In this document: piece by piece, positions 1 to 64,000 of the stretch | Numbering within the stretch: the stretch's first letter is position 1 | Layout: each line of letters opens with the position of its first letter | Assembly: GCF_001884135.1 (NCBI RefSeq) | Contig: NZ_MAOC01000069.1 | Span: 62,001-126,000 of the forward strand | Length of the DNA: 64,000 bases | Direction: 5' to 3' | Source: Bacillus nitratireducens | GTDB lineage: Bacteria > Bacillota > Bacilli > Bacillales > Bacillaceae_G | Made by a program: the position numbers and the translations under genes | The notes under the pieces: generated by a model | What the model saw: the letters and a program-made list of their open reading frames with translations, nothing else | Told to the model about the DNA's origin: nothing | Databases searched by the model: none

Positions 1-387
1 AATTGATTGTAACTCTATTAAAAATGAGCCTAAGTCCGCCGCAAACTCATCTAAGTCACGAACATTTTCTTTCGTAACCGTTTCTCCCTCTATCCACTTA
101 TTAATGGACCAAGGCAATGGATACGCTTCAGACGGATTTCCTTTCGCAATTGGTGTAGAAATTGGCAAAGAAAGTCCCTTACTTAATATAGGAAGCCAAC
201 TATTTTCTTTCTCTACTTGTGGTGCATATGCCGCATCACTTGGCAATCTTACACTCATCTTATCCCCTAAGTGAAACGTTCTATTATCATGCCCACTAAA
301 CTTTACAGGTTTCACTTCTAAATGTGCCCATTCAGGAAACTGTTGTTGTATTAACTTCTTAACTAAACTTACGTTAATGAGATTCAT
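1..387 (-). CDS. Aminoglycoside phosphotransferase (APH)-family protein, C-terminus outside window
   Basis: The window holds the first 129 codons of a minus-strand gene that runs off the left edge. The start is an ATG preceded by AAGGGGGAAGTAA, a good ribosome site. The N-terminal lobe looks like an APH-type kinase: an opening helix, then a strand containing SGHDNRTFHLGD, a strand containing MSVRLPSDAAYAP, and a hinge-like WSINKWIEGE. Known members phosphorylate small molecules such as streptomycin or other metabolites. The catalytic loop and metal-binding motif lie beyond the window, so activity and substrate cannot be judged. The next gene (DUF2691) starts further upstream on the same strand with a 23-bp gap, so the two could be co-transcribed. 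Confidence 0.75.
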   Translation of the reverse strand, partial: MNLINVSLVKKLIQQQFPEWAHLEVKPVKFSGHDNRTFHLGDKMSVRLPSDAAYAPQVEKENSWLPILSKGLSLPISTPIAKGNPSEAYPLPWSINKWIEGETVTKENVRDLDEFAADLGSFLIELQSI

Positions 388-410
388 TTACTTCCCCCTT
401 TATATACCTA

Positions 411-872
411 TCACACGGATAAACGCGTTCTACCGTCATTTTCGTCTGTAACATATTCAACATAAAACCCTTGATCAATTGCGTTTTCATACATCAATTC
501 AATCGCTTCTTGGTCTTTAGCGTAAACTGTGACGTATGTACAATCCGCAACTAGTAAAACTAATTCACACTTACTCTCTTTAAATTCTTCATATGTTTCA
601 ATATCTACTACTTCCTCTCCTTTTGGATACGCTTTTAAATCTGCAAAAATAACATAATATATATTGCCTTTAAATAATCTTTTCAAATCTGATCCTTCCA
701 CTATACTTGGTTCTTCTGGAAATAATGCCTCATCCAATCCACCACGTGCCGCTAAGTACGACTCCTCACTCCCCACCCACCAATCAAATGAAGTAATATC
801 GATTGGCTTTAACACTTTCCAAAGTAGGTTATCATATTCATTTGGAATATCTACTGTAATTCCTCTTTTCAT
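411..872 (-). CDS. DUF2691-family protein
   Basis: A 153-residue soluble protein of unknown function. It begins MKRGITVDIPNEYDNLLWKV and contains an FDWWVG motif, which I associate with the DUF2691 family of Bacillus. No signal peptide or membrane segment is visible. The start ATG has AGGAGC at a normal distance. It ends 23 bp before the APH-family gene on the same strand, so read-through is likely. The family assignment is from memory of its conserved opening and was not checked by search. Confidence 0.65.
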   Translation of the reverse strand: MKRGITVDIPNEYDNLLWKVLKPIDITSFDWWVGSEESYLAARGGLDEALFPEEPSIVEGSDLKRLFKGNIYYVIFADLKAYPKGEEVVDIETYEEFKESKCELVLLVADCTYVTVYAKDQEAIELMYENAIDQGFYVEYVTDENDGRTRLSV

Positions 873-975
873 TTATTTGCTCCTGGCTTATTTATTTTCG
901 TTTTCATTTCATACATTATATACCAAATTCAACTACTATATTTTGTCGATACCTATGTAACTTGTATTTCACCGC

Positions 976-1010
976 GAAAAAACCGTCCCACTACTTATGA
1001 AACGGTTTCT
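976..1010 (-). terminator. Rho-independent terminator
   Basis: AAACCGT and ACGGTTT arms are followed, on the minus strand, by a T-rich run. It sits about 100 bp downstream of the ferritin-like gene and would end that transcript. Confidence 0.65.
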
Positions 1011-1104
1011 TTCTGCTTATATTTAAGTTTTTCATTCAATTATTGCACTGCGTTTTAAAATAATTTCTAATATGTTCAACACATCAGCCATTCATTTTTA
1101 ACAC

Positions 1105-1539
1105 TCACTTCGACTTCACAAAATAATATAAAAACCACACCGCATGATTTTGTTCATCTGCAGCTATTCTGCGCAATAACTCTTTCATAGATGCATCTGC
1201 TGCTTCATCTGAAATTTCCAAGTAAAAATCTACGGTCTTTTGCTCATCTTGTATAGCGAACTCTAATCCCTGTAAGTACGTATTAGGGCAATTTTCCGTA
1301 ATCTGTGGTTTCGGCTGTCTGCCAGTTAAATTTGTATAGATTTGTACAAAATGATGAAAATGCCTTATTTCATCATTACGGATCTCAAGAATTTGTTTTT
1401 GTTCTACTTGACTTGGAGCCATGTTAGCTAATTTTGCATAGCAGCTTATAGCGCTATACTCTCCGTTTATAGCTTTTTCAATATCACTAATTAGCTTATC
1501 ATTCTGTCTATACCAATCATCATAATTCGAATTATACAT
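1105..1539 (-). CDS. Ferritin-like di-iron domain protein
   Basis: A protein of about 144 residues forming a four-helix bundle. Helices carry E..(x2)H-type metal motifs: GEYSAISCY, RNDEIRHFHHF, FAIQDEQKTVDFY and AADEQNHAVWF. This is the E / ExxH / E / ExxH pattern of ferritin-like and rubrerythrin-like proteins. No rubredoxin cysteine domain is present. The open frame begins 24 bases upstream, but GGAGGGG lies just before the internal ATG at 1539, so that ATG is the likely start. Known relatives bind a di-iron centre for oxidative-stress defence or iron handling. The role here is inferred from family only. Confidence 0.75.
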   Translation of the reverse strand: MYNSNYDDWYRQNDKLISDIEKAINGEYSAISCYAKLANMAPSQVEQKQILEIRNDEIRHFHHFVQIYTNLTGRQPKPQITENCPNTYLQGLEFAIQDEQKTVDFYLEISDEAADASMKELLRRIAADEQNHAVWFLYYFVKSK

Positions 1540-1725
1540 CGTATCCCCTCCATTATTTCGCATAACATTTTATGCATTTCGAAATAGTAGGAGCATGTAT
1601 ACATAAAAGAACAGTATGGACTCATTCTTATAGCCCTTTTACTCTAATCCTTTTAAAACATTGAAAAAGCCTAACCATCACTACTTTCATTTCCTATCGA
1701 TTGAATATTCTATAATGATTTCACA

Positions 1726-1760
1726 AAAAAAAACGCTTCACTACTAGTGAAACGTTTTTA
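1726..1760 (-). terminator. Rho-independent terminator
   Basis: A 13-bp hairpin (AAACGcTTCACTA / TAGTGAAaCGTTT) flanked by A and T runs. It lies about 75 bp downstream of the FtsX-like permease gene. The terminator at 6547 has almost the same core, which suggests a shared origin. Confidence 0.8.
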
Positions 1761-1834
1761 TCTTTTAAATGTTTAATTCAGTTTTATTTCCTCTTCTTAT
1801 TTTATTGACATCACATCAAAAAATGTATTGATTC

Positions 1835-3202
1835 TTATTTATACACAATTTTAAAATACGAATAAACAGTTAACACATAATACCCAAAGTAAATTACACA
1901 ATATGCACCACTACTAATTAAAATAGGAATAATGATATTATATATAGGCATGTTGTTTATTATCGGTATCGCAAATAAGCTATGAACGAGTCCGACTATT
2001 AGAGGTGAAATAAAACTAAAGCTAACTTGTTTCGAAATTGACTTTCTTACCTCTTTTTTCGTAACACCTATTTTCCGAAGAGTTTCATAATATCTCTGAT
2101 TAGCATACGCTTCAGATAATTGTTTATAATATATAATTGAACCTGTCGCCAACACAAATATTACCCCTAAAAAACTTCCAATAAATAATGAAACTCCATA
2201 CAGTTGCATAAAATCTCCATTTGTTTCAGATTGTCCTACATAATAACCTGCTGCGACTGTACTAATTGCCGTTAAAGCTGTAGCGCTTAATATAGCAATT
2301 GTTGCAAGCAACTTAGCGTTCCCTTTTACTCGGTATAGTAATTGCAAAATGTTTATTATATTTATACCGCTATAAAATATTTCTCTTTTACTTCTAATTT
2401 TCTTTAATACAATAACTGTATAAGAAGTGAATAGAAGATATGTCCCAAAAACAACTACAAACAAAATAAAAACTGGAATCATTATAGGGTTTATTATAGG
2501 GTTCATAGGATCAATAGGATTCCGCACAATATTTACTACTTCACGGAAGAAGCCTGCTAATATATATCCTAATCCCATTAAAATAAGACCTATATACGCC
2601 CTAAGTACCGAACCTTTTGGCATACGTTCTCCTTGATGATTAGCTTGAAACATTTCAATCAATGGAAATTTATAAATGATGCGAGAGTTTTTCCATGCTG
2701 TATATAATAAAATAGATAAAAATACGATGAACGTGTCTATTATTGCTTTTATAGATAACTCGAAATGAATAGTTACATTTAATTTCATTAAACTCATTAG
2801 CAGTTCTAAAAATAACTTGAAGCTCACACTACCAATCAGTATGCCAACTACTAAAGCAACGCCTCCCATTATCATAGTCTCACAAAATAACATCGTACCA
2901 ATTTGTTTTTTAGTTATTCCTAGTAAAGAATATAATCCTACCTCTTTTTTTCGTTTCCTTATAAAAAAATTAGTAGAATAAATAATAAATATGGCTATAA
3001 AAATAATGAGAATCACTTTTGAAGATTGAAGAACGCTATTAATCATCACATTATTAACCATTTCTTTTTTTATTTGAGTACTATATCGAAGTGATGCAAA
3101 TATAAAATAGATAAGCACACTTGAAGCTAACGATACAAAATAGAGTATATACTCTTTAAAATTACGCCGTATGTTACGTTGAACTATATCAAATAAATTC
3201 AT
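1835..3202 (-). CDS. BceB-type FtsX-like ABC permease lacking the large extracellular domain
   Basis: A 455-residue membrane protein opening MNLFDIVQRNIRRNFKEYILYF, typical of BceB/YxdM-type permeases of antimicrobial-peptide resistance modules. About ten membrane segments are visible. The first FtsX block has the conserved KRKKEVGLYSLLGITKKQIG. The C-terminal block has the typical RYYETLRKIGVTKKEV. BceB proteins are usually about 620-660 residues because a sensory extracellular domain of roughly 200 residues lies between TM7 and TM8. Here TM7 runs almost directly into TM8 through GQSETNGDFMQL, so that domain is missing. The partner ATPase upstream is reduced to about 50 codons. GGAGG precedes the ATG. 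It is probably a non-functional remnant despite the open frame. Confidence 0.75.
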   Translation of the reverse strand: MNLFDIVQRNIRRNFKEYILYFVSLASSVLIYFIFASLRYSTQIKKEMVNNVMINSVLQSSKVILIIFIAIFIIYSTNFFIRKRKKEVGLYSLLGITKKQIGTMLFCETMIMGGVALVVGILIGSVSFKLFLELLMSLMKLNVTIHFELSIKAIIDTFIVFLSILLYTAWKNSRIIYKFPLIEMFQANHQGERMPKGSVLRAYIGLILMGLGYILAGFFREVVNIVRNPIDPMNPIINPIMIPVFILFVVVFGTYLLFTSYTVIVLKKIRSKREIFYSGINIINILQLLYRVKGNAKLLATIAILSATALTAISTVAAGYYVGQSETNGDFMQLYGVSLFIGSFLGVIFVLATGSIIYYKQLSEAYANQRYYETLRKIGVTKKEVRKSISKQVSFSFISPLIVGLVHSLFAIPIINNMPIYNIIIPILISSGAYCVIYFGYYVLTVYSYFKIVYK

Positions 3203-3207
3203 TTATC

Positions 3208-3371
3208 TTAACCTCCAGAAACTATTGCTGCAAACGTATCATGCGTTACCATTAAAATCGTTGAGGTCTCATCTTTATTTAATGACTTCATACTTTCTAA
3301 TAAATCTGTCGCTGTTTTAGATTCCAGTACTCCAGTTGGCTCGTCCCCAATGGTTCGTAACCACACTCTTC
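3208..3371 (-). pseudogene. Remnant of BceA-type ABC ATPase
   Basis: About 50 codons survive immediately before the permease. They encode the Walker B/D-loop region (GDEPTGVLESKTATDLLESM), then STILMVTHDTFAA, and then stop. In intact BceA proteins this stretch is preceded by about 160 residues (Walker A, signature) and followed by about 20 more. Both sides are deleted. The left deletion joins directly to the end of the MacB-like permease gene at 3372, and the right deletion joins the permease ribosome site. No adjacent Bce-type two-component system is present. Confidence 0.8.
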
Positions 3372-4556
3372 CTATTCATATCGCAGACACTCAATCGGAT
3401 CCAATTTAGCTGCTTTATTAGCCGGAAGTATGCCAAAGACAATACCAATTGACATCGATATTCCAACTGAGAGTAATCCAAGACTTACAGAAATAACTAG
3501 TGGCCATTCACCTATTGATGAAGCGATCCAAGCAAAAAACATACCTAATCCAAAACCAATCGCCCCGCCTAATGACGTTAAAATACATGCCTCGATGAGA
3601 AATTGTGTTAATATTTTTCCTCTCGTTGCACCGAGTGCTTTTCGAATACCTATTTCACGTGTACGCTCTGTAACGGATACTAACATAATATTCATCACAC
3701 CAATACCACCTACAAGTAAGGAAATCCCAGCAATACTAGCAAATACTATTTTCATCGTTCGTGTTGACTCTTCTATTTTTTGACCATATGCTTTCGTATC
3801 CTCGACTGTAAAAGAATGCTCAAATTCTGGGGATTTCAATTCATTCAATACAGATATAGCTTGTTTTTCTACAGCCTCTCGCTCACTTGGAGAAGATAAC
3901 TTAATTTTCACTGTATCGTATTCCTCAATCCCTGCAATTAAAGGTGCATTGTCAATAGATGTATATCCTTCATACAATTTAAATTGACGTTGAAAACCGT
4001 CTTCATATTTGTACACCCCGACAACCTTATATGGTTTTCCTTTTATATCTATATATAAATCATCTTTCCAGGTATCAAATAGTGTTTTAAATAAATCTTC
4101 AGCTACAATTACAACAGGAATTGGCTTTTTCAGTTCATCCGTTGTTAACTCTCGCCCATGCACCATTTTCATTTTAGAGTCCTGCATAAAGTTTCCTGTT
4201 CCCACATTTAAACTAAAAGAGACATTTTTTGATCCTGTATATACTTTTACATCCATATGTGCATTGGGATACACATCTTTTACACCTTGTATCGCTTGCA
4301 ATTGTTTTACCATATCTGGTGTGATTTTTGCTTTTTCTGTCGGAGAATCAGGGTTGAAGTATTCTATTTTAAGTTCATCCATATGCTGATTCTCTGCAAG
4401 TTCCTTTTGCATCTTTGCAGTCTGTCCATCTCCCATTGAAATAATGGTAATAATTGCACTGATTCCGATAATAATGCCTAGCATTGTTAATATAGATCGC
4501 ATTTTATGCGCAAAAATAGAAGATATGGCCATGCGTATATTTTCATTCGTATTCAA
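3372..4556 (-). CDS. MacB/YknZ-type ABC transporter permease
   Basis: A protein of about 394 residues with one N-terminal membrane segment, a MacB periplasmic-core-like extracellular domain (roughly residues 45-270) and three C-terminal membrane segments with the FtsX signature ERTREIGIRKALGATRGKIL. It forms an efflux complex with the ATPase and adaptor encoded just upstream. In B. subtilis the related YknXYZ system protects against the SdpC toxin. The frame is open from a TTG at 4571, but GGAGAG lies 7 bases before a TTG at 4556, which is the better start and gives a 2-bp gap after the ATPase gene. It is the last gene of a three-gene operon. Substrate is unknown. Confidence 0.85.
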   Translation of the reverse strand: MNTNENIRMAISSIFAHKMRSILTMLGIIIGISAIITIISMGDGQTAKMQKELAENQHMDELKIEYFNPDSPTEKAKITPDMVKQLQAIQGVKDVYPNAHMDVKVYTGSKNVSFSLNVGTGNFMQDSKMKMVHGRELTTDELKKPIPVVIVAEDLFKTLFDTWKDDLYIDIKGKPYKVVGVYKYEDGFQRQFKLYEGYTSIDNAPLIAGIEEYDTVKIKLSSPSEREAVEKQAISVLNELKSPEFEHSFTVEDTKAYGQKIEESTRTMKIVFASIAGISLLVGGIGVMNIMLVSVTERTREIGIRKALGATRGKILTQFLIEACILTSLGGAIGFGLGMFFAWIASSIGEWPLVISVSLGLLSVGISMSIGIVFGILPANKAAKLDPIECLRYE

Positions 4557-4558
4557 AT

Positions 4559-5233
4559 TTATTCTCTCCAATCTTGAACGATATTGCCGTCACGGATTTC
4601 AATTTGACGTGCTGCTGCTTCTCCGATTTCACGATCGTGAGTAATCATAATAATCGTTGAACCTTGTTTATTTAATTCGTAAAAGAGGTCCATAATTTGT
4701 TCACTCGTTTTCGTATCAAGTGCACCTGTTGGTTCATCTGCTAAAATAAATTTCGGATTATTTACAATTGCACGCGCTACAGCAACACGCTGTTTTTGAC
4801 CACCTGATAACTCACTTGGAAGATGAGTAGCACGGTCAGCTAACCCAACTTTCGCTAGAGCAGCTAACGAACGCTCGCGTCTCTCTTTTTTATCAACTCC
4901 TGCATAAATAAGTGGTAATTCGACATTTTGAAGTGCTGTAAGCCTTGGTAGTAACATGAAATTTTGGAATACAAATCCGATTTCTTTATTACGAACGTGT
5001 GCAAGTTCTGTTTCAGACATAGTTGAAATATTTTGACCAGCTAGCTCATACGTACCTGCAGTTGGTTTATCTAAACAACCGATAATGTTCATTAAGGTTG
5101 ACTTACCAGAACCTGATGGTCCCATAATGGAAGTGAATTCTCCCTGGTTCAGTATTACATCGATTCCATGTAATATTTGGACGGACTCCGTACCGTTTTG
5201 AAAAGATTTCGTGATGCCTTTTAAATGAATCAT
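4559..5233 (-). CDS. MacB/YknY-type ABC transporter ATP-binding protein
   Basis: A 224-residue ABC ATPase with all key motifs: Walker A GPSGSGKST, Q-loop FQNFMLLPRL, signature LSGGQKQRVAVARA, Walker B ILADEPTGALD and switch His in MITHDRE. It energises the tripartite-like efflux system with its neighbours. Its ATG overlaps the adaptor stop codon (ATGA, 5230-5233), showing translational coupling. Length and motif order are normal for the LolD/MacB class. The gene looks intact. Confidence 0.92.
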   Translation of the reverse strand: MIHLKGITKSFQNGTESVQILHGIDVILNQGEFTSIMGPSGSGKSTLMNIIGCLDKPTAGTYELAGQNISTMSETELAHVRNKEIGFVFQNFMLLPRLTALQNVELPLIYAGVDKKERRERSLAALAKVGLADRATHLPSELSGGQKQRVAVARAIVNNPKFILADEPTGALDTKTSEQIMDLFYELNKQGSTIIMITHDREIGEAAARQIEIRDGNIVQDWRE

Positions 5234-6324
5234 TTTATGTTAACCTCCATACCATCTTTTACATTTTTCATAGGTTCAGAGATAATTTGTACACCTTTTT
5301 TCACTCCAGAAACTTTTGCTTCATGATTCGTTTCAAATTCAACCGTAACTACTTGTTCTTTCGCTTTTCCATCTTTGACAACGAATACAACATCTTTGTC
5401 ACCTTTTTTCACCATACTGCTTTTCGGAACGATTGTACCAGTTGCTTCACCTGTTTTGTTTGTCACGTTTACGTGGAAACCGTTTTGTAATCCTTCACTA
5501 TCGTTTAATGTAACAGTGAATGGATAGCTAGAAACTGTTTTGTTTTCATCCATATTCTTTAATGGTGTAGATCCGATTTCTGTAACTTTTCCGGTCCACG
5601 TCTTACCAGATATAGTTTTGGATGAAACTGTTACTTCTTGCCCAATTTTTACACTCGCAAGCTCATATTCAGACAGTTGACCTTTTACTTTAAATGGACC
5701 AGCGTGACGAAGTGTAATTCCACTCATACCAGCATCATTATTTTTGACGATGTCATCAATTACACCATCAGCCGGGCTCGTTACAGAAAGTGTGTTTACT
5801 TTCTCTTTTGCTGCTTTAATCATTTCATCAGCTTTTTCTACTTCAAACTTTTTCATTTCAAGTTGCGATTCTAATTGTTGTACTTCGATTTCTGATGCTT
5901 TTAACGCTTCCTCAGGAAGAGCAGAATTTTTATCTTTTTTTAGTTTCTGCTTCGCTGTATCAATTTGTTTCTGATGCAGTGTTACTTCTTTTTGTGCGAT
6001 TTTCTTTTGCATTTCCGCTTCTGTTACACCTTGTTTAGTAATAGGGTCATTATATTTAAAAAGAAGTTGCCCTTTTTTTACTTCATCACCTTTTTTAACA
6101 GCTAATTCATACGTACCTTTTGTTGGGTCGAATGAAATTGTTTCTATACCATTTGGGATAACTTCGCCACCTAATTTTTGCTCATTCTCTATTTGTTTTT
6201 CTGTCACTTCATATGTTTTATAAGTTTTGACCGGTTCAGATTCTCCTGCAAATGTCATATACGATCCGACTCCTAAACCAATTGTTATCACACCAACGAT
6301 GAGTAATTTGTTTGCTCTTTTCAT
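5230..6324 (-). CDS. MacA/YknX-type efflux adaptor (HlyD family)
   Basis: A membrane-anchored adaptor of about 364 residues. It has one N-terminal transmembrane anchor (KLLIVGVITIGLGVGSYM), a biotinyl-lipoyl-like half (GTYELAVKKGDEVKKGQLLF), a long alpha-helical hairpin (about residues 105-180), the second lipoyl half (VTSPADGVIDDIV) and beta-barrel domains. It links the MacB-like permease to the envelope. The open frame starts at 6372, but GAGGAT lies close before the ATG at 6324, giving the N-terminus MKRANKLL. It is first in the operon, with about 220 bp of non-coding DNA upstream that likely holds the promoter. No YknW-like gene is present. Confidence 0.88.
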   Translation of the reverse strand: MKRANKLLIVGVITIGLGVGSYMTFAGESEPVKTYKTYEVTEKQIENEQKLGGEVIPNGIETISFDPTKGTYELAVKKGDEVKKGQLLFKYNDPITKQGVTEAEMQKKIAQKEVTLHQKQIDTAKQKLKKDKNSALPEEALKASEIEVQQLESQLEMKKFEVEKADEMIKAAKEKVNTLSVTSPADGVIDDIVKNNDAGMSGITLRHAGPFKVKGQLSEYELASVKIGQEVTVSSKTISGKTWTGKVTEIGSTPLKNMDENKTVSSYPFTVTLNDSEGLQNGFHVNVTNKTGEATGTIVPKSSMVKKGDKDVVFVVKDGKAKEQVVTVEFETNHEAKVSGVKKGVQIISEPMKNVKDGMEVNIK

Positions 6325-6546
6325 ATTATCCTCACTTTTTTTATTCAATTTATTTTTTAAAACAATATACAAACAATGAAATTAATTTTGTTTCAAACAA
6401 CAATCTTCTATAACAACACACGCTAACATAAGCTCTATTTCCTCCTTGACTTAACGTACATTTAGAATAGAAAAAACTATTAAAATAAAAAGTAGGATAA
6501 ACTTTAAATTTTTATTAAATTTTTAAGCTCCCTTCAAATTTCAACA

Positions 6547-6582
6547 TAAAAAACCGCTTCACTACTAGTGAAACGGTTTTTA
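6547..6582 (-). terminator. Rho-independent terminator
   Basis: A near-perfect hairpin (AACCGcTTCACTA / TAGTGAAACGGTT) followed by Ts. It lies directly after the ABC-2 type permease stop codon and closely resembles the hairpin at 1726. Confidence 0.85.
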
Positions 6583-6586
6583 TTCC

Positions 6587-7768
6587 TTACATATTTAATT
6601 CATTTATCTTCCCCTTCATCTCACTACGCTTTAAAGCACTTCCAAGTACGATAACCATACTCACTACACCAATCCAAACGAGTACAGTAAGAGGTGTATT
6701 CCAGCTTAATCCTTTGCCGAAGAAGAATATTTCTCTAAGTCCTTCAATCATAAATCGCATTGGCAACCATGCGTACACCCAATCTTGATAAAACGGTGAC
6801 AACATTTCAGGTGCTAACGATAATAACGGTGCTCCGAAGAATAGTAAGAGAGCGAATAAACCGATTCCCTTTAGTCCGACTAATGAAAGTACCGCCGATA
6901 TCATTAAGAAGAAGCAAAAGGACGTAATAGATAGAAACAGTGCCGTATCGATGAAATTTGAAATGTTAAGTCCTACCATACCATCCGCAATCCATGTAAG
7001 ACCGAACCCAATAACAAGTGCGGCAATTGCGCCTGTTACTATTTGCTTTAGTTTTAATACGAAGTTTTCTTTTCTTGTACCTACTGGCATTTTACTTATC
7101 GCAATAAAGATAATTGCTGCACTCGCTAAACTTGCAATCCATAACGGCTGGAATAAAGACATTGGCGAGTTACCGTTCGCACTATTTTTTCCGATTTCAT
7201 TTACGTTTGTCACTTTCTTTGCAATAGGTGTTACTACATTTGAAACTTGGTCTGCTGTTAATGTAGCTCCTTTTGCTTTCAATCCTTCTAATAGTTGTGT
7301 GCGAACAGTATTGTTCATATTATCAACGATCGCATTTAACATTTGTCCTGCCATAGTTGATGCCGCTGTATTCATTCCTTGATTGATGAATATTTCTACC
7401 TCTGGTGACGATGGCTGTGGTGTTCGTAATGATGCTTGTTTTGTGCTAAAGTCTTTCGGAATAACTAACGCTGCGTAATACTCTTGATTATTTAAACCTT
7501 TTTGAACCGCTTCTTTATTTTTCACTTCTACCCACTTCACCGCAGGTTCTTCATCTGATTTTGATGTCTTTTTCATATTATCAACAATCGTTTGCCCCAT
7601 GTTCATTTTCGGTTGATTCGGAATTTCTACTCCTTGATCCTCATTTACAATTGCAATTGGCAAGTTTTTCGGCTGAGGTTGAACAGTTGGAAATAACGTT
7701 AATGAAAAAATAAAAACAACAAGTAGTGCAATAACTGGTGATACATATAAAAGTTTATTTTTAAACAT
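6587..7768 (-). CDS. ABC-2/YhgE-Pip-type membrane transport protein
   Basis: A protein of about 393 residues. One N-terminal membrane helix is followed by an extracellular domain of about 190 residues containing LPIAIVNEDQGVEIP, typical of YhgE/Pip and DUF3533 proteins. Five to six C-terminal membrane helices follow in ABC-2 style. The family includes phage-infection proteins and ATPase-less exporters. GGAGGAG precedes the ATG at 7768; the frame is open to 7810. A TetR-family gene is divergent with about 170 bp between, holding two inverted repeats, so the pair looks like a regulated efflux unit. No ATPase lies beside it. Substrate unknown. Confidence 0.8.
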   Translation of the reverse strand: MFKNKLLYVSPVIALLVVFIFSLTLFPTVQPQPKNLPIAIVNEDQGVEIPNQPKMNMGQTIVDNMKKTSKSDEEPAVKWVEVKNKEAVQKGLNNQEYYAALVIPKDFSTKQASLRTPQPSSPEVEIFINQGMNTAASTMAGQMLNAIVDNMNNTVRTQLLEGLKAKGATLTADQVSNVVTPIAKKVTNVNEIGKNSANGNSPMSLFQPLWIASLASAAIIFIAISKMPVGTRKENFVLKLKQIVTGAIAALVIGFGLTWIADGMVGLNISNFIDTALFLSITSFCFFLMISAVLSLVGLKGIGLFALLLFFGAPLLSLAPEMLSPFYQDWVYAWLPMRFMIEGLREIFFFGKGLSWNTPLTVLVWIGVVSMVIVLGSALKRSEMKGKINELNM

Positions 7769-7805
7769 TTTCTTTTCTCCTCCTATAATTTGATTTATAA
7801 TAACC

Positions 7806-7819
7806 AACAACGTGTTGTT
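7806..7819. promoter_or_regulatory. Short inverted repeat near permease start
   Basis: AACAAC-GT-GTTGTT, 6-bp arms with a 2-bp spacer, about 38 bp upstream of the permease ATG. It is a possible secondary operator for the TetR regulator. Evidence is symmetry and position only. Confidence 0.35.
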
Positions 7820-7877
7820 TATTTATATTTGAATTATATGTTCGAGTTGAACCTTATACAATAATCAAAAATCGTGA

Positions 7878-7899
7878 ATGTGTCGGTTATAAGACACAT
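7878..7899. promoter_or_regulatory. Candidate TetR operator
   Basis: A perfect 7-bp inverted repeat ATGTGTC-N8-GACACAT lies 40 bp upstream of the TetR-family start and about 110 bp from the divergent permease. Size and symmetry fit a TetR-type operator controlling both directions. Confidence 0.55.
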
Positions 7900-7938
7900 C
7901 CTTGAAATGTGTTGGCTAAAAAGAAGGAGGGACATGCT

Positions 7939-8556
7939 TTGCGTGATAGTAATTTAGATTTACGTGTTGTTCGTACGAAAACTGCCATACGAAATGCATT
8001 GGTGGAATTAATTGAAGAAAAAGGTTTTGACGCCATTACAGTGAAAGATATTACAACGAAAGCAAACATTAATCGCGGTACTTTCTATGCGCATTATCAA
8101 GATAAATTTGATTTAATGACGAAATGCCAAGAAGAAATTATGTATGAGTTTTCTAGCATTGCCAAACAGAGATTGCCTGAAGTTATTGCTGATCTTGGGT
8201 CAAATCCTTCCCCAACAATGCCGTTTATACTTATCACTTCTATTCTTGAATTTCTAAATGAAAATAGTGATTTTATGAAAGCTGTATTAAGCCCAAAAGG
8301 AGATTTATCTTTCCAAACAAAACTGAAAGACTTTATGTGGAAAACGCTATTTGAAGATACGAATGGTCCTCTCATTAATAAGAAGAATTTACTTGTCCCA
8401 AGCCAATACTTAGCTTCTTATATGGCATCTGCTCATATTGGTGTTATTCAGCAATGGTTAAATAACGGGCAAAAAGAAACACCTGAAGAAATTGCTCGTA
8501 TTTTATCAACAATCGCAGTTCATGGACCTTTTTATGCGGCTGGCTTAAAAAAATAA
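7939..8556 (+). CDS. TetR-family transcriptional regulator
   Basis: About 205 residues with an N-terminal helix-turn-helix (GFDAITVKDITTKANINRGTFYAHYQDKFDL), the classic TetR signature, and a C-terminal ligand-binding domain ending PFYAAGLKK. The frame opens at a GTG at 7909, but AAGGAGGG sits 7 bases before a TTG at 7939, which is the more likely start. It is divergent from the ABC-2 type permease and probably represses it. It is followed by a strong two-way terminator. The ligand is unknown. Confidence 0.88.
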   Translation: MRDSNLDLRVVRTKTAIRNALVELIEEKGFDAITVKDITTKANINRGTFYAHYQDKFDLMTKCQEEIMYEFSSIAKQRLPEVIADLGSNPSPTMPFILITSILEFLNENSDFMKAVLSPKGDLSFQTKLKDFMWKTLFEDTNGPLINKKNLLVPSQYLASYMASAHIGVIQQWLNNGQKETPEEIARILSTIAVHGPFYAAGLKK

Positions 8557-8570
8557 GTCCGCTATATAAT

Positions 8571-8606
8571 AAAAGATCATCCACTATAATAGCGGATGAT
8601 CTTTTA
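8571..8606. terminator. Bidirectional terminator
   Basis: A perfect 12-bp stem (AAAAGATCATCC / GGATGATCTTTT) with A and T runs on both sides, between the convergent TetR and rph genes. Confidence 0.9.
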
Positions 8607-8611
8607 TTTCA

Positions 8612-11218
<2,607 letters not shown>

Positions 11219-11350
11219 TTAACATCTCTCCTTACTAGTCATGTGTTCTTGATTGTAGCAGTAGTAAATAAGAATAAACAGTCTATTTCGAACTTGATTT
11301 ACATGATATAATTAAGTTAGGAAGGGATAATTATTTTTATTTCTCCCCCT

Positions 11351-11692
11351 CTAATTCACTTCAATTACATCAACAAACTTAAACATTCGTTTATTATAAA
11401 ATGCATCAGTACATATAATCGTCTCATTTATTGGATTAATATTGATTACTGTTATGTAATTTTTATATAGATAGACATCTTTATAATATGTAAGTAAAAC
11501 CTCTTCTTCACCTAAAAATGAACATAGCAGCTTATTTTCAATCATTTCCTTTGCATCCTGCGTTAAGATTGGACGTGGGACTTTCGTTTGTTCACTTATA
11601 ATTTCTTTAATAACTGCGAACTGTTCTGGCATACTGGCAAACGGTTGCCATTTTACCATACCTCTTCCTTTTGGCATATTAGCATTCTTCAC
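11351..11692 (-). CDS. YolD-like protein
   Basis: A 113-residue protein with the YolD-like opening (MPKGRGMVKWQPFASMPEQF). YolD proteins accompany UvrX-type Y-family polymerases in Bacillus and phages and resemble UmuD-type partners. It starts at a GTG overlapping the polymerase stop (GTGA), so the two are translationally coupled and fall under the same SOS boxes. The exact biochemical role of YolD proteins is not settled. Confidence 0.85.
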   Translation of the reverse strand: MKNANMPKGRGMVKWQPFASMPEQFAVIKEIISEQTKVPRPILTQDAKEMIENKLLCSFLGEEEVLLTYYKDVYLYKNYITVININPINETIICTDAFYNKRMFKFVDVIEVN

Positions 11693-12954
11693 GATTTATG
11701 TCCTCCTAATAATGTGTTTCTATATCTTGCTGTTGCGACGCTTGTGTAAGAAATCCCCCGTAAAATACTGTTCTTACCAAATCGTGTTCGAATTTCGTCC
11801 ATAACCTTCGTTAATCGCATTTCTTTTTCTCTTTGTATAATGTTATCGAAAAGTGAAATTTGCTCTTCCCCTTCATTTATTAAATTTGTTAATGAAAGAC
11901 TTATCGATCGAATCGGCTCCCCTGTATGCCGCTCGTATAAAAAATAGGTACAAACATTATAAATATCCATTGTTAAATTTGTTGCCCTATTTAATGTATG
12001 TGCTTTTTTTATTCCCCCTCCATATTCTTTGCTATATCCAACTGAGAAATGGATCGTTTGCGCGCATTTCTTTTCTCTTCTCAATCTGTAACAAACTTCT
12101 TCTATATGCTCTAATAAAATAACGATGAACTCTTCAATTGAATAATTACGAAATAATATTTGGCTTTTCGCTATAGATGTTGTCGCTGGAACATATTTCT
12201 CTGCTATTCTGCTAAAGTCAATCCCATTACTATGTAAATGTAATTCTTCCCCTATTACACCAAATGATTGTTTTAAATACTTCAACGGATACTGCGCTAA
12301 ATCCCCAATCGTATGTATACCTTTTCGGTTCAATTTCATTTCAGTTTTATACGATATACCCCAAAATTTACTGAGCGGTCTAATACTCCATAACTTCTCG
12401 GGTATATCGTCATATGTCCAATACGCTATCCCATCTTTATTCTTTTTCGCTTCCACATCCATCGATACTTTACTCAATAATAAGTTTGGACCGATACCAA
12501 TTGTGCTTTCAATTCGCGTACGTTCATATATTTCTTGCTTGAACTTTAAGGCAAACTCGCATGGACTACTCGCAAATAAATGAATACTTGCGGTCATATC
12601 CATGAAAAATTCATCGATACTATATTGATGAAAATCTTCCGGCGCAACATACTGCAAAGCTAAACCTGTTATGTAAGTTGAACATTTCATATACGTATGC
12701 ATAATTGGATTCACAATAATAATATCTGGCCGCTTCGGTATTTCGTACAACCTTGCCATCTTCTTAATTCCTAACGCTTTTAATGGTGGTGTTGCCGCTA
12801 ATACGATTGATCCACTGCGGTTTATATCTCCTACGACAGCCAATTTTGTATATCGTGGATCAAGTCCTTTTTTAATGCAGGATACACTTGCATAAAAGCT
12901 ACGAAGATCTACACAAAGAATAATACGATTCGGTAAAAGAGAATAATCATACAA
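11689..12954 (-). CDS. UvrX-type Y-family DNA polymerase
   Basis: About 421 residues. The N-terminal palm carries ILCVDLRSFYASVSC with the catalytic Asp, followed by LAVVGD and the catalytic pair in YSIDEFFMDMT. Helix-hairpin-helix and little-finger regions follow. This is the ImpB/MucB/SamB class (UvrX/YqjW in B. subtilis), used for error-prone translesion synthesis in SOS. The frame opens at 12972, but AGGAG fits a TTG at 12954 best. Two SOS boxes lie 20-55 bp upstream. It forms an operon with the YolD-like gene. Confidence 0.88.
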   Translation of the reverse strand: MYDYSLLPNRIILCVDLRSFYASVSCIKKGLDPRYTKLAVVGDINRSGSIVLAATPPLKALGIKKMARLYEIPKRPDIIIVNPIMHTYMKCSTYITGLALQYVAPEDFHQYSIDEFFMDMTASIHLFASSPCEFALKFKQEIYERTRIESTIGIGPNLLLSKVSMDVEAKKNKDGIAYWTYDDIPEKLWSIRPLSKFWGISYKTEMKLNRKGIHTIGDLAQYPLKYLKQSFGVIGEELHLHSNGIDFSRIAEKYVPATTSIAKSQILFRNYSIEEFIVILLEHIEEVCYRLRREKKCAQTIHFSVGYSKEYGGGIKKAHTLNRATNLTMDIYNVCTYFLYERHTGEPIRSISLSLTNLINEGEEQISLFDNIIQREKEMRLTKVMDEIRTRFGKNSILRGISYTSVATARYRNTLLGGHKS

Positions 12955-12974
12955 GGTTATCACTCCTAACAAAA

Positions 12975-13010
12975 GAACGTTTGTTCTTATTATATACGAA
13001 CTTATGTTCT
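12975..13010 (-). promoter_or_regulatory. Two LexA/SOS boxes
   Basis: GAACGTTTGTTC (12975-12986) and CGAACTTATGTTCT (12997-13010) both match the Bacillus SOS-box pattern CGAACN4GTTCG closely. They lie side by side upstream of the UvrX-type gene. Confidence 0.85.
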
Positions 13011-13150
13011 TTTAAAAGGTATTTTCATGAAAATTTTGGTTAAAATAACCTTACTTAAAAAAACTAAAAAACACTTAAGGAATTTCCCTCAATATTCATA
13101 AGAGTTTTTTTCTATACTGAAAATGTAAATTAACAAAAGAAGAAACAACC

Positions 13151-13516
13151 ATGAAGAAGTCTTTACTTTGCATACTAGGGATAGGCCTCCTTATATACTT
13201 ACTACCTTTCATGTTACGCGGAGATCTGGACATATTTAATCCACTTGCTGAAGAAAAAAATGTATATGCCGTTGCAGAGGGATATGATGTTCCCGATTAC
13301 CATACGAACGGAAGAGCTATGTACTCACTAAAAGGCATTGATGAATCTGGAAATAAGGAAGAGTATACAGTAGGAACGAATACTCCTAATGATTTTATAA
13401 GAAAAACTTACTTGAAAATTCATGTAAAAGGAAGATACGTCTATTCTTACGATGTTATTTCTGAAAAGGATATTCCGGAGAAAATAAGGGGGAAATTGAA
13501 AGTACCAAACAAATAA
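13151..13516 (+). CDS. YxeA-family (DUF1093) protein, copy 1
   Basis: A 121-residue exported or membrane-anchored protein. It has an N-terminal hydrophobic segment, then an OB-like domain with the family pattern YSLKGIDESGNKEEYTVG, a YLKIHVKG turn and the ending YSYDVISEKDIPEKI. YxeA proteins are small envelope proteins; in B. subtilis yxeA is controlled by the YxdJK peptide-sensing system. This copy is on the plus strand, while two paralogues at 14609 and 15266 are on the minus strand. It is very similar to copy 2 (shared RGDLD, NTPNDFI and SEKDIPEK). Function is not established. Confidence 0.75.
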   Translation: MKKSLLCILGIGLLIYLLPFMLRGDLDIFNPLAEEKNVYAVAEGYDVPDYHTNGRAMYSLKGIDESGNKEEYTVGTNTPNDFIRKTYLKIHVKGRYVYSYDVISEKDIPEKIRGKLKVPNK

Positions 13517-13547
13517 AAGAGCCTACTCGTATGAGTTGGCTCTTTAT
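13515..13547 (+). terminator. Rho-independent terminator
   Basis: AAAGAGCC / GGCTCTTT stem, extended by ACTC/GAGT inside, at the stop codon of YxeA copy 1. Confidence 0.85.
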
Positions 13548-13620
13548 TCCCTCTCTCATCTATTGCCCTTCATACACTCGAGAAAAGAGAATTCTTTCGA
13601 TAAATTTATTAAATTAATTA

Positions 13621-14331
13621 TCATTGTTTTAATAACCATTGTTCAATTACTTTCACTGTTTCATCTTGTTGTGCTTTTGACGTAATTAAGCTCGCATTAT
13701 CACCCTTTTGCTCACCATACATGCCAAAATGGGCATGGTTTCCCCCTTTTATCATGTGCATAGTTGTATTCTTAGACATTAACTTTTTATTGTTCTCTAT
13801 TTTTTCTACAGTTGCTAAAGCATCTACTTCCCCATAAATTGATAACATCGGAATTGATTTGGTAGAAAAATCATCTGCAGGATACGAACCTAAGAAAATG
13901 ATCCCGTCTACCTTGTCTTCATTGTGAAAAGCATACTTAGAAATCATAGCTCCCCCCATTGAATGCCCCGCAACATACCATTCTTGAACTTCAGGATACT
14001 GTTCAATTACACTGTCTACTGCATTGATTCCAAGTATCGCTAAGTTTAATGGTAACTTAGGCATTACTACAAAATGCCCATCTTTTGCAAGAGCTTCTCC
14101 TAAGTAACTATAAGCCTCAGCTTCTACTTTAGCACCTTGATAAAAAATAACTCCTACTTTAGCCTCTTTCTCTCCAAAAACTACATTATCTTCATCTTTT
14201 TTATCATACACTAACGACAAAGCCTCTTTCGTTGGTTTATAAGTAAACTGAGACCAAACAAAAAAACTAATACTTCCCATAAGTAAAATACCTAGTAAAG
14301 AGTACAGAACAATTTTCATCCACTTCTTCAC
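13621..14331 (-). CDS. Membrane-anchored alpha/beta hydrolase
   Basis: A 236-residue protein with an N-terminal signal anchor (about residues 5-27) and an extracellular alpha/beta-hydrolase fold. The nucleophile elbow is GHSMGGAM. The acid lies in the YGEVDALA region and the catalytic His in GGNHAHFG. A YQGAKVEAEAY stretch precedes it. Substrate unknown; relatives are annotated as generic alpha/beta hydrolases. It starts at a GTG with GGAGGG upstream. It lies between YxeA-family paralogues and is convergent with copy 1. Confidence 0.8.
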   Translation of the reverse strand: MKKWMKIVLYSLLGILLMGSISFFVWSQFTYKPTKEALSLVYDKKDEDNVVFGEKEAKVGVIFYQGAKVEAEAYSYLGEALAKDGHFVVMPKLPLNLAILGINAVDSVIEQYPEVQEWYVAGHSMGGAMISKYAFHNEDKVDGIIFLGSYPADDFSTKSIPMLSIYGEVDALATVEKIENNKKLMSKNTTMHMIKGGNHAHFGMYGEQKGDNASLITSKAQQDETVKVIEQWLLKQ

Positions 14332-14551
14332 ATATATGCCCTCCCTAAGATGTGTATACTTTATACTTTAAATGATTATTTATATAATTGTCGAATAATC
14401 TGTTAGTGTCATTCAAAAACAAATAAAGGTTAAGAATATAGTTGTTTACTCTTAAAGTAAGGGCAAAGGTAAAACATACTATATAACAGCAAGCGAAGCC
14501 AATGTGTATGTGAAGTAAGAAGAGGAATAAAAAATGGTTATTAAATATATA

Positions 14552-14584
14552 AAAGGTCTACTTGGATGCACTAGTAGACCCTTT
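14552..14584 (-). terminator. Rho-independent terminator
   Basis: GGTCTACT / AGTAGACC stem with flanking A/T runs, 25 bp after YxeA copy 2. The 14332-14551 stretch upstream of the hydrolase shows no further gene. Confidence 0.8.
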
Positions 14585-14608
14585 GTTTTATTGTAAAAAA
14601 TCAAGGTA

Positions 14609-14965
14609 TTATATCGAAAGTACTGTTTTTGCTTTCTCTGGAATATCTTTTTCGGACACTACATCATAAGAAAAGACATGTTTTCCCCGTACATCAATTC
14701 TTAAATATGTCTTGGATATAAAATCATTAGGCGTGTTAACCCCTACTATATACTCCATATTTTTTCCAGATTCATCAGCACCTTTTAATTTATAGAAATA
14801 GCGACCTTCATAATCGTAATCAGGTAAACCATAACCTTTTGCAACAGCATATACATATTTTTGTTCAAAGAATGGGTTTAATCTATCTAAATCTCCCCTT
14901 ACAATGTAAGGTAACATATAAATCATCAGTGCTAGTCCTAATACTACTAGTATTGGTTTCTTCAT
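14609..14965 (-). CDS. YxeA-family (DUF1093) protein, copy 2
   Basis: 118 residues, closest to copy 1. It has an N-terminal hydrophobic anchor and RGDLDRLNPF. The domain core includes FYKLKGADESGKNMEY, VNTPNDFISKTYLRIDVRG and FSYDVVSEKDIPEKA. AAGGAGC precedes the ATG. A CTTAAG-type direct repeat lies about 105-125 bp upstream (15069-15091). Likely an envelope protein; function unknown. Confidence 0.75.
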   Translation of the reverse strand: MKKPILVVLGLALMIYMLPYIVRGDLDRLNPFFEQKYVYAVAKGYGLPDYDYEGRYFYKLKGADESGKNMEYIVGVNTPNDFISKTYLRIDVRGKHVFSYDVVSEKDIPEKAKTVLSI

Positions 14966-15068
14966 TTGTTTTGCTCCTTTTTATATCTTCAATTAGCTCA
15001 ATTAATAATTGTAATTCCTAAAGCAAAGCTAATTATATAAAGGTTTCCTTCAAAAGAAAAGAGAATAA

Positions 15069-15091
15069 TTCTTAAGGTTTTCTTAAGAAGG
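15069..15091 (-). promoter_or_regulatory. CTTAAG direct repeat upstream of YxeA copy 2
   Basis: TTCTTAAGG then TTTTCTTAAG, two CTTAAG half-sites about 11 bp apart, the spacing used by OmpR-type regulators. A related pair lies upstream of copy 3 at 15763. The role is inferred. Confidence 0.35.
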
Positions 15092-15193
15092 TTGGAGTAA
15101 ATATTTTATACAGGATAAATTTTTAGAAAGAAACACATATTTAGGGATAGTATGTGCTGTAATGCTAAACGAAGTTTATGCATCAGTGAAATG

Positions 15194-15228
15194 AAAAAGG
15201 ATTCCTCCACAAACGGGGAACCCTTTTT
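15194..15228 (-). terminator. Rho-independent terminator
   Basis: AAAAAGGaTTCC / GGGGAACCCTTTTT hairpin with T run on the minus strand, 38 bp after YxeA copy 3. Confidence 0.7.
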
Positions 15229-15265
15229 ATTATATACATCTGGTCTTGAAGTAACTATTTCTTGA

Positions 15266-15631
15266 TTATTTTTTTAATTTTTCTTTAGCCTTTTCTGGAA
15301 TATCACTTTCTTTTACTTCCTCTAATGAGAAAACATATTTTCCTTTTACTCGAACTTTTATATATGTGTCTTGATATTCAGTTTCGCCAGCAACCCCTAC
15401 TTTAATTTCCGATTCATTTCCTGATTCATCCACTCCATTTAACACGTACATAAATCTTCTAGGCAAATCAGGATCAGGTTCTGCTGGGCCCTTAGTAAGG
15501 ACATACACATCTTTTTCTTTCACAAGTGGATTATATCTATCTATAATCTCGTTTTCTGTAAAAGTTAATCCCCAAAATCCTATGATTAGCACTACAATTA
15601 CTCCAGCAATTTTAAATAATAATTCTTTCAT
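15266..15631 (-). CDS. YxeA-family (DUF1093) protein, copy 3
   Basis: 121 residues and the most divergent of the three paralogues. It has an N-terminal membrane segment (IAGVIVVLIIGFWGLTF), then FMYVLNGVDESGNESEI, YIKVRVKGKYVFSLEEV and ESDIPEKAKEKL. Spacing of the conserved blocks matches copies 1 and 2, supporting local duplication. It probably faces the outside of the membrane. Function unknown. Confidence 0.75.
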   Translation of the reverse strand: MKELLFKIAGVIVVLIIGFWGLTFTENEIIDRYNPLVKEKDVYVLTKGPAEPDPDLPRRFMYVLNGVDESGNESEIKVGVAGETEYQDTYIKVRVKGKYVFSLEEVKESDIPEKAKEKLKK

Positions 15632-15762
15632 GTGTAAATTTCACCTTTCGTTAATTAATATATTTATGACAACATTTATATCTTTGAATTTTGAAAGGAT
15701 AAATATGTTGTATAAGACATTTCTAAAGATAATGGGTATATCTTAATAAAAAGTGAATAAAT

Positions 15763-15782
15763 AACTTAAGTTTTTCTTAATA
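15763..15782 (-). promoter_or_regulatory. CTTAAG repeat upstream of YxeA copy 3
   Basis: ACTTAAG then TTTTTCTTAATA, half-sites about 11 bp apart, resembling the site at 15069. The remaining DNA from 15632 to 16015 holds this site and the terminator at 15898 but no gene. Confidence 0.3.
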
Positions 15783-15897
15783 TCCCATTTTAATTTTTCA
15801 AAAGAATCATTATCATAACGGAAATAGACACTGTAATGGTGAATGAAAACTATCGAAAAAATTAGCGAGCTTCTCAAAGTAGATATCAGTAGCGAAA

Positions 15898-15938
15898 GAA
15901 AAAGCCGATTTCCTTATCGTATAGGAAATCGACTTTTG
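15898..15938 (-). terminator. Rho-independent terminator
   Basis: A stem built from CGATTTCCT and AGGAAATCG with flanking A/T, about 80 bp downstream of the DUF4358 lipoprotein gene. Confidence 0.75.
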
Positions 15939-16015
15939 GCTTAGCTGTTGATTTAGTAATAAAAAATCACGATATGAAAAGGTTTTTATTTAATCCCTTG
16001 TTTTTCAAATTCATA

Positions 16016-16513
16016 TTACTTAAAAATTTCATCGAACGTTTTTTCAACTTTATCAGCATCTTTTGATATTGCTAAAAGGATATAATTATCTTTTGTTTTT
16101 AAGACACGTTTTTCTATTAAGAAATATTCTTCTGGAAGATAGTCTTTAAAACTTTTTGACTTTTTTTCAATCCTATTTGAAATTTTCTCTTTAATGCTTT
16201 CTACATTTTTCATATCTTTTACTTTAATCGCAGCAATTTCATCAGCTTTGATATTTGTAGGAGCGGTATATAGCACAAAACTTTCGACTTCATCAGCATT
16301 TATGTTATATAGCTTTTGAAGTTTTTTACTATCTCCTTCTTTCATTTCCTCTAAGTTAGTAACATGTTTCATTTTCTCCCCTATTTCTGTAGCTGAAAGG
16401 CTATTGGCACTTTCTTTTTTTCCAAAACAACCACTTAAAGCTCCTAAGGTAATCGTACAAACAATAATAGTAATAACGAATTTTATATTAAAAGGTTTCA
16501 ACAAATTTATCAT
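16016..16513 (-). CDS. DUF4358 lipoprotein
   Basis: About 165 residues with a signal peptide ending in the lipobox LSGC, so likely a lipoprotein on the outer face of the membrane. The mature part (DEVESFVLYTAPTNIKADEI, KDYLPEEYFLIEKRVLKTK) matches DUF4358. That family is commonly found beside DHHW and MBOAT genes, as here. The frame is open to 16552; ATG 16513 has GGAG upstream but with a longish spacer. It is the last gene of the MBOAT-DHHW-DUF4358 set and probably assists O-acylation of a surface polymer. Function not established. Confidence 0.75.
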   Translation of the reverse strand: MINLLKPFNIKFVITIIVCTITLGALSGCFGKKESANSLSATEIGEKMKHVTNLEEMKEGDSKKLQKLYNINADEVESFVLYTAPTNIKADEIAAIKVKDMKNVESIKEKISNRIEKKSKSFKDYLPEEYFLIEKRVLKTKDNYILLAISKDADKVEKTFDEIFK

Positions 16514-16676
16514 TAGTTTAAATTCTCCTTTTCGTTTAGTTGGGTCAAACATTTAATTTGAACCAGGATTGTAACGATTTATATTTAATGAATACGGCCA
16601 TTGACATAAATAAATTAAAGACGAGGATACTGCTCGTTATAGATAGGATATACATTAAATATATTCAATTCATTTA

Positions 16677-17813
16677 TTAAGATAAATCATTTATGGATAC
16701 ATCTTCAAAGAAGGTATTTCCATTATAAAGCACTAACATATCATTGATTTTATTTTTCTGTACCAACATATTTAGACTATCTGTATAGTATCTAAGGTCG
16801 ACTATATGAATTTCACTAAAATGCGGTAGTAAAAAAGGCAGTAAAGAATTTGCATAAGAATCTTTGACAACTAATAATTTTTTTCCGTTCGTATTATCAG
16901 TTTTTATTTTTATTAATGGATGATTCCCATTAAAAAATACAGTATATTTATCTTTTTTCTTAATGTTTTCCATTTCATAAAGCGATGTTGACGTTTTGCT
17001 TTCATCTATATACTCTACTTTATATTTGGTCGCTTTCTTTTGTTCATATAATTCAATACTATCAGGATCTATATTTTTAAAACCCGCTTTTGAATATAGG
17101 GATCCATAAAAGCTATTTGTAATTTGTTTAATGTTGAATGAACTATCTTTATTAGGAGCAAAATTCATATTTTTACCTAGCTCTTGATAGGCATAATATG
17201 CGCCTTTAGTAGTCCAATGATGATCGGTTTTATAATATATATATTCATCCTTTTTAGAACTCAATACAGGATATACATCAATAAAGTTTATATCCTTATC
17301 TAAAGATTTTTTTACTTTATTAATATACGTAAGCTCATCACTATGAGAAACATAGTTTGGGAGTTTATTTTCTAAAATACTAATTGCTGTAGGTACTAAC
17401 ATGACTTGCATTTTCACATCAGGATTTGCAAGATGAAAATCATTTATTGCTTCTATTTTGCTATTTACATCTTGTTCTTTAGGCTTACTAAACTTTTGAA
17501 GTAAAAAACCATCTTTACCGATATACACACCATTATTCTCTTTCTTTCCTAGTGTGTAGTCCATATCAGACTTCACGTTTATCCAAAAGTCCCTGAATGC
17601 AAACTGATCAGAAATATATTTTTCGTAGTTAGAAGTGAACTTTTTCTCTATAAGATTTTGGAAAGAGAACGCCGGAAACTGTTCTAGCTTTCTATTCTCT
17701 TCATCTGAAAATGTTTTATTGGGAGTTAGTAAATTTACACTGAACATTCCCACTATAAAGAGTGTCAATAACCCTGCCATTGTGTGTTTGTATATTTTTT
17801 CATACTGATTCAA
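16677..17813 (-). CDS. DHHW-family (AlgJ/AlgX-like) protein
   Basis: About 378 residues. An N-terminal membrane anchor is followed by the DHHW-family domain: FSDEENRKLEQFPAFSF, SDQFAFRDFWINVKSD, the signature KTDHHWTTKGAYYAY, and a later VVKDSYANSLLPFL carrying the likely catalytic Ser. These proteins resemble the SGNH-type acetyltransferases AlgJ/AlgX and work outside the cell with an MBOAT partner. The frame opens at 17831, but AAAGGGGTG is best placed for a TTG at 17813. The MBOAT gene ends 15-35 bp upstream, so co-transcription is expected. The acceptor polymer is unknown. Confidence 0.8.
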   Translation of the reverse strand: MNQYEKIYKHTMAGLLTLFIVGMFSVNLLTPNKTFSDEENRKLEQFPAFSFQNLIEKKFTSNYEKYISDQFAFRDFWINVKSDMDYTLGKKENNGVYIGKDGFLLQKFSKPKEQDVNSKIEAINDFHLANPDVKMQVMLVPTAISILENKLPNYVSHSDELTYINKVKKSLDKDINFIDVYPVLSSKKDEYIYYKTDHHWTTKGAYYAYQELGKNMNFAPNKDSSFNIKQITNSFYGSLYSKAGFKNIDPDSIELYEQKKATKYKVEYIDESKTSTSLYEMENIKKKDKYTVFFNGNHPLIKIKTDNTNGKKLLVVKDSYANSLLPFLLPHFSEIHIVDLRYYTDSLNMLVQKNKINDMLVLYNGNTFFEDVSINDLS

Positions 17814-17846
17814 GTAACTCACCCCTTTCAAACTAATGCGATATCA

Positions 17847-19253
17847 TTAAAACCTAAAGTATAAGAATGGATTATATGTGTCATTCACTAAATACGCCGT
17901 TGAAAGCACTGCTAGTATGACATACAAAACTGGAATGCCAATAGCACCTAGTAACTTTAGCTTTTCTCTAACATATACAAATGCTCTTTTTGGGAATGGT
18001 GTTGAACAAATCGCTAAGACAATAAACAGTATAAAATTAGTTGTTACGTAATATAGAGTTGTATTATCCAAGAAAATGGATTGATTAAAACCAAACATCG
18101 TTCCTATGAAATTCATTGCTACCGATAAGTTTTCAAATTCAAAAAATACCCATCCGATTAAAACAATGATAAGTGTATATACATGTCCGATAAAGCTCAT
18201 TCTATTTTTTAGCCATTTTAAAAGGAATAGTTTTTCTATTGTTACAAATAATCCAAAATACAATCCCCAAATAATAAAATTCCAGTTTGCTCCATGCCAT
18301 AATCCTGTTAAGAACCAAACTATAAACAAATTTCTAAGTTGTTTGAGCAACCCAGTCCGATTTCCGCCAAGAGGAATATATACATACTCTCTAAACCATG
18401 AGCCTAACGATATGTGCCATCTACGCCAAAACTCAGTTACACTTTTTGATATATAGGGATAATTAAAGTTTTCTGGAAAATCAAACCCAAACATTTTGCC
18501 TAACCCTTGAGCCATAGCTGAATATCCTCTAAAGTCAAAATATATTTGGAAAGCAAAAGCAATAATCCCAATCCATGCTGTAAGGATCGTAAGTTCTGAT
18601 ATAGAAGTTGTTTTTACACTTGTCCAAAGAAGTCCTATATTATTAGCTAAAAGTACTTTTAATGCAAGGCCTCTAATAAACAATTCCATTCCTTCACCAA
18701 AACGATCAAATGTTACTTTTCTTTCTTGTAATTGCTTGTCAATATCACTGTATTTTACAATAGGTCCTGCAACAAGTTGAGGGAACATCGTAACATAAGT
18801 ACCAAAAGAAATAATATTTTTTTGCGCTTGTACTTTCCCTAAATAAACATCAATCACATAAGACATCGTTTGGAAAGTATAGAATGAGATTCCCACCGGA
18901 AGAGGAAGCGCCTCGACCTGAATATTTAAATTGAAAAGGGTATTGATATTCTCTATTACGAAACCATAATATTTGAAGAATCCCAGTATTCCTAAGTTTA
19001 TTACAATAGAGTTAATAAATATCGCCTTTTTAATACCTTTACGATTTCTATACTTATCGATAAGTATGCCATTAACATAGTCAAATATGGTAGAGAATAT
19101 CATAATGACTATATACACCGGCTCACCCCATGCATAAAAAATGAGACTAACGATAAATAATATCAAATTTCGAAGAACTTTAGGTGATACGTAATAAACA
19201 ATAAGTGCTAATGGTAAGAACATGAAAAGAAAAATCAAACTACTGAACACCAT
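17847..19253 (-). CDS. MBOAT-family membrane O-acyltransferase (AlgI/PatA/DltB-like)
   Basis: A 468-residue multi-spanning membrane protein (about ten to eleven helices). Conserved MBOAT elements are SFYTFQTMSYVIDVYLG, YFDFRGYSAMAQGLG, FWRRWHISLGSWFREYVYIPLGGN and LTGLWHGANWNFIIWG, with the invariant His. It moves acyl groups across the membrane to the partner DHHW protein. Members O-acetylate alginate, peptidoglycan or secondary wall polymers. GTAGGAGGTG precedes the ATG. A hairpin at 19286 separates it from the SGNH gene, so it may have its own promoter or depend on read-through. Confidence 0.88.
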   Translation of the reverse strand: MVFSSLIFLFMFLPLALIVYYVSPKVLRNLILFIVSLIFYAWGEPVYIVIMIFSTIFDYVNGILIDKYRNRKGIKKAIFINSIVINLGILGFFKYYGFVIENINTLFNLNIQVEALPLPVGISFYTFQTMSYVIDVYLGKVQAQKNIISFGTYVTMFPQLVAGPIVKYSDIDKQLQERKVTFDRFGEGMELFIRGLALKVLLANNIGLLWTSVKTTSISELTILTAWIGIIAFAFQIYFDFRGYSAMAQGLGKMFGFDFPENFNYPYISKSVTEFWRRWHISLGSWFREYVYIPLGGNRTGLLKQLRNLFIVWFLTGLWHGANWNFIIWGLYFGLFVTIEKLFLLKWLKNRMSFIGHVYTLIIVLIGWVFFEFENLSVAMNFIGTMFGFNQSIFLDNTTLYYVTTNFILFIVLAICSTPFPKRAFVYVREKLKLLGAIGIPVLYVILAVLSTAYLVNDTYNPFLYFRF

Positions 19254-19285
19254 TGTTCTTTCACCTCCTACAATTATTTTTTCTT

Positions 19286-19324
19286 AAAAATTTACAGTCC
19301 TTGCATAAGAACTGTAAATTTTAA
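19286..19324 (-). terminator. Terminator or attenuating hairpin
   Basis: A perfect 12-bp stem (AAAATTTACAGT / ACTGTAAATTTT) immediately after the SGNH lipoprotein gene and 33 bp before the MBOAT start. It could end or weaken transcription between the two. Confidence 0.75.
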
Positions 19325-19333
19325 GTATAGGTA

Positions 19334-20023
19334 CTACTTAACAGAACCTTTCAATTGTTCAAGTAGCATCTTGTAATAATCCGCTTTAAAATGCACACCA
19401 TCTGAATCATGAACATCTTTGTTTTTTTCAAAGATTGGGGATAAATCAATGTACTCTACTTTCTCAGTTTTTGCTAATTCTTTAAGTTTCACGTTATATT
19501 CATCAATATGTTTATATTGCGGATATTCCTGTAATACCTTATCTGCAACTGGTGTAACAGATAAAAGGTGTATGCTTACATTTGGAAGTTTCCCCTTTAT
19601 TTTTTGTATTAATTTGGAATAGTTATCTATTGAAAACTTAATTGGATTTTCGATAGGTTTTCCTTCGAGGTCCATAGGCATCAGTAAATCATTTGTTCCA
19701 AAGCTCATAAAAATATGTTCAGGGTTTTTTTCTACTACTTTGTTAACATCTTCCTCTATAGCCATTGCTGTAACTTTCCCCTTGTCAGCAATAATATTTT
19801 TATCTTCGATTAATTCTTGATCAATCATTCCTTCAGTAATAGAATCTCCAAAGAATAAACTGTTTTTAAAAATAGGTTTATACGCACTATCTTTCGATGT
19901 TTTTTCATGCGTAGCATTTTGAGTAACCTTATTTGATGGTTTTTCAGCCCCGTTATTTACACAGGCTGCGGAGGTCAATGCAACGGCCCCCGTAAGTAGA
20001 CAAACACATACTTTCTTTAACAT
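19334..20023 (-). CDS. SGNH/GDSL-family hydrolase lipoprotein
   Basis: A 229-residue lipoprotein (lipobox LTSAAC) with an SGNH esterase domain. Block I is LFFGDSITEGM with the nucleophile Ser, block III is SFGTNDLLM and block V is DSDGVHFKADYY with Asp/His. It probably adds or removes O-acyl groups on a wall polymer outside the cell. It lies next to the MBOAT/DHHW set and is preceded at about 110 bp by a copy of the direct-repeat motif shared with the deacetylase, amidase and two-component genes. GAGGAAG precedes the ATG. Confidence 0.85.
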   Translation of the reverse strand: MLKKVCVCLLTGAVALTSAACVNNGAEKPSNKVTQNATHEKTSKDSAYKPIFKNSLFFGDSITEGMIDQELIEDKNIIADKGKVTAMAIEEDVNKVVEKNPEHIFMSFGTNDLLMPMDLEGKPIENPIKFSIDNYSKLIQKIKGKLPNVSIHLLSVTPVADKVLQEYPQYKHIDEYNVKLKELAKTEKVEYIDLSPIFEKNKDVHDSDGVHFKADYYKMLLEQLKGSVK

Positions 20024-20132
20024 TTCTATCTTCCTCTCAAGTCATTATTTCGTAAGCGATGGTGTATATAGCAATGTTATTTTTGTTTTCAATGCGAACC
20101 TTTCGTTTACAAAATATAGATTAAGCGTTATA

Positions 20133-20155
20133 GGTAAAGATGAGATGCAGATTAT
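20133..20155 (-). promoter_or_regulatory. Regulon motif, site A
   Basis: On the minus strand: ATCTGCAT-CTC-ATCTTTA, two ATCT-type half-sites 11 bp apart, about 110 bp upstream of the SGNH lipoprotein start. It is the most divergent of four copies. The 20156-20459 stretch has no recognisable gene. Confidence 0.5.
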
Positions 20156-20459
20156 ATAGATAGAATTTAAAGAATCAACAGTTTAAAAATTAGTTATTAA
20201 ATAACCTCGTAAAAAGAATAGGTAAACGCTTATTTTTTTGAAATTAGGTATAAGGAAATACGTTTTATAATCAATGCAGCGGTTTGTTAATGAATGATTT
20301 CAATATAGTAAATACGAGCCAAATAAAGAGGAAATGAAATGTACCAATTGCAATAGTTCACTTCCCTTTATAAATTAGATTTATATAAACATTACACACA
20401 TTAACAGAAGTCATTTGATAATAAAAACATACTTTTCCTTCGCCAGGCAATTCTCAACA

Positions 20460-20502
20460 AAAAAAAGCTAATTCCCTGTACACTAAGGAAATTAGCTTTT
20501 AG
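20460..20502 (-). terminator. Rho-independent terminator
   Basis: AAAAGCTAATTcCCT / AGGAAATTAGCTTTT hairpin with a T run on the minus strand, about 150 bp after the deacetylase gene. No gene is seen between 20503 and 20647. Confidence 0.8.
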
Positions 20503-20647
20503 CTTATTTATTGACTTATAAGTTGTTCAAAAAATGTAGTAACATGTACGGTTTTTATGTTTCAGAAAATAATCATACTCCTTGAGAAGTGAATCGGTTA
20601 CCTACGATAAATCAATACACTACCCTATAACAATCCCTATTCATATG

Positions 20648-21490
20648 TTATAGACGTTGATCTTTCTGGAAGTTTAGTCCAAAATGATCCGCATCATTGT
20701 AAACACCAAATTCATACCCTTGCTCTTTATAAAATTTAATAATTTCAGGAAGAGCTTGTAATGTTTGCGCCTTTTCATGCATTAAAACAACTTCTACTTC
20801 TTCTGTTGTCTGTTTCTTTATATTTTCGATAATCTGAGTTGGATTATCTTTTAATTTCCAATCATTTGAGTCTATTGTCCAATCCCAAACTTTTATTGCT
20901 GCTTCTACAATTTGATTACGAATTTCCTCTCCCTTTAATCCTGGTGCAGATCCATATGGTGGACGGACTAGTTTAGGAGTTGTACCCGTAATATTATGGA
21001 TAAGAGCTAGCGTTTCTTTCATCTCTGGTACAAATTGTCCCTTTTTGTATAGTTTATCACTATTGTGTGTCATACTATGAGCACCAATATAATGTCCCTC
21101 TTTTACTGCTCGTTTTACGTTTTCCTGAAAACCTGTATTTTGTAAATTACTACCTTGCATAAAAAATGTTGAAGCAACATTTTGCTCTTTTAGTACATCT
21201 AAAAATTTCCCAGTCAGTTCGCTAGGGCCATCATCAAATGTTAAATAAACAACTTTTCCTACTGGCTTTCCATCAGGTCTTTTCTGTTTTGCCGGTGATG
21301 TTTCTTTTTTCTTTTCTTGTTGTTGCGTATTAACTTGTTTCATACTTTCATTAGCTACTCCCTTCGCTGGGGTAGAGTGCCATTTTCCAATTAAAAAGAA
21401 TGTGAAAAAGGTCGTTGCTAAAACAACTCCTAGAGATATTATTACCTTAGTTAATCGACTTGTTTTTTTCTTACTTTGTGATTCTTTCAT
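20648..21490 (-). CDS. Polysaccharide deacetylase (NodB family)
   Basis: A 280-residue protein with an N-terminal signal anchor (about residues 15-35) and a linker rich in Lys/Gln. The NodB domain carries motif 1 TFDDGPSE (catalytic Asp, metal Asp), motif 2 GAHSMTHNS (metal His pair), motif 3 LVRPPYGSAP, motif 4 DWTIDSNDWKL and motif 5 VVLMHEKA. It removes acetyl groups from peptidoglycan or another wall glycan, a common route to lysozyme tolerance in this group. It is preceded by a copy of the ATCTGCAT/ATCTTTAT motif at 117 bp, tying it to the two-component system upstream. It looks intact. Confidence 0.9.
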   Translation of the reverse strand: MKESQSKKKTSRLTKVIISLGVVLATTFFTFFLIGKWHSTPAKGVANESMKQVNTQQQEKKKETSPAKQKRPDGKPVGKVVYLTFDDGPSELTGKFLDVLKEQNVASTFFMQGSNLQNTGFQENVKRAVKEGHYIGAHSMTHNSDKLYKKGQFVPEMKETLALIHNITGTTPKLVRPPYGSAPGLKGEEIRNQIVEAAIKVWDWTIDSNDWKLKDNPTQIIENIKKQTTEEVEVVLMHEKAQTLQALPEIIKFYKEQGYEFGVYNDADHFGLNFQKDQRL

Positions 21491-21606
21491 TATTTTCCGA
21501 TCCTTTCCCTATTAATTTTCATATTCATTATTTATAAGGCTGAGCCTTTACTCGACTGAATCATTCGTTTCAACCGATGTTTACAATAAATAGATTAATA
21601 GAGATG

Positions 21607-21633
21607 GATAAAGATAAAATGCAGATAATGTCG
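21607..21633 (-). promoter_or_regulatory. Regulon motif, site B
   Basis: On the minus strand: CGACATTATCTGCAT then TTTATCTTTATC. It is nearly identical to site C over more than 25 bases. It lies about 117 bp upstream of the deacetylase start. Confidence 0.65.
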
Positions 21634-21699
21634 AAATCAGTTAAAGAATAAGGTTAAGTTAATTCTTAAATTTGAAAACTGGATATACACCCAAAATAA

Positions 21700-21745
21700 A
21701 AAATACTACTCTTCCTAATTAAGATTTAGAAAGAATAGTATTTTT
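21700..21745 (-). terminator. Rho-independent terminator
   Basis: A long hairpin (AAATACTAcTCTTcCTAA paired with TTTAGaAAGAaTAGTATTT) with a T run on the minus strand, just after the amidase gene. Confidence 0.85.
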
Positions 21746-21760
21746 CTATTTGTCCATTTA

Positions 21761-22444
21761 TTACATCGTAAAATAATTAATAATGCCATCCACAATACCT
21801 TTTTGCGATTTTGTTTGGAATTCTTCTGAATTCATTCTTTTTTCATCACTGGAATTAGATGTAAATCCTAACTCAATTAAGATAGATGGAGAAGGATTTT
21901 CTCGTAAGACAAGAAAATCACTTCCATGAATGCCTCTATCACGGCTGTCTATATTTTGATCAAAAATAGCTTCTTGTACGGTCTTAGCTAACTTTTTATC
22001 TTTCCTTTTATTAGCTCCATAATGAGTTGTTATTCCTTTTACATTTGTATCCTCAAAAGCATCATGATGAATGCTGATATACAGGTCTGCCGAATGGTCG
22101 TTAGCTACTTTGACACGCGCTTGTAATTCTTCCTTTTGCTTCGTTTCTGGAAGTAAGCTTGTATCTTTTTCGCGTGTTAGTATCACTTTTGCATCCGTTC
22201 TTTCCTCTAATTCTTTTTTTATATTTTGTGCTACTTTTAAATTAAGATCTTTTTCAATCGTTCCAAATTTCTTTCCTTTCGTCCCTCTATCTCCTCCACC
22301 ATGCCCCGGATCAATTACAATTGTTTTTCCTCTTAATCGTAAATCCTCTTGTGATATATTTTTATGCCCCTTAGCATGTATGAAACTAACGCCTGTACCC
22401 ATTATTAATATAATAAACAAAAGCAATATCGCTCTTTTTTTCAT
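21761..22444 (-). CDS. N-acetylmuramoyl-L-alanine amidase (Amidase_3)
   Basis: A 227-residue secreted enzyme with a signal peptide ending near FIHAKG and a single Amidase_3 catalytic domain. Zinc ligands are in VIDPGHGGGDRG (His), IEKDLNLKVA (Glu) and YISIHHDAF (His). The catalytic Glu is in SILIELGFTSN. It cleaves the bond between MurNAc and the stem peptide. There is no wall-binding domain, so it resembles short CwlC/CwlD-type amidases. A motif copy lies 60 bp upstream. Its neighbours (deacetylase, sensor kinase) suggest a coordinated wall-remodelling response. Confidence 0.9.
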   Translation of the reverse strand: MKKRAILLLFIILIMGTGVSFIHAKGHKNISQEDLRLRGKTIVIDPGHGGGDRGTKGKKFGTIEKDLNLKVAQNIKKELEERTDAKVILTREKDTSLLPETKQKEELQARVKVANDHSADLYISIHHDAFEDTNVKGITTHYGANKRKDKKLAKTVQEAIFDQNIDSRDRGIHGSDFLVLRENPSPSILIELGFTSNSSDEKRMNSEEFQTKSQKGIVDGIINYFTM

Positions 22445-22503
22445 TTTAACAATCTCCTTATCAGCTTCTCATTCTGTTTCTAATGAAAATAGTAATGAAT
22501 GCT

Positions 22504-22530
22504 GATAAAGATAAAATGCAGACAATGTCG
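22504..22530 (-). promoter_or_regulatory. Regulon motif, site C
   Basis: On the minus strand: CGACATTGTCTGCAT then TTTATCTTTATC, 60 bp upstream of the amidase ATG. It is nearly identical to site B. Confidence 0.65.
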
Positions 22531-22549
22531 ATTTTGTTTAAAATCGACA

Positions 22550-22583
22550 AAAACGTGTAGAACGAAAATTCTACACGTTTTTA
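22550..22583 (-). terminator. Rho-independent terminator overlapping kinase stop
   Basis: AAACGTGTAGAa / tTCTACACGTTT stem followed by Ts. The sensor-kinase stop codon (22571-22573) lies inside the hairpin. Confidence 0.85.
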
Positions 22584-24355
22584 TTTAAATAGAAGAAAAA
22601 TAATACTCCATCTTCTGTATTCAAAACACCATATTCCACGCCATGCAGTTCTAATATATTTTTTGAAATAGCAAGACCCAATCCTGTTCCACCTTTGGAG
22701 CGTTGACGAGACGTATCTCCTCGATAAAAACGATCCCATATTTTCTCTAAATGTTCTAGTTCAATATGTGCTCCTTTATTTTCTACACATACTTTTACAC
22801 GTTCATTCTCTTCTATTGTAGAAATAATAATATTCTCATGTTCTGGTGTATAACGAATCGCATTTGTAATAAAGTTAGTAACCACCTGTTCTATTCGATG
22901 TGGATTTGCAACAACTTCAATTTTAGAAAGTTGTTTATGCACATGTAATTGCTTAGCTGTTATATCCGAGGTTAATTGCTCACATATATAATCAATCATC
23001 TCGTCAATATGGAAAACATCCATTTCCATTTTATACGTACCAGATTCGAATTTTGCTAACTCCAGCATATCAATAATGAGCATATCCATTTTATCTACTT
23101 CTTTTGACATTGCTTTAAAGTAATAATCCTTTTTATTACTAGCAACACCATCCTCCAAAATTGAAATACAGCTCTTCATAATACTTAAAGGTGTTTTTAA
23201 CTCATGTGAAACACCCGCAATAAATTCTTTACGTGTATTTTCTAATTGCTTTTCTTTCTCTATATCTTGCTGCAATTGATGAATATACGAATGCAACGCT
23301 TTAGAAAGTGTATTAATATTTTGTGATAAATCACCTATTTCATCCTTTGTAGTAATAGGTATCATCTCTGAGAAATCTAAGCCTGCGATTTTTTTTGTAG
23401 TATCATTTATTTGTAATAGTGGTTTGGCAATTTTCTTTGAGTAATAGAACGATATCAACACGATTAGAATCAATACAAATAGAATTAAATATACATAATA
23501 ATCCTTTATCATTTGCACAGCTTCATCAACTGGTTGCAATGATGTCATAGCAAATATGTAATTTACCTTACCATCTGCATCTTTTGTTGGTTTGATTAAT
23601 AGTTTATATTTAATATCATTTTCTTCATAATCGACTATTTCTGTAGAAGTAATATTACTTGATTTTTGATTTAATATTAAATCAACCTGAAATTGTTTTA
23701 TTCTATCTATTAACACACGATTTCCATAAATAGAGTTAGTTCCTACAGTACCCTCCGGTAACTGCACGTTCTTAATGCTTCCTGCTAAATATAATTGCGA
23801 ACTTTCTTTTGAAGATGCGTTTTTTTGTCCATATAACATTTCTGATAGTTGCTTGTTCTCCAGCCCAACATTCTTCTCTTTTATTGTTAACATCGCAGGG
23901 ACCACTATATCCCCCTTCTGTAATCCGTCGATAATAATATGATTCCCCTGTTCTAAACTATATTTTATCCTTTGTATATCTTCTAAATTAATAAAACTAT
24001 ACAACGGTATCTGAATTAAACGTTCAGAAAAGGTCTTATTTTCGTTAGGATCTAACTGAATTTCTAAAGAAAAATCATTTGCATATTTTATATTTCCTAC
24101 ACTATCTAACGTTGTAATCCATGTCGCATTATCTTGGTAGAAATTTTGTTCCAACTCTTGAATCCTTTTCGCGTCATCTCCAGCTTTTATATATGCCTTT
24201 TCAAAGGATTGAATATTCGTTTTAATATCATTAACTTTTCGATTCGAATAATATTGCTTAAAAAATATGGTTTGTCCAATAAAAATAGTCACTAAAATAA
24301 GTGTGCATAATGCCGTTGTTAATATAAATAGTTTTAATACAATTCCTTTTTTCAT
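22571..24355 (-). CDS. Membrane sensor histidine kinase
   Basis: 594 residues. TM1 (about 7-29), an extracellular sensor domain of about 250 residues, TM2 (about 288-306), a HAMP-like linker, a HisKA box GVSHELKTPLSIMKS with the phospho-acceptor His, and HATPase_c with N box FITNAIRYTPEH, G1-type EKIWDRFYRGD and G2 KGGTGLGLAISK. Its ATG overlaps the response-regulator stop (ATGA), so the pair is coupled. The sensor domain is not recognised. Genes with the shared upstream motif (SGNH, deacetylase, amidase) point to a cell-wall signal, but this is inference. Confidence 0.92.
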   Translation of the reverse strand: MKKGIVLKLFILTTALCTLILVTIFIGQTIFFKQYYSNRKVNDIKTNIQSFEKAYIKAGDDAKRIQELEQNFYQDNATWITTLDSVGNIKYANDFSLEIQLDPNENKTFSERLIQIPLYSFINLEDIQRIKYSLEQGNHIIIDGLQKGDIVVPAMLTIKEKNVGLENKQLSEMLYGQKNASSKESSQLYLAGSIKNVQLPEGTVGTNSIYGNRVLIDRIKQFQVDLILNQKSSNITSTEIVDYEENDIKYKLLIKPTKDADGKVNYIFAMTSLQPVDEAVQMIKDYYVYLILFVLILIVLISFYYSKKIAKPLLQINDTTKKIAGLDFSEMIPITTKDEIGDLSQNINTLSKALHSYIHQLQQDIEKEKQLENTRKEFIAGVSHELKTPLSIMKSCISILEDGVASNKKDYYFKAMSKEVDKMDMLIIDMLELAKFESGTYKMEMDVFHIDEMIDYICEQLTSDITAKQLHVHKQLSKIEVVANPHRIEQVVTNFITNAIRYTPEHENIIISTIEENERVKVCVENKGAHIELEHLEKIWDRFYRGDTSRQRSKGGTGLGLAISKNILELHGVEYGVLNTEDGVLFFFYLNKNV

Positions 24356-25038
24356 ACCTGTCCCTCAAATTTATAACCAGTTCGCACAACGGTTACAATA
24401 CAAGTCGCTTTTTGCCCTAATTTATGACGCAAATTACGAATATGACTATTAACAGTACGATCATCCCCAGCGAATTCATAACCCCAAATTTTAGTGATTA
24501 GTTGTTCTCTCGAAATTACAATCCCTTGATTTTGCATGAAATACGTTAATATTTCAAATTCTGTATGTGTCATACTTATGTCTTCCCCATCTACAGTTAC
24601 TGTACGAGAAGGGAAATGTACATGGATACCACTACTAGTTAATGTGTCTGCAGTAGATACATTAACAGTGGAAGAATATCGGCTTTCAATTAATCGTTTT
24701 GCCCTTGCCAATAAAATAGGAGGACTATATGGCTTGGTAACATAATCATCCGCTCCCAGTTCAAATCCGAGTAAGGTATCATCCTCATCCACCCGAGCCG
24801 TTAGCATAATAATAGGTACATTAGATTTCTTCCGAATTCGCCGGCAAACCGACCAACCATCTAATTCCGGTAACATAATGTCTAAAATAATTAAATGTAC
24901 CTCATGTTCTTCAAATATAGATAACGCTTCTTTCCCATCAATCGCCTCTAAAACGTTATACCCTTCGTTTAGTAGGTAATCCTTCATAATTTCACGTAAA
25001 ATATCTTCATCTTCTACAATTAAAATTGTTCTTTGCAT
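24352..25038 (-). CDS. OmpR/PhoB-type response regulator
   Basis: 228 residues. The receiver domain has acidic pocket EDED, phospho-acceptor Asp53 in LIILDIMLPELDG, Thr in IMLTAR and Lys in DDYVTKPYSP. A C-terminal winged helix follows (ILTYFMQNQGIVISREQLITKIWGYEF, DDRTVNSHIRNLRHKLG). It partners the kinase immediately downstream. A motif copy lies about 133 bp upstream, which suggests autoregulation. ORFs downstream on the same strand carry the same motif, making them candidate targets. Confidence 0.93.
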   Translation of the reverse strand: MQRTILIVEDEDILREIMKDYLLNEGYNVLEAIDGKEALSIFEEHEVHLIILDIMLPELDGWSVCRRIRKKSNVPIIMLTARVDEDDTLLGFELGADDYVTKPYSPPILLARAKRLIESRYSSTVNVSTADTLTSSGIHVHFPSRTVTVDGEDISMTHTEFEILTYFMQNQGIVISREQLITKIWGYEFAGDDRTVNSHIRNLRHKLGQKATCIVTVVRTGYKFEGQV

Positions 25039-25170
25039 ATTTCATCTTCCCCACGATTCATTTTATTTTTATGAAGAAATAGTTCATTTTATATGTTAAC
25101 CAATTAGAAATCTTTCACTATTTCTGTCACCACTAAATGCAACATAGTTATATAAAGATAATAGTATGCT

Positions 25171-25198
25171 GATATAAAGATAAAATGCAGAGATAGCC
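25171..25198 (-). promoter_or_regulatory. Regulon motif, site D
   Basis: On the minus strand: CTCTGCAT then TTTATCTTTATATC, about 133 bp upstream of the response regulator. A second TATAAAGATAA copy lies about 23 bp away on its start-proximal side (25150-25160). Confidence 0.6.
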
Positions 25199-25229
25199 TT
25201 AACATTGAAATTCTATTATGAATTTTGTA

Positions 25230-25312
25230 TTTGTAGGTAATGGGCTACCGCCACATCCCCATCAAGCTAAGACAATGAATAATCCCCAAAACGAAATAAA
25301 TAGTTTGGGGAT
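25230..25312. repeat. IS231-like end fragment and hairpin
   Basis: CACATCCCCATCAAGCTAAG (25252-25271) resembles IS231-type terminal repeats found elsewhere in the window. It is followed by an ATCCCCAAA / TTTGGGGAT hairpin (25282-25312) that may terminate the DUF1801 gene on the minus strand. Nothing else is recognised between 25039 and 25422 apart from site D. Confidence 0.5.
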
Positions 25313-25422
25313 GTTTATGTTTTATAATTGCTAGATATAAAACATGAATTTTTAAGGACAGTATATAGAAATCTAAAAGAGCTCCTTCCTATTTTATTTT
25401 TTAATTTCACCTATAAATTTTA

Positions 25423-25845
25423 TTAATGATTTGGATACGTTTCTTTCAAAAAACTTATAGATTGTTTAATTAGCGCTTTTAGAACATTACTATCAATATC
25501 TGCTATTTTATTAATATAAATACACGATTTTCCAGAGGTATACTTTCCAAAGTTTTTTAATAGTTCTTCTCGCTTAGGGTCACCAGTAGCAAAATATAGA
25601 CTAATTTTAGCTTTTCTCGGGGAAAATCCTACTAATGGAGCATCTCCCTCATGACCGGATGCATATTTATAATGGTACGTACCAAATCCTATAATGCTTG
25701 GTCCCCACATTTTTGCTGTATAGCCTGTTGTTTCAGTAAATATATCTAATAATTGATATGCGTTTTCTCGTTTTTTAAGATTTTCAACACTTTCAATAAA
25801 TTCAATTACACTATTGTTAGTTTCTTTTGTTTTAAGTTTGTACAT
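25423..25845 (-). CDS. DUF1801-family protein
   Basis: A 140-residue soluble protein with DUF1801 features: TAKMWGPSIIGFGTYHYKY, a GFSPRKAKISLYF strand and KSCIYINKIADID. The fold is YdhG-like. Relatives are small cytosolic proteins of unknown function. AAAAGGAGTGA precedes the ATG. The gene lies at the edge of an IS-rich region and looks intact. Confidence 0.85.
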   Translation of the reverse strand: MYKLKTKETNNSVIEFIESVENLKKRENAYQLLDIFTETTGYTAKMWGPSIIGFGTYHYKYASGHEGDAPLVGFSPRKAKISLYFATGDPKREELLKNFGKYTSGKSCIYINKIADIDSNVLKALIKQSISFLKETYPNH

Positions 25846-26139
25846 ATTAAAATCACTCCTTTTTAGATATAGGTTTCATAACATATTTAATTATTATATA
25901 TGGCTCATCATACATGTCTCTCGACTTTAAATGTTTTATGACCCTTAAATACACAAAATCTTTATTATTATGGGGTGGATATGGGAGACGTATATAGTGC
26001 AGTAAGATATTTGTTGGTTTTCTACTTGTATCAGTATTTGGTCTGGGATCTTTCGTGAATATCTTACTTTTATTTAGCCGCAGCTTCAAGTGTTTTGCCT
26101 TTCTTTTCAAGGTTACCAATCTTTCCTATGACTTTTCGA

Positions 26140-26400
26140 ATAACACTTAATGTGTAGCACAAGAAGTGCAATCCCACTCACGACGATTTAGATTTTTAAC
26201 GTCTTTGATACAACAATAACTTGCTTCCTGTACCATTTCCCTTTGTAGTTCAACATACTTCTAAACTGTGACCACGATACTTCGTTGATTGCTTTTGCAA
26301 GCTTTCTATTTTTGAGCATATTATTGATTTGTAAATCTTCCATACTGGTGACATCGTGATTTTTGATGATCTTAGCAAAAAGTTTATACAAATAAACAGC
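26140..26400 (-). pseudogene. Decayed TnpB (IS200/IS605 OrfB) fragment
   Basis: The open part (26188-26391) encodes TKIIKNHD-like FAKIIKNHDVTSMEDLQINN with the RuvC-like Glu in MEDL, then EVSWSQFRSMLNYKGKWYRKQVIVVSK. The frame then breaks. In the next frame KNLNRREWDCTSCATH continues, which is the second half of the TnpB zinc ribbon. The first CxxC segment, about 15 residues, is deleted at the break. The N-terminal half is absent. No functional protein can be made. Confidence 0.8.
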
Positions 26401-26452
26401 TCTTGCATTTGTGATTCTCTATACTCTTTTTTCTAGAATGTACCCTCATTTA

Positions 26453-26472
26453 GAAAACTTTGCAACAGAACC
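26453..26472. repeat. Orphan IS6/IS240-type terminal repeat
   Basis: GAAAACTTTGCAACAGAACC reads as the outer right end of an IS240-like IS6 element. No matching left end is adjacent. Confidence 0.65.
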
Positions 26473-27355
26473 CGTTAACCGATTGACTCTATTAATACCC
26501 TATTCAATGTCCTTTCATCTCCGTTAGAGCTTTTATATGTTCTTAAAATTGTCAAAATCACTTTGATTTTTCATAAAAAAATTTTGATATTATATTGGTA
26601 CAAGGTCATGTGTTCCCTTAACCCAAAACCTTACTGATGCCCTGTAACCCTTGACGGGGCTTTTTATTTATCTTTTTTCTAGAAGTTAAAGATACCTCTT
26701 GATGACTGCCACACTATTGTATACTCCCCTAGCTTTTAAATTACGTGTCATTGCTAAGATTTTCTTTCGTTCATATTCGTGCGCGCTGTTCTCTATCCAT
26801 CCCTCATAATCACTTTTATCTATCCTCTCTATCACATATGCTAATACAACAAGAACCAGCAATATACCAATACCATGATTAGCGAGTTACACCTAGTCCT
26901 CACTTGTTGTTACATAGGATATTTTACTTTGAGAAGAATCTGAATCTCTAACTCTCTCATTCGTCAGCAATTTACACTCAATAATTTTGAGCTCGTCCTC
27001 ATCTAATAAGTTATCAAGCACCCTTTCGACCTCATGCACCGTCCACTTATTTGTATTCCTTGGATTACGCAACTCAGGAAACAAACTGATTATTGATTCC
27101 TTCTTGCTGCTCTACTCCACGCTCGGTACGTGTTTTTAAAGTGCGGTCCTCTTTTAAGGTGCTAACTACTTCCTTTTATACCTTCTTCTTCGTTTCTTTG
27201 TCCAATATGGGTAATAAAGACAATTGAACCACTTAAAATTCCTATATTTTTAAATTTGTCATTTTAATAATAATTAAGGTACGTGAAATTTTTGCATCCC
27301 TAACATTAATGCTCCTATCACTGTGAATTTTAAATAGAAGCATTATGAACAGGAG
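26473..27355. other. Degenerate region with broken ORFs and a possible short RNA
   Basis: No intact gene is supported. Around 26560-26680 a possible promoter (TTTTGATATTATATTGG) is followed by a GCCCTGT / ACGGGGC hairpin and TTTTTATTT, which could be a short RNA or a stray terminator. On the minus strand, 26893-27084 reads NTNKWTVHEVERVLDNLLDE. After a stop, the same frame continues as a membrane-helix peptide (LLVLVVLAYVIERI). A further frame near 27110-27190 reads VSTLKEDRTLKTRTERG. These look like decayed phage- or plasmid-type genes that I cannot name. Confidence 0.4.
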
Positions 27356-27722
27356 ATTATTCTATTACCAGTTAGATGTTATCTCTGGTACTAAGTTATC
27401 GAGATTGGTAGAAATGGATCGAAGCTAAATAAACGCGTTCGTCATCATTTGAAGAAAACAAATAATGACGAACGCGATTCTATGAAACATATATCAAAGT
27501 TAAAGAAAAATGAATATACTTGTATCGAATTGTGGATTCTAGAGGAAACACTGTTGATTTTATTTAAGTAAAAATAGAAAAGCGAAATCAGCTAAACGTT
27601 TCTTCAAAAGGGCTGTAGCTTCTTGTCATACCTCAAAACCTCGTGTCCTTACAGTTGATAAAAAAACAGCCTATCCAAAAGCCATAAAACAATCACCAAA
27701 AGCAAGAAACCTACCTACAGGA
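27356..27722 (+). pseudogene. IS6-family transposase, 5' part, split by insertion
   Basis: Degenerate plus-strand translation reads IILLPVRCYLWY, LNKRVRHHLKKTNN, then SAKRFFKRAVASCH and VLTVDKKTAYPKAIKQ, matching the IS6/IS240 transposase (compare the relic at 45249). It carries stops and frameshifts. It ends at KARNLPTG, exactly where the 7.24-kb unit begins. The C-terminal part resumes at 34965 with PTGIKLLQMKDLNNIVEQDH. Confidence 0.85.
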
Positions 27723-27758
27723 CTTAGTGACAGGGTTGCTGCTCTAGACCGAAAAGTA
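27723..27758 (+). repeat. Left terminal inverted repeat
   Basis: Begins CTTAGTGACAGGGTTGCTGC and continues TCTAGACCGAAAAGTA. It matches the reverse complement of the right end at 31 of 36 positions. Confidence 0.8.
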
Positions 27759-27913
27759 GAGTTTTCATCCTCTATTCAAAAGATTACACTCAAAATAGTG
27801 ATTATTCTAATGTTAGGGGATTGACAGCTTTATTTTATCATCACGTCAATCTATATGGAACTTTTGAACCCGATATGGATCAGCGAATACCTATTAAGTT
27901 GAAAGTGTCATAG
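27731..27913 (+). pseudogene. Possible transposase C-terminal remnant
   Basis: A 60-codon open frame without a start begins inside the left terminal repeat. It encodes NVRGLTALFYHHVNLYGTF then EPDMDQRIPIKLKVS. The HVNLYG block resembles the end of Tn3-family transposases (HIN..G.Y). It reads inward from the terminus, which is not the usual Tn3 arrangement, so the identification is tentative. The 27914-28147 stretch has no recognised gene. Confidence 0.35.
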
Positions 27914-28147
27914 TTTCCATCATTTCGATTGGAGATAAAACCAGCTAATATCCCGTCAGATGACCTACTGATATAAGCGGATCAAGATGAGTGTAATCAT
28001 ATTTCCTTAGTTTATTTTAATGACAGGTTTTTTGCCGTTTTTGGTCTAAAAATTTTCGTGATTATAGTATTCTGTTAAATGGGTAACTTCATAAGTGTGA
28101 ACCGGATTTCAACATCCATTTAATCTTTTACAATTGAGGCGGTTTCT

Positions 28148-28197
28148 TTAAAAGAATCATACATATTAGTCATGCTAATTTGTATGATCCTTTTAAT
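28148..28197. terminator. Hairpin, likely terminator
   Basis: AAAAGaATCATACA / TGTATGATcCTTTT with an inner TTAG/CTAA pair, flanked by T and A runs. It lies about 125 bp beyond the DUF202 gene end on the minus strand. Confidence 0.6.
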
Positions 28198-28321
28198 TGA
28201 GCCATTAATAATACTTATTTTGCGTAAATAACAAAATAGTGATCCTTTTATAATATGGCAGAAATTCGCAAAAATCTTTCGAGGATTAATAAATTGGTTT
28301 ATTTTAAAAATATTAACCAGA

Positions 28322-28711
28322 CTACATAAATAATAAGAAAGAAAGATACATAAAAATAATGAAAATTAAGAAGGAGAATAGGGAAGTTATAAAGAAAATA
28401 CAGTGGTTAGAAGGAATAAATATACCATTTTGAATTTCTTTCCTTTTCTTTGAATATTGAAGGGTTGCCAATACTCCTATTATAAAACCTACAATACATG
28501 CAAAAATGCCTAGGAATGTTGCTACATTATTAATATACTGATTTGAACTAATTTTAATAGTAAAATGCAAAGAAGTTGTCAAAAAACCTACTCCTACAAT
28601 AGATACAGCAGTCCGTATCCAAGCTAAATAAGTTCTTTCATTAGCTAAATGTTGTTGTGCATATTTTACACTTTCTTCTGTTACTACTTTCATTTTATTT
28701 AAACCTTCCAT
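28322..28711 (-). CDS. DUF202 (YidH-type) membrane protein
   Basis: 129 residues with the DUF202 signature HLANERTYLAWIRTAVSIVGVGF and three membrane helices (about 30-50, 62-85, 103-128). Such proteins are small inner-membrane proteins of unknown function. AAGGGGG precedes the ATG with a longish spacer; the second Met (MKVV) is an alternative start. It lies inside the transposon-like unit, left of the cargo operon. Link to the cargo is not evident. Confidence 0.8.
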   Translation of the reverse strand: MEGLNKMKVVTEESVKYAQQHLANERTYLAWIRTAVSIVGVGFLTTSLHFTIKISSNQYINNVATFLGIFACIVGFIIGVLATLQYSKKRKEIQNGIFIPSNHCIFFITSLFSFLIFIIFMYLSFLLFM

Positions 28712-28952
28712 AAATGGTAATCCCCCTTCCTGTAGCGTTTTTGTGAGAGTCTCGTATTCTGTGAAAGTTTATGTTATATGGTGAATACAAGGATAAAGAT
28801 TTTTTCTTACTTTAGTAAGTTTCTGTTTTCCGTCTACTCCACTAAAACAGAGTATAGGAAAAAATCCTCTGACAGTTCCTAAAATTATAAATGATTTTTT
28901 TACTTTCTAAGCGCTTGTCATCTTATACGATCCATCTAATAGATATTGTTTT

Positions 28953-28989
28953 GTTGATGTGCATGGGACAATATCCCATGCACATCAAC
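28953..28989. repeat. Perfect inverted repeat related to IS231 ends
   Basis: 15-bp arms GTTGATGTGCATGGG / CCCATGCACATCAAC with a 7-bp spacer, followed by TTAAGA. The CATCAACTTAAGA edge matches IS231-type ends. Confidence 0.6.
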
Positions 28990-29004
28990 TTAAGAGAAAA
29001 ATCC

Positions 29005-29133
29005 CCCATACCCATCAAGCTAAGATATTTAATCATTCCAAAAGTGAAATTTACCTTTCTTCAGTTGTCTATGTAAATCATTTCACTTTCTCTTTTGAAG
29101 GTCATTTTTTTCTTAGGCTTGATGGAGATGGTA
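29005..29133. repeat. Foldback MITE-like element with IS231-type ends
   Basis: Outer ends CCCATCAAGCTAAGA and TCTTAGGCTTGATGG are inverted copies. An inner pair AAAGTGAAAT / ATTTCACTTT makes the element fold back. It has no coding capacity. It accounts for most of the gap between the DUF202 and hydrolase genes. Confidence 0.6.
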
Positions 29134-29200
29134 TCACCACAGTATTTAGCGGAAAACATTCGATAATCTTAAAAGCCTTCACTCTCAACTTCTATTGGTT

Positions 29201-30385
29201 TTATTGCTTTAGTACATACTTTATTATCGTTTGAAAAGCAATAGTTTCCTTTGCACGCGGCAGATGAGAAGATAGTTTTACAATTACTATATCAGCTTTA
29301 GGTGCAATGTATATTTGCTGGTCAAAACGCCCACGGGCTGAATATCCGCCAAATTGATCATGGCTAATCCACCATTGATTAAGGTAAGAGAATTCAGCAA
29401 GATGACTATGAGTAATACTTTCTGCAAGATATTTTCGGTTACCACCTTTTTTAATGTCCTTTATTATATGTTCCGGAATAATTTGTTGGCCATTGTAGTA
29501 ACCATCATTAAGCATCATTTCACCAAATCGTGCCAAGTCACGCAATGTAGCCCGCATTCCGCAATTGGAAATATCCGTACCGATTAAATCTACTTGCATC
29601 TCTGCGTTTTCTTCTGCCCCCAGTTTAGACCAGATTTTTTCTTGAATTAATTCCGCCATATTTTTTCCAACCAAGCGTTTGACAATCCATCCCAATGTTT
29701 CTGTTTGTCCATTTTCATAATAAAATGCAGTACCAGGTATTTTATCTATTTTACTCGACAGCATAAATTCATAAAGGTTTTCCGGTCCAGTGTAGTTATC
29801 AGGTTTTGGCATTGAACCTGATGCAATAAAAATGGGTGTACCCCGGCCTATTCCCCATGGTGTATCGGCTTCCATATATTTCACAGGAACCTGCATATCA
29901 AGCAATTGCTGAACAGTCCCTTCACCAAGTCCTGTTCCTTTTAATTCAGGTACATAGAAGGAAGCTTTTTTATTTACATCTAGCAATCCTTCATCAGCAA
30001 GCAAACTAACAATCAAACCTACAAAAGATTTTGTAGCAGAGTTCATTGCATGTAGTTCATAAGATTTATAACCGTTAAAATAGTTCTCATACATGACTTT
30101 CCCTTTATGCATCACTAAAAAAGCATCCGTATTAGTTCTTTCAAGATAGGCTAAAACACTTTCACCATTGTTATCGTTTATTTTTTCTAAATCTAACTGA
30201 TCTTTAGTATATGATAATTGGGTGGACTTTTGGTTTCCTCTCCATATGATACGGCTAGCGCTTAGTTCACCGCTATGACAATACTGCTGCAAATTTTTTT
30301 GAGAAGTAAACCAATTATCCTTCGTAACAATATCTTCTGGACGAGGTGGAAAAACTTTCATTTCATTCTTTGTAATGGACTGCAT
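29201..30385 (-). CDS. NylB-like serine hydrolase (class C beta-lactamase fold)
   Basis: 394 residues with no signal peptide. Active-site motifs of the beta-lactamase/esterase/6-aminohexanoate-dimer hydrolase group are present: SxxK in NSATKSFVG and YxN in FYYENGQTE. GYSARGRFDQQIYI fits the third motif region. NylB-like enzymes cleave amide or ester bonds in the cytoplasm. GGAGGG precedes the ATG. It follows the MFS gene by 28 bp on the same strand and is the last gene of the cargo set, so it may hydrolyse the compound brought in by that transporter. The natural substrate is unknown. Confidence 0.8.
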   Translation of the reverse strand: MQSITKNEMKVFPPRPEDIVTKDNWFTSQKNLQQYCHSGELSASRIIWRGNQKSTQLSYTKDQLDLEKINDNNGESVLAYLERTNTDAFLVMHKGKVMYENYFNGYKSYELHAMNSATKSFVGLIVSLLADEGLLDVNKKASFYVPELKGTGLGEGTVQQLLDMQVPVKYMEADTPWGIGRGTPIFIASGSMPKPDNYTGPENLYEFMLSSKIDKIPGTAFYYENGQTETLGWIVKRLVGKNMAELIQEKIWSKLGAEENAEMQVDLIGTDISNCGMRATLRDLARFGEMMLNDGYYNGQQIIPEHIIKDIKKGGNRKYLAESITHSHLAEFSYLNQWWISHDQFGGYSARGRFDQQIYIAPKADIVIVKLSSHLPRAKETIAFQTIIKYVLKQ

Positions 30386-30413
30386 GACAATCCCTCCTGC
30401 TTTTTTATTTTAG

Positions 30414-31649
30414 TTAAAAAGATTGCTCTATAAACACATTTTCTTTTGCTTCTTTGACGTTGTTTTTAATCGTTAGAGCCACAATTGCCCCTGCCAATGA
30501 AGCAGAAATTAAAAACCAGGAAGCAACATTGTAAGAACCGTTAAACACAGTAAGAACGAACCCAATTACGGCTGGAGAGATACCCCCGGCAATTTGTGCG
30601 CCAAAACTAATAAACCCTGTAACAGAACCAGTTAATTCCTTTGCTGAGTATTTAATGGTAATTGTGTATAGTGATGTTCCAATAAAAGCAATTGAAATAG
30701 AATTTAAGGTCAAATAAACAATTCCATGTGAAACAGACGTTGCATTAAACATCAAATAAAGAAGGATGGCAGATGAAATTGATCCTGCCACTGCCAAGTA
30801 TTTTTCTCTTCCACTCATATATTTATCTAAAATCCAGCCGCTTACATTAAACATAAGAAAGGAGGCAAGATACGGTATGGCCATCAAGGCACTTGCTGAC
30901 AATAAATCTAAACCCTTACTTACCCAATAAGTAGGCATCCAGGAAATAATACCCCAGTTCACTATATTTGAAAAAAATTTAGTGAAAAATATCTTCCAAA
31001 AATTTTTTGTTTCAAATAACTTTTTATAAGGAACTTTTTTTTGATTTTGCTTCTCTTTATTTATTTGTATATCTTCCGGAGATTTTAGATAAACCCAAAA
31101 TGCCCATGCTATCAAAACACCTATAATACCAATGCTGACAAACATCCATCTCCACCCAAGGGAAACCACCATAACCCCTATTGTTATTGAGCCTAGCGCA
31201 CCACCGAACGTTTGTGCAGATAGAAAGAAGGAACTTGCTCTACCCCTTTCGTTTTCGGGAAAGTTTTCGGAAATAGATCTTAAACTGGCAGGAAAAACAC
31301 TTCCTTCCCCAATACCAAACAGGAAACGAAACAAAAGTAGTGATGCAAATGACCAAGCAAAACTCGTAAGAGAAGTAAAAATCGAAAAAGCTAAGATGGA
31401 AAGTACTAAAATTTTACGTGATCCATATTTATCTGTAAGCCATCCTCCTAATGGGTGCATAAGGGCGTAGCTGAAAAAGAAAATACTTATGATCAAGCCT
31501 GATTCAAAAGAATTAAGCTGCAGGTCTTTCTGAATCGGGATGATAGCTACGTTTATCGCCGCTTTGTCAATGTAACTTACTGTCATTCCTATAAATAAGA
31601 GACTAATAACAATAGATTTACGCTTACGGTCGGTTAAATTATTTTGCAT
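30414..31649 (-). CDS. MFS transporter (anion:cation symporter type)
   Basis: 411 residues, twelve membrane helices. The ACS-family signature includes FIGMTVSYIDKAAINVAI, the loop GGWLTDKYGSRKILV, and RFLFGIGEGSVFPASLRSIS with the second-half equivalents. ACS members import organic acids such as hexuronates, phthalate or glucarate. It sits between the CoA-transferase and the NylB-like hydrolase on one strand, which suggests uptake of a carboxylate or amide that is then activated or hydrolysed. GAGGGCG precedes the ATG. A 224-bp gap separates it from the upstream CoA-transferase gene. Confidence 0.85.
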   Translation of the reverse strand: MQNNLTDRKRKSIVISLLFIGMTVSYIDKAAINVAIIPIQKDLQLNSFESGLIISIFFFSYALMHPLGGWLTDKYGSRKILVLSILAFSIFTSLTSFAWSFASLLLFRFLFGIGEGSVFPASLRSISENFPENERGRASSFFLSAQTFGGALGSITIGVMVVSLGWRWMFVSIGIIGVLIAWAFWVYLKSPEDIQINKEKQNQKKVPYKKLFETKNFWKIFFTKFFSNIVNWGIISWMPTYWVSKGLDLLSASALMAIPYLASFLMFNVSGWILDKYMSGREKYLAVAGSISSAILLYLMFNATSVSHGIVYLTLNSISIAFIGTSLYTITIKYSAKELTGSVTGFISFGAQIAGGISPAVIGFVLTVFNGSYNVASWFLISASLAGAIVALTIKNNVKEAKENVFIEQSF

Positions 31650-31873
31650 TTATTCACGCCCTCTTCTTAAAAAATGGTGATTGAATCGATCCTCCTTACC
31701 TTCTAACAATAAACACTAAATAAAGATCTTGCTCATGGATTAACACAAATAACCGAAGTAAAGCGCTTAAATATCAATTCATATAGTTTTTCTCGCTATC
31801 ATATTTAACTGATACATTATTCATCTTCCTATACATGTAAGCCTTTACATTTTTTACGGGAAGTATATTCGTT

Positions 31874-33055
31874 TTAAATGATATTAGCATTTTTTAACTC
31901 ACTAAGTTTGTTTTGATCCAAACCTAATAGTTGTTCATAAATTTCATAGTTGTGTGCCCCTACTTCCGGACATAGCCACTTAACTGTACCTGGTGTTTTA
32001 GACATTTTGGGTACGATACCTTGTACGGTTACGTTTTTTTTGAGTTGGTCATCAAAAATGGATAGTAAGTTTTCCCTTACTATATATTGTGGATCTTTAA
32101 TAATATCCACTACGGAATAAACGGACCCATGTGCTACTTTAAAGGTAGTTAAAATAACTACTAATTCTTCATACACATGACTGGAAAAGAAGTCTTTTAA
32201 ATATTTATCCAGATCTTCTCTATGCTTGACCCTTAATTCATTTGTAAGAAATCTTTTATCATCAACAAGCTCGGGATGACCAATCGCGTTCATAAGACGT
32301 TTGAACATGTTGTCTGTAGATGCTGGAATAATAATCCAACGATTATCTTTTGTAAGATATAAATCATTCGGGGCAACACCAGGATTATGGGTTCCAACTC
32401 TTTCTCTTACTTTTCCTTTGGTATCATAGTCAACAATAAAATCTTCCATTACTCTAAATAGTGGTTCATACAAGGATAAATCAATTAATTGACCTTCTCC
32501 TGTCTGTTTAAAGTGATATAGTGCAAGCATGGTGGAAAATGCAGCATATACTCCTCCGAGACCATCAGCAATTGCGAAACCGGAAGGGATAGGCTTTTCA
32601 TTAGGATGACCAGTAATGTTCATTAATCCTGAAAAACCCTCAGCCACTCGTGCAAAACCGGGATTTTCTGCTAATGGACCATTTCTTCCATATGCAGAAA
32701 AATGCAGCATTACAATATTTGGTTTTACTTTAACTAAGTCCTCATAATCTATTCGCCACTTTCTCAACGTTTCAGGTCTAAAATTCGTTATAACTACATC
32801 TGATTTTTCTACAAGTTGATAAAAAACTTCAACAGCTTCTTCCTTATGCAAATCTAATGTAATACATTTTTTATTTCGATTTGTTACCTTCCATGTGTTA
32901 CTTCCCCAGTTACGGCTGGCATCTCCCTTTTCAGGTTGCTCAATTTTAATCACTTCTGCTCCGAAATCACCTAACAGATTAGAAGCAAGTGGTGCAGCTA
33001 ATACAGATGATACATCTAAAACTCTTATTCCATCTAAAATCGAATTCGAACTCAT
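31874..33055 (-). CDS. Class III (CaiB/BaiF-type) CoA-transferase
   Basis: 393 residues. Typical opening LDGIRVLDVSSVLAAPLASNLLGDFGAEVIKIEQPEKGD, then WKVTNRNKKCITLDL, and the catalytic-Asp region in GQLIDLSLYEPLFRVMED. These enzymes move CoA between carboxylic acids. AGGAGGGG precedes the ATG. It is divergent from the LysR regulator, with 129 bp between them, and heads a likely operon with the MFS and NylB-like genes. The acid activated is not known. Confidence 0.9.
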   Translation of the reverse strand: MSSNSILDGIRVLDVSSVLAAPLASNLLGDFGAEVIKIEQPEKGDASRNWGSNTWKVTNRNKKCITLDLHKEEAVEVFYQLVEKSDVVITNFRPETLRKWRIDYEDLVKVKPNIVMLHFSAYGRNGPLAENPGFARVAEGFSGLMNITGHPNEKPIPSGFAIADGLGGVYAAFSTMLALYHFKQTGEGQLIDLSLYEPLFRVMEDFIVDYDTKGKVRERVGTHNPGVAPNDLYLTKDNRWIIIPASTDNMFKRLMNAIGHPELVDDKRFLTNELRVKHREDLDKYLKDFFSSHVYEELVVILTTFKVAHGSVYSVVDIIKDPQYIVRENLLSIFDDQLKKNVTVQGIVPKMSKTPGTVKWLCPEVGAHNYEIYEQLLGLDQNKLSELKNANII

Positions 33056-33184
33056 AAAAGATCCCCTCCTTATTAATTGTCAGAAAATATTATTTCTTCA
33101 AATTTATTTTACAATTGTTTTTTTTGCATGTAAAATATCATTATGTCATATATACTTGATTAAAAATCATACAAAGGAGCCACA

Positions 33185-34087
33185 ATGAATATTGAGCAGT
33201 TAGAACATGTTGTAGAAGTTGCAAAGATGAAATCTTTCTCCATTGCTTCTGAAAACCTGAGAATTTCTCAGTCTGGTATTAGCAGATCCATTAGTAATTT
33301 AGAAAAAGAGTTAGGTGTGAAACTATTTGAACGTTCAAGATTAGGAACCATACTCACAGATGATGGTGAAAAAATTGTAAAAATAGCGTATGAAATTGTA
33401 TCAAAGCTCCAACAGTTAAAAGAAGAGGCTAAAATACAAACGGCCAGTATCAATGGGAAATTAAGAATCTCAGCTAGTCCGAGTATGTTAATGACCATTT
33501 TGTTAAAAGCCATACCACTTTTTAAAAAAGATTATCCCGGTATTGAACTGGAAATAACAGAAAAACCAGCCGATGAAATTATTGAGAATCTGCGAAAAAA
33601 TAGGATCGATATTGGTTTAACATTCATTAACGAACATATACAAAAATCAAATGATATCAAATTTGGTACGTTAGTGGACGGTAAAATAAATGTATGTGTC
33701 AATAAAAATTCCCCTTTATCTTTAAATCACGCGTTAACTCCAAAAGAAGTCTCAATGCACCCCCTAGCTATGTACAACGGTGTGAATATGAAATATTTTA
33801 TTGATCATTTTTTTCATGAGCATGGGGAAATGGATGTTTTATTTACATCCAACAATATAGAGGCGGTTAAAAGAGCAGTTATTGAGGGAATAGCGATAGC
33901 TTTTATTGTTGATTTAGCATTAAAAAATGATATCTACGTAAAGAATGGGGACATCGTTCTTATTCCACTAACAGATTGTGGCATTACGACAATTCCATTT
34001 GGATGGATTCGATTAAAAAACCAATATTTAAGCTATGCAGAAAAAGAATTTATTAAGTATTTGCAGCTTGTTTCAACAAATTATTAG
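33185..34087 (+). CDS. LysR-family transcriptional regulator
   Basis: 300 residues. The N-terminal winged helix (MNIEQLEHVVEVAKMKSFSI, LRISQSGISRSISNLEKELG) is followed by a substrate-binding domain with two Rossmann-like halves. It is divergent from the CoA-transferase gene, the standard LysR arrangement, so it probably controls the cargo operon in response to the substrate. AAAGGAGCC precedes the ATG. The intergenic region is AT-rich; I did not find a clear T-N11-A palindrome. Confidence 0.92.
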   Translation: MNIEQLEHVVEVAKMKSFSIASENLRISQSGISRSISNLEKELGVKLFERSRLGTILTDDGEKIVKIAYEIVSKLQQLKEEAKIQTASINGKLRISASPSMLMTILLKAIPLFKKDYPGIELEITEKPADEIIENLRKNRIDIGLTFINEHIQKSNDIKFGTLVDGKINVCVNKNSPLSLNHALTPKEVSMHPLAMYNGVNMKYFIDHFFHEHGEMDVLFTSNNIEAVKRAVIEGIAIAFIVDLALKNDIYVKNGDIVLIPLTDCGITTIPFGWIRLKNQYLSYAEKEFIKYLQLVSTNY

Positions 34088-34332
34088 CAGGACGCATAAA
34101 GCTGGCGATAAGATCCAACTGTTGTTTATAGAAAGTTTAAATCATTTTCTACTGTGTTATTCCACAAACTGGCCCTTTTCTTGAATAACGTGTTTAAACG
34201 ATCATTTAATTACATTCGAGCACACAGAGACTAAATTAAAGAACTTTTTTTACTCAACATGATTACCAAACACCTTTATAACAAAGTTACCTCTAGTAAT
34301 ATGAAAATATACAAGTTTACTGGAGGTTACAT

Positions 34333-34899
34333 ATGATTATTGGTTATGCCCGTGTTTCTACTATTGACCAAAACTTAGATCGTCAAATTAGTACTCTTTC
34401 TGAATACGGTTGTGAAAAAATAGTAAAAGAGAAGTTTACTGGTACTATTAAAGATCGAAAAGGTCTTCATCAACTTTTTGATATGCTCAGGAATGGCGAT
34501 ACAGTTGTAGTGGAGAGTATCTCCCGTTTAGGACGTAAAACATTAGATATCCTCAACATTATTCAACAGTTGGAAGAGACCGGAATGCAATTCATTTCTT
34601 TAAAGGAAAGTATGGATACAATAACCTCTACAGGCAAAGCGATGTTCCAAATGATGTGCGTAATTGCTAAATTAGAAAGAAATCTTATTGCTGAGAGAGT
34701 AAAAGAAGGACTTGAGGCACGTAAAAAGCGTGGAAAAACATTAGGTAGACCCAAACTAGATAAAGAAAAGCTCACTGTTGCACTTCGGATGTATGACAGT
34801 AAAGAATATTCTGTTAAAGAGATTGTCTCAGCAACCGGAATATTTAAAGGTTCTTTATATAGGGCAATAAATCGAAGAAAACTAAGAAAAATAAACTAA
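34333..34899 (+). CDS. Serine recombinase (Tn3-type resolvase)
   Basis: 188 residues. The catalytic domain opens MIIGYARVSTIDQNLDRQIS with the nucleophile Ser. It continues with VVESISRLGRKTLDILNII, then the E-helix region KAMFQMMCVIAKLERNLIAERVKEG, and ends in a helix-turn-helix (YSVKEIVSATGIFKGSLYRAI). It is normal length for a resolvase/invertase. It lies 65 bp inside the right terminal repeat of the 7.24-kb unit, as expected for cointegrate resolution. The 245-bp stretch upstream (34088-34332) has no gene and could contain the resolution site. Confidence 0.92.
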   Translation: MIIGYARVSTIDQNLDRQISTLSEYGCEKIVKEKFTGTIKDRKGLHQLFDMLRNGDTVVVESISRLGRKTLDILNIIQQLEETGMQFISLKESMDTITSTGKAMFQMMCVIAKLERNLIAERVKEGLEARKKRGKTLGRPKLDKEKLTVALRMYDSKEYSVKEIVSATGIFKGSLYRAINRRKLRKIN

Positions 34900-34928
34900 T
34901 AAGGAGTATTTTATTTTTTCTCTACATT

Positions 34929-34964
34929 TACTTTGCGGTCTAGAGCAAGAACCCTGCCATTAAG
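34929..34964 (-). repeat. Right terminal inverted repeat
   Basis: Reverse complement begins CTTAATGGCAGGGTTCTTGC and continues TCTAGACCGCAAAGTA. It is followed at once by CCTACAGGA, the same 9 bp that precede the left end. Confidence 0.8.
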
Positions 34965-35205
34965 CCTACAGGAATCAAGTTACTACAGATGAAAGATCTA
35001 AACAACATTGTCGAACAAGACCATCGATTTATTAAAAAATGGTTCTAATATATACTAATGTCCAAATTTTTTCACAGAGCAACCAAAAACACTTGCTGAA
35101 ATAGAAGCTATGCATATGATTAGAAAAGGACAGACTTTCCACGGGAAAAAGTCTGTCCAAAAGCAGATACAACTGATTAATATTCTCTTTTGTCTTATCG
35201 CATAA
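34965..35205 (+). pseudogene. IS6-family transposase, 3' part, split by insertion
   Basis: Resumes with PTGIKLLQMKDLNNIVEQDH (catalytic Glu in VEQDH), then RFIKKWF and a stop. Shifted frames give RATKTLAEIEAMHMIRKGQ and KSVQKQIQLINILFCLIA, the usual C-terminus of IS240-type transposases. It is the other half of the relic at 27356-27722. Confidence 0.85.
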
Positions 35206-35207
35206 AC

Positions 35208-35240
35208 AGTCATTCCATTAGGAATGACTCATTCTTTTTA
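35208..35240 (+). terminator. Hairpin with T run
   Basis: AGTCATTCC-ATTA-GGAATGACT followed by a T-rich stretch, just after the IS6 relic. It fits a plus-strand terminator. Confidence 0.6.
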
Positions 35241-35276
35241 CTCTTCATTATCTTCTTTTACCAGCACCTAAAAAAC

Positions 35277-35313
35277 CGCCATCCTTTCCTATGATTCTAC
35301 AGAAAGAATAGCG
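35277..35313. repeat. 37-bp dispersed repeat, copy 1
   Basis: CGCCATCCTTTCCTATGATT then CTACAGAAAGAATAGCG. It matches 61431-61467 at 35 of 37 positions in the same orientation. Both copies sit downstream of minus-strand genes and can form a hairpin. Confidence 0.7.
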
Positions 35314-35419
35314 CTTTTTTGTTATCCGGCTATAAAAAATTCAAATATTAGTATTATCCTGTTAAGTAATGGCTAATTATATCATTTCCATTCACAATCA
35401 AAATATAGGAATGATTTCT

Positions 35420-37465
35420 TTAGCAATACACAGCAGACTTTGATTTAAGAAAATACAAATACTCTATTCCGGCATCAGTGATCTTTGTACCGGCCCGCCC
35501 TCTGCCTTTTACGACAAATCCTTCACTTTCTAAAATATCCAGGCGGCGACGGATTTGCTGTGGGGATAAAGCAAAGTCTGATTCTTTGCTTTTACTTGAA
35601 AGTTGATCTCTGCTTGCCGCCTTTCCTTTTTCGTTACATTGCTTGATTACTTCCAAGATAAAAACATGCTCCTTCATTTCCAGTATACTTCCACATACGG
35701 GATATTCGGATTTCACGCTGCCCCCCTCTTGTCCCAGCATGGACGGAAGATCTCCTTTCGTCACGACATTTCCCTCACAAATTGTCAGCATATAATCAAT
35801 TGTGCTTTTTAATTCTCGTATATTTCCAGGCCATTCATATTGCATGAAATACTCCAGCACATCTTGTTCTATCTTTACCCATTTTCCGCTCTTTGTGATG
35901 AAATGCTTAATCAAAATTGGTATATCCGCTCTTCTCTCAATGAGTGGTGGAATGCAGAGATTAAGTACATTCAACCGGTAAAATAAATCGACTTTGAATG
36001 AACCGGCCCTTATCTTTCCTTGAAGATCTTTATTTGTTGCGGTAATCACTCGAACATTGACAGGTATAATTCTTACACCACCGATTCTGCGGATTTCTCC
36101 CTCCTGCAGAACGCGCAGCAAATGTGATTGAACAGTAAGACTCATGTCCCCGATTTCATCCAAAAAGATAGTTCCGTTATCCGCTAATTCAAACAGACCT
36201 TTCTTGCCCCCCTTTTGTGCTCCTGTAAATGTCCCTTCTTCGTAACCAAACAATTCACTTTCAAGCAGGCTCTCTGTTAATGCGCTACAATTTACAGCCA
36301 GAAACGGTCCGTTTTTTCGCAATGAATGCTCATGAATAGCATGGGCAAACAGTTCTTTTCCTGTTCCTGTTTCACCCTGAATTAAAATCGGATGTTCCGA
36401 TAAGGCAAGTTTCTTGGCGATTCGCTTACGCTCTTTCATTACAATATGTTCGCCGATAATATCCTCAAATCCGTATTTTGTATGAAATCCTTTATTACGC
36501 ATTTCTCTTTGCGCTGTTTTTTCAATTTCAAAGGCTTGATGTACACTCTTAAAAGTTGCGACAATTGTATTTTCTTGCATCATTTGCAAACGAAAAATTA
36601 CGATATCCACGCCATCTATGTCGAAGAACTTGCTTTCATCCTTTCCATTCATGATGAAATCGGTAATATCCCGACGACTCATCACATGTTCTACATACTC
36701 ATTAACCACATCTTGCGCCACAATATGAAACAATGCCGTAAGACGTTCATTGAATACCGTAATCCGCCCTTCCTGGTTAACGACTAATATTCCATCATCG
36801 ACAGTTCCTAACACATTTTGGATGTGCTCACTCATCTGCTTAGCATCCCGCTCTGCATGTAATAACTTACGTTGTAATTCAATGATATTGCTAATATACC
36901 TTTCTGAAATCTTCGAGGATATATCCTTATTCAAACCACAACATTCTACAACTTCCAGAATTGTTGTCATATCAAAAAGACGTACACCTATATCAATTAC
37001 TTCTTTTATGTAAGAAGGGCACAGATGTGTTTCTCCTGGCGAAACAGCAATTCGAACATCATCATAAAACAATACCCCCTTCCGAAAAGGGATAAATTGA
37101 ATATGATTTATACCAAGTTGATATAAGGATTCAATAAGATTTATTGTTGCATCATCATTATCATTCACCACTAGAACTGATGAATCTTCAGGTATTCTTA
37201 AAAGTTTATCAATGTATTCATGATGAACTGTTCTCTTTCCCACAATTATTTTCTCAGCATTCACGCTATACATACCTTTTGTTTGATCATAAACAGAAGC
37301 TGATGAATACAAAATAATTGTATCTTCAAGAGACTGCGGTATTCCCTCATCCGCAGCATGGCTTTTAATATAAACATAGTCTCCAAGCAATTGTTCTAGT
37401 TGCTCCTGTAAGGCTTGCGTTGTTTTTGAGCTTCCAGCTATAAGTGTAAGTGAGGATTTTAACAT
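35420..37465 (-). CDS. Sigma-54-dependent transcriptional activator
   Basis: 681 residues. An N-terminal signal-sensing region (about 1-200) is followed by a PAS domain (about 215-320). The AAA+ domain has Walker A GETGTGKELFAHAIHEHS, the sigma-54 contact loop in YEEGTFTGAQKGG (GTFTGA for GAFTGA), Walker B ADNGTIFLDEIGDM and an R-finger region. The C-terminus is not a Fis-type helix but a MarR/LexA-like winged helix (FALSPQQIRRRLDILESEGF), which is unusual. It is divergent from a sigma-54 promoter at 37580 that drives the transporter-iadA operon, so it is very likely the activator of that operon. Confidence 0.9.
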   Translation of the reverse strand: MLKSSLTLIAGSSKTTQALQEQLEQLLGDYVYIKSHAADEGIPQSLEDTIILYSSASVYDQTKGMYSVNAEKIIVGKRTVHHEYIDKLLRIPEDSSVLVVNDNDDATINLIESLYQLGINHIQFIPFRKGVLFYDDVRIAVSPGETHLCPSYIKEVIDIGVRLFDMTTILEVVECCGLNKDISSKISERYISNIIELQRKLLHAERDAKQMSEHIQNVLGTVDDGILVVNQEGRITVFNERLTALFHIVAQDVVNEYVEHVMSRRDITDFIMNGKDESKFFDIDGVDIVIFRLQMMQENTIVATFKSVHQAFEIEKTAQREMRNKGFHTKYGFEDIIGEHIVMKERKRIAKKLALSEHPILIQGETGTGKELFAHAIHEHSLRKNGPFLAVNCSALTESLLESELFGYEEGTFTGAQKGGKKGLFELADNGTIFLDEIGDMSLTVQSHLLRVLQEGEIRRIGGVRIIPVNVRVITATNKDLQGKIRAGSFKVDLFYRLNVLNLCIPPLIERRADIPILIKHFITKSGKWVKIEQDVLEYFMQYEWPGNIRELKSTIDYMLTICEGNVVTKGDLPSMLGQEGGSVKSEYPVCGSILEMKEHVFILEVIKQCNEKGKAASRDQLSSKSKESDFALSPQQIRRRLDILESEGFVVKGRGRAGTKITDAGIEYLYFLKSKSAVYC

Positions 37466-37579
37466 TAAGACACCTGCCTATATTTAAATTGGTTCTATTA
37501 TATCGCCAAAAAAGGACAATAAAAACCAAAATCTCTACTCTTGCCATAAAAATCTCCTTAAAAATCACACTATCAATAT

Positions 37580-37594
37580 TGGCACACATATTGC
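37580..37594 (+). promoter_or_regulatory. Sigma-54 (-24/-12) promoter
   Basis: TGGCACACATATTGC fits the consensus TGGCAC-N5-TTGC exactly, with GG-N10-GC spacing. It lies 141 bp upstream of the transporter ATG and is oriented toward it. Confidence 0.88.
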
Positions 37595-37734
37595 ATATAT
37601 AAATTAATGAAGTGTCCGAGGTTATGAAAAGGAGGGAAACAGCAGAATACGAGAAAAGAACATGGTCTATTAGCGTTATTTTTGTAAGCATTCTATTTCA
37701 ATCCATTTATTTTAAATACAAAGGAGGAACACAT

Positions 37735-39147
37735 ATGAGCCAACTACAAGAACAGGCTGTTTCACTTGGAAAAAAAGAGAAAAAAATTAATGTTTTTGTA
37801 TTGCTATTCGGCATTCTCGTAATAGCGACTCTATTAACTTATTTTTTACCGACCGGAGAATATGCACGGATTGAAGTGAATAACCGGACTACTGTAGACC
37901 CAAATTCTTTTACATCAATAGAATCTGCTCCGGTCGGATTTTTCGATATGATAAAAGCTGTTCATACAGGAATGGTAGAAGCCGGCAATATTATATTTTT
38001 CTTATTGATTATCGGAGGATTTTTTGGTGTCTTAAGAGCAACTGGTACGGTTGATGTGCTTATCGCTACAATGGCTAGGAAGTTGGCGACGCGTGAAAAA
38101 CTATTGATTCCTGTCGTGACGCTGTTTTTCGCTGTAGGTGGCTCTTTAATGGGGATGGCGGAAGAAACACTAGCTTATCTTCCTCTTATCATTCCACTGG
38201 CGTTGGCTCTGGGATTTGATGCAATTACAGGAACTGCTATCGTCATAGTAGGAGCATTGTCAGGGTTTACAACTGCCATCATGAATCCTTTCACAGTAGG
38301 GCTTGCACAAGGAATCGCAGAATTACCGATGTTCTCAGGCATAGTGTTTCGCCTTATTTTATTTGTTATCATCTACCTTGTTTCTGTTCTTTATATCTAT
38401 CGTTACGCAATGAAGGTAAAGAAAAATCCTTCTGTAGGAATCTACGGAAAGTATACAAAAGAAGACGCGGAAAAATTACTGAAATCAAGTGGGAAGTTAA
38501 CAGCAAGACATAAGTTCATCTTAGGAGCTTTTGTAATTAATTATATCGTTTTGGCGTTTGGTGTAATCAAATTCCAATGGTACATTACAGAAATCACATC
38601 TTTATTCCTTTTATTGACAATAATAATTGGAATCATCGGAAAACTCTCTGCAGATCAAATTGTTAACTCCTTTATCAACGGCTCTGCATCCTTGCTCGGC
38701 GGTGCCTTGATTATCGGTGTATCGCGCGCCATTCTTGTTGTATAGAATGAGGGACATATCGTTGATCCTATGCTGCACCAATTATCTGTATCAATTAAGC
38801 ATATTCCGGACTATTTAAGTGTTGTTGGCATGTACAATTTCCAAGCTCTTATTCATTTTGTTCTAGCATCTGGCACTGGTCATGCGATGCTGACAATGCC
38901 GATTATGGTGCCACTTGCAGACTTATTGGGTATTACGCGCCAAACTGCAGTGTTATCTTTCTCTTTTGCTGATGGAATTGGAAATATGATTTTTCCGACC
39001 GCTACGACCTTAATGGCAGGCTTGGCCATTGCAGGAATTTCTTGGACAAAGTGGGCAAAGTGGATTCTGCCACTTGTGTTCATTCACTATCTCATCGGAT
39101 TAGTAGCTGTTATCATAGCTCACTTCATAGGATATGGTCCATTCTGA
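37735..39147 (+). pseudogene. YfcC-type membrane transporter interrupted by in-frame amber stop
   Basis: The gene starts at ATG 37735 with AAGGAGG. It encodes a multi-helix protein of the YfcC/TIGR00366-like group (LVIATLLTYFLPTGEY, GGFFGVLRATGTVDVL, GSLMGMAEETLAYLPLI). At 38743 a TAG interrupts the frame after GVSRAILVV. The same frame continues NEGHIVDPMLHQLSVSIKH and runs to a normal C-terminus (SGTGHAMLTMPIMVPLADLL, FPTATTLMAGLAI). Full length would be about 470 residues. It is first in the operon with iadA and probably imports peptides or amino acids. Unless the amber is suppressed or is a sequencing error, the transporter is inactive. Confidence 0.85.
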
Positions 39148-39183
39148 TATAAAACGAAAAGTATTGACAGGAGGAAAAAAGAA

Positions 39184-40356
39184 TTGATTACCTTAATAAA
39201 AAATGGAGAAGTATACGCACCCAACTATCTAGGACGGAAAGACATATTAATTGCAGATGATAAAATCGCATTCATAGATGATAGAATCGCAATTCCTAAC
39301 AACTTTGCTCCTATTCTAGTCATTGATGCGGCAAATCTTTTGGTTGTTCCAGGATTTATCGATTCACACGTTCATATTATTGGTGGAGGCGGAGAAGGCG
39401 GATTCAAAACCCGCACACCTGAGCTGATGCTTACTGATATTACAACTGCAGGTATTACAACACTAGTCGGTTTACTCGGTACTGACGGGACAACACGTAA
39501 AATGGAAAGTCTGCTTGCCAAGGCGCGGGCACTTGAAGAAGAGGGAGTTTCTTGTTTCATTCACACAGGCTCCTATCAAGTGCCAGTAAAAACGCTGACG
39601 GGAAAAATCGAAGATGATATTATTTTAATTGACAAAATTATCGGTGTTGGAGAGATTGCTATCTCCGACCATAGATCATCAGAACCTACATTTGAGGAAA
39701 TAGTTAAAGTCGCCACTGCCGCACGCAATGGCGGTATTCTGTCAGGAAAAGCTGGCATAATAGAAGTTCATGTAGGGGACGGAGAAGGAAAACTTTCATT
39801 GTTGCATGAAATTGCTGATAAAACCAACATTCCAATTCGGCACTTCCATCCAACACATATAAACCGAAACGAAGAATTATTCAGGGCGGGTATTGATTAC
39901 GCAAAACGAGGCGGTTACGTAGACTTTACCACAAGTACTACTCCTCAATTTTTGGAGGACGGGGAAGTGAAATGCAGTGAGGCATTACGTATAATGCTTG
40001 AAGATGGGGTCCCAGTCGGACACATCACCTTCTCCTCAGATGGACAGGCCAGCCTCCCCTTCTTTGACAACAATGGGGAGTATGCAGGCCTTCAAGTCGG
40101 AAAAGTATCTTCGCTATTTCACGAAGTACGAGAATCTGTTTTAGTGGAAGGTATTCCGTTAGAAACGGCACTAGAAGTCATTACCACGAATCCCGCACAA
40201 TTGCTGAAACTTTCAAGTAAGGGCTGTATCCAAACCGGGAAGGATGCTGACATCGTATTGTTGGAAAAAGAAACGTTGGACATTCACAGCGTCATTGCAA
40301 AAGGCAAGTTTATGGTAGAAAATAAAGTTCCGATAGTGAAGGGAACATTTGAATAA
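39184..40356 (+). CDS. iadA: Isoaspartyl dipeptidase (beta-aspartyl-peptidase)
   Basis: 390 residues, amidohydrolase superfamily (M38). Metal ligands lie in PGFIDSHVHIIGGGGEGG and RHFHPTHINR, and the metal Asp in FSSDGQASLP. VGEIAISDHRSSEP and YQVPVKTLTG are typical of IadA. It releases aspartate from beta-aspartyl dipeptides that arise from damaged proteins. The start is a TTG with AGGAGG. It follows the YfcC-type transporter by 36 bp under the sigma-54 promoter. In E. coli iadA is likewise grouped with membrane transport genes. Confidence 0.92.
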   Translation: MITLIKNGEVYAPNYLGRKDILIADDKIAFIDDRIAIPNNFAPILVIDAANLLVVPGFIDSHVHIIGGGGEGGFKTRTPELMLTDITTAGITTLVGLLGTDGTTRKMESLLAKARALEEEGVSCFIHTGSYQVPVKTLTGKIEDDIILIDKIIGVGEIAISDHRSSEPTFEEIVKVATAARNGGILSGKAGIIEVHVGDGEGKLSLLHEIADKTNIPIRHFHPTHINRNEELFRAGIDYAKRGGYVDFTTSTTPQFLEDGEVKCSEALRIMLEDGVPVGHITFSSDGQASLPFFDNNGEYAGLQVGKVSSLFHEVRESVLVEGIPLETALEVITTNPAQLLKLSSKGCIQTGKDADIVLLEKETLDIHSVIAKGKFMVENKVPIVKGTFE

Positions 40357-40396
40357 GAAAGATAAGAAGCTTCTATTAATCGTTGGGGTCACGTCA

Positions 40397-40510
40397 CATC
40401 GCTATCAAGTTAAGAAACGCATTCTTCCCCAAAACGATAAAAATGAACTTCGGTACTATAAAAAACACAAAATTTCCATTTAGGGGGTACTTTAAAAGCT
40501 TAGCTTGATG
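40397..40510. repeat. B. cereus-type dispersed repeat (bcr-like), copy 1
   Basis: A 114-bp block starting CATCGCTATCAAGTTAAGAA and ending GCTTAGCTTGATG. The same block occurs inverted at 62990-63103 with only scattered differences. The ends are imperfect inverted copies (ATCAAGTTAAG / CTTAGCTTGAT). No coding potential. It probably belongs to the bcr class of repeats, but the subtype was not checked. Confidence 0.75.
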
Positions 40511-40545
40511 GTAATGTCGCGGTACTCCTTAATGGAGTATTATCT

Positions 40546-40695
40546 TTATTTTGAGCATTTAATAAAATTCTCCATGTTGTCCAGTTCTTGTTTTAATAAC
40601 CTTGATAAAAATAATAGTTGTGGGAATGGCTCTAAAACCAAATCTTTATTAAAATCCTCTTTAATTTTAGCTAATTTTTTGGTTTCAATTTTCAT
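40546..40695 (-). CDS. Small hypothetical ORF (49 aa)
   Basis: A minus-strand frame opening MKIETKKLAKIKEDFNKDLV with FPQLLFLSRLLKQELDNMEN. The composition looks coding and helical, but no clear ribosome site precedes the ATG. It lies between the dispersed repeat and the adhesin terminator. It may be a gene remnant. Confidence 0.3.
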   Translation of the reverse strand: MKIETKKLAKIKEDFNKDLVLEPFPQLLFLSRLLKQELDNMENFIKCSK

Positions 40696-40715
40696 TCTGG
40701 ATCAAAAATAAATGT

Positions 40716-40762
40716 AAAAAGATAAGCACATCTTGTTAAAAAACAGATGTGCTTATCTTTTT
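40716..40762. terminator. Strong terminator after adhesin gene
   Basis: A perfect 18-bp stem (AAAAAGATAAGCACATCT and its complement) with flanking A/T runs, immediately after the adhesin stop codon. Confidence 0.92.
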
Positions 40763-40767
40763 AATTT

Positions 40768-43700
40768 CTATGCATTTTTACGTTTTAAGAAAATCACCCC
40801 ACCAACAATTAACAGTAATGCGCCTGTAGCCATAGAGATCCAACTTGTAAGGTTAGTACCTGTTTGCGGTAACCATCCAATTTTAGATTGAATTTCTTTC
40901 TTAGGTTGTGGTTGTTCTTTTACTTGCTCTTTAGGTTGCTCTGATGTTGGAGTATTTTTATCTGAATTCGGCTGTTCTGATTTAGGTTGTTCCGGTTTTA
41001 CCTCTTTAAATTTCACTGTTTGACCCTTATCTTCAATGTCAACGTGAATAGCAACTAAGACATTGTCTTGATACAGTTCTTCAAACACAACTACTTCTTT
41101 ACCTTGTAATGCAGAAGCATTAAATATGAAATCTAATGTGATAGAACCATTTTTTTCTTTTGTAGTAAACTTGGATTCTGCTGTTACTTCTTTACCATCA
41201 ACTAATAATGGTTTGTTTGTTGCTTTATCCATTAGTTTGCCTTTTACAACGTACTCTTTACCCACGATTAAGTCTTTGTATTCCACTTTATCTTGGATAG
41301 TTATAGATTTTGTAGCGTCTAATTCTTTAGAACCATCAGCTTTGTTTGTAGCTGTTGTTTTTATTGAAGGCTCTACAAATCGAACTGTTTGACCTACATC
41401 GTTAATGTCAGAGTGAGTTGCAATTACTTGACCCTCATGTAATAAGTCTTCAAACACGACTACTTCTCTTCCTTGCTGTTCAGCACCAACGAAAGTAAAG
41501 TCTAATGTTACAAAACCACTCTTTTCTTTTGCAATGAACTTAGTCTCTGCTGTTATTTCTTTACCATCAATTAATAATGGTTTGTTAATAGCTTTGTTCA
41601 TTAATTTACCTTTTACAGTGTACTCTTTACCAACAACTAAGTTAGTATACTCTACTTTATCTTGAATAGTGATAGAATCCTTTGAATGAATCTCTTTTCC
41701 ACCATCAGCTTTGTTTGTAGCAGTTGTTTTTACTGACGGCTTAACGAACTTAACTGTTTGACCTTTATCATTGATATCAACATGTGTAGTAACAACTTTT
41801 CCGTCTTTCAGTAACTCTTCGAATACTACTACTTCTTTTTCTTCTAAACCAGTTGCATCAAAAGTGAAATCTAGTGTAATAGAACCGTTTGCTTCTTTTG
41901 GTGTAAACTTAGTTTCAGCAGTTACTTCTTTACCATTTACAACTAATGGCTTATTAGTCTCTTTATCCATTAATTTACCTTTTAAAGTGTACTCTTTACC
42001 TACTTGTAGGTCTTTGTATTCCACTTTATCTTGAATTGTTACAGACTTAGACGTGTGCATTTCTTTTGTACCATCTTTTTTATCAGTTGCTATTGTTTTA
42101 ATTGAAGGAATCTTCTCATCTTTGACGATGTGTTTAATAATTTGACCATTCTCTTTGATTTCAAAAGAAAACGTCTCTTCATTTAAGATATAACCTTTTG
42201 GTGCAACAGTTTCTTTATACGTGTATTTTCCAAATGGTAACTTTTCAAATTTAGCGATACCTTTATCATCTGTTTTACCTTTTACTACTTCTTTCCCTGC
42301 TTCGTTATAAATCGTAAATTCTGCATTTGGAAGCTTGTTGTTTCCATCAGCTACATCTACCTTTGTAATTTCCAGATCACCTTTGATAAGATGATTAACT
42401 GCTAATAGCTCAATAATTCTTCCATGTTCCTTTATTTCGAACACAATTGGTTCTGTGACAAGAACGTAACCATTTGGAGAAGTCTTTTCTACAAATGAAT
42501 ACTTACCATACGCTAAATCTTTAACGTTAATCTCGCCATTTTTATCTGTCTTATAATCCCCAATTACTTTTCCACTTGCATCTTTTAACTCGAATACTGC
42601 ACCTTCTAATTTTTTACTTATATCCTCATTATCTACTTTTAATAGTTTTACACTACCTTTTACTTCAGTGTTTTCTACTGTAAAAGTAAGTGTTTTATTG
42701 TGCTCTTTAATTTCAAAAGGATACTTTGTTTTATTTCCAATATATCCATTTGGTGTTTTTGTCTCTAAGAAATAATACTTACCAAATGTAAGGCCTTCAA
42801 CATTTGCAATTCCATTTTCTTTTGTTACTGCCTTTTTCACTTCTTTTCCATCTTCAGTAAAAACAGTGAATTCAACATTAGGTAGCACTTTACCTGAATC
42901 ACTAAGTTTTTTTATTTCAATGTTCCCTTTTGCCTTGTTGTTTACTATTTGAACAGCTCCTGTTTCTCCTGTCTTAACCTCAATAGTTTGTGGTTTATCT
43001 CCTAAAACATAGCCTGTTGGCGCTTTTATTTCTTTTACAGTATAAGTACCAATTGGTAGATTATTTAATCCTGCAGTACCATCAGCACCAGTTGTGATTT
43101 TTCCAACTGATTCATTATTTGCATTAAAGACCTCAAATACCGCACCAGCTAATACTTCTCCATTTTCTCCAACCTTTTTAATTTTTAAAGAACCAGCAGC
43201 TTCCCAATTTACTGCAAGGTCACTACTAAGCTTTTCTTCATTTCTTTCTAATAGTACTGTAGCATTCTGAACAGTATCCGTACCGCGGTAAGCAATTGCT
43301 TGAACTTTTGTTAAGTTTGCAGCAACACTTAGATTAAATTCACCTGTTTGTGTATCTTTAGGAATTTGGATACGGAATTTTTCCCCAACTGAAAGCTGAT
43401 CTTTCACTTCTCCATTTTCACTAACAATTTTAACTCCATTAGGTGCATTTTTCGCCACTACTTTATAAGAACCACTCTTAGCATTTGTTTGTACTGTGTA
43501 TAGGTTTGTTTCAAAGAACTCACCCTTTAGTTCTGCCTTTTGCTTTTCAGCAGGAATCACATTCATAAAAATATCTTGAGTATCTTCACTTGTATTTGCA
43601 GCATTAATAATTGTCTTAGCCGCTTTTTCAACATTTTTATTTTCATGCTTTAATTCATTTACATCAAGTTGACCTAATGCATTCCAAACCGCAAGCTGAG

Positions 43701-44049
43701 TTGCATAATGTGCTTCATTCTGATTCGCTACCCCCAGTTGTTCTACACTTTTTTGCGGGAAACCATTTAATAGTACCCTATATACTACATTATCCGTCTT
43801 CCCCATTTCAGGAAGATCTTCACCATTTGGAGATTTTAATCCAAGAGTTAAGCAATAAGCAATTTGACCGCTTGAATTTTTAATAATTTCTGTTCGGATG
43901 TACTTACCTAGGCTATTACTATAGCTCCAGTCCATTGAATATTTTTCATGCGTCATAACCTCTGCACTAGCCCTTGGTAAAAACACATTAAGGCATAATG
44001 CTAGTACTGATAATAATGTAAAAACTCTTATAATAACTCTCTTGCCCAA
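40768..44049 (-). CDS. LPXTG-anchored adhesin with thioester, CnaB-like and VaFE domains
   Basis: About 1093 residues. A signal peptide (LLSVLALCLNVFLPRASA) is followed by a thioester domain with Cys66 (QIAYCLTLG) and Gln118 (HYATQLAVW), the TQXA-type pair that can bind host surfaces covalently. Four CnaB-like domains follow (about 285, 376, 465 and 556), each with GxxxxKK / YxxxET spacing that can form isopeptide bonds. Three VaFE/T-Q-type domains of about 122 residues come next (about 650, 771 and 893), with VVVFEEL. A Gln/Lys/Pro-rich wall spacer, the sortase signal LPQTG near 1058, a membrane helix and KRKNA end the protein. GGGAGG favours the TTG at 44049; the frame is open to 44094. Sortase-anchored surface adhesin, likely a stalk-like fibre. 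Monocistronic. Confidence 0.92.
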   Translation of the reverse strand: MGKRVIIRVFTLLSVLALCLNVFLPRASAEVMTHEKYSMDWSYSNSLGKYIRTEIIKNSSGQIAYCLTLGLKSPNGEDLPEMGKTDNVVYRVLLNGFPQKSVEQLGVANQNEAHYATQLAVWNALGQLDVNELKHENKNVEKAAKTIINAANTSEDTQDIFMNVIPAEKQKAELKGEFFETNLYTVQTNAKSGSYKVVAKNAPNGVKIVSENGEVKDQLSVGEKFRIQIPKDTQTGEFNLSVAANLTKVQAIAYRGTDTVQNATVLLERNEEKLSSDLAVNWEAAGSLKIKKVGENGEVLAGAVFEVFNANNESVGKITTGADGTAGLNNLPIGTYTVKEIKAPTGYVLGDKPQTIEVKTGETGAVQIVNNKAKGNIEIKKLSDSGKVLPNVEFTVFTEDGKEVKKAVTKENGIANVEGLTFGKYYFLETKTPNGYIGNKTKYPFEIKEHNKTLTFTVENTEVKGSVKLLKVDNEDISKKLEGAVFELKDASGKVIGDYKTDKNGEINVKDLAYGKYSFVEKTSPNGYVLVTEPIVFEIKEHGRIIELLAVNHLIKGDLEITKVDVADGNNKLPNAEFTIYNEAGKEVVKGKTDDKGIAKFEKLPFGKYTYKETVAPKGYILNEETFSFEIKENGQIIKHIVKDEKIPSIKTIATDKKDGTKEMHTSKSVTIQDKVEYKDLQVGKEYTLKGKLMDKETNKPLVVNGKEVTAETKFTPKEANGSITLDFTFDATGLEEKEVVVFEELLKDGKVVTTHVDINDKGQTVKFVKPSVKTTATNKADGGKEIHSKDSITIQDKVEYTNLVVGKEYTVKGKLMNKAINKPLLIDGKEITAETKFIAKEKSGFVTLDFTFVGAEQQGREVVVFEDLLHEGQVIATHSDINDVGQTVRFVEPSIKTTATNKADGSKELDATKSITIQDKVEYKDLIVGKEYVVKGKLMDKATNKPLLVDGKEVTAESKFTTKEKNGSITLDFIFNASALQGKEVVVFEELYQDNVLVAIHVDIEDKGQTVKFKEVKPEQPKSEQPNSDKNTPTSEQPKEQVKEQPQPKKEIQSKIGWLPQTGTNLTSWISMATGALLLIVGGVIFLKRKNA

Positions 44050-44550
44050 TTTTGAAACCTCCCTAAAATAAATTAATCCGATTGTATATCGCAATATCTA
44101 AAACATTCACGACCAACCCGAGTATCATTATAAAACAAAAAATTACAAATATTAAACCAATTTAATTAAAGAGTCAAAAAATTTACACATTTTAATGTTT
44201 TTCAAGTTTTTAATCACATTAACCATTTACAAATTTCCAAAAAAGGCCTTAATTAACAAAACTAATATGTATGTTAAGTATGTAAATACCCAGTTCTTTT
44301 TGCTCAAGTTATTAACCTTTTATCCAATACATAAGTTCCTATCTAATTCGATTTTTTTTGAATACGTTATGCAGTTTTCTAGGGACTATTTTGGGGTCCT
44401 TTCGTTTGTTACCATCTTCAAGTCCTGCAACATCATAAGCTTTGCTATGTATCTTTAACAACCACCCAAATACGCATGGACAATTGTCCAAAAATATACA
44501 AATAAATATAATATCGAGAGCAATAGGATTAAAATAAGGAGTGACTGTCT
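44050..44550. other. AT-rich intergenic region
   Basis: It holds the adhesin promoter region and upstream sequence. Open frames in it lack ribosome sites and look like chance. I see no gene or repeat. Confidence 0.5.
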
Positions 44551-44727
44551 TTGTATCGTCAAACATTTGAAGATTGTGTATGGGATTGCATTATGAAAGG
44601 TGGACATAGGTTTGAATGTGAAGATATATGTCGTATGAATCCATCTAGTGCCAATTTTTACGGGTACAACTCCTACTTACAGCCAACAGTTTATTCTTCC
44701 ATTTTCCCAATAGATCCAGAGTGCTAA
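44551..44727 (+). CDS. Small cysteine-patterned protein (CX3C-X9-CX3C)
   Basis: A 58-residue ORF starting at TTG with AAGGAGTG 8 bases upstream. It opens LYRQTFEDCVWDCIMKGGHR and continues FECEDICRMNPSS, then a Tyr-rich tail ending DPEC. Cys at 9, 13, 23 and 27 form a CX3C-X9-CX3C pattern typical of disulfide- or metal-stabilised helical hairpins. A fifth Cys is at the C-terminus. No signal peptide. I do not recognise the family. The good ribosome site and patterned cysteines argue for a real gene. It stands alone between the adhesin and an IS6 element. Confidence 0.55.
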   Translation: MYRQTFEDCVWDCIMKGGHRFECEDICRMNPSSANFYGYNSYLQPTVYSSIFPIDPEC

Positions 44728-44913
44728 GCCCAGTGCATAAGGAATGGTCATAGTCCCTTGTTCTGTCAAAGTGCTTGCAGAGAGAATCCATGGTAAAAAT
44801 ATTTTAATTCAATAAATAAGTAAAGAAACTATCTTATCTAAGATGGTTTTTTATTTTCACACACAAGATTGTTACGAATTTAGGGCCTATTTTTTACAAA
44901 TAAAAAAGATGAC
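44728..44913. other. Intergenic stretch without gene
   Basis: Nothing is recognised apart from A/T-rich sequence and a weak hairpin near 44820-44850 (AACTATCTTA-type stem) that could end the small Cys-patterned gene. Confidence 0.35.
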
Positions 44914-45015
44914 TCATTTCTGAGCCATCTTGAATAAATAATTCGCTATATTCTTAACTGTTTCCGCAGAATATTCGTTTACAACAATAACTTTAATTCC
45001 CCAAAATTCCTTCAT
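44914..45015 (-). CDS. Small hypothetical ORF (33 aa)
   Basis: The minus-strand frame opens MKEFWGIKVIVVNEYSAETV and continues KNIANYLFKMAQK. GAGG lies about 10 bases before the ATG. The sequence looks coding (beta strand then amphipathic helix). Its stop overlaps a hairpin near 44905-44930. Function unknown. Confidence 0.4.
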   Translation of the reverse strand: MKEFWGIKVIVVNEYSAETVKNIANYLFKMAQK

Positions 45016-45056
45016 TCCGATTTTCCTCTCAGCCTTTTTAATACTCTTTTATCATT

Positions 45057-45108
45057 TTAGCCCAGAAGACTCCTTCCTCAAGGAACGCGAAGTGAGTAGG
45101 TGGGAGAT
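45057..45108. repeat. About 52-bp dispersed repeat, copy 1
   Basis: Contains CTTCCTCAAGGAACGCGAAG and TGAGTAGGTGGGA. It occurs inverted at 52968-53020. Both copies adjoin IS6 transposase relics. It may be the end of an IS200/IS605-type element, which I could not confirm. Confidence 0.6.
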
Positions 45109-45130
45109 CAATTGGCTAAAATAATAAAAT

Positions 45131-45974
45131 GGTTCTGGTGCAAAAACCATTTGATAGAGACATAGAACCTACATGGATTGTTCAATTACAGATTATGATC
45201 CAATTCCAAACAACTTATATATGAATCCGACTTCATTTTGGGCAGACTTCACCTGTGGGTGAAGTTGTCCTTTTTCATCATGTGCATGGCTTCAACGCCA
45301 CTCAATATAAAAGTGGATGTTTCATACGACTTGAATCCTAACATAGAACGCACACGTTTCTTAATGAAACGGTGATCCTGTTCCACTATATTATTGAGAT
45401 ACTTAACTTGCCTTATTTGTATGCCTTCAGGCATACGTTTCTCTTCTTTTAGCTCTTGAATCACTACGGGATAGGCTGGTTTTTTGTCTACTGTTATAAC
45501 ACGAGGTTTACAAATATGAGAAGCAGCCAAGGCTTTCTTGAAAAAGCGCTTGGCTGTTTGTTTATCTCTTGATTCACTTAGATAAAAATCAACGGTATTC
45601 CCTTCTGAATCGACTGCGCGATATAAATACATCCATTGATCTTTTACTTTCACATACGTTTCATCGACTCTCTAGGAATCATTTGTCGTCTTAAGATGAC
45701 GTCGTACTCTTTCATCTAATTCAGGTCCATATTGATGCACCAAACGCATAATGGTGGTGTGAGCAATAGACAAACCTCGTTCGTCCATCATTTCTACCAA
45801 ATCACGAAAACTTAGATTGTACCGTTAATAAGATAATATCAGGCTGATATTGCTTCCGTTTGAACATTTTTTCCTTTTCCATACTGATCACACACCTTTT
45901 ATAGAGTTGTACTATTATTATGTCCAAGATTTAGAGATTCGTTGCAATTTCCCTAGAGTTTTTGCACCAGAACC
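45131..45974 (-). mobile_element. IS6-family insertion sequence, inactive
   Basis: An 844-bp element bounded by perfect 17-bp inverted repeats (GGTTCTGGTGCAAAAAC and complement). Length fits the IS6/IS240 family. The flanking 8 bp do not match (AATAAAAT left, GTATTTAC right), so no target duplication remains. Its transposase gene is broken (see 45249-45882). Confidence 0.88.
45249..45882 (-). pseudogene. IS6-family transposase with nonsense codon and deletion
   Basis: The intact C-terminal part (45249-45653) encodes YLYRAVDSEGNTVDF, VITVDKKPAYP (second Asp) and LNNIVEQDHRFIKKRVRSML (Glu). Upstream, TAG replaces the Trp codon in NDS-W-RVDETYVK. Further up, MFKRKQYQPDIILLTV is followed by a deletion and frameshift before FRDLVEMMDERGLSIAHTTI. 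At least two lesions inactivate it. Confidence 0.88.
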
Positions 45975-46086
45975 GTATTTACTATCTTAACGTTTTTACT
46001 CTTGTATCTATCTAGCACTAAAAAAGTCCCCAATCTAACTTAGGGACTTTTTCGATATATTTACAGGGATTACCTTTTCTATTAAA

Positions 46087-47574
46087 TTAGATCTTACTCT
46101 CTATTACAGTTGTCTTGTCCCGATGAACATTTGAAATATTTTTGGTCATCAAACTGACTATTACTAAAACTACAATATTCACAAATAAAGCGATAATTCC
46201 TTCATTCAAATCTTTAATTACCTGAGGAAAATCAGGGAATATTTTGCCAATACCGAGGTTTCCTAAGTCCATAATTGAGACTAACAATCCGCCTGTAATA
46301 ATCCCAGCAAAAGCCCCTTGTTTAGTCACAAAGTTCTTTCTCATCAAACTCGCAAAAAATGCTGGAGCGAGTTGCGTAATGAAATTATAAGCAATTAGAG
46401 CTAGACTAAACAGGGTATTCCCTCCTTTAAAGGTCAAGTAAATTCCCACAAGAGAAATAAACGGAACTAAGTATTTTACCAATTTTCCAAGCTGTTTTTC
46501 CGTTACAGATGGATTAAATACTTGATATATATTTTTGGCAAGCAATGTTGATATTGCCATTAATAATAATGAACTTGGTACTAGTGCTGCTAACACTCCC
46601 GCTCCGCCAATTACCCCAACAAACCACGGATCAAAAGCTTGTTTAGACAGTTGCAGCAAAATAGAATCAATATCACTACCTCTTAATCCTGGCATCCGTA
46701 AGATTGCAGCAAATCCGACGAAAAAGGCAAATAGTAAAATTAATTGATACATTGGCATTAAAATTGCATTTTTTCGTAATGCTTTTTCACTTGATGCAGC
46801 AAAAATGGGGGAAAAACCATGTGGCCACATATAAAATCCAATAGAACTTAATATTACCGTCGATATATACCATGATATACTCATTCCCTGTTCAGGTAGT
46901 ATGGTAAAGTTCGGTTTTACTTTTTCAATTGCCTCATACATAGGTTGAATCCCACCATAATAATGAGTAGGAAAATAAATCCCTAAAAATACGACAATCC
47001 CAAGAATCAGAATATCCTTTAGGATCGATGTTTGTGCAGAGCCATGAATACCGGAAACCATTACAAAAATAGTTACCCCTATCGCTCCAAACCAAATGGC
47101 TGTTGTAGAAGATATGGCACCGTAAGATGTTGCAGAAACGATATATCCTAGTCCCTTCAATTGCAGCACTAAATAGCATGTACAGGCTATAACACCAATA
47201 ACTGCAACAAGTACCCCAAGATAAGGACTTTGATATTTTTTAACAAAAAAGTCCGATTGTGAAACTAAATTATGTTTCTTTGCATACCTCCAAATAACAG
47301 GAAAGGTCCAGTAGGAGATTACTGTTGCTAAACAACCGTATGTTATAATACTAAAGATAGAGCCTCCCTCCCCATAAGCTGAACCACTTGCCCCTAAAAA
47401 GGTAAAGGTAGTATACATTTCGCCTGCAGACAGAAGGAAAATCAACAGGGCTCCCATTCCACGACCTCCAACCGACCATTGCTCTAAATCCATTTCTTGT
47501 CCTTTTTTAGCACGAATACTAATCAAAATGGGGATGACGAAAAAACATAAAATGAAAAACACGGCAATATTCAT
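46087..47574 (-). CDS. Sodium:solute symporter (SSS family)
   Basis: 495 residues, about thirteen membrane helices. SSS features include QWSVGGRGMGALLIFLLSAGEMYTTFTFLGASG, GFYMWPHGFSP and AALVPSSLLLMAISTLLAKN. These carriers import solutes such as pantothenate, proline or carboxylates with sodium. Its ATG overlaps the DUF3311 stop (ATGA), and the M20 amidohydrolase is just upstream. The operon therefore looks like uptake plus hydrolysis of an N-acyl amino acid or similar amide. Substrate is inferred only. Confidence 0.88.
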   Translation of the reverse strand: MNIAVFFILCFFVIPILISIRAKKGQEMDLEQWSVGGRGMGALLIFLLSAGEMYTTFTFLGASGSAYGEGGSIFSIITYGCLATVISYWTFPVIWRYAKKHNLVSQSDFFVKKYQSPYLGVLVAVIGVIACTCYLVLQLKGLGYIVSATSYGAISSTTAIWFGAIGVTIFVMVSGIHGSAQTSILKDILILGIVVFLGIYFPTHYYGGIQPMYEAIEKVKPNFTILPEQGMSISWYISTVILSSIGFYMWPHGFSPIFAASSEKALRKNAILMPMYQLILLFAFFVGFAAILRMPGLRGSDIDSILLQLSKQAFDPWFVGVIGGAGVLAALVPSSLLLMAISTLLAKNIYQVFNPSVTEKQLGKLVKYLVPFISLVGIYLTFKGGNTLFSLALIAYNFITQLAPAFFASLMRKNFVTKQGAFAGIITGGLLVSIMDLGNLGIGKIFPDFPQVIKDLNEGIIALFVNIVVLVIVSLMTKNISNVHRDKTTVIESKI

Positions 47575-47771
47575 TTTGAATCCCCTTTCTGGTTAACAGG
47601 ATCTATTTTATAAATAATCGCTAAGATAGCTGTGGTTATAAGTGACCAGAGTACAATCCAAAAGTGGAAGAATGGCATTCCAAAAACATAAGGACTCACC
47701 TTATTTGTAAATAAAGCACCTGCAATAAATCCCAAAAATGGAATAATGCTAAGCCAATGTATGATTTTCAT
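47571..47771 (-). CDS. DUF3311 small membrane protein
   Basis: 66 residues with two membrane helices and the family pattern PFLGFIAGALFTNKVSPYVFGMPFFHFWIVLW. DUF3311 proteins typically precede SSS symporter genes and may be a small subunit. AGGGGGAT precedes the ATG. It lies 12 bp after the M20 gene and overlaps the symporter start. Confidence 0.85.
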   Translation of the reverse strand: MKIIHWLSIIPFLGFIAGALFTNKVSPYVFGMPFFHFWIVLWSLITTAILAIIYKIDPVNQKGDSK

Positions 47772-47783
47772 ACTTTTATCCCC

Positions 47784-48971
47784 CTAATACGCTAGGTTTA
47801 ACATCTTATAAGTACCGTGCACAAATAACTGTACTCCATATTGTAAAGCTTGTTCATCAATAGTAAATTTTGGATGATGGTGAGGATAGATAATTCCTTT
47901 TTCTTCATTACGAGCCCCTATAAAAATATAAGATGCTGGAGTCATATGTTGATAGGCAGAGAAATCTTCACTCCCCATAATTGGTTTTAAAATCTCTCGA
48001 TTGTTTTCACTAAATATTTCACATACTGTCTCATCCATCAATCTTGTTACTTCTTCATTATTTATAGTCGGAGCATAGCCAAACTGATAATTGAATTCAT
48101 ATGTAGCTCCATGCGCTTCTGTAATTCCTTTTACTATTCGTTCGATAAAAGTTGGAACCTTTTCTCTCAGTTCCGGATTAAAACTTCTAACAGATCCCCC
48201 AATACTTATCTTATCTGGGATAACATTAATCGCACCTCCCGCATTAAACTGAGTCACTGAAATTACAAGCGTTTCCTGAGCATCTCGATATCTCGAAACA
48301 ATGTGTTGGAGATTGGTAACAACCTGAGTCCCAATTACAATGGGGTCAATGGTTAATTCAGGTTGCGATGCGTGTCCTCCTTCACCCAACACCTTAATAT
48401 TAAAAGTATCTGCTCCAGCCATCATTGGACCGTAACTCAAGCCAATCTTCCCCAAAGGAAGCGCCGACGAAAGATGACTTCCAATAATCATATCTACTCC
48501 ATTTAGCACACCAGCTTGCACTAGTTCTTGAGCACCACCAGGTGGGAGTTCTTCAGCGTGTTGAAATATAAAACGCACCTCCCCTTCAATTTGATTTTTT
48601 AATTGTGTAAGAACCCATGCCGTACCCAGTAGTATTGCCGTATGTCCATCATGTCCACAAGCATGCATTACGCCTATCTTCTGTGACACAAAATCAAAAT
48701 CATTCTCCTCCACAATTGGAAGCGCATCCATATCTGCTCTTAATGCAATTACCTTTCCTGGTTGATTACCAATTAAGCGGGCCATAACACTTGTTTTTGT
48801 CGGGCGCGAAATTTCTAAATTACCAAAAGTTTGTAGCGTTTCAAAAACAAATTGTGCAGTATTTTCTTCTTGAAATGATAGTTCAGGGTATTTGTGTAAA
48901 TGTCTCCTCCATCTAACAACTTCGCCTTGAATATTTTCAATTAAATTATGAATTCTTTCTATTTGAGACAC
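47784..48971 (-). CDS. M20-family amidohydrolase (M20D)
   Basis: 395 residues. Metal-binding and catalytic motifs: ALRADMDALPI, MHACGHDGHTAILLG, FIFQHAEELPPGG and MGSEDFSAYQ, with the dimerisation domain between. M20D enzymes cleave N-acyl amino acids, hippurate or IAA-amino acid conjugates in the cytoplasm. It starts at a GTG with AAAGGAGC upstream. It heads the operon with DUF3311 and the SSS symporter. A 30-bp inverted repeat lies about 50 bp upstream, between it and the regulator gene. It looks intact. Confidence 0.88.
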   Translation of the reverse strand: MSQIERIHNLIENIQGEVVRWRRHLHKYPELSFQEENTAQFVFETLQTFGNLEISRPTKTSVMARLIGNQPGKVIALRADMDALPIVEENDFDFVSQKIGVMHACGHDGHTAILLGTAWVLTQLKNQIEGEVRFIFQHAEELPPGGAQELVQAGVLNGVDMIIGSHLSSALPLGKIGLSYGPMMAGADTFNIKVLGEGGHASQPELTIDPIVIGTQVVTNLQHIVSRYRDAQETLVISVTQFNAGGAINVIPDKISIGGSVRSFNPELREKVPTFIERIVKGITEAHGATYEFNYQFGYAPTINNEEVTRLMDETVCEIFSENNREILKPIMGSEDFSAYQHMTPASYIFIGARNEEKGIIYPHHHPKFTIDEQALQYGVQLFVHGTYKMLNLAY

Positions 48972-49021
48972 ATATTTCAGCTCCTTTTCAATTTAAATTT
49001 CATTAGAAATTTTATTTTCGG

Positions 49022-49051
49022 TTCATTTAAGGAAAAAATTCCTTAAATGAA
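49022..49051. promoter_or_regulatory. 30-bp inverted repeat, candidate operator
   Basis: Perfect 11-bp arms TTCATTTAAGG / CCTTAAATGAA around an 8-bp A/T spacer, 50 bp upstream of the M20 gene. It is a candidate binding site for the regulator encoded next door. No T run follows, so a terminator is less likely. Confidence 0.5.
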
Positions 49052-49139
49052 GTATATTAGTTATTTTTATAAATTTCAATATTTTCAGACGAATAAATAT
49101 TATATTCATTACAAAACAAATAAGCACCCTAATGGATGC

Positions 49140-50438
49140 TTATAACAATCGATAAATTTTACTTGGTCTTCCACGTGTAGCATAGGTCTCTTGACCAATA
49201 CATTGTGCCAAATCAACTTCACACATATCCGTAACAATACGTCTCACATTCCGTTCTGTCATCTCAAGATGTGCCGCTAATTCCTTTGTTGTGAAGCAAC
49301 TCCATTTCATTTTATCTATAAGGGCCGATATTTTTTTGTACGTTTTCACACTGATATTCCCTTTTTTTAATTTCTCTAAAAGGACTTCACTTTGGGTACG
49401 ACTTGTAAAGCATAATTCTTTTTTATCACCCGGCGATTCAACAATTTTACCATCATCTTGAACGATTACAATCCCACGCTTCTTCATTCCCTTAGAATGC
49501 TGAATTGCACGAAAAGCATTAATTTCTGCCGAATATGCAGTCTCACCAAAGCCAATTCCAACGGCAACAGTTGTATCTGCTTCAAACGCTAATTTCTGAA
49601 CGGCATCTTGCAGCATCTGTATTTCTCTTTCGATTGCGCCACGAGAACTAAAAATCATATATCTACCGTTTCCCTTATCTGAAAAAGACCCTTTAATTGT
49701 TTCACCAAGCTGAATCAATATTTCTTTCAATCTAATCTCCAAATATTGCAAATGATATGGAGTCTTCATTTCCTCCGCAACTTTATTAAAATACTCAATT
49801 TCAATGATTTCGACACCGATTTGTGCATCTTTAAAATAGGAGGCTTTTACTTTCTCAGAAAGTATTCTAAGCGTCTGTCGAATTTCCATCTTACTCATCG
49901 ACATCTTGTAAGATGGGATTCCATGCTCTCTTAGAGAATCACATACTGATGGGAAACAAGTTAAGGCTCCTGATGTTTTACCTTTTTCCCATAAATCCAT
50001 ATGAAAATTCAATAATTCCTCCATATCAATATCCAAATCAAATACTTTCGTATAAATCTGTGGTTTCTTTATATGTAACTGTGATAAAGCTTCTTCACTA
50101 ATATTATTTAAAGACATAGTATCGATACTTAGTTTCTCAATAATTCTCCCTTGTTCATAGACCATCTCTAATAGAGATTTATACAAACCTGATTCTGTTG
50201 CAGGAACATAAACCATTATTTTATCGGTGCCTATATATTTTTTTGCAATTTCATAGGGAAGTGGCCCTGAAAAAAGCCATGCATGGACATGGGGAACGTG
50301 TTCAATTACAATTTGCTCTATCTCCTCTATTTTTTCATAAGTATAAGGGATAAATTCCAAATCATGTTTGAATTCTTCTACCATGCTTAAAATTTGCTCT
50401 ATAGAACTTTTTAGACCGACTAATCCGATTTTATACAT
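49140..50438 (-). CDS. Transcriptional regulator with C-terminal winged helix and GGDEF-like middle region
   Basis: 432 residues; family not recognised. An N-terminal alpha/beta region resembles sensor domains (MYKIGLVGLKSSIEQILSMV, HAWLFSGPLPYEIAKKY). A middle part has a nucleotidyl-cyclase-like layout (FSDKGNGRYMIFSSRGAIE, TTVAVGIGFGETAYSAEINA) without a GGDEF active site. The C-terminus is a winged helix (FTTKELAAHLEMTERNVRRIV, RGRPSKIYRLL). It lies upstream of the M20/DUF3311/SSS operon on the same strand and likely regulates it. A short hairpin overlaps its stop codon (49113-49140). Confidence 0.65.
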   Translation of the reverse strand: MYKIGLVGLKSSIEQILSMVEEFKHDLEFIPYTYEKIEEIEQIVIEHVPHVHAWLFSGPLPYEIAKKYIGTDKIMVYVPATESGLYKSLLEMVYEQGRIIEKLSIDTMSLNNISEEALSQLHIKKPQIYTKVFDLDIDMEELLNFHMDLWEKGKTSGALTCFPSVCDSLREHGIPSYKMSMSKMEIRQTLRILSEKVKASYFKDAQIGVEIIEIEYFNKVAEEMKTPYHLQYLEIRLKEILIQLGETIKGSFSDKGNGRYMIFSSRGAIEREIQMLQDAVQKLAFEADTTVAVGIGFGETAYSAEINAFRAIQHSKGMKKRGIVIVQDDGKIVESPGDKKELCFTSRTQSEVLLEKLKKGNISVKTYKKISALIDKMKWSCFTTKELAAHLEMTERNVRRIVTDMCEVDLAQCIGQETYATRGRPSKIYRLL

Positions 50439-50810
50439 ACTATATTCACTGCCTTTACAATATACTCTTGTAGGCTATACCTCACATTTTATAGGATACA
50501 TATAGTATACTAAAAAACCTAGACTTACGCTTGCCAAACATTCATCTCTCACCTGAAGTTCCTGTTTTATACCTTTACATTTCCCAATAGAGAATCCTTT
50601 CTCAAAAGTATTTTTTAGGACTTCAGATATACCTTTTGCATAATCTGGCATACAAGCACATGCAATTCATCTAACTTCTTCCAACAATCTTCAACATCAG
50701 CTGACCATTTCCCCCGAGCTATACATGAGATAAAAAGGTGTAAGAAATTAATCTACTAACCTCCTTTCGCCTTCTCTCTTACTCTCTAACAATACCCAAT
50801 TCTGGTTCGA
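50439..50810. other. Intergenic region with degenerate minus-strand frames
   Basis: Two overlapping minus-strand frames read like broken coding sequence: ADVEDCWKKLDELHVLVCQ, and in another frame SEVLKNTFEKGFSIGKCKG. They lack starts and ribosome sites. I cannot name the ancestor. Confidence 0.35.
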
Positions 50811-50852
50811 AAATAAGCCCAAAGAATTAATTAATTCCTTGGGCTTATTTTT
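50811..50852. terminator. Strong terminator hairpin
   Basis: A nearly perfect 20-bp stem (AAATAAGCCCAAaGAATTAA and complement) with a T run, at the end of the 50857 ORF on the minus strand. Confidence 0.85.
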
Positions 50853-50856
50853 AAAG

Positions 50857-51057
50857 TTAGGAAGCTACATTCTTTCTTTCTATTAATAATTTCACAGAAC
50901 ATGACCATCGACATGTATAGCGAAAGACACTTTTCCTAATCCACAAGATTTCAAAGCCTTCGTCTTGACTCACGTTTAGTAACAGGCATCGAAACCACTC
51001 ATTATTGATGACTGCAAAAAACTTGTCTTCCTCAACCATAAATCTTTTATATTTCAA
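50857..51057 (-). CDS. Short ORF of uncertain status (66 aa)
   Basis: Opens at a TTG without a ribosome site, next to an IS6-type end. It reads EDKFFAVINNEWFRCLLLNV, then EGFEILWIRKSVF. It ends right before a strong terminator, which suggests it is the 3' end of a gene truncated by IS6 activity. Family unknown. Confidence 0.3.
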   Translation of the reverse strand: MKYKRFMVEEDKFFAVINNEWFRCLLLNVSQDEGFEILWIRKSVFRYTCRWSCSVKLLIERKNVAS

Positions 51058-51058
51058 T

Positions 51059-51074
51059 TAACTTTGCAACAGAA
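51059..51074. repeat. IS6-type terminal repeat remnant
   Basis: TAACTTTGCAACAGAA matches the inner part of the IS240-type end also seen at 26453. Confidence 0.5.
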
Positions 51075-51093
51075 GTTTATAAAGCATATCGAA

Positions 51094-52908
51094 TTATTGA
51101 TTCACAGCTTTGACTACAAGTGCTGCGTATGCTTCTGCACCTACTTTGGTTAAATGCACACCATCAGATGCAAAGTAGTCTCTCTTTCCAGCACTTGCTA
51201 CATACCAATCGACTAGATTTACATTCGGATATTTAGATGCTGTCACTTTCAATCTCTCATTCACGATTGATTCCCACGGACGTGGTACCCTCGTATTAAT
51301 AAATATCATTTTACGTTCATTTCCAATTAATTCTATTAATGATACAAGTTGCTCCGTAGTAAAGGCTCCATTTGTACCTAACCCAATAATGACATAGTTT
51401 CCTAAATTCCCTTCATTTTTTAACTGTTCAACTACAGGAATCGCTTTTGACAGCTGGCGACCAATTTGTGCATCAATCCTAATATCAGGAAAAGCATTTT
51501 TTAAATATGGAGCAATATCAATCATAACGGAATCGCCTATCGCTGTAACGTTGGGAGAACTTTTAGGTTGCACAGAATTTACTTCTTTTGATTCTTCTTG
51601 ATTTTTGGGCGTCTCTTGAGCTGGATTTTCCCGAATTGCAACTGGATGTTTCGCTGGTTGTGTTTGTACTGCTTCCACCTTATCTAGTTGAGGATTCTCC
51701 TTAGCCTTACTAACTTTTGATAACCCAAAAACGGCTATTGACGAAACGAATACTGCACAAATTAAAGCTAACTTAACACTTAAAGCGACATTTTGAAGCC
51801 TTAAATTCTTAAATTGAATATTTCGGAGCGCACCTTGTCGGATTGGTTTTTCAATATACTTCCATGAAATTTGCGCAATCATTATAATTAGAATAAATTG
51901 AAGAATTGCTCTTATTAGTGAAAAATCTCCAGCATTTACTTTTGGAGTCGTCAATGTAAGAATTGGATAATGCCAAAGATATATGCCATACGACCTTATT
52001 CCTATCCAACGTAAAGGTCTAAATCGTAAAAATTGAGCGATACGGCTCGCTGGATGAGCAAGATTTGCCACTAACAATGCTGTTGCAATTGATAAGAGAA
52101 CCATTCCTCCATTGTATAGAAACGGATCATATTGATTCGTCTTCCAAAACATAAGTAATATAATAATAAGAGCAGTTCCTCCCACTACATCAAGAATGAG
52201 ACGCGCCTTTGGAATAATTTTATTTGCAAGCCTATTGCTTGGCCAAATTAAGGCAAGTGCCGCTCCAATAAGTAAGGAAAAGGCCCTCGTATCTGTGCCA
52301 TAATAAATTCTACTCGGATCAGCTCCAGGTTCATACAAAATTGCCATCGCTAAAGCTGAAGCAACAGCTCCCAGACAAATCAATAAAATCATACGGGATT
52401 GTTTTTTTATGTGGTAAAGTCCTAAACTAATGATAAACGGCCAGACAACATAGAATTGTTCCTCAACTGCTAACGACCAAAAATGATTCAATGGAGAAAG
52501 CTGGTTAAAATTATCAAAGTACGATAATTTATGATAAATATACCACCAGTTACTAACATAAAATAACGCCGCTAATGAATCTCCACGCATTTTCTCAAGT
52601 AAAGAGCTATGAAAAATCGTAATCCAGGCCAACGTTATAACGAGCATAACAAACATTGCTGGAAGCAATCTCCTTGCCCTACTAAGCCAGAATTTCTTCA
52701 AATCAATTCTCTTATTTCTCTTCCACTCCATCGCTAGAATATCTGTAATTAAATAACCTGAGAGTACAAAAAATACAGTAACCCCTAAAAATCCTCCAGG
52801 CATCCAATTAAAATTAATATGATACAAAATAACACCTAGTATAGCTAGGCCCCTTAGACTGTCCAATCCAACCATATAACGACTATTTTTTTCAAAAGGT
52901 TTAGTCAC
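51094..52908 (-). CDS. OatA-like acyltransferase with C-terminal SGNH domain
   Basis: 604 residues. An Acyltransferase_3 membrane part (about 1-370, ten to eleven helices) has GLDSLRGLAILGVILYH, FFVLSGYLITDIL and HFWSLAVEEQFYVVWP. A linker (about 395-450) and an extracellular SGNH domain follow, with TAIGDSVMIDIAPYL (Ser), GLGTNGAFT (Asn) and SDGVHLTKVGAEAY (Asp/His). OatA enzymes O-acetylate peptidoglycan MurNAc and raise lysozyme resistance. It starts at a GTG with AGAGGTG. Monocistronic. The gene looks intact. Confidence 0.88.
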   Translation of the reverse strand: MTKPFEKNSRYMVGLDSLRGLAILGVILYHINFNWMPGGFLGVTVFFVLSGYLITDILAMEWKRNKRIDLKKFWLSRARRLLPAMFVMLVITLAWITIFHSSLLEKMRGDSLAALFYVSNWWYIYHKLSYFDNFNQLSPLNHFWSLAVEEQFYVVWPFIISLGLYHIKKQSRMILLICLGAVASALAMAILYEPGADPSRIYYGTDTRAFSLLIGAALALIWPSNRLANKIIPKARLILDVVGGTALIIILLMFWKTNQYDPFLYNGGMVLLSIATALLVANLAHPASRIAQFLRFRPLRWIGIRSYGIYLWHYPILTLTTPKVNAGDFSLIRAILQFILIIMIAQISWKYIEKPIRQGALRNIQFKNLRLQNVALSVKLALICAVFVSSIAVFGLSKVSKAKENPQLDKVEAVQTQPAKHPVAIRENPAQETPKNQEESKEVNSVQPKSSPNVTAIGDSVMIDIAPYLKNAFPDIRIDAQIGRQLSKAIPVVEQLKNEGNLGNYVIIGLGTNGAFTTEQLVSLIELIGNERKMIFINTRVPRPWESIVNERLKVTASKYPNVNLVDWYVASAGKRDYFASDGVHLTKVGAEAYAALVVKAVNQ

Positions 52909-52967
52909 CTACAATCACCTCTATTTCTTGGAAATTAGGTAAATAATAGCGGTATAATATGCTATTA

Positions 52968-53020
52968 ATTTCCCGCCTACTCACTTCGCGTTCCTTGAGG
53001 AAGGATTCTTCTTGGCTAAA
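52968..53020. repeat. About 52-bp dispersed repeat, copy 2
   Basis: Inverted copy of 45057-45108 (CGCGTTCCTTGAGGAAGGA core). It directly abuts, and overlaps the open frame of, the IS6 fragment at 52981-53346, so it marks where that transposase was truncated. Confidence 0.6.
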
Positions 53021-53346
53021 ATGATAAAACGATGATTTTGTTCTACTATGTTAATTAAATATTTTATCCTTCGGGTTTTGGTGCCCATTGATATCCTTTT
53101 TTCTTCCTTCAACTGTTCGATAGCAATTGGATAAGCAGGACTCTTATCGCCTGTTATAACACGAGGCTTTGAAACATGAAAAGACTGCAAAGCTTTCTTG
53201 AAAAAGCACTTTGCAGCCTTATAATTTCTAGATTTACTCAAATAAAAGTCAATCGTGTTTCCTTCAGAATCAACGGCACAATATAAATACATCCACCGTC
53301 CTTTTATTTTTATGTATGTTTCGTCCACTCTCCATGAGTTATTCAT
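52981..53346 (-). pseudogene. Truncated IS6-family transposase
   Basis: 121 codons covering the DDE core: NSWRVDETYIKIKGRWMYLY, VITGDKSPAYP and YLINIVEQNHRFI. The N-terminal third is missing upstream of NNSW. The C-terminus is replaced by the 52-bp repeat. No terminal repeats found. Not functional. Confidence 0.85.
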
Positions 53347-53661
53347 TCGTTTGAGATGACGCCAAATTCATGCTATCGGTAAAATGATATATGTTGTAAA
53401 GAACAAGACACTAAAACATCTGAACACGAACCTATACGGTCTGTCGTAAGTGTGGTGATGGCACACCCCAACCTTGCACGTCAGCGATACCAGAAATGGA
53501 ATTCGCCTTTGGTAGCAAGAATCCTACTGATGTTAGTCAGCTTGCCCCTTTAGGCATGAGAGTGTCAACTCAAACATCATATAGAACCAAGTTTATTTTA
53601 TCTAGACTATAATAGCTTAGTCGCTCACAACAAGAGAGGAGAGCATTTACATTTTGCTTAT
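53347..53661. other. Unassigned stretch
   Basis: A plus-strand frame without a start reads TVCRKCGDGTPQPCTSAIPE then FGSKNPTDVSQLAPLG, ending near 53612. The Cys pairs hint at a decayed zinc-ribbon protein, perhaps a transposase tail. I cannot name it. Confidence 0.3.
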
Positions 53662-54402
53662 TTATTTTACCACTTGAACAGATACTGGTTTCCAGCCCTG
53701 ATTCTCTACCCAATCAATATCAATCTTATATTTTTTATTACTTTGCTTATCTCGTACATTACCGTAGGCTTTATTATTACCATTATTCCCAATAAAATCA
53801 AAAATCAATTGACTCTCTGGAACATCAACAGCATAAGAAATTGCTTTTTTCATCTCATTCCAATCTACTGTTCCTTCTTTAAATTGCATTGCAGGTTTTG
53901 CTCCTTGCTCTGTACCAATTGCCTTCCAAGAAGAATTAGTTTGAGAACCCTTTTCTTGAGATATCGTTTTTTCTCCCTCTTTATTTTCATTTTCGTTCGT
54001 TTTTACAGGTTCTTCTATTTTTTGTTTCTCTTCTAAATGTGCTGTTTCTTTATCTTCGTTTTTCTTTTCTTCTACCTTTGTCGCCTTTTTATCTTCGTTC
54101 TCCTTCTCTTCTATCTTTGCTGCTTCTTTATCTTCGTTCTTCTTCTCTTCTATCTTTGCTGCTTCTTTATCTTCGTTTTTCTTTTCTTCTATCTTTGCTG
54201 CTTCTTTATCTTCGTTCTTCTTCTCTTCTATCTTTGTTACTTTCTTTTCTTGAGCAATTGCTTTCTTTGATGTATCAGAAGTGAAAAACAACTGATACGT
54301 CACTATGCCAACTGTTACTATTACCACACTAAATGCGATATTAAATATCCCCTTATTACGACGATTTTGTTGTTTTGCTTGAAACCTGCTTCCTTGTCCC
54401 AT
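53662..54402 (-). CDS. YrrS/DUF1510-family membrane-anchored protein with Lys/Glu repeats
   Basis: 246 residues. A basic N-terminus (QGSRFQAKQQNRRNKG), one membrane helix (about 19-40), a highly charged extracellular linker of five tandem 13-residue units (KIEEKKNEDKEAA type, residues 56-120), then a conserved C-terminal domain (SSWKAIGTEQGAKPAMQF, DWNEMKKAISYAVDVPESQL, WVENQGWKPVSVQVV). In B. subtilis yrrS neighbours a penicillin-binding protein gene; here no wall gene is adjacent. ACGGAGG precedes the ATG. The repeated linker is likely to vary in copy number between strains. Confidence 0.8.
   Translation of the reverse strand: MGQGSRFQAKQQNRRNKGIFNIAFSVVIVTVGIVTYQLFFTSDTSKKAIAQEKKVTKIEEKKNEDKEAAKIEEKKNEDKEAAKIEEKKNEDKEAAKIEEKENEDKKATKVEEKKNEDKETAHLEEKQKIEEPVKTNENENKEGEKTISQEKGSQTNSSWKAIGTEQGAKPAMQFKEGTVDWNEMKKAISYAVDVPESQLIFDFIGNNGNNKAYGNVRDKQSNKKYKIDIDWVENQGWKPVSVQVVK
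54043..54237. repeat. Five tandem 39-bp units in the YrrS-like gene
   Basis: Each unit encodes TKIEEKKNEDKEA with small changes. Units two and three are almost identical in DNA. Because 39 is a multiple of three, gain or loss of units keeps the frame. Confidence 0.85.
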
Positions 54403-55019
54403 TTTTCAAACCTCCGTGTTTATTTTCGCAACTAATCTTTACGTATTCTTCCTAAGAATCTTAATATTTTTATTAAATAATGAAAATATTAAGGTTTGTG
54501 CGTTTTCAAGTATCTGATATATGTTATTCAAAAATAGTTTAATAAATTAAAGATTAATAAGCCTCTTCTTCACCGATTTATAATTTTTAAAATCAACTGC
54601 CCTCTTTAGTTTGCGCTTTCTAATGGATATGCCGTGAAACCAAAAGAGATTTCATCTTCTTTTCAGAATAACTTTCGTCACTAGGGAATTCTATTATTCC
54701 TAATCTAACCTTTAATTCGCTTTCATGACAAAACGATTCTTTATGAAGCCCCCTTATCTTTTGTATAAAGCGCTTTTATTTTTTTCAACATAGAGCAATA
54801 TTTCTTTGTTTATAACCTTCTTAAAAGCTTCTTCTCTACTGTAAAAGTCTTTTAAACTATACAATCCATATCATTTAATATGTAACGTTTCTATTAATTA
54901 CACCTCGTTTTCCAGATAATAACGTTATTTCTGAATGTTTGATTTATTATGAATACACATTCCTACTTACTTGAATTATAAATTGCGCTTATCTATAATA
55001 CATTTTATTATTAATAACT
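54403..55019. other. Intergenic region with a decayed minus-strand gene
   Basis: Around 54600-54850 the minus strand reads FYSREEAFKKVINKEILLYV and, after a break, KESFCHESELKVRLGIIEF then DESYSEKKMKSLLVSRH. This looks like one former gene with frameshifts. The family is not recognised. Nothing else is seen. Confidence 0.35.
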
Positions 55020-55208
55020 TCAATAATGAATATGTACATATTTCTTTTTATAACTCAACTCCTTCAAATCGTATTTTTCTAGAGTTTGCTGCAATTCATT
55101 TTGTTCATATGGAATATGTTTATCTGTCTGTACATCTTCAACATCTCCTCCACCTGCTAATAATCTCTTGTACTTAAAAGAGTGCCCTGTTAATAATGGT
55201 GTAATCAT
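55020..55208 (-). CDS. Small hypothetical protein (62 aa)
   Basis: Opens MITPLLTGHSFKYKRLLAGG, then EDVQTDKHIPYEQNELQQTLEKYDLKE. AAGGAAGG lies 9 bases before the ATG. The composition looks coding and no membrane segment is present. It could be a short real gene or a truncated one. It is divergent from the phospholipase gene. No family recognised. Confidence 0.4.
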   Translation of the reverse strand: MITPLLTGHSFKYKRLLAGGGDVEDVQTDKHIPYEQNELQQTLEKYDLKELSYKKKYVHIHY

Positions 55209-55367
55209 TTTGTATGGCCTTCCTTTTGTTTGATTACTTGTATCATAAACAAGTATCTGAAGTTGATATGTAGTCTACTTTACTGATAAAACTAACAAAT
55301 AAATAAGGAAACCTACATGTTCGTAATAGTGATTTTTAAATTATATATATTCATATGAATTTATTAA

Positions 55368-55383
55368 TATGTAATATTGCATA
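55368..55383 (+). promoter_or_regulatory. PlcR box
   Basis: TATGTAATATTGCATA matches the PlcR consensus TATGNAN4TNCATA at every fixed position. It lies 77 bp upstream of the phospholipase ATG. Confidence 0.9.
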
Positions 55384-55459
55384 TTAGGGGTTGCCTGTAT
55401 CTTTATGATATTGCTGTATTTATAATACTTATATCTTCATGCTTAGAAAGGAATAAAAA

Positions 55460-56860
55460 ATGAAAAAAATCACATCAACACTATGTATAGCCGGAATGAC
55501 TTTAACTATTTTAGGAGTAGCTCCTCAAAGTAGTTTTGCTCATCTCGATCAAATTGATTTAACTGAGAATGATCCTATTACCGCTCGATGGTCTGCAGAA
55601 GCTCCGTATCATTCTGATAAAAGTACACATTTATGGATTGCAAAACAAGCTATTGAAATTATGAAAACAGAATCTAATGTTGAAGCAAATAAGCAGGCTG
55701 TGGACTTCTTAAATTATCCGCAATATAAAGATCTATTTTCTAAAGGATTATATGATGCAGATTATAATGCAGAATTTAACGATGGTGGAACGGGAATAGG
55801 CGGCGTTTTTAAAGGTGGATGGAAATCCCATTTTTATGATCCTGATACTAAAGAAAATTATAGAGGAGAAACAAATCCAACGGCCCTTACACAAGGCAAG
55901 CAATACTTTTATGAATCTGGAGAACATTTACGAAATAAAGACTATGAAAAAGCTTTCTATTACTTAGGGATAGCCACGCACTACTTTACAGATGCGACAC
56001 AACCTATGCATGCAGCAAATTTTACCGCAATTGATACGAGAGCTATAAAATATCATAGCTATTTTGAAAATTATATTACAACCATTCAAGATCAATTTGC
56101 AGTCACTACTGGAGGGAATTATAACGACTCTCTATCTACACCTGAAGAATGGATTGATTATGCAGCCCGAGTAGCTAAACCTGAAATTCAAAATATCGCT
56201 AATGATAAAACATTTGAGTATTACAATAGCGGTAAGGCGCAATTGTGGCAAGAAATGGTTACCCCAGCTGTGCAGCGAAGCTTAGGAGAATCTCAGCGTA
56301 ATACAGCAGGTTTCCTAAATCTTTGGTTTAAAACGTTTACTAAAAATGTGCAAGCTCCAAGTTTAGAAACTGCACAAATCTATGATATAGCAGGAAATGT
56401 TATAGAAGCAGGGAAAAACTATTATATCGTACCAAGTGAATCTCCTTTTCAAGGTCTAACGTTTGAATGGTATGTAGCAAATCGTTACGATTATGTTTTA
56501 CTTGCAAATAATAAGAACAATGCTTTATCTGGTACACCTATAGAATTTGTATTTTACAAAGATAATGATGCAAAGCTACACCACGGTGAAAGCGTATACC
56601 TTCGCATGAAGCATTCTAATTATGATCAATATCAATATTTAAATTGGTCCAAATATTCTATTTGGGTTCACCTTGCTAAGAAATCTGATAGTTTAGCAGA
56701 CTTTAAAATTCAAATTAACCCGGATAACCCTACAGAATATAATATTTTTACAGATGGTTATCCATTAAATTATGAGAATATAAATGCAGAGAAAAGTTGG
56801 ATTGTACTAGGTGAAAAAACACAAAAACCTAGTACATGGAAGTTTGTACCTTTCAGATAA
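55460..56860 (+). CDS. Secreted zinc-dependent phospholipase C with extra C-terminal domain
   Basis: 466 residues. Signal peptide (about 1-27) and propeptide to Arg43, then a mature N-terminal Trp44 (WSAEAPYH), as in B. cereus PC-PLC where Trp1 is a zinc ligand. Zinc and catalytic residues lie in HLWIAKQAI (His57), GLYDADYN (Asp101), SHFYDPDT, GIATHYFTDATQPMHAANF and YHSYFENYI. The catalytic part ends near residue 300, where PlcB stops at about 283. About 165 further residues follow (ETAQIYDIAGNVIEAGKNYY to STWKFVPFR), perhaps a beta-trefoil-like binding module. A perfect PlcR box precedes it, so quorum-controlled secretion is expected. A strong terminator follows. Confidence 0.9.
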   Translation: MKKITSTLCIAGMTLTILGVAPQSSFAHLDQIDLTENDPITARWSAEAPYHSDKSTHLWIAKQAIEIMKTESNVEANKQAVDFLNYPQYKDLFSKGLYDADYNAEFNDGGTGIGGVFKGGWKSHFYDPDTKENYRGETNPTALTQGKQYFYESGEHLRNKDYEKAFYYLGIATHYFTDATQPMHAANFTAIDTRAIKYHSYFENYITTIQDQFAVTTGGNYNDSLSTPEEWIDYAARVAKPEIQNIANDKTFEYYNSGKAQLWQEMVTPAVQRSLGESQRNTAGFLNLWFKTFTKNVQAPSLETAQIYDIAGNVIEAGKNYYIVPSESPFQGLTFEWYVANRYDYVLLANNKNNALSGTPIEFVFYKDNDAKLHHGESVYLRMKHSNYDQYQYLNWSKYSIWVHLAKKSDSLADFKIQINPDNPTEYNIFTDGYPLNYENINAEKSWIVLGEKTQKPSTWKFVPFR

Positions 56861-56864
56861 CCTA

Positions 56865-56902
56865 AACACACTCGTTCCTAATCAGAACGAGTGTGTTTTT
56901 TG
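56865..56902 (+). terminator. Rho-independent terminator
   Basis: A perfect 13-bp stem (AACACACTCGTTC and complement) followed by TTTTTTG, 5 bp after the phospholipase stop. Confidence 0.93.
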
Positions 56903-56921
56903 TTTTGAGGTATTTGTTTTT

Positions 56922-56970
56922 CTTAAGTTGATGGATGTGGGATCACCATACATGCCCATCAACTTAAGAA
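56922..56970. repeat. IS231-type end-to-end inverted repeat
   Basis: 13-bp arms CTTAAGTTGATGG / CCATCAACTTAAG. The right arm reads CATGCCCATCAACTTAAGAA, the IS231 terminal repeat as I know it. It may be a minimal IS231 scar or MITE. Confidence 0.65.
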
Positions 56971-57004
56971 CGGAAACAGTTTGATCAACTTAGGGGGAAC
57001 AACC

Positions 57005-57193
57005 TTGTTCAATCAGATGGTAAAAGCTGTACCGAATTTATTTGCGATTGGAAATTTATTGGGCGGTGTTTTTTCAATTACCATGAATATGAGTGACTAC
57101 TTGGGAGTAGCCTTCATTTTAATTTTCTTTTCAGCTGTTTTTGATCTTCTTGATGGAAAGATTGCGAGAAAATTAAAAGTGAACAGTAAATAA
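57005..57193 (+). pseudogene. Truncated CDP-alcohol phosphatidyltransferase (PssA-like) N-terminus
   Basis: 62 codons from a TTG with GGGGGAAC upstream. It reads MVKAVPNLFAIGNLLGGVFS, two membrane helices, then FDLLDGKIARKLKV. This is the start of the CDP-alcohol phosphatidyltransferase motif DGxxARxxxxxS/GxxxDxxxD. It stops right after DGKIARKL, so the second half of the active site is missing. It is flanked by an IS231-type scar and an IS6 fragment, which likely caused the truncation. Confidence 0.7.
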
Positions 57194-57203
57194 GGAACAA
57201 GGT

Positions 57204-57479
57204 TTAAGCATTAGCTAGTAATTGTTGAAGTTCATTGTACATTGAAAAGGCGGAGTCTCTTTGAAGACTTCGCCTTTGTTTATATAGGGCATGAATGGTC
57301 TCGATACCTTTTATCGTACGTGAAGCATGACTAAGATTTTGAAATCCTGCAGATTTGGCAAAACGTCTCTTTACATGCCAATGATCCTGTTCAATAAGAT
57401 GGCTTAAATTTTTGAGTCTACAATGGATTGTAGTTTGATAAACCGAGAGACCCTTTAGAATAGAAATCACTTTTGACAC
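57204..57479 (-). pseudogene. IS6-family transposase C-terminal fragment
   Basis: 91 codons: LSHLIEQDHWHVKRRFAKSA (catalytic Glu), then HASRTIKGIETIHALYKQRRSL. This is a different IS6 subgroup from the copies at 45 and 53 kb. The N-terminal two thirds, including both catalytic Asp, are absent. The frame is fused to the end of the upstream gene by a 13-bp overlap. Confidence 0.82.
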
Positions 57480-57961
57480 AAAACAATGATTCTATATGGT
57501 GTAGTTTGAGCTGGTATACTCATTGTTGTAAAACCATAAATAGCTATTAAATTTCGATTTACAAGATTACCTGTGAAGATTTGACCATTTGTTAATAAAA
57601 TTTGAGTAGAAGGAGAAATATTTAATTTTAATTTTCCATCACTACTCTCCAACTGTTCATTAAAATAGTCTACTTTTACATTTTGATGGGGTGTATATTT
57701 TGCCATAACAATCGCTTGAAATTGTGGTGGGAAAATGAGAGGCGCAGGGACGTTGGCATCGTAAAACCCAGTTACTTTATCTCCTACTACTACCGTTGCA
57801 AAGTCGATAAAATACGTATTTGGTTTCACTACAAAATTTATTAGATTCCCATAACCATTATCTACGGACATTAATTTATTACATCCTATATCTTCGTTTG
57901 ATCCTGTTACAAAATCGTTAATCATAGTTATTGTACCTTCAAATGATTGAAATTTTTTCAT
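57467..57961 (-). CDS. Hypothetical protein (164 aa)
   Basis: Family not recognised. Opens MKKFQSFEGTITMINDFVTG, with VDNGYGNLINFVVKPNTYFI, PAPLIFPPQFQAIVMAKYTP and ending TPYRIIVLCQK. It is predicted soluble and beta-rich, without signal peptide. AGAGGTAT precedes the ATG. It lies 53 bp downstream of the broken collagen-like gene on the same strand and could be co-transcribed, which hints at a spore-surface role, but that is a guess. The 3' end abuts an IS6 fragment; the C-terminus may be altered by that junction. Confidence 0.6.
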   Translation of the reverse strand: MKKFQSFEGTITMINDFVTGSNEDIGCNKLMSVDNGYGNLINFVVKPNTYFIDFATVVVGDKVTGFYDANVPAPLIFPPQFQAIVMAKYTPHQNVKVDYFNEQLESSDGKLKLNISPSTQILLTNGQIFTGNLVNRNLIAIYGFTTMSIPAQTTPYRIIVLCQK

Positions 57962-58014
57962 TCAAATACCTCTTTTGTTTATATAATTAAACCTCTATCG
58001 TTACTCTATAATTT

Positions 58015-58413
58015 TTAAAAACATGTAAATAAAATAATCCTTCTCGTATCAATTCCAAAAATAACCCAAAACCTACCGTTCCATCTAAAACCAGCAACAG
58101 ACCTTGGTCCTACAAAAATTGGGAAATACCAAAACTGTTCACCATTACTAAGCCATATATAAGTATTTCGAAATAAACATAATGCAATTGCTCCTGAATC
58201 AACAGCAAATGGTGAAGCTGTTGATTGTTGAGGAATAAATGATGGGGGAGGAGATGTTGGAGCTTGTGAACTTTGCTGTCCTGGAAAACTTGGTGCACCC
58301 GGAAAACCTGGTCCTCAGATTCCAGGTATACCTGGAATCTGAGGACCAGGGAATTGACGATCGAAGTATTGATCATAATTTATATAAGGATAATATATTG
58401 ACTCATTATACAT
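58015..58413 (-). pseudogene. Collagen-like/conserved-domain protein broken by in-frame TGA
   Basis: The frame starts at ATG 58413 (AAAGAGGTGA upstream): MYNESIYYPYINYDQYFDRQ, then collagen-type GPQIPGIPGI, then TGA (58315-58317). The same frame continues GPGFPGAPSFPGQQSS, a Pro/Gln linker, and a conserved C-terminal domain (IALCLFRNTYIWLSNGEQFW, GPRSVAGFRWNGRFWV, GIDTRRIILFTC). That C-terminal domain is familiar from short B. cereus-group proteins with Gly-Pro-rich necks. The stop lies in a 44-bp perfect palindrome. Without the stop it would be about 132 residues. Confidence 0.75.
58307..58350. repeat. 44-bp perfect palindrome inside collagen-like gene
   Basis: Two 22-bp arms meet without a spacer; the left arm begins CCTGGTCCTCAGATTCCAGG and ends TA. 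Both strands encode Gly-Pro-type collagen triplets around it. It creates the in-frame TGA. Confidence 0.95.
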
Positions 58414-58465
58414 TTAAAAGTCACCTCTTTATTTTTAAAACCTTCTAAATTATTAATATGTAATG

Positions 58466-58505
58466 TTGTTCGTATAGGATGCTTATTCGCTTCCTATACG
58501 AACAA
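58466..58505. terminator. Hairpin with 14-bp arms
   Basis: TTGTTCGTATAGGA / TCCTATACGAACAA with an 12-base loop. It lies upstream of the collagen-like gene and may terminate transcription arriving from the IS231 remnant side. Confidence 0.7.
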
Positions 58506-58610
58506 TATTTTAAACAAAACAAATATCAAACAGGAAAGTATACCCCTGCCCTTTGTTTTTCGGTATGAAGTAATGATATAAAATTTTTGTTTTGGGGATA
58601 CTTCAAAATA

Positions 58611-58656
58611 TTAGCCTGATGGGCATGGGGGACCGCCACATACCCATCAAGCTAAA
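58611..58656. repeat. IS231-like inverted end pair
   Basis: TTAGCCTGATGGG and CCCATCAAGCTAA face each other across about 20 bp. Similar to the scars at 28953 and 56922. Confidence 0.6.
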
Positions 58657-58719
58657 GATGGGTATTCCATGAACTTCCGTTCTTGATGCCCACATGCTTG
58701 ATATTTTTTTATTTGTTTT

Positions 58720-58960
58720 TAAAGTTTTCTTTTGATTAAAAGGGAAAATACACGCTGTAAAAATAAAACAGCACATCGGTTAAAACGTTGATTAAGTCTT
58801 TCTGAACTCATAATTGTAGCTGTATTTGCACAAAGCTGACTACATAATCGAGTAAGAGAATCGCTTGCTACATGTTGACTAATCCAGATACATAAAGCAG
58901 CTAAATCTTTTGCGCCATACTTACTTTTACGTTTTACAAAACCTGTCTCTTGTGCAAAAG
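58720..58960 (-). pseudogene. IS231 (IS4-family) transposase N-terminal fragment
   Basis: 80 codons: [40 protein letters not shown] and [19 protein letters not shown], typical of the IS231 transposase N-terminus. The first about 25 residues and everything after residue about 105, including the catalytic DDE domain, are missing. Confidence 0.82.
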
Positions 58961-59242
58961 GTTATCTTAGTTGATTCACCGCAATACAAAATCCACAATA
59001 ATTGAGGGCAAACGTTTTATGTTACAGCTAGTAATGGATATATAATTGTACTCTAATAAAACAATCAACCGCTAGAGATAGTATAGTGAAAAATCGAATA
59101 ATTTAATACCATTGCGGGGCAAAACTTTATAGAAGAGCAGTAAAATAAATAACCGGTTTCTTAAGATACAGGGAACAGGTTATTCTGTGCCAAAACGTAT
59201 AATTTTCTTTTTGAGCTGGTGCCTCTTCTTCGTTGACTACCT
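58961..59242. other. Intergenic region, no gene seen
   Basis: Contains a weak hairpin near 59139-59177 (ATAACC / GGTTAT) but no supported ORF. It probably includes further IS231 decay. Confidence 0.4.
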
Positions 59243-59294
59243 AAAAACAAGCCGAAAAATTTACATCTGGATGTGAATTTTTCGGCTTGTTTTT
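59243..59294. terminator. Very strong bidirectional terminator
   Basis: 24-bp arms with one mismatch (AAAAACAAGCCGAAAAATTt...) and a 4-base loop, A/T runs on both sides. No gene directly upstream on either strand is recognisable, so it may outlive a deleted gene. The 59295-59624 stretch has only the promoter region of the lysozyme-like gene. Confidence 0.88.
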
Positions 59295-59624
59295 GAATTG
59301 AAGAAATAATAATAAAACTCTATTTTGTTATTATTTTTGACAGTTTACTATATAGCAAGGTAGGAGATAAATAATTTGAATCCTAGACATGGTCTGTTAA
59401 TCTCCCCTTTATACCAATATCCTTTTAAATTACTCTAATAAATGAACTTTATTTTATTTTTATCTTATCTTTACCTTATCTTTAAAATTTTATATTAAAC
59501 TTTACATCTAAAAGAAAAGATTTCGAGTCTAAAAAAGCAGGGGTAAAGGTGATTATTGCATCTTTTATAAATAACCAACCACCACCATTGAAAATGCAAT
59601 TTTTTATACAAGGAGGAGTAATAT

Positions 59625-60266
59625 ATGAAGAATAAGAGTAAAAAACAAGTTATTATATTATTTTTTATTAGTATTTTAGGTTTAGGAACAATCATTGGGA
59701 TACTATATTTTAATCATAAAACTAATATTCATAGAAATAAAGCGCTCGCTACCGAAGAACGTTTATTGCAATATGAGCCCATTATGAAAAAAGAATTAGA
59801 AAAATATAATTTAGGAGAAAAAACAGCACTTTTGTTAGGAATTATGTACCAAGAGAGTAGAGGTGAGGGCAACGACCCTATGCAGTCCTCTGAATCACTT
59901 GGATTAAAGCCAAATGAAATACAAGAGATAAACTTGAGCATTAAACAAGGGGTAAAGCACTTTGCTCAAATGTACAAATATGGAACAGAAAAAGGTGTTA
60001 GCATGGATACAATTATTCAAAGCTATAATATGGGACCAGGGTATATTGATTTTATTTCCAGTCAAGAGGCTAAACAACACTCAGACGATTCGGCTAAAAA
60101 GTTTTCTAAGATGAAAGTTGATCAGAATCCAGACATATACACTTGTGGTGGAAATAAACAAAATTTTAGGTATCCATATTGTTATGGTGATTTCACATAT
60201 ACAACAAAGGTGAATGAAAAAACAAAACTTATTGAAGAACTTCTCCAAAAAAAAATTAAAATATAA
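59625..60266 (+). CDS. Lysozyme-like (CwlT N-terminal type) exported protein
   Basis: 213 residues. An N-terminal membrane anchor (about 9-29) is followed by a lysozyme-like domain: LLLGIMYQESRGEGNDPMQS with the catalytic Glu, then GLKPNEIQEINLSIKQGVKHFAQM, IIQSYNMGPGYIDFI and KVDQNPDIYTCGG. This matches the muramidase domain of conjugative-element wall hydrolases such as CwlT, but no NlpC/P60 domain is attached. AAGGAGGAG precedes the ATG. It stands alone. It may be a leftover of a mobile element or a chromosomal homologue. Confidence 0.85.
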   Translation: MKNKSKKQVIILFFISILGLGTIIGILYFNHKTNIHRNKALATEERLLQYEPIMKKELEKYNLGEKTALLLGIMYQESRGEGNDPMQSSESLGLKPNEIQEINLSIKQGVKHFAQMYKYGTEKGVSMDTIIQSYNMGPGYIDFISSQEAKQHSDDSAKKFSKMKVDQNPDIYTCGGNKQNFRYPYCYGDFTYTTKVNEKTKLIEELLQKKIKI

Positions 60267-60400
60267 TTCGAAAGGTTTTAATGCAAGAACTTAAAGTTAC
60301 GTGTAAGAAATCTATTAAATTAGGTCGTATTTATCCTCGTATTCTAAAAATAGTATGATTACATACCCATTAGGCTAAGATAAGTTTGGATTAATATAAC

Positions 60401-60452
60401 AAAAACGTTATTCTTTCAAATTTATCTTATCTAGAAAGAATAACGTTTTTTT
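60401..60452. terminator. Strong terminator
   Basis: Perfect 17-bp stem AAAAACGTTATTCTTTC and complement, followed by a T run, about 135 bp after the lysozyme-like gene. An IS231-like end (ACATACCCATTAGGCTAAG) lies just before it at 60361-60379. Confidence 0.88.
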
Positions 60453-60659
60453 ACTTTTTGGAGTAGTTTTATATCCTTAAGTTGATAGAAATGTAAGATG
60501 CACTTAATAGGTTCTTTGACAGGGATATTAATCTTTATTACTCTGATGGAATGTTTTCTTGAACTAATTCCAGTTCCAACTCATTTTTTGTTTCACTCTT
60601 TTTAAATTTATATTGTGTCCCAATTTCAGATTCACTGAACTAATTCAAGAGATCTCCCC
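60453..60659. other. Short gap with an ORF remnant
   Basis: The minus strand near 60543-60635 reads SESEIGTQYKFKKSETKNEL then ELVQENIPSE without a start, in line with the ORF upstream. It may be a separated tail of a former gene. Confidence 0.35.
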
Positions 60660-60944
60660 CTATCCACCAAAGAAATGATATTCGTATTGTCCATTCATAC
60701 CATCTTTGACAGCTATAATATTAGTAAGCTTGTAGTTAAGTGAACCATCCCCGTAGTAAACCTCTACTAATACCTGTTCTCGTGACCAAAGAGCATCATA
60801 GTACTTTTTAACTCTTTCGTCAGTTCTAATAATAAACCCATCTGCAGTAGACATTTGCTCCTGATAATTCAAAGTTTTTGCTTCAATAAATGAAAGTTCT
60901 TCACTATCAACAAAAATCTTTTCAATTTCTTTCGTCACATCCAT
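60660..60944 (-). CDS. Hypothetical protein (94 aa)
   Basis: Not recognised. Opens MDVTKEIEKIFVDSEELSFI, with DGFIIRTDERVKKYYDALWS and VEVYYGDGSLNYKLTNIIAV. It is a soluble alpha/beta protein; size and composition resemble small immunity or phage-type proteins, but nothing identifies it. GGGGATGAGG lies before the ATG. The sequence looks coding throughout. Confidence 0.55.
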   Translation of the reverse strand: MDVTKEIEKIFVDSEELSFIEAKTLNYQEQMSTADGFIIRTDERVKKYYDALWSREQVLVEVYYGDGSLNYKLTNIIAVKDGMNGQYEYHFFGG

Positions 60945-61342
60945 ATAACCTCATCCCCTTTCCTCCAGAATACCATATAAATAATCGTTGACTTAAGGGA
61001 CAAATTTAAAAGATCAGCTTAAAACCAAGCCGACCTTTAGGAGAACCCTACCGATTTTTTTCCTTTAACTCTTATCCCTTCCCCTATTATGCAACTAGAT
61101 TGTTAGGCTATTCGAAAAAATTTATCTATTTTATTAAACCGGTCACATTTGCTCATACTAAGATTGTAAACACTTATACTAGGATCTGAGCACGTACCAA
61201 TCTTGGAAAACAACCGTACACGTTGTGTCGTCATCCCCGAAAGCAATGAATGATGTATATAAAGTGAAGTGTAAAATAAATGAAACGTATTAGTAAATCA
61301 TTCATGACGTACAGGTGATATAAGTCAGAAATAAGATAAATT
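60945..61342. other. Intergenic region, no gene seen
   Basis: No supported ORF. A short plus-strand frame near 61249 (MNDVYKVKCKINET) lies before the terminator at 61343, but it lacks a ribosome site. Confidence 0.4.
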
Positions 61343-61368
61343 AAAGTGAGTTTTCTCCTCACTTTTTT
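61343..61368 (+). terminator. Rho-independent terminator
   Basis: AAAGTGAG / CTCACTTT stem followed by TTTTT on the plus strand. The transcript it would end is not identified. Confidence 0.65.
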
Positions 61369-61430
61369 CTTTTGAAGCGTGATGTGAAAATAATTGTAAT
61401 TCATCAGATACAGAAATAGACATACAAAAA

Positions 61431-61467
61431 CGCCACCCTTTCCTATAATTCTACAGAAAGAATAGCG
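61431..61467. repeat. 37-bp dispersed repeat, copy 2
   Basis: Matches 35277-35313 at 35 of 37 positions. It lies about 65 bp downstream of the lipoprotein gene and may act as its terminator. Confidence 0.7.
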
Positions 61468-61531
61468 TATTTTTTGTATTTTATTTTGCTAGTTTGATAG
61501 CAATGTGGCTATGCCCATTCTAAGAGGGGCT

Positions 61532-62563
61532 TTATACTGCAGGTTCTGTTGGAGCTGGTTGAACAGGAGTTACTTCCCCGCCATCCATGTTATCATACCT
61601 CATAGATTGATTCATAAATTCACCAATCATTTTTTGTAACTCATCCATTGGGACAATGTTCTTTTCAGAAGTATCGAATGTGAATTTGATTGGTTTATCG
61701 ATAGATTTAATATCAGAATTAATATTCATATCAAATTTAATTGTTTCTTTTTCGTCTTTAGAATTTTTTGCTTCGACATGAATTGCTGCATCCTGTTTTT
61801 TAATCGTTGTTCCATCCATTGTATAAATTAAAGAAATAGATGATTTATCAAGATTCGCATCTTTTAATTTTTTCTTAAAGTCTGCAATTTCTTGTTTTGT
61901 TCCAGTGAAGTTTTTCATTGTAGACATTTCATCAAATACCTTTTCAATCACTGTTTTTAAATCTTTACCTGTTAATTTCACAGTATATACATCTTTTTCT
62001 TTTGTAAATTTGTCTTCAGGAAGTGCTTTGATTGCATCTAATAACGCTTTCTGTACTTTCTCTTGGATTTCCACAGATTCTTTTGTATCCACTTCTCCTA
62101 AATCTTTCATATCCATTTTGATAACTTTTCCTTCTAGAGTAGAAAAACTATCACCAGGAACGCCAGCTAATTGTAATAGTGATTTTACATTATTCGCTTT
62201 TACATATAAAGCCTTTTTCCCTTCATCCATAAACATTGGAATCGATATATCCATTTTCATTCCATCTGTTTTAATATTTGCACCAATTGTTATTTCATCT
62301 TTTTTTGCATCTTTATCTGTTTTTGAATCAACTGTAAATGATATGTTTTTTAACATATCAATTGCCGCTTTATCTTCTGTTTCCATATCTTTCGGATTAG
62401 AATCGAATTTAAAAGAAATTGAACCGCTTGATTCCATTTGTTTTGCATTTAAAATGTTTTCTGTTGAAGAAACAACTGTTTCTTTTGCAGATTTTCCACA
62501 CGCAGATAAAGCAAAAAGACTTAAACTTGCTGCAACAACTAATCCTATTTTACCAAACTTCAT
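61532..62563 (-). CDS. DUF6612-like lipoprotein
   Basis: 343 residues. Signal peptide with lipobox LSAC, so membrane-anchored outside. The mature part is long, charged and beta-rich: ENILNAKQMESSGSISFKFD, KALYVKANNVKSLLQLAG and PIKFTFDTSEKNIVP, with a C-terminal Pro/Thr-rich tail. It resembles the LppX/LolA-like fold of the DUF6612 lipoproteins of Bacillus. AAAGGGTGA precedes the ATG. Function unknown. Monocistronic. Confidence 0.75.
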   Translation of the reverse strand: MKFGKIGLVVAASLSLFALSACGKSAKETVVSSTENILNAKQMESSGSISFKFDSNPKDMETEDKAAIDMLKNISFTVDSKTDKDAKKDEITIGANIKTDGMKMDISIPMFMDEGKKALYVKANNVKSLLQLAGVPGDSFSTLEGKVIKMDMKDLGEVDTKESVEIQEKVQKALLDAIKALPEDKFTKEKDVYTVKLTGKDLKTVIEKVFDEMSTMKNFTGTKQEIADFKKKLKDANLDKSSISLIYTMDGTTIKKQDAAIHVEAKNSKDEKETIKFDMNINSDIKSIDKPIKFTFDTSEKNIVPMDELQKMIGEFMNQSMRYDNMDGGEVTPVQPAPTEPAV

Positions 62564-62691
62564 AAAATCACCCTTTCAACTCATTAACATATCAATCATA
62601 GCATGAAAAATAAAAAATAGTAATATTTGGATAGAAAAATATTACTACTCAGCTACCTTCTTGATTTGAGGGTTTCTTATTTTCTGTATCT

Positions 62692-62977
62692 TTTAGGTTT
62701 CCCTTTTTTCCGTTAACACTTGAATTATCAAGGTTAGGAGGTGAAATATCAGGTAAACTAATCGGTCAAAACATAGAGGTGAAAATGCTTGTATCATCCA
62801 TTGTATTAGAAAAAGAAGGTGCTTTCGGACAGAACCATGTACCAACAATGCGGAATGAAAAAAACTACCTACTAATAAACGGATTTCAGTGAAATTACTT
62901 TCTTTATTCAATAAAACAAATGATTATAAGCGGATAAAAGAAAAATTAATAGGCAAAACATTAACATTTGTACCCGA
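62692..62977 (+). pseudogene. Decayed plus-strand gene next to dispersed repeat
   Basis: An open frame without a start reads PLTLELSRLGGEISGKLIGQ, then KMLVSSIVLEKEGAFGQNHV and ends at a stop. With a one-base shift it continues KLLSLFNKTNDYKRIKEKL then IGKTLTF, up to the repeat at 62990. Family not recognised. The repeat insertion may have cut it. Confidence 0.4.
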
Positions 62978-62989
62978 CCATCCCATAGT

Positions 62990-63103
62990 CATCAGGCTAA
63001 GATTTTAAGGTATCTCCTAAATGGAAATTTTGGGTTTTTTATAGCACCGAAGTTCATTTTTATCATTTTGGGGAAGAATGTGTTTCTTAACTTGATAGCG
63101 ATG
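62990..63103. repeat. B. cereus-type dispersed repeat (bcr-like), copy 2
   Basis: Inverted copy of 40397-40510. Reverse complement starts CATCGCTATCAAGTTAAGAA and ends CTTAGCCTGATG. The 63104-63395 stretch beyond it holds only the promoter region of the next gene. Confidence 0.75.
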
Positions 63104-63395
63104 GGGCGGGACACCATATTGAGGAATCTGTTTTAAGATAATTTTTCCACGAAACTAAAACTTCCCACAATATTCTTCTGTTTTAATTATTACTTTATAT
63201 CTATTTTAACAAAATCTTAATTGAACTTTTAGCAATAACCACTTCTATGCATGGTTATATGCCCTTGGTCTCCCAAAATGAAAGAGAGTATTATATGGAC
63301 TTTTTTATTTAAGAATATATGGTTTTAGAAATAACAAGTAGGAATTTATGGTAAAATAGTAAATATTTTCGAATAAAGGAGTGGAGGGGTTTTAA

Positions 63396-64000
63396 TTGAA
63401 ACTTAGAAAGTTTTTTATGCCTTGTTTTTTATTTATATTCACATTAACTATTGTGACTGGTTGTAGTTCTTCACAAAGTTCCACAGTTGTAAAAAATGGA
63501 AAGGCATCTTCGTCTTCGAAGAATGTGGAAATTGAAGTTGAAAATGCTGAGTATGTATTACCATTAAATGGGTTAACAGGGGGGGGATAAGTAAAGATAA
63601 AGTATTAAAATCCAAAGTGAGTGTGAAAACTAAAGGGGATGAAATGTTAGAGATATCACCCTATCTCTTTACACTATATCAAGGTGATGAAAAAATGAAG
63701 AAATATGATAAGGCTGATTTAGATAAATTACGCTTAATAGAATTAGAACCTGGTAAAAAAGTATCGGGGACCCTATACTACGAAGTGAATAAAGCCTCAT
63801 CATATGAGCTTGTTTATTCCAATGAGGAAACAAAAAAAAGAGACGAGGAAACAGAAAATGTTTCTTTCAAAATTGATACGAAGGAAATAGAAAAGAATAC
63901 AAAAGACTTAAATAAACCGGCTGAAGCTCTAATAGCTTATATAAATGCTATTTATTATGATAAAGATGTAGACAAGATTAATAAGTTATCCGGCGAAGAT
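63396..64000 (+). pseudogene. Lipoprotein gene frameshifted in a G8 run, continues past window
   Basis: Starts at a TTG with GGAGGGG. Signal peptide with lipobox TGCS: MPCFLFIFTLTIVTGCSSSQ. The frame ends at codon 65 right after LPLNGLTGGG, in a run of eight G (63579-63586). In the next frame the protein continues at once: ISKDKVLKSKVSVKTKGDEM, LEISPYLFTLYQGDEKMKKY, and runs to the window end (DKDVDKINKLSGED). A run of six or nine G would restore one frame. It resembles B. cereus-group lipoproteins of the DUF5068/DUF5105 kind, at low certainty. Either phase variation, a true null allele or a sequencing error. Confidence 0.7.

Follow-up and report, generated by a model that had tools for sequence, protein, structure and literature searches.

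A 64,000-nucleotide stretch of the Bacillus nitratireducens contig NZ_MAOC01000069.1 (positions 62,001 to 126,000; hereafter, the window) contains an IS6-family transposase gene split by a unit with inverted ends, which raises the question of the class of mobile elements to which this unit belongs. The initial annotation, made from the sequence alone, left the class unclear, citing an apparent 9-bp target duplication and ends beginning with CTTA as objections to Tn3 ancestry. Comparison with related elements indicates, at a probability of roughly 95%, that the unit belongs to a Bacillaceae lineage of Tn3-family unit transposons, of which it is a defective member, inserted in the IS6-family gene with a 5-bp duplication; an apparent new transposon class is thereby removed.

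Target gene, ends and target duplication

The flanks of the unit align to one unbroken IS6-family transposase gene, as the initial annotation had proposed: the left fragment spans 27426-27720 (plus strand; aligned to 27691, the rest deduced from spacing) and the right fragment 34967-35169 (plus strand; aligned from 34985). Uninterrupted copies on the plasmids L001 and L002 display the reading and spacing of the empty site. In L002, the two IS6 alignments are separated by 57 bases, as many as the 44 plus 13 window bases obtained when a single copy of the duplication is included, and the L001 protein reads MPKGIQLRQVKYLNNIVEQDHRFIKK across the insertion site. The interrupted IS6 copy is itself decayed. 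The empty site was seen only for IS6, with no chromosomal empty site in the 14-kb stretches of three genomes (G470, G382, and G490) that share the right flank, starting near 35,421-35,439 (~84-85%); nothing in these stretches matched window positions 20000-35420.

The element spans 27721-34966 (7,246 bp), with each end two bases outside the one initially proposed. The terminal inverted repeats, 38 bp each, lie at 27721-27758 (plus strand; tip GA, not GG) and 34929-34966 (minus strand; tip GG) and match at 32 of 38 positions, which confirms and, two bases outward, refines the earlier match of 31 of 36 positions (86%, five mismatches) between 27723-27758 and 34929-34964. The left repeat is the tnpA-side version, as in L009, L011, and L016. 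The 5-bp target duplication TACAG, to which no strand applies, occupies 27716-27720 and 34967-34971. The 9-bp identity of the flanks reported earlier is genuine, CCTACAGGA being present at both 27714-27722 and 34965-34973, but it does not represent the length of the duplication: the longer reading arises because two bases on each side of the 5-bp duplication are identical by chance. The case shows how a target duplication can look longer than it is when adjacent bases happen to agree.

The same boundary is found in other elements of the lineage. A scan with the core lacking GG recovered 73 distinct contexts, and in 67 of these GG stands directly before CTTA; with GG included in the query, the figure is 55 of 61. 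Perfect 5-bp duplications also adjoin the 38-bp repeats in L050 (TTTAT), L079 (TTCTA), L082 (TACAA) and, as judged by eye, a 262-bp miniature in L101 (TTCTT). Among the 17 distinct adjacent convergent end pairs, window included, five have an exact 5-bp duplication and 12 have none. Where the tip is GG or GA (69 distinct contexts), the adjoining five bases are A/T-rich, approximately TWNWA, and the base before those five is C in 64%. The G+C content carries no signal (33.8% in the element, 32.7% and 35.3% in the flanks).

A Tn3 lineage in Bacillaceae

A search with the terminal repeat, which the initial annotation had proposed as a route to intact relatives, recovered transposase-bearing elements. 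Just inside the same repeat, these intact relatives encode a 998-aa Tn3 TnpA, and their gene order is IR-tnpA-cargo-tnpR-IR. Full-length tnpA lies about 70 bp inside the repeat in L009, L011, L025, L050, L051, L080, L081, L082, and L085, and likewise in L079, where it is full-length but in two frames. The L025 TnpA matches the NCBIfam model transpos_Tn3 (8.8e-253) and the solved Tn4430 TnpA (1.8e-67). The hint of Tn3 ancestry is therefore borne out and the verdict of an unclear class is refuted, since in several Bacillaceae an intact Tn3-family transposase lies between ends of this type; indeed, the initial annotation had named the discovery of its ends in a known element as evidence against its own reading. 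Its objections to Tn3 find no support either: two bases outside CTTA, the ends begin with GG, and 5 bp is the length of the duplication.

With Tn3-family (class II) unit transposons, the window element shares 38-bp inverted repeats in the Tn3 register, a 5-bp A/T-rich duplication, a TnpA of about 1000 aa in the intact relatives with the same ends, and a tnpR serine resolvase gene with a res-like region upstream. The lineage differs from the family in that the cargo lies between tnpA and tnpR, and in the repeat itself, which reads GGC(T/C)TA...AAGTA and thus has GG only; a GGGG start and a TAAG end are common in the Tn3 family but not universal. When aligned in register with the canonical GGGG...TAAG end of L120, an element with the 5-bp duplication AGGTA, the lineage consensus agrees at 20 of 38 positions, against 12 at the best other offset, and 2 of 10,000 shuffles reached 20 of 38. 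The window repeats match this canonical end, in register, at 18 (left) and 17 (right) of 38 positions. The points against the assignment are the GA at the left tip in the window, repeats that neither start with the canonical GGGG nor end in TAAG, and the 12 of 17 end pairs in which an exact 5-bp duplication is lacking. In L048, a repeat pair beginning GGGGTA, which we take to be Tn1546-like, adjoins the lineage, yet differs from the lineage repeats.

The literature search yielded no description of this Tn3 lineage, which is found in many Bacillaceae and for which the ends, target preference, and architecture are now defined. The end pattern was present in zero stretches of viral contigs. Three Campylobacter plasmids among 21 matched records gave weak matches (E 4) and were dismissed as chance.

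Remnants of tnpA and res, and alternative histories

The open reading frames listed within 27721-34966 include no intact transposase, in agreement with the initial annotation, and the element is therefore filed as a defective derivative rather than an autonomous member. Two remnants of tnpA are discernible, both on the plus strand: the leader (27759-27820; together with the repeat, 27723-27820 is 97% identical to L009 4264-4361) and the 3' end with downstream bases (27810-27958, 89% identical to L009 7264-7413), with the stop codon TAG at 27911-27913. The left end of the element is thus collinear with a tnpA leader joined to a tnpA 3' end, with the junction at TTAGGGGA, and relative to intact relatives, the loss is a ~2.9-kb deletion between TTAGGGGA repeats.

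The serine resolvase noticed earlier near the right end is tnpR (34333-34899, plus strand), an open reading frame of 188 aa; the segment 34262-34966 is 95.6% identical to the P. megaterium plasmids L001-L003. The res region upstream (34157-34332, plus strand) is truncated, its upstream arm being joined to the site III side within ATTACCAAA(N)ACC. Compared with L003, L025, and L082, the right half of site I and site II (site names as we infer them), about 97 bp, are missing between two ATTACCAAA-type repeats; unlike in an autonomous member, res is incomplete, although tnpR is open.

The element, from a lineage with the intact plan IR-tnpA>-cargo-res-tnpR>-IR, would have entered the IS6-family gene by replicative transposition, the mechanism expected of the Tn3 family; the target was A/T-rich with a C in front of it, and TACAG was duplicated. 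Nearly all of tnpA and the res segment have been lost between their respective repeats, whether before or after the insertion, as this single copy fits either order. In its present form, the element would presumably be mobile only if a related TnpA were supplied in trans, and cointegrate resolution should be poor despite the open tnpR.

The perfect 9-bp CCTACAGGA could be taken to point to a different class with CTTA ends, either a new one or a mobile cassette of the IS4/IS231 type. This reading is refuted by L050, L079, L082, and L101, whose duplications are 5 bp long, because a 9-bp duplication counted from CTTA fails in all four of these other duplication-bearing elements; moreover, elements with these ends encode an intact Tn3 TnpA and the left end in the window keeps tnpA remnants, so we dropped this alternative as having a negligible probability. 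The 12 of 17 end pairs with no matching duplication would fit two unrelated ends joined by recombination or one-ended transposition, with no single transposition event; for the window, this is very improbable given the exact 5-bp duplication and the flanks that restore uninterrupted IS6 spacing.

Within the Tn3 assignment, the element might have been transposase-less already before its jump, a non-autonomous derivative moved in trans by a related TnpA, for which TIME-RES is a precedent (PMC4133298). The ends and the duplication are well preserved although tnpA is gone, L108 carries an independent tnpA deletion, and the IR-to-IR miniature in L101, with its own duplication, suggests that transposase-less units of the lineage move; more miniatures reside on Priestia flexa plasmids, where the flanks do not match. 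However, no second copy of the window junction appears among the matches listed for 397 genomes (two candidates scored per genome), and none of the nine matching plasmid records covers 80% of the query. Given that the IS6 target has itself decayed, degeneration of the element in place is equally likely; on balance, we consider the prior loss of tnpA less likely than not.

Cargo and related transposons

TIME and TIME-RES are Tn3-derived miniature elements (PMC4133298, PMC13367494) that share with the window element the Tn3 ends, tnpR without tnpA, and 5-bp duplications; TIME-like 262-bp miniatures of the window lineage occur in L022, L023, and L101. TIME-RES elements are small and carry tnpR with res and no other cargo, whereas the window element is 7.2 kb long, with five cargo genes, metabolic in character, and a broken res. 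Tn1546-type transposons, likewise with tnpA, a resolvase gene, and spore cargo in Bacillus, carry spoVA2mob and germination operons; loss of transposition genes is reported for them, and site-specific recombination has been suggested to have removed cargo operons (PMC5133452). The Bacillus class II transposons TnMERI1 and TnMARS1 encompass tnpA, tnpR, and cargo, and the nested TnARS1 is reported to have a 5-bp duplication; the GGGG...TAAG ends of TnARS1 (PMC6920998) set it apart from the window lineage.

The window cargo resembles, in part, that of L004. A DUF202 membrane protein gene (28322-28711, minus strand) shows 79% DNA identity to L004; those for a beta-lactamase-fold serine hydrolase (29201-30385, minus) and an MFS transporter (30414-31649, minus) jointly show about 86%; that for a CaiB/BaiF (class III) CoA-transferase (31874-33055, minus) has no DNA match there; and that for a LysR-type regulator (33185-34087, plus) shows 66% over part of its length. 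The 261-bp stretch 28880-29140, suspected to have IS231-like ends, matched none of the plasmids searched.

The cargo of the lineage comprises spore-germination and metabolic genes. In pairwise comparisons of ten relatives, all 45 of 45 pairs share the sequence beginning at res site I, whereas upstream similarity extends to site I in only 10 of 45, a pattern suggestive of cargo exchange at res. Because the cargo sits between tnpA and res-tnpR, the portable res-tnpR-IR half could be swapped by recombination at res site I; that the lineage is such a cargo-exchange system is, in our tentative estimate, somewhat short of an even bet. If so, one lineage would bear germination operons, copper genes, redox enzymes, or, in the window, a CoA-transferase cluster, and many elements would be left with non-matching target duplications. 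The lineage thus offers a case in which the swapping of cargo at a resolution site can be tested.

Terminal repeats and target duplication

The element that splits an IS6-family transposase gene in the window (27721–34966, 7,246 bp) belongs to the known Tn3 family and is defective. The initial annotation had left its class unclear, describing 36-bp ends that start with CTTA and a flanking 9-bp duplication. The pairing of these ends as inverted repeats at 31 of 36 positions was confirmed, and the 9-bp direct repeat is exact, but it is not the target duplication. GG directly precedes CTTA in 55 of the 61 distinct contexts and, when the scan was repeated on all loci gathered and without GG in the query (the first scan had included it), in 67 of 73; therefore, the terminal repeat of this lineage is 38 bp long, GGC(T/C)TAGTGACAGGGT...CCGCAAAGTA. 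The window element has a GG tip on the right and GA on the left, its 38-bp ends agree at 32 of 38 positions, and the target duplication counted from these ends is TACAG, 5 bp. The extra duplicated bases are a coincidence; the 9-bp reading arises because the CC of the right tip and the GA of the left tip happen to equal target bases.

An exact 5-bp duplication flanks 5 of the 17 distinct adjacent convergent end pairs (the window element, the related loci L050, L079 and L082, and the 262-bp miniature in L101), and none was found in the other 12. Counted from CTTA, a 9-bp duplication fails in L050, L079, L082 and, by eye, L101; a 7-bp duplication holds in L050 and fails in two of the three relatives tested. 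Across 69 distinct target contexts with GG or GA tips (other tips were dropped), the five bases adjoining the tip are rich in A and T, and C occupies the sixth position in 64%; such a C-N5-G target makes false lengthening of the duplication likely. The complete element of L051 (965–9519) has TTTTA and TAAAA at its flanks; these are inverted copies, not direct ones, as might result from an inversion or from intramolecular transposition.

The L101 miniature (1277–1538) has lineage ends and is flanked by TTCTT as an exact 5-bp duplication; a lineage member lacking a transposase thus seems to have moved. Further 262-bp miniatures with lineage ends are present in Priestia flexa plasmid sequences (L022, 1087–1348 and 4469–4730; L023, 3611–3872 and 4782–5043), where the flanks do not match as duplications.

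Tn3-family membership and internal deletions

In the loci L009 and L011, a 998-aa ORF starts about 70 bp inside the same terminal repeat; the related L025 protein is identified as a Tn3 transposase by NCBIfam (E 8.8e-253) and matches the Tn4430 TnpA structures (E about 2e-67). The order terminal inverted repeat (IR), transposase gene (tnpA), cargo, resolvase gene (tnpR), IR is found in the two-ended relatives L049, L051, L079, L080 and L082, as well as in L050 and L081, where the tnpR match is incomplete, and the window element agrees with it. A plasmid relative with a 51% identical TnpA has canonical GGGG...TAAG ends and the duplication AGGTA; the lineage consensus end agrees with the canonical end at 20 of 38 positions in register (2 of 10,000 shuffles), compared with at most 12 at other offsets.

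The left 98 bp of the window element are 97% identical to the IR and tnpA leader of L009; across a junction at TTAGGGGA, about 150 bp follow with 89% identity to the 3' end of the L009 tnpA, so that 2,913 bp are lacking relative to L009, as measured by alignment ends. A search of 397 genomes of the order matched the left end in 26, and no match listed (two scored candidates per genome) spans this junction; that search also yielded L108, in which tnpA was deleted independently. Upstream of tnpR, the res region likewise has a junction, within ATTACCAAA(N)ACC, and lacks 97 bp compared with L003, L025 and L082 and 84 bp compared with L001 (L001 and L003 are P. megaterium plasmids).

Similarity break at res site I

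The putative res sites I to III are named after the general organization of Tn3 res, also following PMC13367494. Ten elements (L001, L002, L003, L025, L028, L051, L079, L080, L082 and L109) were compared over as much as 3 kb preceding site I and 0.8 kb following it; they were chosen among loci in which site I was matched (18 distinct contexts, partly of the same elements). Similarity starts abruptly at site I: the downstream part is similar in all 45 pairs (78.7–99.9%), whereas upstream similarity reaches site I in 10, is limited to one distant stretch in the L079–L109 pair, and was not detected in 34. L002 and L003 are 99.1% identical downstream and share nothing upstream, whereas L002 and L028 show 98.8% identity across 3 kb upstream and 86.5% downstream; between L025 and L080, 96–100% identity drops to background at site I. 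This pattern fits exchange at res, although homologous recombination in the shared half could also produce such a break. Recombination at res is known to rearrange Tn3-family elements (PMC13367494, citing work on Tn1721), and PMC5133452 suggests that site-specific recombination took cargo out of Bacillus transposons, which makes exchange at res less novel; among the matches listed from the open PubMed Central literature, none describes these ends or this lineage. Sequences resembling site I also occur inside miniatures, with 2 (L022), 4 (L101) and 3 (L107) mismatches.

Distribution, insertion site and cargo

The core CAGGGTTNNTGCTCTAGACCG was found in 17 stretches of a genome collection (described as one genome per species, for 84,980 species) and in none of the viral contigs. 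The 36-nt end matched 21 plasmid records, among which three weak Campylobacter matches are probably due to chance; when as many as 3 mismatches were allowed, this end was present in 19 of 193 genomes from a single family and in 14 of the 15 genomes behind the collected loci. Searched in plasmids, the left end of the window element matched 9 records, none covering 80% of the query.

As initially proposed, the flanks each hold one half of an IS6-family transposase gene, and the two halves align to the IS6 gene of L002 (P. megaterium NCT-2 plasmid) at 68–69% DNA identity. They lie 57 bases apart in L002, that is, 44 + 13 window bases with the duplication counted once, and the intact L001 IS6 protein is continuous across the insertion site. 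The interrupted copy is decayed; its left fragment contains an inverted repeat (27431–27479; 21-bp arms, 90%; 7-nt loop), and two more stretches akin to this gene (68–71% DNA identity) lie at 45469–45718 and 53114–53322.

The cargo encodes a DUF202 protein, a serine hydrolase, an MFS transporter, a CoA-transferase and a LysR regulator, and would probably function in organic acid uptake and CoA activation. A cluster in L004 (P. megaterium CK7 plasmid) matches the serine hydrolase and MFS genes at 86% DNA identity, DUF202 at 79% and LysR at 66%; the CoA-transferase gene has no DNA match in L004, which carries an annotated CoA-transferase of the same family, along with an AMP-binding enzyme and an acyl-CoA dehydrogenase. 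Short CCCATCAA.CTAAG-like motifs at 28959–29130, presumably resembling IS231 ends, had no match among plasmids. The relatives carry germination operons (L025, L081 and L082), copper genes (L080), or flavin and short-chain oxidoreductases (L051). Just outside a complete tnpA end of this lineage in L009, ORFs at 63–3562 resemble, by eye, a spoVA-type operon.
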